From: Candidatus Olsenella pullistercoris
Lineage (GTDB): Bacteria; Actinomycetota; Coriobacteriia; Coriobacteriales; Atopobiaceae
Reading direction: 5' to 3'
DNA: 47,015 nt
Assembly (NCBI GenBank): GCA_019116525.1
Contig: DXBM01000062.1
Coordinates: 1-47,015, forward strand
The translations under genes and the position numbers were made by a program. This document shows, one piece after another, positions 1 to 47,015 of this stretch. Position 1 is the stretch's first letter. Every line of letters starts with the position of its first letter. The notes beneath the pieces are model-generated. The model had not been told where the DNA came from. It saw only the letters and a program-made list of their open reading frames with translations, and made no database searches.

Positions 1-294
1 GGCGGCGTGCTCATGGGCATGGGCTACGCGCTCACCGAGCGCTTCGACCTCGAGGACTGCGTCCCGCAGGTGAAGTTCGGCACGCTGGGCCTCTTCAGGG
101 CGACGGACATCCCGGACATCCACGCGATCTACGTCGAGAAGGACGAGCTGCTGGACGTGGCGTACGGCGGCAAGGGCATCGGCGAGATCGCCACGATCCC
201 GACGGCGCCCGCGGTGCAGAACGCCTACCGCGCGCTCACCGGCGAGCTGCAGTGCGAGCTGCCGCTCAGGCACTCGTACTACGCGCGCGGGTAG
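1..294 (+). CDS. Molybdenum hydroxylase (xanthine dehydrogenase family) large subunit, C-terminal end, partial
   Basis: The reading frame is open at the window edge and ends in TAG at 292-294, so only about the last 97 residues are present. The motif GGKGIGEIATIPTAPAVQNA is the classic C-terminal signature of the molybdopterin-binding subunit of xanthine dehydrogenase/aldehyde oxidase enzymes; in that family the Glu of GxGE is the active-site general base. These are cytoplasmic enzymes that hydroxylate purines or aldehydes with a molybdenum cofactor. Which substrate this one uses cannot be judged from the tail. The gene is a normal GC-rich chromosomal gene and marks the left border of the accessory region. 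A strong hairpin terminator follows at 379-416. Confidence 0.85.
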   Translation, partial: GGVLMGMGYALTERFDLEDCVPQVKFGTLGLFRATDIPDIHAIYVEKDELLDVAYGGKGIGEIATIPTAPAVQNAYRALTGELQCELPLRHSYYARG

Positions 295-306
295 GGCCCG
301 CGGCTC

Positions 307-330
307 GGGCGTCCCCGCGCGGGGCGCCCA
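307..330. terminator. GC-rich hairpin just downstream of the hydroxylase gene
   Basis: GGGCGTCCCCGC pairs with GCGGGGCGCCC with one mismatch or bulge. It lies 12 bases after the hydroxylase stop codon and has no T-run. It may assist termination together with the next hairpin, or simply protect the mRNA 3' end. Confidence 0.4.
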
Positions 331-378
331 CCTGACACACCCCTGATCGTCCCGCTCCTGACGATCACCCCTTGCTTG

Positions 379-419
379 GGGCCCGCCGGCTTGCCATGCC
401 CGGCGGGCCCTTTGCGTTT
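379..419. terminator. Bidirectional terminator between convergent genes
   Basis: An 11-bp perfect stem (GGGCCCGCCGG at 379-389, CCGGCGGGCCC at 400-410) with a 10-base loop is followed on the + strand by a T-rich tail (TTTGCGTTT). It sits between the + strand hydroxylase gene and the - strand PIN gene that ends at 430, so it probably serves both. Confidence 0.75.
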
Positions 420-429
420 CTCGCCAGCG

Positions 430-903
430 TTATGCTCCGTGGCTGAGCGAGAGCGCTGCAAAGTTGATCGACCTGTCGCTTCGAGCGGCCACCTGCTGGT
501 AAAGCTTGAAGTCCGCGGTGATGACGGGGACGCCTTGTCCGGCAAGCTCCACGTAGGAGGCGTCGGTGAATCCTAGCCACATAAAAGGTTTCTGCTTGAC
601 CACCTTGGTGGCGGGGACGTGCTTCTCGCTGAGCTCGTCTCCGGATCGGATGAGCTCCTTCAGCACCTGATAGCATCGCACTCGCGAGCCTTTGTCCGAG
701 TCTAGGAGATTGGTCGTCTCCGCAAGGCATCCCGGTGTGACTACGATTTCGTCAAAGCCTGCAAGTAGTCTACATAGCAATTCGAATGATTCTGCGCTGT
801 AGGCGGAAAGGCGCCTGTGACGCGCGATTGCCTCGCGATTAGCAAGCCCAACAAGAAGGAGCAGAAAGACGTTGGTGTCGAGCGCGCCCCTATGCCGGCT
901 CAT
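430..903 (-). CDS. PIN-domain ribonuclease, probable toxin
   Basis: 157 residues starting at the ATG at 901-903. The PIN acidic residues are all visible: Asp9 (LDTNVF), Glu62 (CLAETTN), Asp114 (GFTDAS) and Asp131 (ITADFKL). PIN proteins are metal-dependent RNases, usually the toxin of a VapBC-like pair, cleaving tRNA or mRNA when the antitoxin is lost. The gene begins 14 bases inside the end of the upstream small gene, so the two are translationally coupled. The partner does not look like a standard DNA-binding VapB antitoxin, so this may instead be a PIN nuclease with an unconventional inhibitor. An in-frame upstream extension to 1038 has an unnatural composition and lies wholly in the partner gene, so I reject it. 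Confidence 0.75.
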   Translation of the reverse strand: MSRHRGALDTNVFLLLLVGLANREAIARHRRLSAYSAESFELLCRLLAGFDEIVVTPGCLAETTNLLDSDKGSRVRCYQVLKELIRSGDELSEKHVPATKVVKQKPFMWLGFTDASYVELAGQGVPVITADFKLYQQVAARSDRSINFAALSLSHGA

Positions 904-1171
904 GGTAGGGTTCCATCCTCTTGAGCTCGAGCGTGGCCCCGTCGAGGATGAGCGTTTTGTACGTGCGCAACGATCTTGGGCTTGCGGCGAGCCCTGCGAG
1001 GGCCGTGGTCGGCAAGTCGCTTCCGAGGACGTAGCCAACGACGACGTGCCAGCTGGCTTCGTCCTCGCTCAGCTCGATACCCTCGAGGGCCGCATACTTG
1101 GCCTCAGGGATGAGCTCAACAAGGATTTCAACTGCTCTCTTTGCCGCGGCCTGAGCTGACGAGATGTCCAT
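890..1171 (-). CDS. Small protein coupled to the PIN nuclease, possible antitoxin
   Basis: 93 residues from the ATG at 1169-1171, which has AAAGGA a few bases upstream. A TTG five codons earlier (1184-1186) behind GGAG is a less likely alternative. The sequence is an N-terminal amphipathic helix followed by a Trp-His-Val-Val-Val-Gly-Tyr strand and an RTYKTLILD strand, with no visible helix-turn-helix. I do not recognise the family. Its 14-base overlap with the PIN gene makes an antitoxin or immunity role the simplest inference. Expression before the nuclease in the operon fits the usual antitoxin-first order. Confidence 0.55.
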   Translation of the reverse strand: MDISSAQAAAKRAVEILVELIPEAKYAALEGIELSEDEASWHVVVGYVLGSDLPTTALAGLAASPRSLRTYKTLILDGATLELKRMEPYHEPA

Positions 1172-1483
1172 GATGAGTCCTTTCAACTCGTCTCCTCTCT
1201 CGTTGATTGTATCGGTGTGGCTAGGGCGCTGACCGCTCGTTTTGCATCCTCTCGAGCATCTGCGCTCGCACCTCCTCCTTGTCCCTCGTGGTTCGGAGAC
1301 CCCAGCACGGAAGCCATCTGTCTTGTCTTGCAGGTATCTTCCACGAATCTGCGTTCCCAGCTCGGGAGGGTCGAACCTCCTGGCGGCCCCGGCCGAATGT
1401 CGGTGAGCGGGGCGATACGCTCGCCGGGCGGAAGGCCGGTACGGAAACGAACTGAATTGAAAAACTCTTGATGGAATGTGGCG
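1172..1483. other. Gene-free stretch with a dispersed repeat copy
   Basis: No convincing coding region. Part of it (about 1323-1371) is one copy of a roughly 50-bp sequence found again at 35619-35668, sharing an exact 16-bp core (TTCCACGAATCTGCGT). The rest holds no feature I can name. Confidence 0.4.
1323..1371 (+). repeat. Dispersed intergenic repeat, copy 1
   Basis: Shares CTTGTCTT, then after a 9-base interval the exact 16-mer TTCCACGAATCTGCGT, then an imperfect CAGCT-GG-GGG tail with copy 2 at 35619-35668. Both copies are intergenic. It may belong to a genome-wide repeat family; only two copies are visible here. Confidence 0.5.
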
Positions 1484-1885
1484 TTACGATTGGCATGTCG
1501 TCGCGCGCCCGGCCTTGATTGAGCGCCTCAGAAGCGATTCCGTCACCCCCATTGCCCGCACCACCGCGTGCACGGCAGGCCCCGCCACGAAGAGCTGCCA
1601 GAGCAGCGCCATGGGGAAGTTGAGCGCGACGGTCTGGAGCCACGTGGCCACGAGCTCGCCCGCGAGCGGCCGCTTGAAGGCGAGCGTCGCGACCCTGCCG
1701 CCGACGAGCGACTCGAGCGCGATGACGGCGGCCATGAGCGGCACGATGTCGGCGAGCGGCGCGACGAAGAGCTCGGTCCTGAGGCCGCCTGCGAGGAGCG
1801 CCTGGTTGTAGAGCTCCATGCCGTAGACCATGGCAAAGGCCATGAGGATCGAGAAGACAACGCGTTGGGTGCGGGTTCTGGGCAT
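1484..1885 (-). CDS. DUF2798-like small membrane protein
   Basis: 133 residues from the ATG at 1883-1885. The N-terminus (RTQRVVFSILMAFAMVYGME) matches the pattern of DUF2798 proteins, small predicted integral membrane proteins of unknown function with an Arg-rich start and a MVYGM-type first helix. About four hydrophobic segments can be seen. It stands alone, convergent with nothing obvious. Another minus-strand frame across 1221-1940 is open but compositionally implausible. The family assignment is from memory of the motif and is moderate. Confidence 0.65.
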   Translation of the reverse strand: MPRTRTQRVVFSILMAFAMVYGMELYNQALLAGGLRTELFVAPLADIVPLMAAVIALESLVGGRVATLAFKRPLAGELVATWLQTVALNFPMALLWQLFVAGPAVHAVVRAMGVTESLLRRSIKAGRATTCQS

Positions 1886-2405
1886 GGCTTTCCCCTCTGC
1901 CCAGCCCTCTTGGGTGCGTTGTCGCGCCGCGGAAAGGCAACTGGACTTATGCCTTCCGCAGCGCGTTGCAGCGTCCCATGGTAGCGCGCCGGGTGGGGTG
2001 CGGCGTCAAATCTTCACAGGGGGAGAGGGGTGGCCAGGGTTCGCTCTGCGCCGCCAAGAAAGTCATGAGTTCATCGACGAGCATGGGCGTCGTCTGCCCT
2101 TCGAGCTCTGGAGTCCGGACCAAGAGCGCCGCGTGTGCGAGCTGTCGACGAGGTATGGGTCACGGCTGAAGGGCCTCATTCTCAGCCCGGACGACCGAGG
2201 AATGCGGCTTGTTGTCGGGTGTGCTCCGGATAGACTCAGCATCCAGTGATCAATCCGAGGCGCGTTGGTTATCTCCGCAGGGAACTCCTGGGCGAGCAGC
2301 GTGTAGATCATGTCGAGGTCTATCTGTAGCTGTCTGGCGCGACCATCAGTTTACGTCTTCATGGCGGGTACGTATCTGCCCGGGCAAGCATAGAGGGCGC
2401 TTGCT
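1886..2405. other. Gene-free stretch with possible hsdR relic
   Basis: No intact gene. On the minus strand around 2270-2340 the translation reads LQIDLDMIYTLLAQEF, which resembles the HsdR C-terminal segment encoded near 11850-11900 (VEINIDYILMLVEQ); the DNA also looks related there. This may be the scar of a lost Type I R subunit. The remainder shows no supportable feature. Confidence 0.3.
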
Positions 2406-2454
2406 GGCAAAGATTATTCTAGATAGAATAATTCTGTATAGAATAATCTTTGCC
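2401..2454 (+). promoter_or_regulatory. Promoter overlapped by a perfect 15-bp inverted repeat (operator)
   Basis: GGCAAAGATTATTCT (2406-2420) is repeated in exact inverse at 2440-2454, separated by 19 bases. The centre contains further AGAATA/TATTCT boxes, so the site holds several copies of one half-site. TTGCTG (2401-2406) and TAGAAT (2424-2429) are 17 bases apart and could be the -35 and -10. The stretch is strikingly AT-rich in a GC-rich context. It ends 14 bases before the ATPase start codon, which points to repression or autoregulation of that gene; an mRNA hairpin masking the start region is the alternative. Confidence 0.6.
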
Positions 2455-2468
2455 GAGAGGAGTCAGCC

Positions 2469-3872
2469 ATGCGCATCTTCGTCGATCGCGAGGCAGAGCT
2501 TCAGGCCCTTGAGCGCGAGTACGCACGCGAGGGGTCCTCCTTCGTCGTTGTCTACGGTCGTCGCCGGGTTGGTAAGACCGAGCTCATCTCCCGGTTCATT
2601 CGTAACAGACGTTCTCTCTATTACCTGGCGACGGAGGAGCCCGAGCTCCAGAACCTCGAGAGCTTCCAGTCCGTGGCGGCCGACTTCCTCCAGAGCGACC
2701 TGCTCCGGGCCGCGCGCCTCTCGCGCTGGGAGGAAGTCTTCCGTGAGATCGCCCGAACGTGCGGCCCCACGGATGAGCGTGCCGTCATCGTCATCGACGA
2801 GTTTCAGTACCTCGGCAGGGCAAACCCTGCCTATCCGTCGATCTTCCAGCGCATCTGGGACACGATGCTCAAAGACGCCAACGTCATGCTCGTTCTCTGC
2901 GGCTCGCTCATCTCGCTGATGCGCGACCAGGTTCTCTCGGAAGAGAGCCCGCTCTACGGTCGCCGCACGGCGCAGATCAGAATGGGTCAGATCCCCTTCT
3001 CGCACTACCAGGAGTTCCTTCCGGGACGCTCAACGCGAGAGCTGGTGGAACGCTACGCCGTGACCGGAGGCGTTCCCAAGTACATCGAGCTCTTCAATGA
3101 CGAGAAGGACGTCTACTCCGCAATCTCCGCCAACGTCTTGGACCGCAGCGGCTTTCTCTACGACGAGCCAAACTTCCTGCTCCAGCGCGAGGTGCCTGAT
3201 GTGGGAACCTACTTTGCCCTCATCCGTGCGGTTGCAGGGGGAGCGCATCGTCCGAGTGAGATTTCGCGCTCATTTGGGGTCAGGCAGACGAGCTTGGGCA
3301 AGTACCTCAAGACCCTTATCGACTTGGACGTGCTCGAGCGCCAGGTGCCCGTCACGGAGAGCAACCCCGACAAGAGCAAGAAGAGCCTCTATCGGATAAA
3401 GGATAACTTCCTCCAGTTCTGGTTCCGGTTCGTGCTGCCCAACCTGAGCTATCTGGAGACGGGCCGCACGGCTGCCGTCGAGAAGCGCATCCGAGAGCAC
3501 TTCATCGACGGGCATGTGGCATACGTGTACGAGGATGTCTGTCGCGAGCGCCTGTGGGATCTGGAGGACTCCGGAGAGCTTGGGTTCGTGCCGGAGCGCG
3601 TCGGCCGCTGGTGGTCGGGGAGTGACGAGATCGACGTTGTCGGCCTGAGCGCGAGCGAGGGTCGTGCCGTCTGGGGCGAGTGCAAGTTCTGGAAGGATCC
3701 CGTCGGCGCGAACGTACTGCGAGCACTTGAGGAGAAGGCGTCGCGTGTCCCGTGGGAGCGGGATGGGCGGACGGACGCTTTTGCACTCTTCAGTGCGAGC
3801 GGCTTTACGGACGAGCTGCGGGAGATAGCTGCGGCGCGAGGCGACGTGGCGCTCGTCGACGACTCGGAGTAG
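2469..3872 (+). CDS. Archaeal-type ATPase with DUF234 C-terminal domain
   Basis: 467 residues. The N-terminal P-loop ATPase has Walker A GRRRVGKT at 30-37 and Walker B VIVIDEFQYL with Asp110-Glu111. A winged-helix-like region follows at about 260-300. The C-terminal DUF234 domain has EIDVVGL then WGECKFW, an (E/D)xxx...ExK arrangement typical of a PD-(D/E)xK nuclease-like fold. The family is common in archaea and anaerobic bacteria; its function is not settled, with proposed roles in DNA transactions or regulation. The gene is alone behind an unusual palindromic promoter. RBS GAGAGGAG precedes the ATG. Confidence 0.8.
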   Translation: MRIFVDREAELQALEREYAREGSSFVVVYGRRRVGKTELISRFIRNRRSLYYLATEEPELQNLESFQSVAADFLQSDLLRAARLSRWEEVFREIARTCGPTDERAVIVIDEFQYLGRANPAYPSIFQRIWDTMLKDANVMLVLCGSLISLMRDQVLSEESPLYGRRTAQIRMGQIPFSHYQEFLPGRSTRELVERYAVTGGVPKYIELFNDEKDVYSAISANVLDRSGFLYDEPNFLLQREVPDVGTYFALIRAVAGGAHRPSEISRSFGVRQTSLGKYLKTLIDLDVLERQVPVTESNPDKSKKSLYRIKDNFLQFWFRFVLPNLSYLETGRTAAVEKRIREHFIDGHVAYVYEDVCRERLWDLEDSGELGFVPERVGRWWSGSDEIDVVGLSASEGRAVWGECKFWKDPVGANVLRALEEKASRVPWERDGRTDAFALFSASGFTDELREIAAARGDVALVDDSE

Positions 3873-3978
3873 GACTCGTTGACATCCGGCACGGCCGTCA
3901 CGGGGCGGAAACACGGGCCATGTACAGTAGGCACTTCAGCAGCCCGCGCCGCCCGCGCCCCACGACGAGAGGTGCCTC

Positions 3979-5412
3979 ATGTTCGAAAGCTTCATGTCCG
4001 CCGTTGCCGCGCTCAACACCAACGTGCTGTGGGGTGTCCCCATGGTCGTGCTGATGCTCGGAACAGGCGTGTTCCTGCTCGTCGTCACCAGGGGCGCCGT
4101 GTTCACGCGCTTCAACGTGGTCATGCGCTACACCACCAAGACGCTCTTCCAGCGCCAGGACCCGTCCGAGGCAGGGGAGGGCACCATCTCGCCCTTCCAG
4201 GCGGTGTGCACCGCGCTCGCGGCTACGCTCGGCACCGGCAACATCGTGGGCGTGGCGCTTGCGGTTGCCACGGGCGGGCCGGGGTCGATCTTCTGGCTTT
4301 GGCTCTCCGCGCTGGCCGGCATGGTGATCAAGTTCTGCGAGGTCACGCTGTCGGTGGCGTACCGCACGCGCAACGAGCGCGGCGAGATCGTGGGCGGCCC
4401 CATGTACTACATCTCCCGCGGCCTGGGGGTCGGCTGGCTCGCGGCGCTGTTCGCCGTCTTCGGCTTCCTCGCGTCGTTCGGCATCGGGGCGAGCGTGCAG
4501 GCAAACTCGCTCGCCGGCAGCGTGAACGCGACCTTCGGGGTGCCGCTTCCCGTCATTGGCATCGTCGTGGCGCTTCTCGCGGGTCTTGTCCTTATCGGCG
4601 GCATCACCCGCATCGCGCAGATCACCGAGAGGCTCGTGCCCCTTGCGGCGGTGTTCTACCTTCTCGGCGCCGCGGCGGTGCTCGTGGTCAACGCTGCGGA
4701 GATCCCGGCGGCGATTGCCCAGATCTTCCGTGACGCCTTCACGGGCACCGCAGCAACGGGTGGTTTTCTGGGCGCCACGGTCATGTACGCCTGCCGCGTG
4801 GGCATGTCGCGCGGCGTGTTCACGCACGAGGCGGGCATGGGCTCGGCGCCCATCGCGCACGCCTCCGCCGACACCGACCACCCCGCCCGCCAGGGCCTGT
4901 GGGGCACGTTCGAGGTGTTCTTCGACAGCATCGTCATGTGCACGGTCACGGGTCTCGTGATCCTCACCTCGGGGCTGTGGCACGCCGACCCCATGATGTC
5001 CGAGGGCGCCATGAGCTCGGCGGCCTTTGGGCAGAGCATTCCCGGCGGACAGTACGTTGTGACGGTGGGCCTCATGCTCTTTGCTTTTGCCACGCTCATC
5101 GCGTGGTACTACTACGGCGAGAAGTGCGTGGAGTACCTGTTCCGGCGTGCGTCGCGCGCGTGCCGTGTGGCGCGTCGCGTCTACCAGGTTGCCTACGTCG
5201 CCATGGTGTTCGCGGGATGCGTGACCAACCTCGACATGGTCTGGGAGTTCGCCGACTGCTTCAACGGCCTCATGGCGATTCCGAACCTCATCGCGCTGAT
5301 TGCGCTCTCGCCCGTGATTCGTCGGCTCGCGGCGGACTTCTTCCGCGACCCCGACCGTCGCCGCCCGCGCGACACGGACTACAGCGGGTGGCTGGTGTTT
5401 AGGGACAAGTAA
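3979..5412 (+). CDS. Sodium:alanine/glycine symporter (AGCS family)
   Basis: 477 residues, standard length for AGCS transporters, with about 10-11 hydrophobic segments. Family signatures include the ALAATLGTGNIVGVALAVATGGPG segment in the first third (only the pattern is quoted), GGPMYYI, and the HEAGMGSAPIAHA motif followed by QGLWGTFEVFFDS. It imports alanine or glycine with Na+ (or H+) across the cytoplasmic membrane. GAGAGGTG lies just before the ATG. It is single, with no operon partner, and looks like a native chromosomal gene separating two accessory segments. Confidence 0.92.
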   Translation: MFESFMSAVAALNTNVLWGVPMVVLMLGTGVFLLVVTRGAVFTRFNVVMRYTTKTLFQRQDPSEAGEGTISPFQAVCTALAATLGTGNIVGVALAVATGGPGSIFWLWLSALAGMVIKFCEVTLSVAYRTRNERGEIVGGPMYYISRGLGVGWLAALFAVFGFLASFGIGASVQANSLAGSVNATFGVPLPVIGIVVALLAGLVLIGGITRIAQITERLVPLAAVFYLLGAAAVLVVNAAEIPAAIAQIFRDAFTGTAATGGFLGATVMYACRVGMSRGVFTHEAGMGSAPIAHASADTDHPARQGLWGTFEVFFDSIVMCTVTGLVILTSGLWHADPMMSEGAMSSAAFGQSIPGGQYVVTVGLMLFAFATLIAWYYYGEKCVEYLFRRASRACRVARRVYQVAYVAMVFAGCVTNLDMVWEFADCFNGLMAIPNLIALIALSPVIRRLAADFFRDPDRRRPRDTDYSGWLVFRDK

Positions 5413-5558
5413 CGTGGGAGAGATCCCTGATGCTGAGCAGTATCGGCTTCTGTCTGTTATACGAAACCCTTCGGCCTTGTTTTGCGTGGATTGGAGCTTG
5501 TCGGTTTTTTTGACGGGCTAGAAACAAATTCTGCGGTTCATTACAATTCATAAATCGA

Positions 5559-5594
5559 ATGAGGGAAGCCCCCGCTTAAGAAGACTTCCCTCAT
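5559..5594. terminator. Hairpin terminator downstream of the small basic gene
   Basis: ATGAGGGAAG (5559-5568) and CTTCCCTCAT (5585-5594) form a perfect 10-bp stem with a 16-base loop. On the minus strand it follows the 36-residue gene that ends at 5630 and is followed by T-rich sequence. It lies about 150 bases after the symporter stop and could also end that transcript. Confidence 0.65.
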
Positions 5595-5629
5595 CCTACC
5601 AAGTGGAGCTTCAGTCGTCAGCTGGAGCT

Positions 5630-5740
5630 CTACTTTTTACGGATGTTCACGCGAATGGTCTTACGGGTTGTTCCCGTCTTGACGACTCGACCGCTACGGG
5701 TAATCCGGTACCGCGGAATCTTGACTGTAACCGTCGCCAT
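5630..5740 (-). CDS. 36-residue highly basic small protein
   Basis: The ATG at 5738-5740 is preceded by GGGAGGAAAAGCG, an excellent ribosome binding site; an in-frame ATG six codons earlier would put that site inside the gene. The product, beginning MATVTVKIPRYRIT, has 12 Lys/Arg and no Asp or Glu, with alternating Val/Ile/Thr that suggests one or two beta strands. A clean hairpin terminator follows it. The gene is divergent from the ATPase-protease pair that starts at 5946. I do not recognise it. Possible roles are a nucleic-acid-binding or antitoxin-like small protein or a peptide substrate or trigger, but none is shown by the sequence. Confidence 0.6.
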   Translation of the reverse strand: MATVTVKIPRYRITRSGRVVKTGTTRKTIRVNIRKK

Positions 5741-5897
5741 CGCTTTTCCTCCCTTCATGAGACTCGGTTCCCATAGATGTGAACAAATCTAATCCTCCTC
5801 ACCACGTATCGGACGGTCTGTTGCCGCGGTCACTTTGTGACCCATCAATAAGGTAACACTATTCCAGATAAAATCAAGAATGCTGTCCCAAATATTA

Positions 5898-5936
5898 GAT
5901 AGCTTGTCCTATAATGATCGCAGGCTATCGAGGAGG
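5898..5936 (+). promoter_or_regulatory. Probable promoter and ribosome binding site of the ATPase-protease pair
   Basis: A perfect -10 (TATAAT, 5910-5915) lies between the arms of a short inverted repeat (GATAGC at 5898-5903, GCTATC at 5923-5928), suggesting an operator. No good -35 is seen. AGGAGG at 5931-5936 is 9 bases before the ATG. Confidence 0.55.
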
Positions 5937-5945
5937 ACATGAAGG

Positions 5946-6989
5946 ATGAAGAAGAGGAACGTAATCAATCTTATTAGATACTATTCGGAGCACAACGATC
6001 CGGCGTTCAGAACTGAGGCTTACGAGATCGCTCGCGAATTTGATGCAGCTGGTGACTATCAGCTTGCAGAATACGTTATGGCGCTCTTGTCGGATACAAA
6101 TACTTTTGTCCCTCAGTCAGAGGGCGATTCACTTGGAACTGACTACCTGCAGAAGCTGCCATACACCAAGACGCCGCTTCCACTCCCAAAGGTTATCGCT
6201 GACGATGTGAAGGGCATCATCAATGCCGTTGGTCATAATGCCGGTGTAAACAAATTCATCTTTCAGGGACCGCCGGGTACGGGAAAGACGGAGACTGCCA
6301 GACAAGTCTCTCGCGTTCTTTGCAGAGAAACTCTTGTAGTTAACTTCAGCTCCGTCATCGACAGCAAGCTTGGACAGACAAGCAAGAACATCGTAGCTCT
6401 CTTCGAAGAGATTAATAGCCTTGCAAATCAATGCGGCTACCTAGTCCTCTTTGACGAAATTGATGCCTTAGCCCTAGATCGCACAGACTCTCGCGATGTT
6501 CGGGAGATGGGACGTGCAACGTCGACTTTTCTTCGAGAGCTCGAGCGACTTGATTCGCAAATAGTTGTGATTGCGACGACAAACCTATTCCGGAGGCTGG
6601 ACAAGGCCATCGTGCGGCGATTCGATGCAACCATTGATTTTGGCCGCTATACAAGGAACGATTTAATTGAGATTGCTGAAAAGATTACAAGCAATCTGCT
6701 TACGCAGTTCAGCTACGCTGGGAAAAACAACCGACTCCTTCGGAAGATTCTGCTTCAGACAGATGAGATACCGATGCCGGGAGACCTTACTAACATGATC
6801 AGGACATCCCTTGCATTTAGCGATCCTGATGATGAATTCAGTTATTTACGACGTCTATACAGGACGATGGTTTCCAATCCAACTGAAGATATCCGGGAGC
6901 TAAAGAGTCAGGGCTATACGGTGCGTGAAATTGAGATTTTAACTGGTATACCAAAGAGCACTGTTTCTAGGGAGATGAAGGAGTCATAA
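5946..6989 (+). CDS. ietA: AAA+ ATPase, IetA-like
   Basis: 347 residues. Walker A GPPGTGKT at 108-115, Walker B LVLFDEID with Asp170-Glu171, sensor-1 Asn213 in IATTN, and paired arginines 224-225 in the arginine-finger position: a complete AAA+ core of the Cdc48/FtsH-like shape. The C-terminal 30 residues (GYTVREIEILTGIPKSTVSR) form a helix-turn-helix-like tail. It overlaps the protease gene by one base (TAATG). In IetAS systems, first described as a plasmid incompatibility/stability locus of Agrobacterium and later shown to be anti-phage, this ATPase partners a subtilisin-like protease. The two genes are clearly more AT-rich than their neighbours, indicating horizontal acquisition. Confidence 0.75.
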   Translation: MKKRNVINLIRYYSEHNDPAFRTEAYEIAREFDAAGDYQLAEYVMALLSDTNTFVPQSEGDSLGTDYLQKLPYTKTPLPLPKVIADDVKGIINAVGHNAGVNKFIFQGPPGTGKTETARQVSRVLCRETLVVNFSSVIDSKLGQTSKNIVALFEEINSLANQCGYLVLFDEIDALALDRTDSRDVREMGRATSTFLRELERLDSQIVVIATTNLFRRLDKAIVRRFDATIDFGRYTRNDLIEIAEKITSNLLTQFSYAGKNNRLLRKILLQTDEIPMPGDLTNMIRTSLAFSDPDDEFSYLRRLYRTMVSNPTEDIRELKSQGYTVREIEILTGIPKSTVSREMKES

Positions 6990-9229
6990 TGAACGACTTG
7001 CTACGTCTCAAGGGTAGCTTCGAGAGCGCACCTTCATCTGCATCTGGCGGCCGCCCCTCGATTCCCAAGGGGCAGGTCGTTACGTTGGAACATATCATGT
7101 CCCTCGTAAACGATATAAGTTCTGTAATCGCATTTTGGGATGAGGTTGCAATCGATGTCCGACCACTTGTTTGTGTGTACTACGATCGCGTTATCGCCAA
7201 GAGTAATCGGGTGAAGAGGTTGCTCGGTAGCAGTGACGGTAAAGCAAGCGAGCGTATTGTTGGTGCAAAATACGATATTGCAACAAATCTTAAACGCAGG
7301 CATGTAATTACATATTGCGTAGAGCTGGCTGAACTGCGAGGGACAGAAAGGCTACTGAGTGAGTGTGCAGCCATAATTAAGAGTTCTTTTGGTTGCAAGC
7401 TTACAGATGAAGACCTTAATTCTGTGAGCCAGAACGGACTTCCGGGGTACTCTGGTCCTCTGTGCAAATCGACCTTCGCTCAAGCAATCAAAGACTCCTT
7501 TTACGCGCAGAGATTTGGGATTCCTGAAAACATTGAAGGTGATAGCCCAGATTTGGCTTTTGTAACGCTTTATGCGACGGGTCGCGATACATACGAGCTG
7601 TTGCGCGAAGTGGGCATCGATGACTTGGTGAAAAGCCGTGTGCTCGGCACCAGCGTCCTCCTGACGCGAGAACAATTCATTAAGTTGAGACTTCGTGCGC
7701 CATATCTGGTTGCAATGGAGCTTGATGATGCCAGTGACTGGGTTGGTGAGGACTTTGGTGCTACTGACGGTGTCTTTCCCGACATACCCAGTCCATCAAA
7801 TGAACCCGTCATTGGAGTGATTGACACGCCTTTCGATGAGCGTGTCTATTTTGCCGATTGGGTTGAGTATGAGTCACGACTTGATGGAGCAATTCAAGTG
7901 CGCGAAGAAGACCGTGAGCATGGGACATCCGTAAGCTCAATTATTGTGGATGGTCCCGCCCTCAATCGCGACCTCGAGGACGATTGCGGACGATTTCGGG
8001 TAAAGCACTTTGGGGTTGCCACGAAGGCTCGCTGCAGCTCTTTCACCGTGATGCGTCAAATAAAGGAGATAGTGGCTGACAATCCAAACATCAAGGTATG
8101 GAACTTGTCGCTGGGCTCTGAACTAGAGACTCGCATCAATTCAATATCGCCTGAAGCCGATATTCTTGATCGCATTCAGACACAGTATGACGTTGTTTTC
8201 GTCGTGGCGGGGACGAACAGGACCTCTTTATCTCAATCGCGCATCGGAGCACCTGCTGACTCTATCAATGCCATAGTGGTCAATTCTGTGGATAGGGATG
8301 GAACTGCTGCTGAATATGCTCGGAGTGGGCCCGTATTGTCTTTCTTCGGCAAGCCTGACGTTAGCTATTATGGCGGTACCAAGGAACGACCCATAAGGAC
8401 CGCCGCGCCATTTGCACCGGTAACCGCTTCCGGCACATCTTTGGCAGCGCCTTGGATAGCTCGTAAGGTTGCATATTTAATCTATAAGTGTGGATTAACT
8501 CGTGAGATAGCGAAGGCCCTAATAGTAGATTCTGCTATCGGGTGGAAAAATGAACCAGCTGATCCATTGCTGGGCTATGGCATTGTCCCAAAGAGCATAA
8601 AGGATGTGTTGCGTCGCAGGAACGACGAGATTCGTTTTGTGCTGAACGGCGTGGCTTGTAGATACAGTACCTATGCCTATAACATACCCATCCCAATGCG
8701 TGATGGCAAGTTCCCGTACGTTGCGCGCGCGACGCTTTGTTATTTTCCTGGCTGCGACAGAAACCAAGGCGTTGACTATACAAGCACCGAAATGGACCTG
8801 CATTTTGGTCGTCTCTTCGAGACTAGGACCGGCACGAGTGTCAAAGAACTAAATGGAAACGTACAGGGCACTATGGGGGCGCATTTAAATGAAGATGATG
8901 CGCGTACGTTTTTCCGTAAATGGGATAGCGTCAAGCATATTTCTGACAAGTTGACGCAACGTGTTCGACCGCATAAAACTTATATTGAAGGCAGCAATCT
9001 ATGGGGGGTGAAGATACTCACCACCGAAAGAGCCGATCGACCGAACTCGAAGAAACACCTGCCCTTTGGACTTGTTATAACTCTGAGAGAAATCAACGGT
9101 GTAAACCGCATTACCGAATTCAAACAGCAGTGTATGGCACGCAATTGGATTGTGAATGACGTGGACATCGATCAGCTTGTTGATGTCTACGAAGCGGCTG
9201 AAGTAGACATCGACTTTGACGATGAGTAG
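6989..9229 (+). CDS. ietS: Subtilisin-like (S8) serine protease, IetS-like
   Basis: 746 residues with the full S8 catalytic set: Asp279 (GVIDT), His311 (HGTS), oxyanion Asn410 (VAGTN) and nucleophile Ser484 in SGTSLAAP. About 270 N-terminal residues and 250 C-terminal residues flank the protease core. They match no domain I can name and probably contact the ATPase or sense a trigger. No signal peptide is present, so the enzyme is cytoplasmic, which is unusual for subtilases and expected for IetS. Translation is coupled to the ATPase through the TAATG overlap. In the known system both genes are needed for defence; the cleaved target is unknown. All catalytic residues are intact, so the pair looks active. 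Confidence 0.78.
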   Translation: MNDLLRLKGSFESAPSSASGGRPSIPKGQVVTLEHIMSLVNDISSVIAFWDEVAIDVRPLVCVYYDRVIAKSNRVKRLLGSSDGKASERIVGAKYDIATNLKRRHVITYCVELAELRGTERLLSECAAIIKSSFGCKLTDEDLNSVSQNGLPGYSGPLCKSTFAQAIKDSFYAQRFGIPENIEGDSPDLAFVTLYATGRDTYELLREVGIDDLVKSRVLGTSVLLTREQFIKLRLRAPYLVAMELDDASDWVGEDFGATDGVFPDIPSPSNEPVIGVIDTPFDERVYFADWVEYESRLDGAIQVREEDREHGTSVSSIIVDGPALNRDLEDDCGRFRVKHFGVATKARCSSFTVMRQIKEIVADNPNIKVWNLSLGSELETRINSISPEADILDRIQTQYDVVFVVAGTNRTSLSQSRIGAPADSINAIVVNSVDRDGTAAEYARSGPVLSFFGKPDVSYYGGTKERPIRTAAPFAPVTASGTSLAAPWIARKVAYLIYKCGLTREIAKALIVDSAIGWKNEPADPLLGYGIVPKSIKDVLRRRNDEIRFVLNGVACRYSTYAYNIPIPMRDGKFPYVARATLCYFPGCDRNQGVDYTSTEMDLHFGRLFETRTGTSVKELNGNVQGTMGAHLNEDDARTFFRKWDSVKHISDKLTQRVRPHKTYIEGSNLWGVKILTTERADRPNSKKHLPFGLVITLREINGVNRITEFKQQCMARNWIVNDVDIDQLVDVYEAAEVDIDFDDE

Positions 9230-9232
9230 CTG

Positions 9233-9897
9233 TTAATTTGATGCTCTCCCGTCGAAGGCGTAGAGCCACCGGTCGTTCGTGGGCGTGTGCGACACGCGCG
9301 AGGAGACTACGATGCGGTAGCGGTCGTCGAGTGTGATGAGGGCGCGGTCGTGCAGTGCGTTGAGCAAGAGGCCGTTCGACGACATGAGGCGCTCGTTCGG
9401 CATGGCTGCCGCCCACGGCTTGAATGGCTCGCCGTGAGCAGGGTGGGAATGTCGATGCCCGTGAGACAGCAGGTGCCACTGTAGTTGGAAAGAAGCACGC
9501 TGCGGAAGTAGTCCTGGCTGACACGTACGTACCTGCTCAACGCGTTCAAGACCGAGTTGCTGTGACGGATTGGGGCGAGAAGAACCTGAGGCTTCAATCT
9601 CTCCGTTGTAGGAGTTTTGGATTCCGATTTGCTCGAGCCCTCACATCGCCCCAGACATGGTACATCCGCTCTGCGAGATATAAGCTCAGCGTCTGTGTGT
9701 CTATTGTGACGGTATGGGTAAAGCCGCTACCCGACCGGTTGGGGTCGCATGCCATAAGGCTGCCTCTTATGAGGCAGACGGCAGACTGCGAGCGCTCAAT
9801 CTCTTTGACGAGGAGTTGAACCTTCGTATCGCTGTCATTCCAGTTCTTGGGTGGCAGGGGTGGGTGCAGATAGAAGGCGAGCGCCAGGTACCGTCAG
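9233..9897 (-). pseudogene. HNH endonuclease relic, truncated and frameshifted
   Basis: On the minus strand from about 9897 the translation runs RYLALAFYL ... PKNWNDSDTKVQLLVKEIE, then after a frameshift near 9590 RVSQDYFRSVLL ... CCLTGIDIPTLLTASH, and after another near 9425 KPWAAAMPNERLM ... GLLLNALHDRALITLDDRY, ending in TAA at 9233-9235. Concatenated, this is the pattern of the bacterial HNH restriction endonucleases with CxxTG, ASHIxPW and NGLxLNxLHD motifs. The N-terminus is missing because the reading frame meets the end of the IS256-type element at 9900. It is a dead gene with at least two frameshifts. Confidence 0.75.
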
Positions 9898-9899
9898 GA

Positions 9900-11211
9900 T
9901 TCTTGCGCACTTTCAGACAGCCCTATAGGCCCGCCTCCCGGTGCGCCTCCTCCAGCAGCGTCACGTCCAGGTAGCGTCTCGAGCCCCACTCGCTCTCGGC
10001 GACGTACTTGAGCCTCGCGGTCACGAGCATGAGGGCGCTCCTCCCGTCCGGGAAGGTGCCCACCACGCGGGTGCGGCGGCGGATCTCGCGGTTGAGGCGC
10101 TCGATGGCGTTGTTCGTGCGGATCCTCCGCCAGTGCTCGCGGGGGAACCTGGTGTAGGTCAGCGTCTCGGCGAAGCCCTCCCTGACCACCTTGGCGGCCT
10201 CCTTGAGCCTGAGCGACTCCAGCTCCCCGGCGACGGCGAGGGCCTTGGCCTCGGCCGCCTCGCGCGACTCCATGGCGTGGATCGCCTTGAGCATGGCGGC
10301 GACCCTCGGCCTCTTGGACCTCGGGGCCCTGGCCAGCACGTTTCTGTAGAAGTGCACGGCGCACCGCTGGTAGGCGGCCCCCGGGAACACCTCGGCGATT
10401 GAGCCGACCATGCCGGCGGCCTTGTCGCCGGTGAACATCCGCACGCCGCGCAGGCCGCGGGGCCTGGGCCACGACAGGAACTCCCGCCAGCACTCCGAGG
10501 ACTCCGTGAAGCCCTCGGCGGCGCCGATCACCTCGCGGTAGCCGTCGTCGTTGACGCCTATGGCGACCATCACCGACACGTTTTCGTAGCTGCCGCCCCA
10601 GCTCCGCCTGAGGTAGATGCCGTCCACGTAGACGTAGGGTTAGGCGCGCTCGAGCGGGCGGTTGCGCCATCGCTCGACCGCCTTGAACGCCTTCTCGTTG
10701 AGGTTGGAGACCGTCGACGCGGACACGCTTGACCCCCAGAGGGCCTCGGAGACGTCCTCGATGCGCCTGGTGGAGACGCCCGCCAGGTACATCTCGATCA
10801 TGGCCTCCTCGACCGAGGTCTCGCGCCTGCGGTAGCGCTCGATGATAGCGGTGGTGAACCGAACTCCCTTGAGCTTGGGCATCCTGAGCGTGACCTCGCC
10901 GGAGGTGGTGGCGAGCTTCCGGTCGTAGTGCCCGGCCCGGTAGGCCTCCCTCTCCGCGGTCCTCTCGTAGCGCTCGGCGCCCACGAGGTCGCCGGCCTCC
11001 TCCTCAAGCAGGCCGTTGAGCAGCTCCTCGACGGTCTTCCTCACCAGCTCCCTGAGATCGTCCCTCAGGGTCTCCTCGTTCAAAGATACAATGGGCTCGG
11101 GCATGGCCCCTCCCCCAGCATGTTTCTTGTCTAGGCAACTCGAATCATACCGGGGCGGGCCGTGCCCTCCTTCCTATCTGGATGCTATTCCGCTGTCAAA
11201 GTGCGCAAGAA
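9900..11211 (-). mobile_element. IS256-family insertion sequence
   Basis: About 1.31 kb bounded by imperfect inverted repeats: TTCTTGCGCACTTT then GACAG at 9900-9920, and the inverse at 11193-11211, differing by a 2-base insertion. The interior encodes one mutator-type transposase on the minus strand. No flanking 8-9-bp target duplication is visible (CGTCAGGA on one side, ATTGTACG on the other), so the surroundings have rearranged since insertion or one end is recombined. It truncates the HNH gene. Confidence 0.85.
9923..11104 (-). pseudogene. IS256-family (mutator) transposase interrupted by one in-frame TAA
   Basis: A single frame of 393 codons from the ATG at 11102-11104 with a TAA at codon 155 (10640-10642), giving 154- and 234-residue halves in the same frame. 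Normal members are about 390-400 residues. The second half has the DDE-type core: YVDGIYL with the first Asp, the TGDKAAG motif with the second Asp, CAVHFYRN, and the terminal NNAIERLNREIRRRTRV signature. At the interruption the context ERA-stop-PYVYVDG suggests a Tyr codon became TAA. The element is therefore probably inactive unless the stop is suppressed or the base is a sequencing error. Confidence 0.85.
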
Positions 11212-11376
11212 ATTGTACGTTACCCGACGGGCATGGCCGTGAGTGGCGCCTTCTGCGCGGGGCGGGCGGTTTCCGAGCCGTGCGCGCAACGGAGCGGAGG
11301 CGGGTGGGCTGCGGACGACCCTCGACGGGCAGCGGGTGGTGATGGGGTGTGGCCATACAGCCGCCAGCTCTTCTCG
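11212..11376. other. Short gene-free spacer between IS end and hsdR
   Basis: No coding or regulatory feature that I can support. It probably contains the end of the R-M operon transcript but shows no canonical terminator. Confidence 0.3.
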
Positions 11377-14300
11377 CTAGCTCATCGGGTATGTGGACGT
11401 CAGGCTGCGGTACTTCTCGTAAAACGCCTTCAGGGCGTCGAGCACCTTGTGGCGCTTCTCGCCGTATGGGTTGCCCTTGGCAAAGCGAGACACCGGCCGC
11501 ATGATCCTGGAGATGGCAGTCCCCGCCTCGGGCACGGCTCCCGCGACGAATGACTCGCTGACGAGCGCCCTGGTCTCCTCCGGCTTCAGTCGGTTCTCCT
11601 CGACGATGTCGTCGAGATCGCGCTCCATCGAATCAGAGACGTGGCGCCGCCACTCGCGAGCCACGGCCTCGTGTCGCTCCGCCTCCGGCATGGAGACGAT
11701 GTCGACGCGCGCCTCCGCGCCGTCGAACCCAACCGCGCGCAGGAACTCCTCGATGAGCTCGGCCTTGTCGCGCAGCTCCGGCGAGGACGCGACCGCGCTG
11801 CGGATCTTGTCGGCGATCTCCTTGTCCTGCACGTTGTCGCCGTGGCGCTGCTCGACGAGCATGAGGATGTAGTCGATGTTGATCTCTACCTGTCTGACGA
11901 GCTCCATCTCGAAGGTCAGGTCGTCGCCGATGTCGACGAGGTCGGCCTTGCGCTGGCGGCGGTACTTGTCGGCGATGTCGAGGTAGTGGCTCTGGTAGTC
12001 CTGGAGCTCGCGCTCGCCCATGGGGTCGTCTGCGGCGAAGTCGTCGAAGCATGAGAGGATGTTGCGGAGCCTGAGGATCTGTCCGAACGTCTTCACGAGG
12101 TCCTTCTCGGCCTCCTCGCCGAGCAGGTCGAACCCGCCGTCGAGCGGGAAGTCGATCCGCAGGTGCTCGAGAGCCTCGGCGTAGCGCTGGAAGTAGACCT
12201 CGTAGGGCTTGAGCAGCACGATGCCGCCTGCGTCCGGGTCGCCGAAGAGCGCGAGCGCCTCGTCAACGCGCTCGGAGAGGTCGCGGAAGCACACGATGTT
12301 ACCGAACGTCTTCACTGAGTTGAGGATGCGGTTGGTGCGGCTGAACGCCTGGATGAGGCCGTGCATGCGCAGGTTCTTGTCCACCCAGAGGGTGTTGAGC
12401 GTCTTGGCGTCGAAACCCGTGAGGAACATGTCGACCACGATGAGCAGGTCGAGCTCGCGGTTCTTCATGCGCTCGGAGACGTCCTTGTAGTAGTTGTCGA
12501 ACCCCTTTGAGTCGGTGCCGCAGCTCGTGCCGTACATCGCGTTGTAGTCTGCTATGGCGGCGTCGAGGAATTCGCGATCGGCCTTCGGCATGCCGTTCGT
12601 GTCCATCGCCTCCTCGGAGAGCATGCCCTGCCCATCGTCCTCGTCGCCGTTGGCGGCGTAGGTGAAGATGGTCGCGACCTTGAGGTCGAACCCGGGGCGC
12701 TCGGCGAGGAGCTCCTTGATTTGCGCGTAGTAGGCCTTCGCCGAGCCGATGGAGTCGCATGCAAGGATGGAGTTGAAGCCGCGCCGGCGCTGGCCCTTGT
12801 ACTGATAACTTGACCCGTCACGCTTGGTCTTAATGTTGTAGTTGTCGAGAATGTATTCGCTTACCAGGCGGATACGCTTCGGGTTTTGCCACGCCGTATT
12901 GGTGTCGATGCCCTCCACAAGAGCATCAGCACTGCCGTTGCGACGGCGAAAAGTCTTGACGTAGTCGACCTTGAAGGGCAGGACGTTGCCGTGGTCGATG
13001 GCGTTCACCACGGTGTACTTGTGCAGGCAGTCGCCGAACGCCTGCTGCGTGGTCTTGAGGTTGGGGTCGCCGCCCGAGCTCGCGTTGACGGCGAAGATGG
13101 GCGTCCCGGTGAAACCGAACAGCATGTAGTTCTTGAAGGCCTTGGTAATGGCCTTGTGCATCTTGCCGAACTGCGAGCGGTGGCACTCGTCGAAGATGAA
13201 GACGACGTTGCGCGAGAAGACGGGGTGCTTGCGGTCGGCCTTTGAGAGGTAAGACGCGAGCTTCTGGATCGTAGTGACACAAATCCGCTTGTCGGCCGCC
13301 GTAGACTCGAGGTTCCTCACGAGCGCGGCGGTGTTGGAGGAGCCGTTCACCGCGCCAGGCTGGAACTTGTTGTACTCCTTCATGGTCTGGTAGTCGAGGT
13401 CCTTGCGGTCGACGACGAAGAGCACCTTGTCCACACCCGCCATGCGCGAGGCGAGCTGCGCCGCCTTGAAGGATGTGAGCGTCTTGCCCGAGCCGGTGGT
13501 GTGCCAGACGTAGCCGCCCGCAGCGACGGTGCCGAGACGCCGTCTGTCCGAGAGCGCGATGAGGATGCGGTTGAGAATGCGCTCGGTGGCGCAGATCTGG
13601 TACGGCCGCATGACCATGAGCTCGTCGGACACGTTGAGCACGCAGTAGTGCGTGAGCACCATGAGCAGCGTGCCGCGCGAGAGGAACGACGCCGCGAACG
13701 GCACGAGGTCGGTGATGCGGCGGTTGGCGGCGTCCGTCCACCAGCTCGTGAACTGGTAGGACGCACTCGTCCTCTTGCCCCGCTCCGAATGCGTCTTCTT
13801 CCAGCGCGTGGTGTTGGAGTAGTACTTGGTGTCCGTGCCGTTGGAGATCACGAAGATCTGCACGTACTCGAAGAGTCCCGACTCCGACCAGAAGCTCTCG
13901 CGCTGGTAGCGCTCGATCTGGTTGAACGCCTCGCGCAGCGGCACGCCGCGGCGCTTGAGCTCGATGTGCACGAGCGGCAGGCCGTTCACCAGTATGGTGA
14001 CATCGTAGCGGTTCTTGTGCGCGCCCTCGTTGGCCTCGTACTGGTTGAGCACCTGAAGCCGGTTGCGGTGGATGTGGTCGCGGTCGAGGAGCTTGACGTT
14101 GACGAGCGTCCCGTCGTGCATCTGGAAGTCGATGACCGGCGAGCGCTGGATGCGAGCTGCCTTCTCGACGATGCCGTCTGTCGCGTTGGCGATGTGGGTC
14201 GAGAAGAGCGTGTCCCAGTCCTCGTCCGCGAACGCGATGCCGTTCAGCGCCTCGATTTGACTTCGCAGGTTGGAGACGAGGCCCGCCTGGTCCGTGACGT

Positions 14301-14703
14301 CGATGCGCTCGTACCCCTGTGAGACGAGCTGCGCGATGAGACTCCCCTCGAGCTCGGCCTCGGACTGGTATGCAGAGCCCGTTCCGGGCGCGCAGGGCGC
14401 CTTGGCACAGACGGTGGACTCAGGACCCTCGAGCAGGATGGAATACGTCTTCTTGCCGAGAGAAACCCCGACGTCGCCATCGGACGACGGCACCCTCGGC
14501 TCGCTATCGTATTCGATTACAATCGAAGATGCGGTTGGCGAACCATCATATTCGACGGCAACCGAGGAGCCGGACGAGCTGTCATATTCGACAGCAACGT
14601 AATCGACCCTATCTTTACCACCGTACTCAATTGCTTCAAGCGACTGGCTCTCTCCACTGTCGTATTTGATGGATATGCGCTTTGCGGCACCGTCATCGCC
14701 CAT
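11377..14703 (-). CDS. hsdR: Type I restriction enzyme R (helicase-nuclease) subunit
   Basis: 1108 residues, full length. The nuclease domain has Asp234 (RYDVTILV) and Glu248-Leu-Lys250 (HIELKRRG). The SF2 motor has Walker A TTGSGKT at 402-408, DECH at 505-508, FTGTP and a QAFSRTNRIL motif VI. It translocates DNA and cleaves far from the recognition site in an R2M2S complex. Its ATG overlaps the hsdS stop by one base and is preceded by AAGGAGG. The first 68 residues are odd: five degenerate repeats of [IV]-[EK]-Y-[DG]-[SG] about 12-14 residues apart, not typical of HsdR. All key residues are intact, so the enzyme is probably functional. Confidence 0.93.
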   Translation of the reverse strand: MGDDGAAKRISIKYDSGESQSLEAIEYGGKDRVDYVAVEYDSSSGSSVAVEYDGSPTASSIVIEYDSEPRVPSSDGDVGVSLGKKTYSILLEGPESTVCAKAPCAPGTGSAYQSEAELEGSLIAQLVSQGYERIDVTDQAGLVSNLRSQIEALNGIAFADEDWDTLFSTHIANATDGIVEKAARIQRSPVIDFQMHDGTLVNVKLLDRDHIHRNRLQVLNQYEANEGAHKNRYDVTILVNGLPLVHIELKRRGVPLREAFNQIERYQRESFWSESGLFEYVQIFVISNGTDTKYYSNTTRWKKTHSERGKRTSASYQFTSWWTDAANRRITDLVPFAASFLSRGTLLMVLTHYCVLNVSDELMVMRPYQICATERILNRILIALSDRRRLGTVAAGGYVWHTTGSGKTLTSFKAAQLASRMAGVDKVLFVVDRKDLDYQTMKEYNKFQPGAVNGSSNTAALVRNLESTAADKRICVTTIQKLASYLSKADRKHPVFSRNVVFIFDECHRSQFGKMHKAITKAFKNYMLFGFTGTPIFAVNASSGGDPNLKTTQQAFGDCLHKYTVVNAIDHGNVLPFKVDYVKTFRRRNGSADALVEGIDTNTAWQNPKRIRLVSEYILDNYNIKTKRDGSSYQYKGQRRRGFNSILACDSIGSAKAYYAQIKELLAERPGFDLKVATIFTYAANGDEDDGQGMLSEEAMDTNGMPKADREFLDAAIADYNAMYGTSCGTDSKGFDNYYKDVSERMKNRELDLLIVVDMFLTGFDAKTLNTLWVDKNLRMHGLIQAFSRTNRILNSVKTFGNIVCFRDLSERVDEALALFGDPDAGGIVLLKPYEVYFQRYAEALEHLRIDFPLDGGFDLLGEEAEKDLVKTFGQILRLRNILSCFDDFAADDPMGERELQDYQSHYLDIADKYRRQRKADLVDIGDDLTFEMELVRQVEINIDYILMLVEQRHGDNVQDKEIADKIRSAVASSPELRDKAELIEEFLRAVGFDGAEARVDIVSMPEAERHEAVAREWRRHVSDSMERDLDDIVEENRLKPEETRALVSESFVAGAVPEAGTAISRIMRPVSRFAKGNPYGEKRHKVLDALKAFYEKYRSLTSTYPMS

Positions 14704-15896
14704 CAGGCGACCTCCTTACGCGGAAAGTCGAGCAGCTTGTCGCGGTAGTACTCGTATTGCTGGCGGCGAGCCGCGATTTCGGCGGGTAGGCCATCGGCGA
14801 GCGAGGTGGTGAGGGCGTCGAAGCGATCGAGGATGTCGACGACGCGCCGTTGCACCTCGAGAGGTGGAACCTCGACCTTAAGCCGCTTCAAGTCCTTTGC
14901 GTTTACCGCCGGCGTTCCTCCTTCGTTCATCAGAGCAACTATCTCTTTTGACTTGCCTTGCAGCGTATAAAACAGATAACGGTTCATAATCCTATTGTTT
15001 GAAGAGCGTATGCGGTAGCACAGGGGTCCACACCAGAACTTTCCTGCCTGGTAGCCAACATAACCAATTCCACCTTGCCCACGCGATGGCGTGGTCACCG
15101 TATCTCCCTCTGTGTTGTACTCATCCGTGAATCCAGAGTATGTGGTGCCGGCATTTACATAAGGAAAATTACGACCATTATCTACGGTAATACTGCTCGG
15201 CTTTTGGCCAGTATTAATCTTGGCGATATCTCCCAATACAGCGATGGAAACCTCGCCGCCCGCCATTTCTTCGAGGCTTTCGCGCGAGAGCAGGAGGTCG
15301 CGGTAGTGGGCGTATTGCGCCTTCCGCGCCTCCAGCTCCGTCTCCAGCTCCGTCTCCAGCTCCGCGAAGGAGTCTAACACCCGCACGACCTCTCGTTGGA
15401 TATCAAGGGGCGGGAACGGCAACTCAATCTTCGCCATGTTCTCGCCGCTTACACGAAGCACTTTCGTGCCAGTGATGTAGCGCTTCTTCTGCTTCTGGAA
15501 TTGGTCTGAACAAAAAAGATATGCAACGTACTTCGAGTCCTGCTCGTGAGAGAAGATGTAGGCGTCCCCGCTCACGGCACACGGCTCGTCGCCAAGCCAT
15601 GCGACGCATTTGCAGACGTCCTCCTCGTTCTCGCTCGTTGTCGCAATCACAAGGTCGCCGGGCTCAGCCTTTTTACGGCCTGCATAGAGCTCCTTGCTGA
15701 TGAACGACCTTGTCTTTGTAGCAGACAGTCCGTAGCAGGTGTATACCTGACCGTAATGAATGCAGGGCCTACCGCCCTCGACGAAGTCTTTCTTCTGGAT
15801 GCCCGACCCCCGGGTGAAGGATCCGATTTCACCCAGTTTTTTATACTCAACCCCATCAGGGCAGAAATGTCTGAGCAGCTTATCGATTCGTCCCAT
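14703..15896 (-). CDS. hsdS: Type I restriction-modification specificity subunit
   Basis: 397 residues with the usual two half-subunits: TRD1 about 15-165, conserved helix 1 about 170-205, TRD2 about 215-355, and conserved helix 2 to the end. Each TRD ends in the family pattern (LPFPPLDIQREVV and VEVPPLEVQRRVV). The subunit chooses the bipartite DNA target for both methylation and cleavage. The first spacer helix holds a tandem 12-bp repeat encoding ELET-ELET-ELEA (residues 179-190), which would set the distance between the two half-sites. AGGAGAAG precedes the ATG. The gene overlaps the DUF4145 gene by 17 bases and hsdR by one. The TRD regions are AT-richer than the rest, typical of exchanged TRDs. 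Confidence 0.92.
   Translation of the reverse strand: MGRIDKLLRHFCPDGVEYKKLGEIGSFTRGSGIQKKDFVEGGRPCIHYGQVYTCYGLSATKTRSFISKELYAGRKKAEPGDLVIATTSENEEDVCKCVAWLGDEPCAVSGDAYIFSHEQDSKYVAYLFCSDQFQKQKKRYITGTKVLRVSGENMAKIELPFPPLDIQREVVRVLDSFAELETELETELEARKAQYAHYRDLLLSRESLEEMAGGEVSIAVLGDIAKINTGQKPSSITVDNGRNFPYVNAGTTYSGFTDEYNTEGDTVTTPSRGQGGIGYVGYQAGKFWCGPLCYRIRSSNNRIMNRYLFYTLQGKSKEIVALMNEGGTPAVNAKDLKRLKVEVPPLEVQRRVVDILDRFDALTTSLADGLPAEIAARRQQYEYYRDKLLDFPRKEVA
15331..15364 (-). repeat. 12-bp tandem repeat in the hsdS spacer helix
   Basis: The + strand shows TCCAGCTCCGTC twice exactly (15331-15342, 15343-15354) followed by TCCAGCTCCG (15355-15364), about 2.8 copies. It encodes Glu-Leu-Glu-Thr repeats on the minus strand. 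Because the unit is 12 bases, gain or loss keeps the frame while lengthening or shortening the helix by four residues. Confidence 0.85.
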
Positions 15897-16593
15897 TGCT
15901 CTTCTCCTGCTGTGCTTGCCTTCTTCTATTTGCGTATTCCATCGCTTGCGAGACTAGGGATGGGTTTGAGTACAAGTCATCGATTACGGAATCAAGAATT
16001 TTGACTACGATTTCCGTGTACTCTCTATCGACCTGCTCGAGCACGTTATGCACGTAGTCGTTACCGCAGAGACGTATGGCTGTGGCCGCATCTGCCGTGC
16101 GTGAGGTGATCTTTCCCGCCCTCTTTAGGTCCTCTATGCGTTCATACAGCTTTTTCTTGGACGGTACTTCCTCTTGATTGGCAACAATGCCCTCCATGAC
16201 GCTTCTTGCAAGTATCACTGCGGCACGATCCGCTCCAATTTCGTGGCATTTGTGAACCTCGCTGGCCATTGAGGCGATATCCTCGGGTGCGTTTGAGTAG
16301 ACCTTGCCCATGGGCTGAATCGGGAGCCATCGAATAATATGATTCTCAGGGTCGTAACCTAAAGTGCATTCTGCTTCAGATGTTTCTACCTCTGCGATGT
16401 TCGGAAAGCCGCAGTTGGCGCAGGAGAATATCAAAAGAGATTTATTCTTATCCCAATCAGCATCTGCCGAAAACCTCCAGTCGGGAAAAGCCGGGATGTG
16501 CTGGCCGCCGTAGTACGGAGTCCCGTTAACATTCTCATCGGGGCATACCATTTGCGCCAGCTGATGGCAGTGCCAACAAATCGTCGACGTCAT
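15880..16593 (-). CDS. DUF4145-like zinc-ribbon protein inside the R-M operon
   Basis: 237 residues from the ATG at 16591-16593 behind GAGGAT. An N-terminal zinc ribbon is built from CWHC (residues 6-9) and a later CANC pair. The C-terminal half (IGADRAAVILARSVMEGIV ... LYERIEDLKRAGKIT ... AIRLCGNDYVH) is the helical DUF4145 pattern, found alone or fused to R-M proteins, including some HsdR subunits. It follows hsdM by 4 bases and overlaps the hsdS start, so it is expressed as part of the Type I system. Its role is unknown; a regulator or accessory subunit of the complex is the natural inference. Confidence 0.75.
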   Translation of the reverse strand: MTSTICWHCHQLAQMVCPDENVNGTPYYGGQHIPAFPDWRFSADADWDKNKSLLIFSCANCGFPNIAEVETSEAECTLGYDPENHIIRWLPIQPMGKVYSNAPEDIASMASEVHKCHEIGADRAAVILARSVMEGIVANQEEVPSKKKLYERIEDLKRAGKITSRTADAATAIRLCGNDYVHNVLEQVDREYTEIVVKILDSVIDDLYSNPSLVSQAMEYANRRRQAQQEKSNGTNR

Positions 16594-16597
16594 ATCC

Positions 16598-18163
16598 TCA
16601 CGCCTCCAATTCCGCGACGATAGCATCAATCTGCTCGCGCAGCTCCTGCTCGCGGGCGACGATTCTGCGGATGCGCTCGTTAAGCTCTGTAATGTCAATC
16701 TTCTCGCGGGTATCGGCCTTCTCGACCCACGTGCCCACCGAAAGGTTGTAAGAGTTCTCGCCGCCGATCTCCTCAATGCCGACAAGTTTGGAGAAGTGTT
16801 CCTCCTCGCTGCGGTCGTGCACCGCCCGGTAGATGCGCTCGATGTTCTCAGGCATGAGCTTGTTCTTGTTGCCAACGTGCGAGAACTCCTCGGAGGCGTC
16901 CACGAAAAGCACGCGGTCGTCCGCCTTCGACTTGGAGAGAACGATGACGCACACGGCGATGGTGACGCCGAAGAAGAGGTTCACGGGAAGCTGGATAACG
17001 GCCTCAACATAGTTACCATCGACGAGGTACTTGCGGATCTTCTGCTCCGCGCCGCCACGGTAGAGGACGCCGGGGAACTCGACGATGGCGGCTTTCCCGT
17101 TCGACGAGAGCCAGGAGAGCATGTGCATAGTGAACGCGAGGTCGGCCTTGGACTTGGGTGCGAGTACGCCGGCAGGCGCGAAGCGCGGGTCGTTGATGAG
17201 TGTGGGGTCCTCGTCGCCAACCCACTTCACCGAGTAGGGTGGGTTGGAGACGATGGCGTCGAAGGGCTCGTCGTCCCAGTGCAGCGGGTTGGTGAGCGTG
17301 TCTCCGCGCGCAATGTTGAAGCGGTCGAAGTTGATGCGGTGCAGGAACATGTTCATGCGGCAGAGGTTGTAGGTGGTGGGGTTGATTTCCTGCCCGAAGT
17401 AGCCCACGCGAACGTTCTCCTGCCCGAGCAGCTTGGCGAACTTGAGCAGGAGCGATCCCGAGCCGCAGGCGGGGTCGTAGACCTTGTCCACGCTCGCGCG
17501 ATCGCCGACGACGATGCGGGCGAGCAACTCGGAAACCTCAGGCGGGGTGAAGAACTCGCCGCCCGACTTGCCTGCGTTGGACGCGTACATGTTCATGAGG
17601 TACTCGTAGGCATCGCCGAAGAGGTCGATCCGGGCATCGCGGACGCTGCCGAAGTCGAGGTCGCGGATGCCCTCGATGATCTTGGCGAGGCGCGCGTTGC
17701 GCTCTGTGAGGTCGGCACCGAGGCGGTTGCTCGTGACGTCGACATCGTCGAAGAGCCCCTTGAAGTCGTCCTCGGAGCGCGTGCCCACGCTTGAGGCCTC
17801 GACAGCGTCGAAGATCGCCTTGATATGGACGTTGAGCTCGGGATCCTTGTCGGGCGCCTTCGCGACGTTCTGGAAGAGCTGCGACGGGAGAATGAAGAAG
17901 CCCTTCTCCTCGGTGACGTCTTCGCGAGCGGCTTCTGCCTCTCCATCAGAAAGCTCCGCATACGAAAATGATGCGTCTCCCGCCTCGCGTTCGCCCTCGT
18001 CGATGAACTCGGCAAGGTCCTCTGAGATGAAGCGGTAGAACAGGAAGCAGAGGATGTACGACTTGAAGTCCCATCCGTCGACGGCACCACGAACCTCGTC
18101 CGCGATGCCCCAGATGGTCTTGAACAGCTCGCTTCGTTGAGCCTCTCGTGTGTCTTGTGCCAT
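16598..18163 (-). CDS. hsdM: Type I restriction-modification N6-adenine methyltransferase
   Basis: 521 residues from the ATG at 18161-18163, preceded by GGAAGG; an in-frame ATG 20 codons upstream lacks support and would begin inside the spacer. An HsdM_N helical domain (about 10-165) precedes the Rossmann methylase. Motif I is DPACGSG at 230-236 and motif IV is NPPY at 307-310, the SAM-binding and adenine-flipping elements. It methylates the site chosen by HsdS and with HsdR forms the restriction complex. It follows the 177-residue gene by 52 bases and no separate promoter is evident, so it may be transcribed from the operator-controlled promoter at 20.5 kb. Confidence 0.93.
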
Positions 18164-18215
18164 GAGGCACCTTCCCTTCTTGTTAGCGCCTATAGAAATC
18201 GTAACGGATGCAAGC

Positions 18216-18749
18216 TCAGGCAAACTGCTCCTTGAGCTCCCTGAGGGCGTTTCTGAAGCTGCTGTTGGTAATCTTGAGCTCGTTCTTCGTTAACAGCTTG
18301 AACAGCTGGGGGTAATCGTTGGGGTTGTTCTCCACTCGAGCGATGAAGCTGCTCGCCTCCGCGGCGCCCGGGGTGCTGTGCGGCATGGGGCCGGCGAAGA
18401 TGGCGACATAGCCCATGCTGCCCCTGATCTTCCCGAAGTCGAAGTGCTTGAGCTGCTTGTACTCCGTCTTGAACTCAATTCGATCTGAGTCGAAGCCTTC
18501 TTTTCTCGCCGCGCTGCGGAGCTTGTCGACGGACACTTGGCTCGCACCAAGAACGATGATTTTGCCGATCTCAAGAGGGCTGGGGTCTTCGTCGCGGCTC
18601 AGCAGGTCTGACATCCCCAGACTTGCGAGCAAGTCTTCAAGCTCTCCCATGCGGTTGGCTCTCGTCAGGGCTTCCAGCAGCTCCAGATGCATGCGCCCCA
18701 TCATCGCCTCATAGAGGTCGTCGAGCTCTTGTTGGGTAAGCGGCGCCAA
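18216..18749 (-). CDS. Unknown 177-residue protein between the methylase-TRD fusion and hsdM
   Basis: Starts at TTG (18747-18749) behind GAGGAGG, which lies in the end of the upstream gene; this coupling decides the start. A helical N-terminus (about 1-55) is followed by an alpha/beta segment with [10 protein letters not shown] (61-70), a second strand region around DRIEFKTEY, then [14 protein letters not shown], and a terminal [15 protein letters not shown] helix. The Gly-rich strand-turn and the GPMPH loop suggest a Rossmann-like or nucleotide-binding fold. I recall similar uncharacterised proteins but no named family. Its fixed place after a methylase-TRD fusion suggests it acts with it. 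Confidence 0.65.
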
Positions 18750-18751
18750 CG

Positions 18752-20476
18752 CTAGGCCTCCTCGTCGAAGAGGTCCACGAGTTCCTTCCGGGCGCGGGAA
18801 AGCCGTAGCTTGAGGACACCAATCTCATCGAGCTTGGCTTGGTAGGCAGCAGCCACGCGCGCCTGCTTCTCCACACCCTCCTGGGGAATCTTGATTCTGT
18901 TCAGTTCGCCCAGCGGAAGGTTGGGGATGACGGCACCCTTCGATGCGCGGGCAAGCGTCTCCTTGCCATCGGGGCTGTTCAGAAAGGCTGCGACGTAGTA
19001 TGGATCGACCTTCTCGGTGTCGAGCTTGATGATGTATAGGTTGCCGTTCGCGAGAATCTTCTGCCCTTCAGGCACCTCGGCCACGGCGACCTTGTAGGGC
19101 GCGCCGTTCTTGGAGAGCAGCAGATCACCGGTCTCGAGGCAGTACTTCTCGAGCTTGGGGTCCAGCTCCTTGAGGAATGGGAGCTCGTCGTCGATGGAAC
19201 CGTCCACGATGTTCGAGAGGTTCAGGTAGCGAATGCCCGTGTCTTCCTCGCAGGTGAGCTCGTCGAGTTCCTTCGCTCGCAGTCCCGCCCCGCGCGTGAC
19301 GTCGAGGATTACGCTCCTCATCTCGACGGGGTTTGCCAGCCTGATCTCCTTCTGCAGAAAGCGGTTCGCTGAGAGCGTGTACTCGCGCTCCGCGAGCTTG
19401 CTTATGGGCGCCATCGCGCTTTTGTCGGAATCCGTCTCCATGCGGGTCAAGATTTCTTGGATGTCGTCCTCCGAAAGGGTGCGGCCGCGACGCTCCTTGG
19501 TCCCGAGGTCGGTGGCGTCGACAAGCCTGATGCCGTCGGTGTTGCCATGACCGAGAACCACCAGCGTTGTGCCGATGTTGGTCCACGGGGAGAACACTCC
19601 CGCTGGCAGCGAGATGGCCGCGCGGACCCATCCGTTCTCGATGAAGTACCTGCGGACTCGCGCGTCCGCGCCGTTGAAGGCGGAGCCATTCGTCATGATA
19701 CCGACCGCGATGCCGCCCTCATTGATGGAGTCGATGAGGAGGCGGTTGAACACCCAGTCCGCGGAGGTCGGGCGACCATACTCGGATAATCCCTTGAGAA
19801 CGTTCTCCAGGTATTCCGACCTGCCCTCGAGATGCTTCGTTCTCATGCCCCACGGGTAGTTCGAGAAGGCCTTGTCGGCCTTCTCGTCGGCGAGCGAGCG
19901 CTCGAAGTACTCGAACATGTCCTCCCACTCGTAGGCGACTTCAGAGCCGAGAACCCTTGAGCGGATGCGGGCAGCGGCAACTAGGCTGCGATTGAGCTCA
20001 ACGCCAACGAGCTTCGCTCCCTTGCCCGTACCTGCGACGCGCTCGAGGAAGCTCCCGACCCCGCTGCCGAAATCGACGACCAGATCGCCGCCATGCACGT
20101 CGAGAATCTCGCAAACGAGGGCGGCGATGCCATCAGGGGTCGAGCACTCTCCGCTCATGGGGCTGTCAGCGGCCGGCCCTGAGAGGAGGTACGCGAGAAG
20201 GTCATCCATGGAGGTCTTCTCCGTCATCGCGAGGAGTTGCTCGACCTCGATATCGGAGGCGTTTTCATCGAGTGATTTGAGGATAAGCTGGTCGCCTTTC
20301 GCAGCGACCTCAATCACCTCGGAGAGCGAGCCGTAGGTATTTTCGCTGGATTTGATGGTGTAAGCGAGATATGCGCAGAAGTAGGCTTGAACGCCGGACG
20401 GGAGCCCAACGATTCCCCTCATGGAATTGGAGACTCGCCAAATTGCCTCAGTGTTGCTTGAAACGTTGCTCAGCAA
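18752..20476 (-). CDS. N6-adenine methyltransferase fused to a single HsdS-like target-recognition domain
   Basis: 574 residues from the TTG at 20474-20476, chosen because AAAGGGG lies 6 bases upstream and a consensus promoter lies just before it; the frame stays open upstream but reads through the promoter and yedK. Residues 1-100 are helical. The methylase has motif I VVDFGSGVG (Asp135), an acidic residue at 160, and a variant motif IV, NYPW at 206-209, in place of NPPY. From about residue 365 comes one TRD (IRYLNLSNIVDGSI ... ETGDLLLSKNG ... IPNLPLGELNRIKIP) and a coiled-coil end. No nuclease domain is visible. It could methylate DNA alone or guard a system with its partner. Confidence 0.8.
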   Translation of the reverse strand: MLSNVSSNTEAIWRVSNSMRGIVGLPSGVQAYFCAYLAYTIKSSENTYGSLSEVIEVAAKGDQLILKSLDENASDIEVEQLLAMTEKTSMDDLLAYLLSGPAADSPMSGECSTPDGIAALVCEILDVHGGDLVVDFGSGVGSFLERVAGTGKGAKLVGVELNRSLVAAARIRSRVLGSEVAYEWEDMFEYFERSLADEKADKAFSNYPWGMRTKHLEGRSEYLENVLKGLSEYGRPTSADWVFNRLLIDSINEGGIAVGIMTNGSAFNGADARVRRYFIENGWVRAAISLPAGVFSPWTNIGTTLVVLGHGNTDGIRLVDATDLGTKERRGRTLSEDDIQEILTRMETDSDKSAMAPISKLAEREYTLSANRFLQKEIRLANPVEMRSVILDVTRGAGLRAKELDELTCEEDTGIRYLNLSNIVDGSIDDELPFLKELDPKLEKYCLETGDLLLSKNGAPYKVAVAEVPEGQKILANGNLYIIKLDTEKVDPYYVAAFLNSPDGKETLARASKGAVIPNLPLGELNRIKIPQEGVEKQARVAAAYQAKLDEIGVLKLRLSRARKELVDLFDEEA

Positions 20477-20495
20477 TGTAAGCCCCTTTCGAACC

Positions 20496-20577
20496 TGGTT
20501 ATTGGTAACCGTGACTGAAATCACTATATGGTTCTCGCTGGTTATTGTCAACCAAGAATTTTGGTTTTTTGTAACCA
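20496..20577 (-). promoter_or_regulatory. Consensus promoter with three 16-bp palindromic operators
   Basis: Reading the minus strand, TTGACA (20546-20551) and TATAGT (20523-20528) are separated by exactly 17 bases. Three copies of TGGTTANNAAWAACCA-type palindromes lie at 20562-20577, 20539-20554 and 20496-20511. The middle one contains the -35 and the last lies downstream of the start point. Centre spacings are 23 and 43 bases, near two and four DNA turns. This is a repressor-controlled promoter for the gene starting at 20476 and, by lack of later promoters, probably the entire R-M operon. No regulator gene is adjacent, so the repressor may be encoded elsewhere or be one of the operon products. 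Confidence 0.8.
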
Positions 20578-20679
20578 GATTAGATTTCTGCACCAGATTC
20601 TCTTTGAAGCGATGCTGCGGCCTACGCTCATCTATGAGCTTGAGCTGTATATGAATTATGAAGTACGAAAAGACGTTAT

Positions 20680-21297
20680 TTAGCGTTCGGGTTTCGCAGT
20701 GAGTTCGATGTGGATTCTGTTTGCTAGTTCTGCAAAGTCTGGCCCGAGCCACTCGTCCGATTCGCCGGGACCGAGGACAAGGGGCATGCGGTCGTGGATG
20801 GGCGCCACGCTGGCGCTGGGCTCCGTGGTGACGATGGAGAAGCGTCCGTCCTGCTGGACAGTGGCGAGAAGGAACGCGCGAGCTCCGGGCATGCGGAAGC
20901 GGTACTGGCGGCGGACGGTCCTGCCGGTCTTCTCGCTGACGACCTTCTCGGTGGAGCTTGACTCGTAGAATGCGCGCACCGGGACGAGGCAGCGGCCCTT
21001 TGCTATAGCCTTTGCCCACATGCCGCGACGGCCGCGCCGGAGCTGCTCGAGCGCGGACTCGATGCGCGTGTTGAACACGGCATGGGGTCTGCCATCGAGC
21101 GGGAAGCCCCACTCGAGCCGGGCGACCCTGAGGCCGCCCGCGCCGCTCGTAACGAAGAGCGGGACGGTTGAGCCGGGGCGGACGTCATGGACGGGATCGG
21201 GGCACTCGATGAACCTGATGCCGTGGCGGCCCGCGCCGCGCGCGTCGAGCACGGTCTGCGCCTCCTCCGCCGTGAGCGGGCTGAACCTCACGCACAT
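20680..21297 (-). CDS. yedK: SOS response-associated peptidase (YedK/HMCES family)
   Basis: 205 residues starting MCVRF. The self-cleaving family exposes Cys2 as the catalytic N-terminal residue; it forms a stable thiazolidine DNA-protein crosslink with abasic sites in single-stranded DNA. The other conserved elements are here: FNTRIES (Asn76-Thr-Arg78), Glu112 in AFYES and His168 in PIHDRMP. The protein acts in the cytoplasm at stalled forks. It sits on the same strand as the R-M operon, ending about 100 bases before that promoter, and its upstream region is directly abutted by the IS21-type element, which may have separated it from its original promoter. Confidence 0.92.
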   Translation of the reverse strand: MCVRFSPLTAEEAQTVLDARGAGRHGIRFIECPDPVHDVRPGSTVPLFVTSGAGGLRVARLEWGFPLDGRPHAVFNTRIESALEQLRRGRRGMWAKAIAKGRCLVPVRAFYESSSTEKVVSEKTGRTVRRQYRFRMPGARAFLLATVQQDGRFSIVTTEPSASVAPIHDRMPLVLGPGESDEWLGPDFAELANRIHIELTAKPER

Positions 21298-21364
21298 AGC
21301 CGCGCCTCCTATCTTCTCGCTGCCATTATCCCCAGTACCGCCCTTTTGAGTAGTAGTTGCGTTT

Positions 21365-21437
21365 GGTAACGCGAGTCAGCGACTTCTGGTACCGGCAGTT
21401 AGCATGGACGGTACCGCGAGTCGGCTTGAGCGGTACC
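21365..21437 (+). repeat. Left-end transposase-binding-type repeats of the IS21 element
   Basis: GGTAAC at 21365 and GGTACC at 21388, 21410 and 21432: intervals of 23, 22 and 22 bases. Such multiple terminal repeats are a known feature of IS21 elements and are taken as transposase binding sites on one face of the helix. Confidence 0.75.
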
Positions 21438-21504
21438 GTCCCTAGAATCCGTGGAGGGGGCGCCCGAAGGGCGGGTGCTGTGTCACGGAAAGGGGCTGGT
21501 GCCC

Positions 21505-23021
21505 ATGTCCAAGAAGAAAAAGATCCTCCTGATGCTCGCGAAGGGAGGGGCCTCGCAGTCGGAGGTCGCGGCAACCCTGCACGCGAGCAAGCGTGACGTC
21601 TCCGCGTACGTCAGGGCGCTGCGCGAGCGGGCGCTGACCTTCGACGACGTCTCCGCGATGGGCGCGGCGGACGTCGAGGGGGATGCTGGCGCCGTCGGCG
21701 GGCCCGCCCGCCGAGAGCGCCTACCTGCGGCCCGACATGGGAGCCCTGGTCGAGCGCAAGAGGAGCAACCGCAAGCTAACGGTCAAGATGTTCTGGATGG
21801 AGCACTGCGAGGCCGCCGCGGCCGGTATGCTCGCCTACTCGTACCAGACGTTCTGCGGGATGTTCGCGAGGGCGGCGGAGAAGGCGTGGGCGACCAGGAG
21901 GCTCGCCCACGAGCCGGGAGCCAAGGCGTATATAGACTGGGTCGGGGATACCTCCTCGCTCACCGACCGCCTCACGGGCTCGAAGACGAAGGTGTACGTG
22001 ATTGTGGTGGCGCTGTCGTACTCGGGCAGGTTCTGGGCGCAGGGCTTCACCGACATGCGCCAGCGCTCGTGGCAGGAGGGCCAGCCCCGCGCCCTCGAGG
22101 ACTTCGGCGGGGCGCCTAGGATGCTCGTGCCCGACAACGCCGCGACCGCGACGGACCGCTCGTCTGTCTACGTCACGCTCATCAACGGGGAGTACGCCCG
22201 CTTCGCCGAGCACTACGGGGCGGTGGTCGTCCCGGCCAAGATCCGCCGCCCGCGCGGCAAGGCGGTCGCCGAGTCGACGGTCGACCTCGTCGAGAGATGG
22301 ATAGTGGCGTCCGCCAACGAGTATGTCATTCTACACGCTCGAGGAGTTCAACGGGTTCTGTCTGGAGCGCGTGCGGTGGCTGAACGCCCGCCCGTTCTCC
22401 GCGAAAGAGGGCTCGCGCGACTCGGTCTACGAGGCCGAGGAGCGCCCGCACATGCAGCCGCTGCCCTCGGAGCGCTACGAGATGTGCGAGTGGCGCAGCT
22501 GCAAGGTAGCTCCCGACTACCATGTCACCGTGGACTATATACGCTACTCCGTTCCCTTCCGGCTGATCGGGGAGCAGGTCGATGTCAGACTCTCCGACTC
22601 GCGGGTCACTGTCATGTCCGGCGGCGGGGCCGTCGCCGAGCATGCCAGGCTCCGCGGGCGAAAGGGGCAGTACTCCACGCTCGTCGAGCATATGCCGCCC
22701 TCGCACGCGGCAATGGACTCGCCCTGGTCGCCCAAGCGCTTCTCGTCGTGGGCGCACCGGATAGGGGCCGAGACCGGGCAGGCGATCGACCGCTTGCTCG
22801 CCAGCCGGCCGATCGTGGAGCAGGCGTTCGTGCCGGCGCGGAACATACTCGGTCTCTCCAAGGCGCACGCGCTCGGCGCCGTGCCGAGCTACACCTCCCT
22901 CAAGAACACGATCCTCGCGGTCAGGGCGGCCGCTGGCGACGGGCTGGTCGACCGCGCGAAGTCGGCCGGGCGCTTGCGCGGCGCCGACGCCTACCGGAGG
23001 GGCGGTGACGGGGCATGCTAA
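21505..23021 (+). pseudogene. istA: IS21-family transposase istA with two frameshifts
   Basis: Begins at the ATG at 21505 behind GGAAAGGGG. The N-terminal HTH (ILLMLAKGGASQSEVAATLH) is in frame 1. At a run of five G (21678-21682) the frame changes to the one encoding the DDE core (AYIDWVGDTSSL ... APRMLVPDNAATATDRS). Near 22325-22335 it changes again to the frame encoding FYTLEEFNGFCLERVRWLNARPF and the C-terminus, ending at 23021. Together they make a normal IstA of about 500 residues. Two 1-base errors imply the copy is inactive, or sequencing errors at homopolymers. Confidence 0.85.
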
Positions 23022-23767
23022 CCGAGGAGCACTTCAACATGCTCACGAGGTTCAGGGTGAGGGCCATGGGCGACAAGCTGCGAGAGATGGTTGAGAACGC
23101 GTCCTACGACCGCCACCCCTTCGAGGAGCGCATGGAGATGCTGATCGAGGCGGAGGCCTCGGCCAGACGCGGCCGCAAGGTCGCCAAGCTCGTGCGCGAG
23201 GCGCGCTTCAAACTGCCGACCGCCTGCGTCGAGGACGTCGTCTACCTGAAGGAGCGCAAGCTCAGCCGCGACCGCGTCGCGCGGCTCGCGTCCTGCGACT
23301 GGGTTGAGGTGAACGAGGTCGTCGTGATCATATCCAAGACCGGGTGCGGCAAGAGCTTCCTCCGGCAGGCGCTCGGCAACGCAGCCTGCCGGAAGCTCTT
23401 CACGGTTCGCTACGCCCGCCTCGCCGACATCATGGACGACCTGAACCGCTGCCGCGCGGCGGCGGACGGGAGCTTCTACCAGCACATGGACGCCTACAAG
23501 ACCATCCAGCTGCTCATCGTCGACGACTTTATGACCACGCCGATCGCGACGCAAAACGCCGTCGACCTGTTCGAGATCATGGAGGCCAGGGAGGGCCGGG
23601 CGGCCACCCTCATCGCCTCGCAGCTCGAGCCCAACGAGTGGCATCTCAGGATCGAGGGCGAGCTGATGGCCGACTCCATCCTCAACAGGATAGCGACCGG
23701 GTCGCGCTACATCGACCTCGACGGGCCGAACATGCGCGAGTACTTCGCGAAGCGGAGGGAGCCGTAG
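23015..23767 (+). CDS. istB: IS21-family helper ATPase IstB
   Basis: 250 residues, overlapping the istA end by 7 bases as is usual in IS21. DnaC/DnaA-like AAA+ ATPase: Walker A SKTGCGKS (about residues 107-114), Walker B LLIVDDF, and the C-terminal sequence ADSILNRIATGSRYIDLDG typical of IstB with its arginine residues. It assembles on target DNA and delivers it to IstA. It appears intact, but its transposase partner is broken. TTG and ATG starts are possible; the ATG at 23015 retains the conserved N-terminal helix. Confidence 0.9.
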   Translation: MLTEEHFNMLTRFRVRAMGDKLREMVENASYDRHPFEERMEMLIEAEASARRGRKVAKLVREARFKLPTACVEDVVYLKERKLSRDRVARLASCDWVEVNEVVVIISKTGCGKSFLRQALGNAACRKLFTVRYARLADIMDDLNRCRAAADGSFYQHMDAYKTIQLLIVDDFMTTPIATQNAVDLFEIMEAREGRAATLIASQLEPNEWHLRIEGELMADSILNRIATGSRYIDLDGPNMREYFAKRREP

Positions 23768-23768
23768 C

Positions 23769-23841
23769 GGTACCAGGGGAGCCTACTCGCGGTACCGCCG
23801 GTTGCTGACCGGCGGTACCCTGCGAGCAGATTGGCGTTACC
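23769..23841 (+). repeat. Right-end transposase-binding-type repeats of the IS21 element
   Basis: GGTACC at 23769, 23791 and 23814 and GTTACC at 23836: intervals of 22, 23 and 22 bases, the mirror image of the left end. Confidence 0.75.
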
Positions 23842-23974
23842 AAATCGGGCTACTACTCAATTAAAGACGCCAATCTCGATCTGAAAGGTAGGTCACCTCT
23901 CTTGAATTCTTCAATAGAATCTTCGGCATAGCTCTTCCTCAAAAAGACAAAAAAGGACAGCCTAGTTACTCGCA

Positions 23975-26572
23975 TTATGCACGCTGCCTTCGTCTCCGTA
24001 TTTCTTTGGTCCACTTGAAGAGTTCCTCTATATCCTCGCTAAGCTCCTCCACAGTCGGAACCTGCTCAAGAGGCGCGAGCGGGTCGTCGTGGGCATCGGT
24101 AATTCGGGAGCACTTTGACATAGCGAGATCAACAGTCTCTATATCCTCTTTCGTGATGTCATCAAGGCATCTCAGCTGCTGGGTATGAATCGCTCTCTGC
24201 GCCCTCTGGACCACTTCGTTCAAGAGAACTTCTTCGACCGCACGCTCCCATGTTGATCTTAGTTTGTTGTAGCAGCTCGTGACTGCTGCATCGCGATCGC
24301 CGTCCGTCTCAAACGCTCCCGCCTTCTCTCTCCCCTTGATATCTGTAGCCATGTCTTTGAGCTTGCTGATGCGCTCCTTTACCCTGCAGGCGTCCCAGTC
24401 CAGCTCATCAACAACAATGCCCGTGATGCTGCCCCTCTTGTGTACGGTCCGGTACTCAACGGGTATCTGAGCTTCGCGGGCAACGTCGGACAGGTCAACG
24501 CAAAAGAGGGGCTCGTGGGTGAAAATGACAACGGGCCGACAGCCCGATTCCTTCACAATGCGCTCAGCTACCGTGCGTCTCCAGATGTGATCGAGAGACG
24601 TTATCGGGTCGTCCAGCACCACCGTTGACGAGGTGGGCATGACGTCGAGCAGGGCGAAGAAGCCGGCGAGGGCCACCACCTTCTGCTCGCCTTCGCTGAG
24701 GACGCGGCTCGCCCTCTCCGACGTGCCCTTAAGGGTGATTTTTTGCCGCTCCTGACCGGACCGGACGTGCGCGGACATCGAGACTCGCTGGTCGGTTGCC
24801 CTGAGCTTCCGGAGCTCGTCCCGGAAGCACTGCTGCATCCGCTCGACTATCTCGACTCTCGATACGTTCGAGATGAGGGAGGATATGCCTCTTGTGCCGC
24901 ACTCGCTCCTAATGGACTGCAGCTCCCTTTTGGTTGCCCTCGTGCCCGCATCCGAAACGATGGTGGCCGCCCTCTCGGCGACCCATCCCCGACTTCTAAG
25001 CGCTAGGAGCTCCTCGTTCATCCTTTCGACAGCCCCGGGCTTCGCACTCTCCTTGGCGGTCTCGAGCTTTCTGTCTGCCTCCTCTATCTCGGAGCGAACC
25101 GACTTCCCCATGTCCTCTGTCGCCTTCGAGACTCTTTCCAGTGTCTCCTTGGCCGGCACGGTATCCATACCCTGGATTTGCTCGACTAGCAGGTCAAACT
25201 GATTTCTGGCGTCCTCCGACGACAGGATGCTGACGACCCTCTCATCCCCTAAGACTGCCGTAACCGTAGCGACGAACCGATCTACTAGCTTCTTGGCCTT
25301 GTTCTTTTTGTCGGAGAGGTTCTTCTCGGCTGCCCCCGTAACATATTGCTCAAAGACATTCATACGCTCGGAGGCCTCTTCGGACAATGGCTGCTGGCAG
25401 AGCGGGCACAGCGCGCCTGAGCCGCCGTATGGGTAGCGCTCTTCTAGATAAGCGACATCATCCGAGTACCTGCGAGCCGCCTCCCAGAGCTCCCGCCACT
25501 CTTCCCCTCCGATGCCGTCCAGTTTCGAGTTTTGGTTCAGCAGCTTCCTTGCGGCACACGCGGCGCCCTCCGCTTTCTCCAGCTCGTCAGTCGCCTTCTC
25601 GTAGGTCTCGATGAAAGGGCTTTGGCAGCATGTATACAGTGCGGCGAGATTAGCGCGCATCTTTCTTAACTGGTCAAGCCTTCTCTCCAGCATTGGGATT
25701 TCGGAGTTGGGATCCGACTTAATCAGCGAGGGCAGTTCTGACAGGCGCTTGGCATCCTTTGCTGTCATCTCTGCTTGCCGAACGAACCCCTCCGCCTCCT
25801 CAGAGTCGTCGAGACAAAGGGCCTTCTGAATCAGGACGGAGGATCTCAGTTCGTTGGGGACCGACCGCTCGTCCAGCACTTCATCCCGAGCTTCTTCCTC
25901 GTCCCTAATCCGGTCGCCCACGGATGATACAAGCCCGGAGAAGCGTGTTAGGGCCTCGATGATTCTGGGGTTATACAGGATTTCGTTGTCTCTGTTCTCC
26001 ACTTCCCGCGCGGCGCACGCCGAGTCGAAGAACGCGACCTCGGGGAGGAAGGGATATTCTTTCCCTTCTCCCTCCGACCAGGAGAGAGTCTCCGCGACCC
26101 CGTCTATGACCGCCTCGATTGACACGGACGTCTCGGCACCTTCTTCGAACACGTTCGATAGAATATCCTCCGCCCCCGACCGCGACGTGCAGGCATTACG
26201 TATGATTCGGCAGAAGCCCGACTTCCCGGACCCGTTTCTCCCATATACAATCGTGAGACCGCTTGTCGCTAAATCGAGCTTTGATCTCGGTGCGAGCGCG
26301 TTGACGCCGCTTGTTGCCGTGACCGACTTCAGCACAACCTCACGCTCGGACATGCCGACGATGTCGAGATCCCCCCGCGAATAAGGCGCTGTGTGCTTGT
26401 CGCTCGCTATTATGCCGTTGATGCCATGGCCTTCGCATGCGGCCTTCGCCAATGCGTCAATATCATCGGAGGAGCATTCTCCCTGCAGAGCAGCGTGCAA
26501 CGCGAGCGAGTACCAGGCAGGCCTTTCTTTGAGCCAGTCATCGATCAACTTTGCAACGTCCTGCCCTTGCAT
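23975..26572 (-). CDS. rloC: SMC-like AAA_13 ATPase, probable RloC/PrrC-type anticodon nuclease
   Basis: 865 residues. Walker A GRNGSGKS at 111-118; long coiled-coil arms around 220-380 and 470-560; a CPLCQ zinc-hook-like motif at 389-393; ABC signature VLSEGEQKVVALAGFFALL; Walker B STVVLDDPITSLDH. The C-terminal domain has Arg772-x3-Glu776 (RSTWE) and His828 (AHDD), the Arg-Glu-His arrangement proposed as the catalytic triad of PrrC/RloC anticodon nucleases. RloC enzymes excise the wobble base of tRNA after DNA damage or phage attack and are often next to Type I R-M loci, as here. AAGGAA precedes the ATG. The symbol is by family and the tRNA target is unproven. Confidence 0.7.
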   Translation of the reverse strand: MQGQDVAKLIDDWLKERPAWYSLALHAALQGECSSDDIDALAKAACEGHGINGIIASDKHTAPYSRGDLDIVGMSEREVVLKSVTATSGVNALAPRSKLDLATSGLTIVYGRNGSGKSGFCRIIRNACTSRSGAEDILSNVFEEGAETSVSIEAVIDGVAETLSWSEGEGKEYPFLPEVAFFDSACAAREVENRDNEILYNPRIIEALTRFSGLVSSVGDRIRDEEEARDEVLDERSVPNELRSSVLIQKALCLDDSEEAEGFVRQAEMTAKDAKRLSELPSLIKSDPNSEIPMLERRLDQLRKMRANLAALYTCCQSPFIETYEKATDELEKAEGAACAARKLLNQNSKLDGIGGEEWRELWEAARRYSDDVAYLEERYPYGGSGALCPLCQQPLSEEASERMNVFEQYVTGAAEKNLSDKKNKAKKLVDRFVATVTAVLGDERVVSILSSEDARNQFDLLVEQIQGMDTVPAKETLERVSKATEDMGKSVRSEIEEADRKLETAKESAKPGAVERMNEELLALRSRGWVAERAATIVSDAGTRATKRELQSIRSECGTRGISSLISNVSRVEIVERMQQCFRDELRKLRATDQRVSMSAHVRSGQERQKITLKGTSERASRVLSEGEQKVVALAGFFALLDVMPTSSTVVLDDPITSLDHIWRRTVAERIVKESGCRPVVIFTHEPLFCVDLSDVAREAQIPVEYRTVHKRGSITGIVVDELDWDACRVKERISKLKDMATDIKGREKAGAFETDGDRDAAVTSCYNKLRSTWERAVEEVLLNEVVQRAQRAIHTQQLRCLDDITKEDIETVDLAMSKCSRITDAHDDPLAPLEQVPTVEELSEDIEELFKWTKEIRRRRQRA

Positions 26573-26715
26573 ATCTGTTCCTTAGGCCGACTGCCGATAG
26601 CTCGTCATTATTTTATCTCCTTGCTTTGGTATTTCACCTTGTGACGCACCAATAGCCTGTGCATATCTGGTGGGTGCGGGCTCTTTCTTTGCCTGCCTTA
26701 TGGAAAGGACGGGTT

Positions 26716-27243
26716 ATGGATGGCTTGCAGAATGGGACGAAGGCCGACGAGGACACGACGCAAAAGCAGCAGGAGCCGCAGGGGTCGAACGACCAGACGA
26801 CGCAGACGGGGCAGATAGCTGACACCGAGGGTAACAACGCTACCGCCAAGGCGCGCGGACTACGGGCGGCGCTCAAGGAGCGCGACGAGAGGATCGCGGA
26901 ACTTGAGGGCGAGATCGCGGAGGCGTCCAAGACCGCCGAGAGCGCGGAGGCGCTGCGCGCCGAGATGGACGAGCTGCGTCGCCAGGGCAAGGAGCAGCGC
27001 GTTGGATTCGAGCTCCAGATGGCGGGAGCCAGAAACGTGAAGGCCGCGAGGGCTCTTCTCGCCGACTACGAGGGTGACGTGGAGAAACTGAGGGCGGCGG
27101 AGCCGTGGCTGTTCGGCGCCGGAACCGGAGCCCCCGCGCCGACGGGCGCGACGGGGCTGCCGAACGCGGGCGCGGCAACGGACGAGGGCGCGACCATGAG
27201 GCGCTGGCGCGGCATCGCCGGCCTTCCCGAGAACAAGGAGTAA
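26716..27243 (+). CDS. Phage capsid scaffolding protein (prophage remnant)
   Basis: 175 residues from the ATG at 26716 behind GGAAAGGACGGG; an in-frame ATG 19 codons earlier lacks a site. An acidic and polar low-complexity N-terminus, a coiled coil (LRAALKERDERIAELEGEIA and on to about residue 105), then a C-terminal region with ARALLADYEGDVE and a basic end, the plan of GP20/DUF4355-type scaffolds that guide capsid assembly. Directly followed by a broken capsid gene, so it is an orphan. Confidence 0.7.
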   Translation: MDGLQNGTKADEDTTQKQQEPQGSNDQTTQTGQIADTEGNNATAKARGLRAALKERDERIAELEGEIAEASKTAESAEALRAEMDELRRQGKEQRVGFELQMAGARNVKAARALLADYEGDVEKLRAAEPWLFGAGTGAPAPTGATGLPNAGAATDEGATMRRWRGIAGLPENKE

Positions 27244-27249
27244 CGAACC

Positions 27250-27535
27250 ATGGCAAACAGCATCGCATACGTAAGGCACTACACGAGCGTCCTGGACGAG
27301 GTCTACAAGCGTACAGCGTGCTCGATGTGCTTGAACTCGCCGTGCCGCATGGCGCGGGGAGCAACGCCAAGGAGATCATGGTCCCTAAGATTGAGGTGAT
27401 GAGGCTCGAGGACTACACTCGCAACGTCGGCTACAAGACGGGCAGCGTTATCTACGAGGTCGAGACCAAGACTTTCAACTATGGTTGAGGCATCAAGCTC
27501 CTGGCCGACACAAAGGACGTGAAGGAGACTAATGG
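27250..27535 (+). pseudogene. Phage major capsid protein N-terminal fragment
   Basis: ATG at 27250 behind AAGGAG, 7 bases after the scaffold gene. It starts MANSIAYVRHYTSVLDEVYK, then a frameshift near 27310 leads to AYSVLDVLELAVPHGAGSNA and KIEVMRLEDYTRNVGY, with a TGA at 27486-27488 (probably from an Arg codon) before GIKLLADTKDVKETNG. The rest of the capsid gene is missing. The pattern fits the N-terminal region of HK97-like major capsid proteins. This scaffold-capsid pair is all that remains of a prophage. Confidence 0.7.
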
Positions 27536-27616
27536 GTGGCTTCCTGGCTAAGGCTCCCTCACCGTGGGCATTGTCTAGAATGGGCTCGTCACCCATCTCG
27601 TCCCTCGGAGCCCATC

Positions 27617-30562
27617 ATGAACGCCGGACCACAGTCAATCGTCAGCCTGCTCACGTCCGCAAACCAGCGGATGGTCATTCCCGTCTATCAGCGAGCCTAC
27701 TCTTGGGACGAGGAACAGTGCCGCCAGCTCTGGGATGACATTGTTGCCGTTGGGCGACGAAGCTCGGGCACCCACTTCACCGGCTCTGTGGTCATGGTGC
27801 TCGGTGGAGAGTTCAGCGCCTCGGGCGTGAACAAGCTCCTCATCATCGACGGCCAGCAGCGCATCACCACGCTCAGCCTTCTCATTGCGGCAATGGCGGA
27901 GTATGCGCGCGAGCAGCCCGAGAAGCTGACCCACGTCTCCTATGAGGAGATCATCGACAGTGGATACCTTGTCCTCAAGTACAAGAAGGGTGAGGACCAC
28001 TATCGGCTCACGCTTTCGCAGGGAGATGAGAGGACGCTTCGCTCGGTCCTTGACCACCTGGAGAACCCGGATGTCAAGGTTGCGAGCGAGTCTCATCGCA
28101 TTGTCGACAACCTCGCTCTCTTCCGCACGTGGCTGAACAACATTGACGACTCCAACGTGGTCTGGGATGGCATCCAGCGCCTTGAGATCGTGGCTATCAC
28201 CCTTTCGCAGGGGCAGGACAACCCGCAGCTCATCTTTGAGTCGATGAACTCCACGGGAAAGGACCTCTCCACGGCGGACCTTGTGCGCAACTTCGTGCTC
28301 ATGGGACTTCCCATGGACGAGCAGGAGAACCTCTACGCCAACTACTGGCGCACAATTGAAGAGACACTTGGTGCCGACAGCTATGACGAGGTCTTCGACG
28401 AATTCCTCCGCAACTGGCTTACGGTAATCAATGCCCCGGCCAGCATTGCCACGCGCGACGTGTACCGCCTGTTCAAGCGCCACGTGACCGACAATGGTTA
28501 CGACAAGCCCGGACAGATGGCAAACCTCCTCAAGGAGATTCGCCGGTATGCGGAGCACTATGCCTGCATTGCCTCCGGCGCCTGCGAGGACGAGGAGCTC
28601 CGCGTTCTTCTCGCTCGCATCAGGGCACTTGACGTGACCGTTGTGAACCCGCTGCTCATGTCCCTTTTCGAGGACTATCGTGACGGCGCGCTCTCGCACG
28701 AGGATTTCTCTTCCATCCTGAGGACCACAGAGAGCTATCTCTTCCGTCGCGCGGCATGTGACGTCGCCACGAACAGCCTGAACAAGTTCTTCTCGTCCGT
28801 GATCGCGCGACTTGCGACGGTGCGGGAGGACGGCGGGGACATCCGCGAGGCCTTCGAGGCCATTCTCCTGGGTGAGGAGGGGACTGCCCGGCGCATGCCG
28901 AGCGATGCCGAGTTCGAGAGAGCCCTCAGGACGCGCGACTGCTACGCGTTCAAGCGGGGGTTCTACCTGCTCACCACGCTCGAGAACAGTTATCACACGA
29001 AGGACCCGCTGGACTTTACGGGCGGCACCTTCACCATCGAGCACATCATGCCGCAGAATGCGCTCGCCAGTGCGGAGTGGCGCGAGACGCTCGGTCCCGA
29101 CTGCGAGAGCATCCACGAGGAGCTTGTAAACACGCTCGGCAACCTCACGCTTACCGCCTACAACCCGGAGCTCTCGGATGCGTCCTTTGCCGAGAAGAAG
29201 GCTCACCTCAAGGGCGGCTTCGACAAGGATTATCTTGTGATATCCAAGGAGCTGCACGAGGTGGAAGCGTGGGGCGAGGGGGCCATTCGCAAGCGAGCCG
29301 CGCGCCTGGCGGCTCGGGCGCTGGAGGTTTGGCCACGTCCCGAGCTGAGCGCGGAGGTCGTGGCGTCGTACAAGCCGGCGAAGAAGACTGTCCCCGCAAT
29401 GCGACCCATGACCTTCAGAGAGGTTTGCTCTGCGGCATCAATTGTCCCGGGGACCGTCCTGTTTGCCAGCGATGCCGGACGCGCCATTGTCGCTGAGGTC
29501 ACTGACGGGTACGGAATTCGCCTCTCCAACGGAGAGGTTCTCGAGAGTCCGTCACGGGCGGCGACGCGGGTGAAGGAGCTCGCAACGGGAAAGCGCTATG
29601 CCGTGAACGGGTGGAAGTTTTGGCACGTGGGCGAGGACGGCCCGCTGCTTTCCGACGTTCGTGCGGGTTGCCTCTTGAGGACGGAGAGCCTCGATCTCAA
29701 GGCAGCCTTCTGGGCTGGCTTCTATGACTATTGCGCAGAGCGGCCGGACTATGTGGGCGCGTACACGGATCCCTCGGACAGGGTAGAGAACAAGGGCTGG
29801 TACGCTACGTTTGGCCTTGGGCGGCGGGGCGCCCACGCGACGGCGTACTTTGTGCCTCGCGACAGCTGGATAGGCGTGGACCTGTGGTTCACCGACGTGT
29901 CGCTGTACGAAAGGCTTGTAGTGCTCCGCAGGGAGGTCGAGGCGCTGTTCGCCGACCTTGGCGGGAAGATTTCCTGGCGTGAGCCGGGCGAGAAGACGCG
30001 CGAGCTGCAGGTGAGGTTGGATGCGGATGTGAGCTCCGAGCACTGGGACGAGCTGTTTGCCTGGCTTGTAAAGGGGCTGCTACGAATGCGTGCGGCGGCG
30101 AAGATGCTGAGGGTCGAGAGCGATGACGCTGCTGACGGCGACCAATCGGACAACGATAAGCTTCACGAGAGCAGCGAGACGGGTAATCGCGAGCCTGCAA
30201 AGCAGCTTGGAGAGTCCGACTTTGATGAGCCTGGCATCCTTATCAAGATCTCAAACGTCAGCCTTTCGGAAATGAGTGCCCAAGAGCTGTATGACAGGGT
30301 GCGCGGCAATTGGCGGGTCAGTTTCATGAGGGCGCGCAACGCTAAGCTTGCCTTCGGCGTCTTTGATGGTCGCATTGTTGAGGTCTACTGCATCGATGAG
30401 TGGCTTCCAGTGGGACAGGGCGAGGTAGCGGAGCCTGAAGGTGGCAGGTACCAGTTTGTCGGGCATCTTGCCAGCAACGAACTGCGCGAGCGATACAATG
30501 GACAGCTCGTTGCGAGCCTGTCCCGAGGCCAGAATCCAATCAGGTATGTTGGCGGGGCTTGA
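27617..30562 (+). CDS. GmrSD-type DUF262/HNH nuclease with RAMA-like and DUF4268 domains
   Basis: 981 residues from the ATG at 27617 (GGAG upstream). DUF262 (about 1-240): IPVYQRAYSW and the DGQQR nucleotide-binding motif at 78-82. DUF1524 HNH domain: IEHIMPQ with His476, then NTLGNLTLTAYNPELSDASF near 505-525. Residues about 596-675 (SNGEVLESPSRAATRV ... NGWKFW) look like a RAMA domain, a suspected reader of modified DNA. DUF4268 follows (about 695-825), then an acidic linker and a C-terminal domain (about 873-981) of unknown type. GmrSD enzymes are modification-dependent Type IV nucleases powered by NTP. All recognised motifs are intact. Two other loci in this window hold broken pieces of relatives. 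Confidence 0.85.
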   Translation: MNAGPQSIVSLLTSANQRMVIPVYQRAYSWDEEQCRQLWDDIVAVGRRSSGTHFTGSVVMVLGGEFSASGVNKLLIIDGQQRITTLSLLIAAMAEYAREQPEKLTHVSYEEIIDSGYLVLKYKKGEDHYRLTLSQGDERTLRSVLDHLENPDVKVASESHRIVDNLALFRTWLNNIDDSNVVWDGIQRLEIVAITLSQGQDNPQLIFESMNSTGKDLSTADLVRNFVLMGLPMDEQENLYANYWRTIEETLGADSYDEVFDEFLRNWLTVINAPASIATRDVYRLFKRHVTDNGYDKPGQMANLLKEIRRYAEHYACIASGACEDEELRVLLARIRALDVTVVNPLLMSLFEDYRDGALSHEDFSSILRTTESYLFRRAACDVATNSLNKFFSSVIARLATVREDGGDIREAFEAILLGEEGTARRMPSDAEFERALRTRDCYAFKRGFYLLTTLENSYHTKDPLDFTGGTFTIEHIMPQNALASAEWRETLGPDCESIHEELVNTLGNLTLTAYNPELSDASFAEKKAHLKGGFDKDYLVISKELHEVEAWGEGAIRKRAARLAARALEVWPRPELSAEVVASYKPAKKTVPAMRPMTFREVCSAASIVPGTVLFASDAGRAIVAEVTDGYGIRLSNGEVLESPSRAATRVKELATGKRYAVNGWKFWHVGEDGPLLSDVRAGCLLRTESLDLKAAFWAGFYDYCAERPDYVGAYTDPSDRVENKGWYATFGLGRRGAHATAYFVPRDSWIGVDLWFTDVSLYERLVVLRREVEALFADLGGKISWREPGEKTRELQVRLDADVSSEHWDELFAWLVKGLLRMRAAAKMLRVESDDAADGDQSDNDKLHESSETGNREPAKQLGESDFDEPGILIKISNVSLSEMSAQELYDRVRGNWRVSFMRARNAKLAFGVFDGRIVEVYCIDEWLPVGQGEVAEPEGGRYQFVGHLASNELRERYNGQLVASLSRGQNPIRYVGGA

Positions 30563-30630
30563 GAGGTAGGCGATTGTACGTTGCCATTCCGACCATCGTA
30601 CCGTCTCGTCTGGTGATGAGGGGGATCTAC

Positions 30631-30686
30631 CTGTTCACAACGCTCGGCAACCTCACGCTCACCGCCTACAACCCGAAGCCCTCGGA
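30631..30686 (+). repeat. 56-bp orphan fragment of a DUF1524 (GmrSD HNH) coding sequence
   Basis: Encodes TTLGNLTLTAYNPKPSE, nearly identical to NTLGNLTLTAYNPELSD of the intact nuclease (29123-29178), only about 70 bases after that gene ends. The remainder of the 300-base gap from 30563 to 30861 has no feature apart from the ribosome binding site of the next gene. This is debris of a related gene or a local duplication. Confidence 0.7.
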
Positions 30687-30861
30687 AGCAAGGCTGTCCG
30701 CTCCGGAGAGCGACGCTCGTTTCGATGTCCCGCGGGCTCGCGCATATGCGCGCCCAGGGGTTATCATGACAGACAGGTGCATCCCCGCCGTCGTGCACGG
30801 AGGCCGGAGTCGGCACGCTCGCATCGCCGAGGCACTCTGGCCATTCGAAAGGAGGGGCTCC

Positions 30862-32097
30862 GTGTTCGGGTTCCCTGTCGACTACGTAAGCCTGGCCATC
30901 GATATCCTGGGCTTCGCTGCAGCGATCGTCACGTTCATCATCACGGCGAAAAGCGATGAGCAAGCGACGATCGATCAAACGAACAAGGAGCGCGTGCGCG
31001 CGACGCTTACCGACTTTGCGACTTTACGTCGGGAACACCAGTATTTCGGAAGAAAGCTCCCTGCAAGCGGATCGATGGAGCAGCGCGACTTAAAAGAATA
31101 CCTTTCCAACCTCGAGCGCTTCGCGGTCGGCTGCAACATGGGCGCCTATGACCTCGAGGTCGTGAGCCGAATGAGCGGAGGCCAGCTCATCAGGCATTAT
31201 CAGCGTTACTTCCGAGATTACATCACTGAGCGGCGGCTGAACTATCGAATCGATGGGGCGATTTCCGACGTCAACGCGATTTATATCGAATTCGAGAACA
31301 TGATGAAGGAGCTCCATGACCTGCGCGGGGTTGAGTGGCGGGCTCCGGAGCATGTCTCCGAGGAGCACCACATCCTGCATCATTTCCTCCATCTTCCCGT
31401 CTCGACAAGCGAGCCGGTCTTCGCGCGCTTCAGGCACCTCAGAGGGGCAATCGAATCGCACGGCGAGGGCAAGCAGGGATACCTCTACGTCCCGGGAACG
31501 AGACCGGACCGCTGCTTGCTTGTGGCACACGCCGACACGTACTTCGACCAGGCGTATCGGGAGGATTCGGGCGATGCCGCGCTCGAAGCCTGCGTGGTTC
31601 GCGATGGCGGCGTGTATCGCAGCGGAACAAACGCCTGCGGCATCGGCGCCGATGACCGCGCAGGCTGCGCGATGCTGTGGCTCCTGCGGAACAGCGGCCA
31701 TTCCCTGCTGGTTCTCGACGGCGAGGAGCATGGGCAGATCGGCGCGCATTTCCTGGAGGCGTCGAATCCCCGGCTCTTCGACGAGATTAATCGGCATACG
31801 TTCATGCTGCAGCTCGATCGCAGGGGAGCGAGCGATTACAAAACCTACGGCATTCCTGTCACCGCGGATTTCCTCTCCTTCATAGAACGGGAGACAGGCT
31901 ATGTGCGCACCGAAGGCACGGGGAAGACGGACATCGGTACGCTGTGCCGCGACGTCTGCGGGGTGAACCTGAGCGTCGGCTACTACAACGAGCACCATCC
32001 CGAGGAGACGCTCGTCGTCGCCGAATGGGAGCGCACGCTGAATATCGTCCGCACCATGCTCGACAAGGACCTCGCGCGCTTTCCGGTTGCGCGCTGA
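30862..32097 (+). CDS. Membrane-anchored DUF4760-like/M20-M28-like metallopeptidase fusion
   Basis: 411 residues from the GTG at 30862, chosen for AAAGGAGG seven bases upstream; the open frame further upstream is GmrSD debris. One N-terminal membrane helix (about 8-28), then a helical domain (about 35-150) with YLSNLERFAVGCNMGAYD and a Y-x5-YITERR pattern like DUF4760 proteins. Residues about 200-400 carry a co-catalytic zinc peptidase layout: His223-x-Asp225 (AHAD), Asp264-Asp265 (GADDRAG), Glu288-Glu289 (DGEEHG), Asp319 (LQLDRRG) and His378/379 (NEHHP). All expected metal ligands are present. I know no characterised protein with this architecture. Cytoplasmic domains on a membrane anchor suggest a sensor-effector. 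Confidence 0.75.
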   Translation: MFGFPVDYVSLAIDILGFAAAIVTFIITAKSDEQATIDQTNKERVRATLTDFATLRREHQYFGRKLPASGSMEQRDLKEYLSNLERFAVGCNMGAYDLEVVSRMSGGQLIRHYQRYFRDYITERRLNYRIDGAISDVNAIYIEFENMMKELHDLRGVEWRAPEHVSEEHHILHHFLHLPVSTSEPVFARFRHLRGAIESHGEGKQGYLYVPGTRPDRCLLVAHADTYFDQAYREDSGDAALEACVVRDGGVYRSGTNACGIGADDRAGCAMLWLLRNSGHSLLVLDGEEHGQIGAHFLEASNPRLFDEINRHTFMLQLDRRGASDYKTYGIPVTADFLSFIERETGYVRTEGTGKTDIGTLCRDVCGVNLSVGYYNEHHPEETLVVAEWERTLNIVRTMLDKDLARFPVAR

Positions 32098-32201
32098 CCG
32101 CCCCGCATCGTTCGGAATATGCCGCCCCGTCTGTAGCGATTAGCCGACGTGGCGCCGGAATGCCGGAAACTGCCTCGACGTCACCAGCACGTCATTCGCA
32201 G

Positions 32202-32380
32202 ATGAACATGCGTATTGACGCTGGGCATAAAGAAGCCGGTGACGCGATGATTGCGGGTCTTGGCTATACGCCTTCGTCGGCGGTGCGTGGGCTCTGGCGG
32301 TTCGCGGTGGACCACTACGCTCTCGTGGCGTCGCTTTCGGTCGACGACTTCCTTACGTTGATGGGGAGTAGTCGGTCGCA
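32202..32380 (+). pseudogene. RelB/DinJ-like antitoxin relic
   Basis: The frame from the ATG at 32202 reads MNMRIDAGHKEAGDAMIAGL then GYTPSSAVRGLWRFAVDHYA, the ribbon-helix-helix pattern of DinJ/RelB antitoxins. From about 32370 it loses sense, with SRSQRTPRASRRR in this frame and DAKSLTAAGLEEGSS in another, indicating a frameshift. No ribosome binding site and no YafQ/RelE-type toxin follow. Probably dead. Confidence 0.45.
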
Positions 32381-32489
32381 AAGGACGCCAAGAGCCTCAC
32401 GGCGGCGGGGCTGGAGGAGGGGTCAAGCTTGTCTCGCGAGCGGCCGGGTGACGGCGCTCGGGCTCTGCGGCTGCCGTTGCTCCGTTTTT

Positions 32490-32534
32490 ACTCACCTCGT
32501 TTTAGTCAAAAAAGTTGAGCTAAAAAAGCTGAGT
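32490..32534. promoter_or_regulatory. Imperfect AT-rich inverted repeat upstream of the macro-domain gene
   Basis: ACTCACCTCGTTTTAG (32490-32505) faces CTAAAAAAGCTGAGT (32520-32534). It could be an operator for the downstream gene or a terminator for upstream transcription. The remaining sequence from 32381 to 32629 shows nothing else. Confidence 0.4.
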
Positions 32535-32629
32535 GAATTGGGCTCTGTACGACAAGCACCGTCCTTCTAGCTGCGCATCTGTCCACCCGTCCTGCTACCA
32601 TCGCCTCAGGGTCAAAGCGGGAGGTCACC

Positions 32630-33658
32630 ATGCCGTTCTCCATCGTTCGCAACGACATCGCGCGCGTGAACGCCGACGTGCTCGTCAACGCCGCCAACGA
32701 GCGGCTCGCCGCCGGGGGAGGGGTCTGCGGGGCGATCTTTGCCGGTGCGGGCGCGAGCAAGATGACGGCCGCGTGCGCGCAGATCGGGCGCTGCCCCACG
32801 GGCTCGGCGGTGGTCACGCCGGGCTTTGACCTGCCGTGCCGCTGGGTGATCCACGCGGTGGGCCCCATCTGGCGCGGTGGGTCACACGGCGAGAGGGAGC
32901 TCCTGCGGAGCTGCTACCGCAGCGTGTTCGCCGAGGTGGCGCGCCTCGGCGCGGCTTCGGTAGCTTTCCCGCTCATATCCGCCGGCATCTTCGGCTACCC
33001 CGTGCGCGAGGCGCTCGACGTGGCGCGTGCGGAGGCGTCGGCGTTTCTCGACGACCATCCGGACATGGAGGTGACGCTCGTCGTCTTTACGCGCGACGTG
33101 GTGGCGCAGGGCGTGGCACTCCTGGGCGAGCTGCGCGAGTACGTGGACGACGCGTACGTGGACAACAGCCCGCACCTGTACGACCGCTCCGCCGAGCTCC
33201 GGGAGCTCTGCGTCCCCGACGCGTGGCCCCTCGCTGCGGAACCGCCCGCCGCGCCCGCCCCCATCGCCGGCGACCTGGTGCCGCCCGACGAGCTCGCCGA
33301 GCGCCTGGCGCACCTGGACGCGTCCTTCTCGGAGGCGCTGCTCGCGCTGATCGACGAGCGCGGCCTCACTGACGCCCAGGTCTATCGCCGGGCAAACCTC
33401 AGCCGCCAGCTCTTCTCCAAGATCCGCTCCAAGCCGGACTACCGGCCGAGCAAGCCCACGGCGGTGGCGCTGGCGCTCGCGCTCGGCCTCACGCTGCCGC
33501 AGACGCAGGAGCTTCTCGCCCACGCCGGGCTCACGCTCTCGCGCAGCAGCAAGTTCGACGTGATCGTCGAGTTCTACCTCGCGCGCGGCGTCCACGACGT
33601 CATGACCGTGAACGAGGCGCTCTTCGCCTTTGACCAGCCGCTTCTGGGTTCGCAGTAG
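32630..33658 (+). CDS. Macro-domain ADP-ribose-processing protein with C-terminal HTH-like domain
   Basis: 342 residues, GGGAGG upstream of the ATG. The macro domain (about 1-170) has the ligand-binding signatures VLVNAANE (18-25), GGGVCGAI (29-36) and PLISAGIFGYP. Such domains bind or hydrolyse ADP-ribose from proteins, nucleic acids or O-acetyl-ADP-ribose. Residues about 225-342 (ALIDERGLTDAQVYRRANLS, then a LSRQLFSKIRS helix and AVALALALGLTL) look like an XRE-type helix-turn-helix. The fusion suggests a regulator or effector responding to ADP-ribosylation. It stands between an antitoxin relic and a VWA gene. Confidence 0.8.
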   Translation: MPFSIVRNDIARVNADVLVNAANERLAAGGGVCGAIFAGAGASKMTAACAQIGRCPTGSAVVTPGFDLPCRWVIHAVGPIWRGGSHGERELLRSCYRSVFAEVARLGAASVAFPLISAGIFGYPVREALDVARAEASAFLDDHPDMEVTLVVFTRDVVAQGVALLGELREYVDDAYVDNSPHLYDRSAELRELCVPDAWPLAAEPPAAPAPIAGDLVPPDELAERLAHLDASFSEALLALIDERGLTDAQVYRRANLSRQLFSKIRSKPDYRPSKPTAVALALALGLTLPQTQELLAHAGLTLSRSSKFDVIVEFYLARGVHDVMTVNEALFAFDQPLLGSQ

Positions 33659-33763
33659 GCACCGGCGCCCCGCGCGCCAGATGTCGCCCGACGGTTTACC
33701 TCCGCGCCGGCGTCTCCGCGTAGCCTTCATGTCGTCAGGTTGGCTGCGACAAGGGAGGCAGCA

Positions 33764-34408
33764 ATGCGCACGGAGATCGTCTTCATCCTGGATGCGAGCG
33801 GATCGATGGCAGGGCTTGAGACAGACACGGTCGGCGGCTTTAACAGCCTCATCGAGAAGAACCGGGAGGAGCCGGGGGAGGCCGTGGTGTCCACGGTGCT
33901 CTTCTCCGACGGCTCGCGCGTCCTACACGACCGGCTCGACATCCGCGAGGTGCCCCGGCTCACAAGGCGCGACTACGAGTGCTGCGGGTGCACGGCGCTT
34001 CTCGACGCCGTGGGCGGTGCCATCAGGTACGTTGACCTGGTCCAGGGCGTGCAGCCTAGGGGATACGAGGCGGACCGGGTGCTCTTCGTCATCACTACCG
34101 ACGGGCAGGAGAACGCGAGCCGTCGCTACACGTACCCGCAGGTCAAGCGCATGATCGAGGAGCACCGGAAGAGGGGCTGGGAGTTCCTGTTCATCGGGGC
34201 CAACATAGACTCGGCGGCGGAGGCGGCGAACCTGGGCATCGTGCCCGAGCGCGCGGCCGACTACGTGGCGGACGGCCGCGGGACCGGGATGCTCTACGAG
34301 GCCGTGGCGTCCGCGGTGGCCGAGGTGCGCGCGTGCCCGCCCAGCGTGGCGATGGGCGACGCGTGGCGCGCGGCGCTCGACGCAGACGTGCGCGAGCGGA
34401 GGCGGTAG
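33764..34408 (+). CDS. von Willebrand factor A domain protein
   Basis: 214 residues from the ATG at 33764 behind GGGAGG. A complete MIDAS metal site is visible: Asp10-x-Ser12-x-Ser14 (LDASGSM), the Thr of GCTALLDA, and Asp in TTDGQEN. It has no signal peptide or membrane helix, so it is an intracellular VWA protein, a class that often works as a metal-dependent adaptor with AAA ATPases or tellurite-type stress proteins; no such partner is adjacent. The strong terminator at 34439 ends the transcript. Confidence 0.82.
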   Translation: MRTEIVFILDASGSMAGLETDTVGGFNSLIEKNREEPGEAVVSTVLFSDGSRVLHDRLDIREVPRLTRRDYECCGCTALLDAVGGAIRYVDLVQGVQPRGYEADRVLFVITTDGQENASRRYTYPQVKRMIEEHRKRGWEFLFIGANIDSAAEAANLGIVPERAADYVADGRGTGMLYEAVASAVAEVRACPPSVAMGDAWRAALDADVRERRR

Positions 34409-34438
34409 GCGCGCAAGGCCAGGGCCGCCAGGTAGCGC

Positions 34439-34480
34439 CGGCGAGAAGAACCTGCGGCCCGCGGGTTCTTCTCGCCGTTT
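34439..34480 (+). terminator. Strong rho-independent terminator
   Basis: CGGCGAGAAGAACC (34439-34452) pairs perfectly with GGTTCTTCTCGCCG, with extra GC pairs at the loop, followed by TTTGTGTG. It terminates the VWA gene and separates it from yccF. Confidence 0.85.
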
Positions 34481-34526
34481 GTGTGGGTACACTTCTTGCG
34501 TCCGAATCGTCCGGCGGGAGGTGGCC

Positions 34527-34895
34527 ATGGGCTGTCTGAGCGTGCTGTTCAACCTGATCTGGATTCTCACTGGCGGCTGGCTGACGGCGCTCGGGTTTCT
34601 TATCGTGGGCGTGCTCTGCTACGTCACGATCATTGGGATCCCCATAGGGCGGCAGGCGTTCAAGATGGCGAGCCTGACCCTGGCGCCATTTGGCAAGGAG
34701 ATCGTCTACGGCGGCGGCGCCCCGTCGGTGGCAGCGAACGTTGTCTGGCTGATACTGGGCGGCTGGTGGTCGGCCCTGTGCTACCTGGCAGAGGGCGTGC
34801 TCTACTGCGTGACCATCGTCGGGATCCCGTTTGGCCTGCAGCTCTTCAAGATGGCCAAGCTCACCCTGTGGCCCTTCGGCGCCGAGGTGCGGTAG
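34527..34895 (+). CDS. yccF: YccF-domain small membrane protein
   Basis: 122 residues from the ATG at 34527, preceded by GGGAGGTGG. Two tandem YccF repeats are visible, each with a hydrophobic helix pair and the conserved TIIGIPIGRQAFKMASLTLAPFG / TIVGIPFGLQLFKMAKLTLWPFG-type ending (patterns shortened). The family is an inner-membrane protein of unknown function. No operon partner. The product is complete and resembles normal homologues in length. Confidence 0.88.
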   Translation: MGCLSVLFNLIWILTGGWLTALGFLIVGVLCYVTIIGIPIGRQAFKMASLTLAPFGKEIVYGGGAPSVAANVVWLILGGWWSALCYLAEGVLYCVTIVGIPFGLQLFKMAKLTLWPFGAEVR

Positions 34896-34897
34896 GG

Positions 34898-35350
34898 CTA
34901 GCCTTCCGTTGCCGCCTGCCGCCTGCGTGGCCTGCCGGGGCGCGGGCGCTCGACGAGTCGAGCCTCGACGCTTGCCCGTGTGACGAAGGTGGCGTGCCCC
35001 TTCGTGTAGCCCTCGAGCCTACCCGCCTTGATCATCTGCGTGATGCGAGGCCTGCTCACGCCAAGGAGCTCCGCCGCCTCGCTTGCGGTGACGGTGTCGA
35101 TCGCCTCCAGGGAGACGCTCACGCCGATGATGACGACCTGCCCCCCGTGCCGAGAGGCGTGGCTTAGCCCCAGCTTGGGTGGCTCCGTGCCGCTCATGAG
35201 CCAGTGCTCCGCCTCTGCGCGAAGCCAGTCCGCCGCCATGGCTGCGGCGTCCTGGAAGTCGTAGCCCTCGGTCCCTCCCTCGAGCTCAAAGGGAAGGGCG
35301 AGGACCATGTCCTCATCCTCAAACAGCTCGAACTCAGCTAGAACAAACAT
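34898..35350 (-). CDS. hicB: HicB-like antitoxin with excisionase-type HTH
   Basis: 150 residues from the ATG at 35348-35350 behind GGGAG. The N-terminal part (about 1-75) is a HicB-like partial RNase H fold: an acidic strand start (FVLAEFELFEDEDMVLALPF) and a DFQDAAAMAADWLRAE helix. Residues about 85-130 (VTASEAAELLGVSRPRITQM and IKAGRLEGY) are an excisionase/MerR-like DNA-binding helix pair, which would autoregulate the operon. It lies 16 bases downstream of hicA in toxin-first order. Confidence 0.75.
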   Translation of the reverse strand: MFVLAEFELFEDEDMVLALPFELEGGTEGYDFQDAAAMAADWLRAEAEHWLMSGTEPPKLGLSHASRHGGQVVIIGVSVSLEAIDTVTASEAAELLGVSRPRITQMIKAGRLEGYTKGHATFVTRASVEARLVERPRPGRPRRRQAATEG

Positions 35351-35366
35351 GGCAGTCCCGCTCCCG

Positions 35367-35540
35367 TCATTTGACCCCCGCCTGTCGCTTGATCTTCTCG
35401 AATAGCTGGTTGCTTATTTCGCGGTGGCGCCGGGCTTGCGTGAAGTGGGTCCCATCCGTCCAGTGCTCGTGCCTTGTCCCGCCCGTGGGATGGAGTCCAG
35501 CTTTTCTGAGTAGATCGATGACCTCTTTTCTCTTAACCAT
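35367..35540 (-). CDS. hicA: HicA-like mRNA interferase toxin
   Basis: 57 residues, ATG at 35538-35540 and TGA at 35367-35369. It reads MVKRKEVIDLLRKAGLHPTG followed by GTRHEHWTDG and ARRHREISNQLFEKI, the HicA plan: a helix, a Gly-rich turn, His-containing central strands and a terminal helix. HicA toxins are small double-stranded-RNA-binding-like RNases that cleave mRNA. The upstream sequence is AT-rich with no Shine-Dalgarno site, a common device to keep toxin translation low. It is paired with the HicB-like gene at 34898-35350. Confidence 0.75.
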   Translation of the reverse strand: MVKRKEVIDLLRKAGLHPTGGTRHEHWTDGTHFTQARRHREISNQLFEKIKRQAGVK

Positions 35541-35618
35541 ATTAATATTTTCTATCTGACGGAAGGATGAAGGAAACCTTGCTTTGATGCGGGCGAACCT
35601 AACACGGGCGAGCTTTCA

Positions 35619-35668
35619 CTTGTCTTCCCGATGGCTTCCACGAATCTGCGTCCGCAGCTAGGCGGGGC
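35619..35668 (+). repeat. Dispersed intergenic repeat, copy 2
   Basis: Matches 1323-1371 with the exact core TTCCACGAATCTGCGT and similar flanks. It lies in the gene-poor gap between hicA and the phosphoesterase gene; that gap has no other feature I can support. Confidence 0.5.
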
Positions 35669-35834
35669 GAGAAGGACATCTGGTTGCAGCTTTTGTCGGT
35701 AGCCGGGCGGCATGGGCGGGCAGGCGGCGGCTGCCGAAGCGGCCGCAGCCCCGGGACGTCCTGCCGTGCCCTCGCGGTTCCCTCCATCCCGCCGTCATGA
35801 GAAAATAAGACAGCTCCGCAGGTGAGGGGGTCAC

Positions 35835-36542
35835 ATGTCCGTCTGGGTAACCGGAGACGTGCACGGCAGCATTGACATCGGCAAGCTCTCCGGCCGCAGC
35901 TGGCCCGAGGGCAGGGGCCTCACGCGCGACGATCTGCTCATCGTGTGCGGAGACTTCGGCATGCCGTGGGACGGCTCCAACAGGGAGCGCTACTGGCTGG
36001 ACTGGCTCGCCGAGCGTCCGTGGACCACGCTCTTCGTCGACGGCAACCACGAGTGCTTCCCGTACCTGGCTGACCTGCCTGTGACCGAGCGCTGGGGCGG
36101 GCATGTGCAGGTCTACCCCGAGTGGCCGAGCATCGTCCACCTCATGCGCGGAGAGGTCTACCAGCTGGGTGACCTGCGCGTCTTTGCCATGGGCGGAGCC
36201 TCAAGTCACGACAAGGAGTGGCGCGTGGAGGGCTGGAGCTGGTTTCCCGAGGAGCTGCCCAGCTTCGAGGAGCTCGAGAGTGGCGAGAAGAACCTGGACG
36301 CAGCGGGCTGGGACGTTGATCTGGTGGTCTCCCACTGCTGCTCGAGCCGCATGCTGCCCGGAGCGCTCGGCGCGGCGGGCGTTGGAGGCGGCCGCGAGGG
36401 CCGTGATCGACTCAACGAGTGGTTTGACGCGCTCGAGGACCGGCTGGGCTTCCGACAGTGGTACTTCGGCCACTACCACGCCGACGCCCAGCTCGACGAG
36501 CGACATCGGCTAATCTATCGCGACATCGTACGGGTGGGGTAG
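35835..36542 (+). CDS. Calcineurin-like metallophosphoesterase
   Basis: 235 residues, GAGGGGG upstream of the ATG. Metal-binding blocks in order: Asp8-x-His10 (GDVHG), GDFG (Asp40), GNHE (Asn71-His72-Glu73), the VVSHCC His, and FGHYHAD. This is the complete calcineurin-like site for hydrolysis of phosphodiesters or monoesters. It is cytoplasmic and stands alone, ended by a 19-bp hairpin. Substrate is unknown; similar short proteins are annotated as metallophosphatases of Firmicutes and Actinobacteria. Confidence 0.88.
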   Translation: MSVWVTGDVHGSIDIGKLSGRSWPEGRGLTRDDLLIVCGDFGMPWDGSNRERYWLDWLAERPWTTLFVDGNHECFPYLADLPVTERWGGHVQVYPEWPSIVHLMRGEVYQLGDLRVFAMGGASSHDKEWRVEGWSWFPEELPSFEELESGEKNLDAAGWDVDLVVSHCCSSRMLPGALGAAGVGGGREGRDRLNEWFDALEDRLGFRQWYFGHYHADAQLDERHRLIYRDIVRVG

Positions 36543-36569
36543 GGACAGCGTGTCCCATGCGCCAAGTGA

Positions 36570-36613
36570 AAGCCCTCTCAAATCCGGAATCGACTCCGGA
36601 TTTGAGAGGGCTT
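36570..36613. terminator. 19-bp perfect hairpin between convergent genes
   Basis: AAGCCCTCTCAAATCCGGA (36570-36588) and its exact inverse (36595-36613) flank a 6-base loop. It lies between the phosphoesterase stop and the end of a minus-strand gene, so it is probably a bidirectional terminator, although neither side has a long T-run. Confidence 0.75.
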
Positions 36614-36631
36614 CCCTCGCCGAGCTCCTGC

Positions 36632-37624
36632 CTAGCCCCTCTTCTGAATCCCGTCGCGGACGGAGCTAACGGCGCTTCTGGCTCCGCGCCTTGCCCCGCG
36701 AGCCCTCTGCTGGAGTGCGGCAACCGGGACCTCAACCTTGATGCCCAGCAGCATGTGCGCTGCCCATAGGAAGAGTACGAGCACAAGAATCGGCACCGCG
36801 CATGAGGTGACGATCATGACCGCAAATGCCTCGACAAGCGCGTTCACCTGGTCGAGGATGTCTTGGGTGACGCTCGTGACGCCGTCGGCGATGGTCTGGG
36901 GAAGGTCCATGACTGCCTGGGGGATTCCTGCGAGGAAGTCAAGGAAGCCGCCCTCTTCGGACTCTTCCTGCGTTTGTCCCTGCTCCTCGGTCTGGGTCTG
37001 CTCTGCCGATGCGGTGGCAACGGAGGTCTCATAGGTTTCGTCAATGCGATCAGTCACCCAAACGCTTGCAGGAACAACCGCAACTAGAATGGCGCCAAGC
37101 AACAGCAGTCGCACGGCTACATGGGTGAACGTTCGAGATATGGCAGAGCGACCTAGCAATATCAGCGCCGCGGCAAGGCAGGCGAGGCCAATGGGAACAA
37201 GAATCCCGAAGGACAGAAACCCAAAAATGGTGAGCAGATACTTCTCAAGGTAGATGACCGTCAGAACGATCCCCAGGTCAACGCTTACGTCCATGAGCTT
37301 GTCGGCAATGGCGCTTCCCGTGTCATCCGGCAGGACCGAGATTCCGGCAGAAAGCGCCGTCGAGGACGCAACAAGCGCAGTGACGTTCGCCTTCTTCTCA
37401 TCTAGCGTTGCGATGGTTGCCGTGTAGGTTTCTGGAGACGAGAACGTATCCTTGAGCGGGAAGAATGAAACGAGTGCCAGCACGGCGAGAAGCGCCACGA
37501 TAACTTAGCGAAACCGCTCGAGTAGGGAAACCACGGGGTCGGTCTCCAGTGCCGCCAGCTCATCGAGCTCATATTGTCCCTCTTCGACGGCGGGCTCAAT
37601 GTCTCTCTGCTCGTTGTGTCTCAT
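36632..37624 (-). pseudogene. Membrane protein gene interrupted by one in-frame TAA
   Basis: The frame runs 331 codons from the ATG at 37622-37624, which has AGGAGGAGG upstream, but codon 40 is TAA (37505-37507). Before it comes an acidic leader (MRHNEQRDIEPAVEEGQYEL). After it are five or so membrane helices (ALLAVLALVSFF, IFGFLSFGILVPIGLACLAA, VRLLLLGAILVAVV, IVTSCAVPILVLVLFLWAA), an acidic Gln/Glu-rich linker and a basic tail. A GTG at 37496-37498 could restart translation but has no site. I do not recognise the family. Either a recent nonsense mutation, a base error, or a stop used on purpose. Confidence 0.7.
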
Positions 37625-37771
37625 GTACTTCCTCCTCCTTTTGCGTTACGGGCAGGAAGAGTGTATTCCTCCGTAGCGCTGCCGGATATAGCCGGATTCT
37701 CTGAGGCTTCAGACGCATTCAAACCGCTATCGTGGAACGTAACCAACAGCTCGGCACGTCAAGGAGCGACC

Positions 37772-39067
37772 ATGTGCGGGAACAACCACGATGAGCTTGC
37801 GATCAGCGTAGTCGAGGACGAGCAGGGCCTCCTTTTCCTCGGCGACCCCACGCAGGTAAAGGGCTGGCTCGACGAGCGCGGTCTGACCTCGTATGAGTTC
37901 ACGGCAAAGGCAGCGGGCGTGGCGTGGGGCGTTGCCAAGGCGACCGAGACTGCCGCGAACGCGTCTGGCCGATGGGTCAAGCTGACCAAGGAGTCCGCGG
38001 AGCTCGTGAAGAAGTACGGTAAGGCCGGGGGACTCCAGCCTGGCGTGGTCCAGAAGTCGAACGGGCAAATCGTCAAGTGGCTCAAGTTCGAGAACCCGAG
38101 CCAGCTCTTTACCCCTGCCATGGCCACGGGTGTTGCCGGCATGATGACTCAGATGGCCATGGAGCAGGCAATCCAGGAGATTACGGACTACCTCGTCCGC
38201 ATCGACGACAAGGTCAACGACCTGCTGCGTGACCAGAAGGACCGTGTCATCGCAGATCTCATGGGCGCCTCCTTCGAGGTCGATGAGGCGGCGGCGATAA
38301 GGAGCAAGACGGGGTTCCTCAGCGATACCGCGTGGACGAAGCTTGCCCCCTGTGCCCAGACGACGGCGACCGCCCTCGCCTATGCGCTTGCAAAGCTGCA
38401 GGGCATCGCGGAGAAGCTGACGAAGCCCGGCCCTGTTGAGGACCTCTCCCGTCTTGTGGAGTTCGCGCGGGATGACGTGCCTGCCTGGTTTGCGGTCATT
38501 GCCTATGCCGTCAAGACGCGAGACCGCCTGTCCGTGGTTGAGCTAGAGCGCGCTTTTGCCGAGACGCCTGAATCCCTCGAGGAGCATCGCGAGGCCATCG
38601 TCGAGGCGCGGCGAGATCGCCTGGGCAAGGTCCACGGCTGCGTCGAGATGTTCAGGGCCGCCCTTGGGCATGCCGCGGATAGGGTGCGCGGCGATAAGCT
38701 CCTGCACCCGTTTGCCGTGGATAAGGCTCTTTCTGCCCTCAACAATCTTATGGCGCAGACCGGCTCGTTCTCGCAGGCCCTTGGGATAGAGATGGACGAG
38801 AAGACCATCGAACGCGCACCCGAGTGGAGAGAGGTTGCGGGGGAGTTCGTGGGAGACGTCGCTGCGGGTGCGGCCGACGGTGCTCAGCACGTAGGCGGGG
38901 TCATCGCAGGTGGGGCGGCTGTGCTTGGCGAGGCTGCCGGTAAGGGTGCTGCCGATCTTGGCGCTGCCGTAGCCGGGAGAGCACGGGAGGTTGGCAAGAG
39001 GTTGGAGAACGTCGACCTGGGCAAGGTTGCCGAGAATCTGCCATTCAAGTTCCCGTTTGGGAAGTAG
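37772..39067 (+). CDS. Unknown 431-residue protein with glycine-zipper-like tail
   Basis: ATG at 37772 behind AAGGAG. No named domain. Residues about 55-110 have WVKLTKESAELVKKYGKAGG; about 110-160 hold a hydrophobic AMATGVAGMMTQMAMEQAIQ segment followed by a helical DYLVRIDDKVNDLLRDQKDR region; the last 70 residues are Ala/Gly-rich (AAGAADGAQHVGGVIAGGAA and similar). I recall uncharacterised actinobacterial proteins with the same central helices. It is followed 53 bases later by a GIY-YIG gene that shares the Ala/Gly-rich type of segment, so the two probably work together. Start options further upstream lack a site. Confidence 0.7.
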   Translation: MCGNNHDELAISVVEDEQGLLFLGDPTQVKGWLDERGLTSYEFTAKAAGVAWGVAKATETAANASGRWVKLTKESAELVKKYGKAGGLQPGVVQKSNGQIVKWLKFENPSQLFTPAMATGVAGMMTQMAMEQAIQEITDYLVRIDDKVNDLLRDQKDRVIADLMGASFEVDEAAAIRSKTGFLSDTAWTKLAPCAQTTATALAYALAKLQGIAEKLTKPGPVEDLSRLVEFARDDVPAWFAVIAYAVKTRDRLSVVELERAFAETPESLEEHREAIVEARRDRLGKVHGCVEMFRAALGHAADRVRGDKLLHPFAVDKALSALNNLMAQTGSFSQALGIEMDEKTIERAPEWREVAGEFVGDVAAGAADGAQHVGGVIAGGAAVLGEAAGKGAADLGAAVAGRAREVGKRLENVDLGKVAENLPFKFPFGK

Positions 39068-39120
39068 GCGTCTCGTTCGGCTACGCATGGTTTGTGGATT
39101 ACGTTCTTGGGAGACGATAC

Positions 39121-39927
39121 ATGGATGAGAAGGTTGCAGGAAGCTCCGTCGAGGGCCGTTCTGCCGAGAAGTACGCCGAGGCTGTCAACGCCGTGATTGC
39201 CCTCGCGGGCATGGCTGTGCCCTTCCTGCCCACGGGCGGTAAGGTCGCTGCGGCTGCGGGTGTGGTCATGAAGGCCGCTCCGTTTGCACAGGCAGCGGCA
39301 GAGCAGCTGCCCAAGATCGCCCCGGTCGTGGCTCCCGCTGCCAAGAAGGTTGCCGACGCTGCGGCCGAGAAGCTTCCCGCCGCGGTCGACGACGGCGTTG
39401 GCAAGGTTGCCGGCGCCGTAAAGGGCGCCGCTGGCGCGGTGGGAGGTGCCGTGGGTGGCGCGGCTGCCGGGGCACGCGACAAGGTCAAGGAGGCCATTGA
39501 CCTTCGCGCTCAGGAGAAGGCTCGGATGCTTGCGAGAAAGACCCTCCTTGACGGTGCGGGCATCCGCATGTCTGCCGAGAAGTTCGCCGAGAACTGGGAG
39601 ACGCAGCAGAAGCTCGTGGACGTGCAGGCAGGGGAGGGCTATCTGGCGTACTCGGGCTGCTATGTGGTAATCACCTGCGACGGTGCCGTCCACAAGGATG
39701 ACTACAGCAAGTACCGTGAGCTCTACGTGGGTAAGTCGGAGAACATGGGCGCGAGCATCCACGCGGACTTCAGCGGCCTTGGCAACGCCGACGTCTATGC
39801 AGACGTGAAGTACAGGCAGCACGTCTACGTCCTGCTCTATCCCTGCGAGAAGGACAAGCTGGACGAGCTTGAGGCGTCGCTGATTACAGCACTTGACGCG
39901 GACGAGTCGTATAACCGGGGGAGGTAG
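39121..39927 (+). CDS. GIY-YIG nuclease-fold protein with Ala/Gly-rich segment
   Basis: 268 residues from the ATG at 39121 (GGGAG upstream; a GTG nine codons earlier is possible). Residues about 20-125 are strongly Ala/Gly/Val-rich with GxxxG-type spacing (AGAVGGAVGGAAAGA), predicted amphipathic or membrane-interacting. The C-terminal 95 residues fit a GIY-YIG domain: GCYVVIT for the GIY strand, ELYVGKSEN for the YIG strand, HADFSGLG, then the catalytic-type Glu in DELEASLI and a terminal SYNRGR Asn. The central Ile of each signature is replaced (GCY, YVG), which is tolerated in the family. A DNA-cleaving effector is inferred. Confidence 0.7.
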   Translation: MDEKVAGSSVEGRSAEKYAEAVNAVIALAGMAVPFLPTGGKVAAAAGVVMKAAPFAQAAAEQLPKIAPVVAPAAKKVADAAAEKLPAAVDDGVGKVAGAVKGAAGAVGGAVGGAAAGARDKVKEAIDLRAQEKARMLARKTLLDGAGIRMSAEKFAENWETQQKLVDVQAGEGYLAYSGCYVVITCDGAVHKDDYSKYRELYVGKSENMGASIHADFSGLGNADVYADVKYRQHVYVLLYPCEKDKLDELEASLITALDADESYNRGR

Positions 39928-39949
39928 GGTGGGCCCTGTCTTGTCGATC

Positions 39950-39971
39950 ATGCGGATGAGAGCATCCGCAT
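39950..39971. terminator. Short hairpin after the GIY-YIG gene
   Basis: ATGCGGATG and CATCCGCAT form a 9-bp stem with a 4-base loop, 22 bases after the stop codon. No T-run follows on the + strand. Confidence 0.5.
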
Positions 39972-40090
39972 CCTGTGACAGTGTTAACGATTTATCCAGC
40001 GCACACCTGTTTGCGGTGAGTCGGATGACGTAGCTGTTCGATGCTGCAAAGTAGTATTCGGGGAGGGTGAGCAAATGATTATTTTGCTGC

Positions 40091-40759
40091 TTAGGTCATC
40101 TCGGCATTAAGTACGTTGCTTCGCGCGGTCATCGCCAGGTCGTATTGCTTGCTGCTAGGTAATGTAGTGACATGATAGCTAAAATTAACAAGATTAAACT
40201 TATAAACGTATCCTGGTACGGCAACGATAATACGCTCGAATGAATGCTTGTAGTTGGTCGATGCTCGCCTAAATCCAATCAGAGCTGCTTGTAACATCGT
40301 TTCATCTGCAAGGATATCGGACATAACGAATAGATGATTATGCCTGAAAGGCCTGTATCCGCCCTTATTGAGCAGTTCAAGCTTTGCTTCATGACTTTTA
40401 TGAATCAGCAGAAAATCATCATGTCCTGTTGGATGCAGGCAAACATACTTGTTTACCTTTGCACCGAGTTGAGAGAGTCTCTCTTCGATGTAGCTTCGCC
40501 TCTTGGAATCCTTTTCGGTACAGAGTCTCAGATATAAAGCATCGATTTCTTGGCTTCCTTCTGGTAAGGACCAGGTAACCTCAACACCTAAATCGTTGGC
40601 TTCATCCACCAAATCAGGCTTGTCAGCCGTGGTCAGTCCAGAATAGTCGGCTGGTTCCAGCCAATTCAAGACAACCCGAGCGTACTCTTCCCAGATATCG
40701 ATTTTCATATGAGACGGCAACGTGCCGTGATGTAAATCTATGCCGGTTAGATCGGTCAC
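40091..40759 (-). CDS. Unknown 222-residue protein coupled to an hsdS fragment
   Basis: The ATG overlaps the hsdS-fragment stop by 4 bases (ATGA), so the two were one operon. The motif DKPDLVDEANDLGVEVTWSL (about residues 47-66) resembles the strand-turn-strand core of PD-(D/E)xK-like proteins, with Asp and Glu in place but no Lys. Later KVNKYVCLHP, FLLIHK and HLFVMSDILAD look like alternating strands and helices. Not assignable to a named family. The gene is AT-rich like the fragment upstream and was probably an accessory gene of a lost Type I system. Confidence 0.6.
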   Translation of the reverse strand: MTDLTGIDLHHGTLPSHMKIDIWEEYARVVLNWLEPADYSGLTTADKPDLVDEANDLGVEVTWSLPEGSQEIDALYLRLCTEKDSKRRSYIEERLSQLGAKVNKYVCLHPTGHDDFLLIHKSHEAKLELLNKGGYRPFRHNHLFVMSDILADETMLQAALIGFRRASTNYKHSFERIIVAVPGYVYKFNLVNFSYHVTTLPSSKQYDLAMTARSNVLNAEMT

Positions 40760-41199
40760 CCAAACACCTCAACCATTCCTACGTCCAACTCGCCTGACAT
40801 CAACTTGGGGAGCAATGCGTCTCGAAGTTCTGATAGCTTTCTCGATTCAATCTTAGAAGAAACCAATTCTTCAACCAGGGGATTGAACAATCTTCCTAGC
40901 TCAGACATTCTACTCTCATTCGGAATGTACACTTCAGACTCCGCCAATGCTGAACGCTTAATATGCCCCATTGTCGTAGCGCAATCCTTTGCAAGGGCAC
41001 TGAATTTGCGCATTTGATATTTAGTCCAAAGATAGCAAAACCAAGATTCATACATCTCCGACGAAACCTTGAATAGATGCTGATTCAGGCCGGCGTTGCC
41101 ACCGGCCCAGAAATCTAGAAGCAACGTTCCGGACCAAGAGAAAATCAAATCCCCGTCATGCACTCGTACGGACTCATCGATGTCGCTTGAGGAGATCAT
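40756..41199 (-). pseudogene. hsdS: Type I specificity subunit, C-terminal fragment
   Basis: 147 residues corresponding to the end of TRD2 and the final conserved region: VHDGDLIFSWSGTLLLDFW, LNQHLFKV, MGHIKRSALAESEVYIP and the C-terminal helix ending KLMSGELDVG. The gene has no TRD1 and no first half: its coding sequence stops abruptly near 41185-41199 where DNA related to the gmrSD gene begins. The matching hsdM and hsdR are absent from this side, so it is a remnant of a second Type I system. Confidence 0.85.
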
Positions 41200-41590
41200 G
41201 GGAAGTGGCTACATGGTCTCGCCGTACAAGAAGGGCGACAACTACTATCGCCTAACGCTCTCTCAGGGCGACCAGACTACGCTGCGCTCCGCTATTGATC
41301 ATCTGGAGAACCCTGACGTTGACGTTGTTTCCGAGGCGCATCGCATCGTCGAGAACCTGGACTTCTTCCGCTCCTGCCTCAAGAAGATTGATGACCCCAA
41401 CGTGGTTTGGGACGGCATCGGCCGCCTTGAGGTCGTCACCATCTCGCTTGCTCAGGGGCAGGACAACCCGCAGCTCATCTTTGAGTCGATGAACTCCACG
41501 GGCAAGGACCTCTCTACGGCGGACCTCGTGCGCAACTACGTTCTCATGGCCTTCCCATGGGCGAGAAGGAGAATCCCTATGTTAACTGCA
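41186..41590 (+). pseudogene. Fragment of a second gmrSD-like gene, DUF262 part
   Basis: Encodes EEIMGSGYMVSPYKKGDNYY ... LTLSQGDQTTLRSAIDHLEN ... GQDNPQLIFESMNSTGKDLS, closely matching residues about 110-240 of the intact nuclease at 27617. The DNA is similar but clearly diverged, so it is a paralogue and not a fresh copy. It begins at the hsdS junction, frameshifts near 41556 (PWARRR instead of PMGEKEN) and ends near 41590. No start or stop of its own. Confidence 0.85.
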
Positions 41591-42056
41591 GCTGCGCCTG
41601 GTCGTCCACATGCGCGCGCCAGAACGCCCGCATCACAAGCGCGCACTCCGTCATCCCCTTCTCGTCCCAGGTGAGCGGGGCGACCTTGCGCGCGTCGTAG
41701 CGCCTCACGCGCACCTCGCGGACCCCGCGTCCGCCACGGGACGAACGTCCCCATCCCGTGGCCGAACGACCTCACCACGCACTCCTGCGCGGCGGCGAGA
41801 ACCCTAATCCCCGCAGCCACTCCCTCACATGCTCCGGCACCCAGTACTCGTCATCCAGCCCCTGCGCGGCGCACCTCCCGTGTCGATCCGCCCATCACGC
41901 CGAAAGGTGCGCGCCGTTACAAGCGCCGCGACTGCGCAGGTGAGGGAAACGCCGCCCCTCGCTGCAATTGCATCTAACCCTTAGCCATGCTTCACCTGTT
42001 GCAGGCTGCGTGCTAGCTTTGGTTTCGTCGGGATAACGTATCGAGGAGGGAATACG
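41591..42056 (-). other. Decayed coding region, unidentified
   Basis: On the minus strand short sensible stretches occur in different frames, such as LDDEYWVPEHVREWLRGLGF and REVRVRRYDARKVAPLTWDE then KGMTECALVMRAFWRAHVDD. They look like parts of one real gene broken by frameshifts, but I cannot name it. The last part before 42056 holds the ribosome binding site of the next gene. Confidence 0.35.
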
Positions 42057-42338
42057 ATGTCAGGACTTCCGGAAGAGAAGAAGCTGCGCTCGATGGGCGT
42101 CGCCTGGTTCGTCTCATACGCCTATTACAATCATGTTGATAAAAGCCATGACAACTGGCAGAGGACCAATACGGTGGCCATGCGTAAGAGCTTCTACGCA
42201 TCCACCACCGAGCATCACGTTGAGTGGCTCCGTGAGGTTCTCGACATGCGCCCCGCCGGCCTCTCGAGGAATACTATCGGTCTCGGCACCGCAGAGATAA
42301 AGGATATGGCGGGAAGAACGCTCGCAAAGATGGGCTAA
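42057..42338 (+). CDS. Hypothetical 93-residue protein
   Basis: ATG at 42057 behind GAGGAGGGAA. The product begins MSGLPEEKKLRSMGVAWFVS and has a Trp-Phe-Val-Ser-Tyr-Ala-Tyr-Tyr cluster, a charged centre and a C-terminal NTIGLGTAEIKDMAGRTL segment. No membrane helix or known motif. The strong ribosome binding site and clean codon use suggest a real gene within the debris zone; function unknown. Confidence 0.55.
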   Translation: MSGLPEEKKLRSMGVAWFVSYAYYNHVDKSHDNWQRTNTVAMRKSFYASTTEHHVEWLREVLDMRPAGLSRNTIGLGTAEIKDMAGRTLAKMG

Positions 42339-42390
42339 CCCCTCATTACGTGGTCCAGAATCGCGTAGCGCGCCGTGTCGATGCTCGCTC

Positions 42391-43153
42391 CTACAGCCTC
42401 ACGCCCGCCGGCGCAGGGTTCTCCTTGCAAAACATCTCGACGGGAGTGGGCTCGCCGTTCCCGTATAGGTGCTCCGCCGTCTCGGAGCACAGGTCCCGTA
42501 GCGGCTCCACCGCATCCGCGTCGGCTCGGAGCGGGGAGAGAGTTTGCTATTGCTTGGGTCAAACAGGCGCTCGGCATGAGCCACGCGGTTCCGGACGCGC
42601 AGGATGCCCTCGAGCCGCGGCTGCAGCTTTTGGCGGTCGGTGCCCTTCGGCCAGGCGTGGTAAAGCGCCGTCCTCCATATCGCTGCCTCGCGAGAGCGGC
42701 CGGAGAGGTGCACCCAGAAGCCAAGCGTCAGGTTCGCCGCAATCGCGCCCGTGCTCGCGTCGGGAGGCAGCCGATCGACCACGTCGTCGATCGTCTTGCG
42801 GTGATGCGATTCGCGTCGAGCGTCCCTCGCTTCGACTTCCTCATGACCGGCGTGCGAGCCGGGGAGGCGTCGTCCAGAAGCCAGCACCTCTCCCATGCCT
42901 CATTCATCACGCGGTCGTACGCGTTGCGCAGCGCCACCTCGAAATGGGAGATGTCGCGCATGAGCACCTGGCCGAGGTGCACGTTCCACTCGTGCAGTTC
43001 GAGGGCACAGTCGACGTTGCCGTTGCAGTCGGCCAGACAGGGGGCGAGCAGCTCGGCCGAGAGCCAGCGCTCCACCCATGCCCTTGTCGCGTAGCTGTGA
43101 TTCGCCTGTCCGTTTGGTGAGGGGGCTGTTCGGGCGTCCCTGCCATCGAGCAC
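42391..43153 (-). pseudogene. Abi-family protein with at least two frameshifts
   Basis: The N-terminal part (frame from 43153) reads WVERWLSAELLAPCLADCNG ... LHEWNVHLGQVLMRDISHFE and VALRNAYDRVMNEAWERCW. After a frameshift near 42800 comes RKTIDDVVDRLPPDAS ... TLGFWVHLSGRSREAAIWRT ... LEGILRVRNRVAHAERLFDP, and after another near 42530 RADADAVEPLRDLCSET to a TAG at 42391-42393. The RNRVAH motif is the RxxxxH of HEPN/Abi proteins, thought to be an RNase site. AGGAGG lies before an ATG at 43146 in yet another frame, so a third shift near the start is likely. Inactive as it stands. Confidence 0.75.
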
Positions 43154-43424
43154 CTCCTATAGGCATGATTGAGGCCCGGTGACTTGAATCAGAGTTCATT
43201 CCCGGGCCCATCGGTTCGTACCTTACCCGCTCGTGCCGCGCATCAGTCGCACATGTTGGCAGATAGCCGACAGGCTAGGCTGTCCCATCGACCTTGAGGT
43301 CGGCCGCGAGGACATCGACGCGCCGGAGCCCGAGGTCTTCCGCTCCCGGCTCGTGAGAGAGGCGGGCCTGCTTCTCGTCGACGTGCGCGTGCAATACCTG
43401 ATGGATGCTGAGCGAGCTGAGGGA
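43154..43424. other. Stretch with an unidentified coding-like segment
   Basis: An imperfect GC inverted repeat flanks 43172-43208 (GGCCCGG ... CCGGGCC). The + strand frame from about 43233 reads SRTCWQIADRLGCPIDLEVG and EVFRSRLVREAGLL, protein-like but without a start or an identity. It leads into the DUF4268 fragment, possibly as an old fusion junction. Confidence 0.3.
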
Positions 43425-43860
43425 ATTGACCTCCAAGATCTTTCGTACGGCGTTCTGGGACGGGCTCTTCAACCACTGCTCCGACTGTCCGGACTTTGTG
43501 GAAGCGTACGGGGATCAGTCGAATCGGTATGAGAACTCCGGCTGGAATATCTCGTTCAGCCTGGGCATTCGAGGCGCCAACGCCCTCGCGTATTACTCGC
43601 GTCGGGACGCTTGGGTTGGCGCGAGTTTCTGGATTGCGGACTTCTCGCTGTACGAGCGGCTTCTGGCGCGAAGAGCTGAGATTGACGAGCTCCTTGGCCG
43701 CGACGGGGGAGAGGTTGTCTGGAACGACGCAAACGAGAAGTCCCGAGAGCTGCTTGTGAAGCTGCGGGCCGACTTGGCACCCGACCACTGGGATGAGCTC
43801 TATCCGTGGATCGCTGACAGGTTGCTGGGCATCCGCAAGATTGCGGGGTGGCTGCGGTAG
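43425..43860 (+). pseudogene. Fragment of a second gmrSD-like gene, DUF4268 part
   Basis: Encodes FRTAFWDGLFNHCSDCPDFV ... NSGWNISFSLGIRGANALAY ... DAWVGASFWIADFSLYERLL ... DLAPDHWDELYPWIADRLLG and ends in TAG at 43858-43860. It matches residues about 695-830 of the intact nuclease with the same spacing. Together with the piece at 41186-41590 it represents one disrupted paralogue whose middle was lost and replaced by about 1.8 kb. Confidence 0.8.
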
Positions 43861-43901
43861 GGGTGAGCCGCAAAGAGGCGTACCGCAAGATGCGAACGGG
43901 G

Positions 43902-44255
43902 CTATTCCGCTATGCCCGCGGCAAGCTCCTCAAGGTGCTCAAGCGCAGTTATAAGCCAATCCACGTTTTCGTCCTCGGACGAGAGTGACCAGTGGGTGAT
44001 GTAGCGGCATTGCGAGAAGATAGCGTTGCCGAGCACTCGAACATTGTCAATGCGGTCCAGCCCACGAATAAGCGCGCGGGTGTCTCCGAGGGGCAGTCCG
44101 TAGCGCTGTTCGAAGGAGTGCCCGCAGTCCATCTCAAACCCAAGGTCCCAGAACCGCTGTGCCCAGTCGAAGCGACCCTCGAGCGCGTGAACGCCCTGGT
44201 CTTCCAACATCCCTCTGAATTCCCGCGCGAATGCGCCTAGGTTTTTCTCGTTCAT
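43902..44255 (-). CDS. Hypothetical 117-residue protein
   Basis: ATG at 44253-44255 behind AGGAAG. Mostly helical, rich in aromatic residues, beginning MNEKNLGAFAREFRGMLEDQ, with GHSFEQRYGLPLGD and an acidic C-terminus with DENVDWLITALEHLEEL. No signal peptide and no known motif. It follows the Mrr-like gene on the same strand by 34 bases and may be its operon partner. It converges on the DUF4268 fragment. Confidence 0.65.
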   Translation of the reverse strand: MNEKNLGAFAREFRGMLEDQGVHALEGRFDWAQRFWDLGFEMDCGHSFEQRYGLPLGDTRALIRGLDRIDNVRVLGNAIFSQCRYITHWSLSSEDENVDWLITALEHLEELAAGIAE

Positions 44256-44289
44256 GTATCTCTTCCTATAGCGTTATGGCGAAACCAGC

Positions 44290-45282
44290 CTACGAGGTTT
44301 CCTCGACATCCTTTGGGACTGGAATGTACACCTTCTTGAGCGGAATCATGCGGCGGTACTTCTCGTCCAAAAGCTCGTAGTACTTGAGAATGAGATCGAC
44401 GAGCTCGTCCCCGTTGATTCCCCGGATGATGGGCGTGCTGTCGAGGTACTTTCGCGCGTTCTTGGTGTAGTTGGCAAGGGTGACAAAGAGCCCGTAGTCG
44501 CCCTCGCGCATGGCTCCCTTGAGCGACTGGATTGTGGTCTCGCGGATGTCTCCGTCACCGCTCTTTACCTGGACGAGGATTCTGGGAGGAAGCTCGTCTT
44601 TGTATGCCGTGATGTCAATGCCGCTGTCTCCGCCGTGAGGTGAGACGGTTGTGCGATATCCCATGGCGTCGAGTAGGTTTGCGATGAAGTTCTCAAGCTC
44701 GTAGCCCTTGAGGTTCTTGCTCAGCTCCTTGAGGATGAAGTCGCGCGTGGACTCTACGATGTCCTCCGCGGTGGCTCCAACGCTCTCGTCATCCTCGGAC
44801 GCGCTGCTCTTTGCGCTGAACCCCTTCTCCAAGGCAGAGAGAAATTCGTCTGCATAGTTCTTGACGAGGAAGAAGCTCAGAGCCGATCCGACCTCGTAGA
44901 GCGCTCCTTGGGAGAACGACATTCTTGGGACGTGCTTGAGCCACTTGACCTTGTGACGCTGGGGGTAGGTCGCGCCGTCTCCGGCATACTCGTAGTCTCC
45001 TTCGACCGTGCCGATGTTGATCATCCGGTCTTCCTTCGAGGGGAAGATGACGTAGTCGCCAACCTTGACCTCGTGAACAAAGCGATAGAGCTCCCCCGCA
45101 GATGTGGCGACGTTGCCCTTGCTCGCGGAGGGGTAGACCTGGCTATAACGCTCCTTGAACGCGTCGCGCGTGGCGGGGATGGGGGAGAGGTTGCCAAGCT
45201 CCTCCCACCCTAATGCCATGACATTGCCATGAAGCATGATTTTTGCATCCTTGCAGTGAATTCCCCAAACGTTGGACGCCAT
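44290..45282 (-). CDS. Mrr-family restriction endonuclease with EVE-like N-terminal domain
   Basis: 330 residues, AGGGAG before the ATG. The C-terminal Mrr_cat domain (about 190-290) has the nuclease core: Glu195 in GYELENF, Asp223 in SGIDITAY and Gln238-Val-Lys240 in ILVQVKSGD, the D-QxK form of PD-(D/E)xK enzymes. The N-terminal 140 residues (ALGWEELGNLS ... VGDYVIFPSKEDRMINIG ... YPQRHKVKWL) resemble PUA/EVE-like readers of modified bases. This suggests a Type IV enzyme that cuts DNA carrying modified bases. It is on the same strand as the Abi gene upstream, 21 bases apart. Confidence 0.8.
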   Translation of the reverse strand: MASNVWGIHCKDAKIMLHGNVMALGWEELGNLSPIPATRDAFKERYSQVYPSASKGNVATSAGELYRFVHEVKVGDYVIFPSKEDRMINIGTVEGDYEYAGDGATYPQRHKVKWLKHVPRMSFSQGALYEVGSALSFFLVKNYADEFLSALEKGFSAKSSASEDDESVGATAEDIVESTRDFILKELSKNLKGYELENFIANLLDAMGYRTTVSPHGGDSGIDITAYKDELPPRILVQVKSGDGDIRETTIQSLKGAMREGDYGLFVTLANYTKNARKYLDSTPIIRGINGDELVDLILKYYELLDEKYRRMIPLKKVYIPVPKDVEETS

Positions 45283-45303
45283 GTTGCTCTCCCTGGAATG
45301 TAA

Positions 45304-46254
45304 TCAATCTATTGTCGGGTTCTGACTCATACTGCGTTTGCGCTCTCGCGGCAGAGGCTTATTGATGTCAAGGTTGTCAATCCCAAGGACTTCTCGCCAA
45401 TTGTCTGGAAAGCCCATGGGGCGCAGGGAGACGCTGGGATATGAGGAGATGAGATTGTCGAGCGCTCTCAGCTCTTCCTTCCACTCGTTGGGCCACGAGA
45501 TTTCGTAGATTCTCTCGAGTGTAATGAAGGTCGGGAACTCTCGGTTGCCGGACCACCTCTTGTCACGTCGCATCATTCGAGGTCTGGTCTTGAGCAATCG
45601 GTTGTAGAAACGGTTATGGTGAGCGCAAATATTTCTTACCATGGTCAGGTGGCGCAGCCAACTTTTTAGGTAGGGGGCTGAGACGCCGAATGCCGCAGCA
45701 ATCTCTTCGGCAACCGTATCGGCATGCCCCTCAATGACGAGGTCTTCGCGGAGGTTTCCGTATAATGACGAGGCGGTGCCCATCGACATGACCTCAACGG
45801 CGGCCCAGAGCGGCAGCTTCCCGTATTTGTCGAGATTGTGCCGCACGCAGGGCATGCCCTGCTTCTTTGCGTGGTTGATTTCGCGCCCGACTGACTCCAT
45901 AGACTTTTTGTAGCTCTTTTTGTTGGAGAACAGCTCCGGCTTTGATAGGGCGTCCGGTCCAAATCCAAGTGAAAGCACGTAGGCGAACTGAGTCCTGGCC
46001 TTCACTTCCACGCGTTCGATGAGCCTCCAGAGCCAGAGTCGCAGCTCCCTGTCGAACTCATGAATTGCCCAGATGTCCTCGAGGCGTGTTCCTTTGCGGA
46101 CGGTGCCGTTCTGCTCGAAGGTCATCCAATAGCCTCGAAGGCGATAATAATTCGCACCGAGAAGGCAGCGTTTGGCGAAAGCGCGGCTGCCAATCGAAAT
46201 GCCTTGTTCGGCGAGGTGATCAATTTGCTCGTCAATGGGGAGCGGCGGTTTCAT
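45304..46254 (-). CDS. Abi_2 family (AbiD/AbiF-like) abortive infection protein
   Basis: 316 residues if started at the ATG at 46252-46254, which gives the usual family beginning (LPIDEQIDHLAEQGISI then LLGANYYRLRGYW); the frame is open to 46386 (TTG) but that extension is polar and unlike the family. It carries VRNICAHHNRFYN, the Rx(4-6)H HEPN motif held to be the RNase active site, and FDRELRLWLWRLIERVEVKA, typical of Abi_2. No clear ribosome binding site is seen at either start. It is likely to halt growth of infected cells. The Mrr-like gene follows on the same strand. Confidence 0.82.
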   Translation of the reverse strand: MKPPLPIDEQIDHLAEQGISIGSRAFAKRCLLGANYYRLRGYWMTFEQNGTVRKGTRLEDIWAIHEFDRELRLWLWRLIERVEVKARTQFAYVLSLGFGPDALSKPELFSNKKSYKKSMESVGREINHAKKQGMPCVRHNLDKYGKLPLWAAVEVMSMGTASSLYGNLREDLVIEGHADTVAEEIAAAFGVSAPYLKSWLRHLTMVRNICAHHNRFYNRLLKTRPRMMRRDKRWSGNREFPTFITLERIYEISWPNEWKEELRALDNLISSYPSVSLRPMGFPDNWREVLGIDNLDINKPLPRERKRSMSQNPTID

Positions 46255-46674
46255 AGAAAATGACCCCGCCTGGTGCGCGTCATCGTTTCCGAGAGAGGCG
46301 TGCGGGGTACTGTCATGTGTCAGTTTACCCGAATCGTTCTCGGTTTCAAATGTACCTTTTGTCTCCACAAGAGCCCCGTCTTCCAAAAGCTACGGCCTTT
46401 CATTACTTCAGTCTATACGTTGCTTGCTATCTCAGCACACGCTATTCGCTGTCCGGGTGGTATGTGTCGCGGGCTTGTAGGCTGGGTTTTCAGTTGCCCC
46501 GTGTATGCTGCGGACAGGTTGCGATTGATTTGCCCATCACCCCCGTGTCCTTCTCGCCCATCCGCCGAAAGACGTGCTCCCGCCTGCCGCGGCGTCCTTG
46601 TCGCCGGCTCTCCCGCGCGGTAAGTAAACAGCGGCAGCGCGCATCCGGCGCGCGATGGCAGAGAGGACAAAGAG
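46255..46674. other. Intergenic region between divergent genes
   Basis: No coding region that I can support. It must hold the promoters of the minus-strand Abi gene and the plus-strand dehydrogenase gene. No consensus boxes stand out; GAGAGGAC before 46675 is the ribosome binding site of the dehydrogenase. Confidence 0.4.
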
Positions 46675-47015
46675 ATGCAGCTCGAGAACAAGGTTGCGGT
46701 GGTCACCGGCGCGTCTTCGGGCATGGGGCACGCCATCGTGGAGCTCTTCGCCCGTGAGGGTGCCAAGGTGGTGGCCGTCGCGCGGCGCAGGGAGCGCCTG
46801 GAGGAGCTGGCGGCGAGCCTGGCCGACGCCCCGGGCGAGGTCGCGGTCTACCCCGGCGACGTCTCTCTGCGCGAGGTCAACGAGGGCATGATCGACTTTG
46901 CCCAGAAGACCTTCGGCGGCTTTGACGTCCTCGTCAACAACGCCGGCATCATGGACGACATGTCCCCGGTGGGCGATGCCACGGACGAGAAGTACGAGCA
47001 GGTCATGGCCGTCAA
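46675..47015 (+). CDS. Short-chain dehydrogenase/reductase (SDR), N-terminal part, partial
   Basis: Open to the window end, 113 codons present. The cofactor motif TGASSGMG (residues 11-18) and the NNAG motif in DVLVNNAGIMDD are classical SDR features; RRRERL after the second strand suggests NADP preference. The catalytic Tyr-Lys lies beyond the window. The gene returns to ordinary GC-rich chromosomal sequence and marks the right border of the accessory region. Substrate cannot be told. Confidence 0.88.
   Translation, partial: MQLENKVAVVTGASSGMGHAIVELFAREGAKVVAVARRRERLEELAASLADAPGEVAVYPGDVSLREVNEGMIDFAQKTFGGFDVLVNNAGIMDDMSPVGDATDEKYEQVMAV

Follow-up and report, generated by a model that had tools for sequence, protein, structure and literature searches.

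Organization of the operon and its promoter

The window, i.e., the whole 47,015-nt stretch of Candidatus Olsenella pullistercoris DNA that was analyzed (contig DXBM01000062.1), carries six genes on its minus strand in the order methylase-TRD, P177, hsdM, a DUF4145 gene, hsdS and hsdR. The first gene (18752 to 20476) has a TTG start after AAAGGGG and encodes a 574-aa fusion with the architecture of an HsdM joined to a half-HsdS, which is the proposed operator-binding autoregulator. The second gene (18216 to 18749) encodes P177, a 177-aa protein and putative co-regulator or sensor; its TTG start lies 2 nt past the methylase stop codon and is preceded by AGGAGG. A gap of 49 nt separates P177 from hsdM (16598 to 18166; TIGR00497, E 3e-208), and the genes further on overlap or almost touch, namely the DUF4145 gene between hsdM and hsdS (15880 to 16593; Pfam match on 15880 to 16404, start codon chosen by reading), hsdS (14703 to 15896) and hsdR (11377 to 14703, with an EcoR124_C domain). 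The first-pass annotation had described a pair of genes heading a Type I operon, the second of them coupled to the methylase through a TTG start, bearing the motifs IIVLGAS and GPMPHST and assignable to no family. All of these points hold, with P177 having no family match above cut-off in Pfam and none in NCBIfam or PADLOC, and the DUF4145 gene is an addition to that description. A DUF4145 gene that is 77% identical occupies the same position in another locus, L100, and the gene in the window has a weak PADLOC match to PD-T7-4 (E 0.0011).

The methylase has a Pfam N6_Mtase domain (residues 92-379 of the scanned stretch, E 1.4e-25) and a C-terminal part with matches to numerous Type I specificity profiles of PADLOC; it thus combines the N6_Mtase domain and HsdS-type TRD (residues 385-545; 18842 to 19324, minus strand) that mark a Type I methyltransferase. 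The earlier description of a stand-alone N6-methylase joined to one TRD was therefore correct, as was its report of a variant motif IV, NYPW (residues 206-209; 19850 to 19861, minus strand), and of no nuclease domain, none being found among the Pfam matches of this protein. Motif I reads VVDFGSGVG. NYPW departs from the NPP[F/Y/W] given for motif IV of Type I methyltransferases in the accessible text of PMC3874165, and with 43 bits on TIGR00497 the protein falls below the cut-off of 242.75 for the HsdM equivalog. Assignment to the MADS defence system was rejected (MAD2, 29.3 bits vs. a cut-off of 720; MAD5, 34.9 vs. 400). In a structure model (pLDDT 88.1), the methylase ends in a long helix, which is predicted at residues 535-573 (18758 to 18874, minus strand) and may serve in dimerization. 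The best PDB matches of this model were Type I, IIG and orphan adenine methylases, and the first Foldseek match, 7eew (E 5.2e-23, TM 0.44), showed poor overall superposition (rmsd 25.4).

Between positions 14500 and 20800, only one promoter-like site was found on the minus strand, TTGACA-17-TATAGT (20523 to 20551; 11/12 consensus), where a shuffled control gave about 2 such sites on both strands together, and no terminator-like site was found on the minus strand over the same range. A lone promoter-like site and no terminator-like site make it likely, as far as can be judged from the sequence, that methylase, P177, hsdM, the DUF4145 gene, hsdS and hsdR are carried on a single transcript. Three copies of the palindrome GGTT-N6-AACC, hereafter called the operator, lie upstream of the methylase start, with copy 1 (20563 to 20576) upstream of the -35 hexamer, copy 2 (20540 to 20553) overlapping it and copy 3 (20497 to 20510) downstream of the -10 hexamer; three copies were reached in 1/100 shuffles of the window. 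The source assembly (1.88 Mb, 81.5% complete) contains six such sites in total, including the three at this promoter. The methylase therefore has a palindromic site at its own promoter, as would a methylase autoregulator of the M.SsoII kind.

The surroundings of the operon hold further genes of interest. A SRAP gene (20680 to 21297, minus strand) is located directly upstream of the operon promoter, and an ORF that reads as SRAP-like is found near a P177 fragment in locus L075. An IS21 element (about 21683 to 23767) lies between the operon and a gene for an AAA_13/SMC-like ATPase with a CPLC zinc-hook-like motif (23975 to 26572, minus strand), which is reminiscent of RloC and PrrC, the anticodon nucleases associated with Type I systems. 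A protein with GmrSD_N, GmrSD_C, RAMA and DUF4268 domains, encoded at 27536 to 30562 on the plus strand, is a candidate for modification-dependent restriction.

The operator at homologous loci

A scan of genome contigs, for which the query was an alignment of the window methylase with a Subdoligranulum homologue (38% identity), identified 31 loci, many of them from MAGs, in Bacillota, Planctomycetes, Alphaproteobacteria, Treponema, Synergistaceae, Saccharibacteria and Collinsella as well as in the cultured gammaproteobacterium Succinimonas amylolytica. Promoter regions of up to 451 bp were compared for the window, L019 and 30 of the 31 scan loci (the fragment L057 was left out), with the near-duplicates L028/L029 and L049/L050/L051/L055 counted separately. 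Among 2,560 bipartite palindromes tested in these 32 regions, GGTT-N6-AACC ranked first; at least one exact copy was present at 24 promoters and at least two copies at 19. It occurs 49 times in 14.4 kb of promoter DNA (3.40 per kb) and 8 times in the remaining 462.7 kb of the loci (0.017 per kb), an enrichment of about 196-fold. Sites at -51 to -25 and at +6 to +27 relative to the -10 hexamer, i.e., flanking the best -35/-10 pair, were found in exact form at 17 of the 32 loci and, with one mismatch allowed, at 26. The six loci that failed this rule were L027, L038, L041, L044, L046 and L052, of which L046 and L052 failed because other words occupy their promoters.

Genome-wide rarity of the operator was dropped as an argument, as GGTT-N6-AACC is common (14-61 copies per genome in 15 host genomes, often no more than a reversed control). 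By comparison, a strict form, GGTTWTNNAWAACC, occurs 49 times in 15 host genomes other than that of the window, whose own operator copies do not match it, and 27 of these occurrences, counted from listed positions, are at the cassette promoter.

Loci identified through P177 (see below) provided a further set, in which 14 loci have upstream DNA (L074 has none). Eight of the 14 carry two or three exact copies of the operator (L076, L083, L084, L099, L100, L102, L103 and L105), with three copies each in L102, L103 and L105 and also in L100, where nearly the whole window operon, with its DUF4145 gene, has an orthologous counterpart. One exact copy is present in L101. In L104, L106, L107 and L108 the operator, by reading, is imperfect or takes another form, and the best palindrome pair was reached in 22/40, 1/40, 1/40 and 3/40 shuffles, respectively.

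Partial covariation of operator and TRD

Several loci with a divergent TRD have a different repeated palindrome, in two copies each: GATTAT-NN-ATAATC (GATTATCAATAATC) at the L052 promoter and AGGATAT-NN-ATATCCT (AGGATATNNATATCCT) at the L046 promoter (both 0/100 shuffles), and GGCT-N6-AGCC at the L085 promoter (two copies reached in 0/200 shuffles). Two copies were likewise found in the distant relatives L022 (TAGTAT-N5-ATACTA) and L021 (AGTAAT-N3-ATTACT), both with 0/100 shuffles. As distant methylase-TRD genes on these two plasmids, L021 from Salimicrobium and L022 from Lactococcus, head Type I operons with palindromes of their own, the data suggest that the operator principle may extend beyond the methylase-P177 family. 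In L049, L050, L051 and L055, where the TRD is 30-32% identical to that of the window, an asymmetric one-mismatch operator is present twice. A test for symmetric palindrome pairs was not significant for L049, L041 and the distant relatives L020 and L023, and gave 7/100 shuffles for L042.

Most loci with the same operator have a TRD that is 46-61% identical to that of the window, and within 19 exact-operator loci (a set leaving out L019, L048, L053, L054 and later-found loci) conservation of the TRD exceeds that of the catalytic core in all 171 pairs (60.0 vs. 45.9%). When the comparison was extended to all 32 loci having both the exact operator and a TRD, this was true for 444 of 496 pairs (51.9 vs. 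40.7%), so that the statement that the TRD is always the more conserved part was cut back; the 52 failing pairs mostly involve L054, L053 and L100, the last in 13 of them. TRD identity between exact- and variant-operator loci is 39.6%, and among 13 variant-operator loci the TRD exceeds the core in only 44 of 78 pairs.

L053 and L054 have the exact operator despite TRDs that are 35% and 27% identical to that of the window and average 38% and 29% identity to the 19 main loci, which is no higher than the identity of the core. Operator and TRD are thus not always coupled, which weakens the covariation argument. L052 and L053, the closest pair of the set by core identity (57%), are 68% identical in the second TRD part, 65% in P177, 39% in the first TRD part and 30% in the N-terminal domain; the N-terminal domain therefore differs even more than the first TRD part, which counts against the regulator model proposed below. 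The N-terminal 108 residues are helical in the methylase model and about 20% identical among the 19 loci that share one operator. Retention of the operator next to the divergent TRDs of L053 and L054 would also be compatible with binding of the operator by an unlinked host regulator, but the same operator is found in the same place in several phyla, all of which would need the same regulator, and we consider this explanation very unlikely.

The P177 partner

P177 follows the methylase in 25 of the 31 scan loci, among them L038, where it is broken, and L042, where the contig end cuts it; L048, L056 and L057 end too early to show it, and L030, L036 and L039 have another gene in its place. A P177 profile search of 18 host genomes found the protein in 15 and did not find it in the genomes of L030, L036 and L039. 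Searches led by the P177 profile found it in 3 of 391 genomes of the class of L032's genome, 8 of 397 genomes of the family of L028's genome and 14 of 297 genomes of the window's order, as well as at one locus among viral contigs. All 15 near-full-length new copies (L074, which is interrupted, L076, L083-L085 and L099-L108) are preceded by such a methylase, a count that leaves out the already-known copies G000, G448, G452 and G1296 (the locus in L027's genome), the fragments L075, L088, L110 and L111 and the longer proteins L086, L087 and L109. The possibility raised at the outset, that P177 homologues occur mainly without such methylases, is contradicted by these counts. In the three longer proteins (L086:4805-6013, L087:4329-5588 and L109:3664-5826), the P177 C-terminal domain forms the end of a protein without a methylase, and that of L086 adjoins ORFs that by reading resemble a WYL regulator and a UvrD-type helicase.

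With single P177 sequences as queries, plasmids, viral contigs and genome contigs yielded no relative, and phages yielded just two weak matches (E 0.4); a phylum search with P0001 gave weak matches only (best 0.002), taken as chance, and the methylase pair A2 had no match in viral contigs. Plasmid matches from Enterococcus, Thermus and Persicobacter were left out of the analysis. The 151-aa protein that follows the methylase in Salimicrobium is not P177-like, and a relationship between P177 and DUF2325 was rejected (hhalign against a Salimicrobium DUF2325 protein, probability 1.4%). P177, for which the first-pass annotation raised a possible role as a nucleotide-binding partner, is modelled (pLDDT 84.1) as N-terminal helices and a four-stranded, Rossmann-like alpha/beta domain, but no PDB entry reached E 0.001 against this model.

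Tight linkage to the methylase, together with helix-turn-helix hits for some P177 members, all of them sub-threshold, would be consistent with P177 being the DNA-binding repressor and the methylase a bystander or cofactor. This is very unlikely considering that L030, L036 and L039 have two operator copies each despite no P177 match in their genomes, and that L019, for which the search covered the plasmid, has no P177 beside its methylase and also two copies.

Catalytic motif of the methylase family

Motif IV was compared in 47 methylases, including the near-duplicates L028/L029, L049/L050/L051/L055, L103/L105 and L106/L107. Three have NPPF, 31 have an altered motif that retains Asn or Asp and an aromatic residue, and 13 are without one of these. 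The genome-contig scan selected loci matching DK[AI]F[SA][ND]YP or TS[AS]DWVFN and favours YP stretches, so that its motif IV counts are biased; among the 15 methylases found through P177, there are three with NPPF (L102, L103 and L105), five intermediates and seven without a residue. These three meant that a statement that motif IV is never canonical had to be cut back, and NPPF in 3 of 10 methylases of the order-wide search indicates that some members may methylate. By comparison, NPP[FY] was found in 22/22 HsdM-like ORFs of over 250 aa at the same genome-contig-scan loci (21 by a pattern script, that of L054 by a second listing). Motif I is intact in most members but is lost in L085.

An active methylase could modify GGTT-N6-AACC including the operator, in which case methylation state rather than occupancy would switch the promoter. 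The intact motif I of most members, the Asn and aromatic residue retained in NYPF/NYPW, and the combination of NPPF with three exact operators in L102, L103 and L105 fit this alternative, but 13 of the 47 members are missing Asn/Asp or the aromatic residue, L085 retains two GGCT-N6-AGCC copies despite its loss of motif I, and the concentration of 27 of the 49 strict-form sites at the cassette promoter in 15 host genomes looks unlike genome marking. We consider it unlikely. Since several members seem to have lost activity, catalysis is probably not needed for regulation.

A proposed autoregulatory cassette

Taken together, the operator, where it sits on the promoter and how the catalytic motif has decayed in many relatives point to transcriptional autoregulation, and we put the probability that transcription of the operon is regulated by its own methylase-TRD protein at roughly 0.75, on computational grounds. 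The earlier suggestion that the methylase reads a site would agree with the operator evidence. That the pair forms a unit distinct from hsdMSR was also right insofar as it recurs before different Type I sets, but a separate protective unit was not borne out, as the operator, its placement and the motif decay in many relatives favour autoregulation; a transferable autoregulatory cassette is most likely and would fit better.

We infer a mechanism in which the methylase-TRD protein, built like half a Type I methyltransferase with HsdM fused to a half-HsdS, would pair with a second copy through the long C-terminal helix, so that the two TRDs could read both inverted halves of GGTT-N6-AACC. Dimers sitting ahead of, over and immediately past the -35/-10 elements would exclude RNA polymerase and keep the methylase-P177-hsdM-DUF4145-hsdS-hsdR transcript low once the protein suffices, and P177 would most likely serve as a co-regulator, either tuning the repressor or releasing it.

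In the accessible part of PMC6158711, engineered fusions of HsdM with a half-HsdS are described as restricting together with HsdR, and by analogy the methylase-TRD protein could be a second specificity module, paired with HsdR for restriction of a different sequence. The cassette stands before different Type I sets and gene orders, however, blastp finds no Type I gene within the roughly 7.4 kb that follow it at L029 and L044, and the sites are concentrated at its own promoter, all of which renders a second module highly improbable. In L044, the cassette is followed by a gene for a GIY-YIG/DUF4357 protein (2949-3803), the next 7.4 kb being those without a Type I gene in the blastp search.

An extension of the autoregulatory model, which we regard as speculative and rather improbable, is that a methylase half turned transferable transcription factor guards the restriction genes and serves as a decoy sensor for anti-restriction. 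Because the protein still has a Type I methylase's DNA-binding surface, DNA mimics of the Ocr/ArdA type that counter restriction could displace it from its operator, with P177 setting the threshold; if so, anti-restriction proteins would switch the restriction operon on. We know of no regulatory role for 7eew, the first structural match to the methylase model. By its PDB title, that entry is an intact Vibrio vulnificus methylase with Ocr.

Relation to known systems and significance

Parts of this arrangement have precedents, cited here from the accessible portions of the reports. A half-HsdS dimer recognizes GAAN7TTC (PMC2877798), and an HsdM-half-HsdS fusion dimerizes on a palindrome (PMC6158711). 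These engineered fusions and EcoR124INT likewise have one methylase and/or one TRD per chain, and their dimers read a symmetrical bipartite site, as proposed here; they are, however, active methylases or restriction enzymes for which those portions describe no regulatory operator. M.SsoII, a Type II methylase, represses its own gene at a palindrome near the promoter of its R-M system (PMC6100179), which resembles our proposal, but it is a C5-cytosine methylase whose regulatory function sits in a separate N-terminal domain, whereas in the cassette the operator seems to be read by the TRD itself. RptR (PMC12255303) is also the first gene of a Type I operon and encodes a repressor acting at three palindromic repeats in the promoter, but it is a small, all-helical protein with a TAGCTA site, and both the first gene and the operator word, judged by reading, differ here. 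Within the literature on methylase regulators of Type I operons, covered mostly through papers available without subscription, we found no report of a methylase-P177 cassette, but only RptR, M.SsoII, the half-HsdS work, C proteins and WYL regulators; half-HsdS dimers on symmetrical sites and self-repression by a Type II methylase are already published.

A portable regulator with a specificity-type TRD at the promoter would connect restriction specificity with transcription control. To our knowledge, the restraint of Type I systems on entering a new cell is poorly understood. The cassette would also offer natural pairs of TRDs and recognition words and would supply a context for the unnamed P177 protein family.
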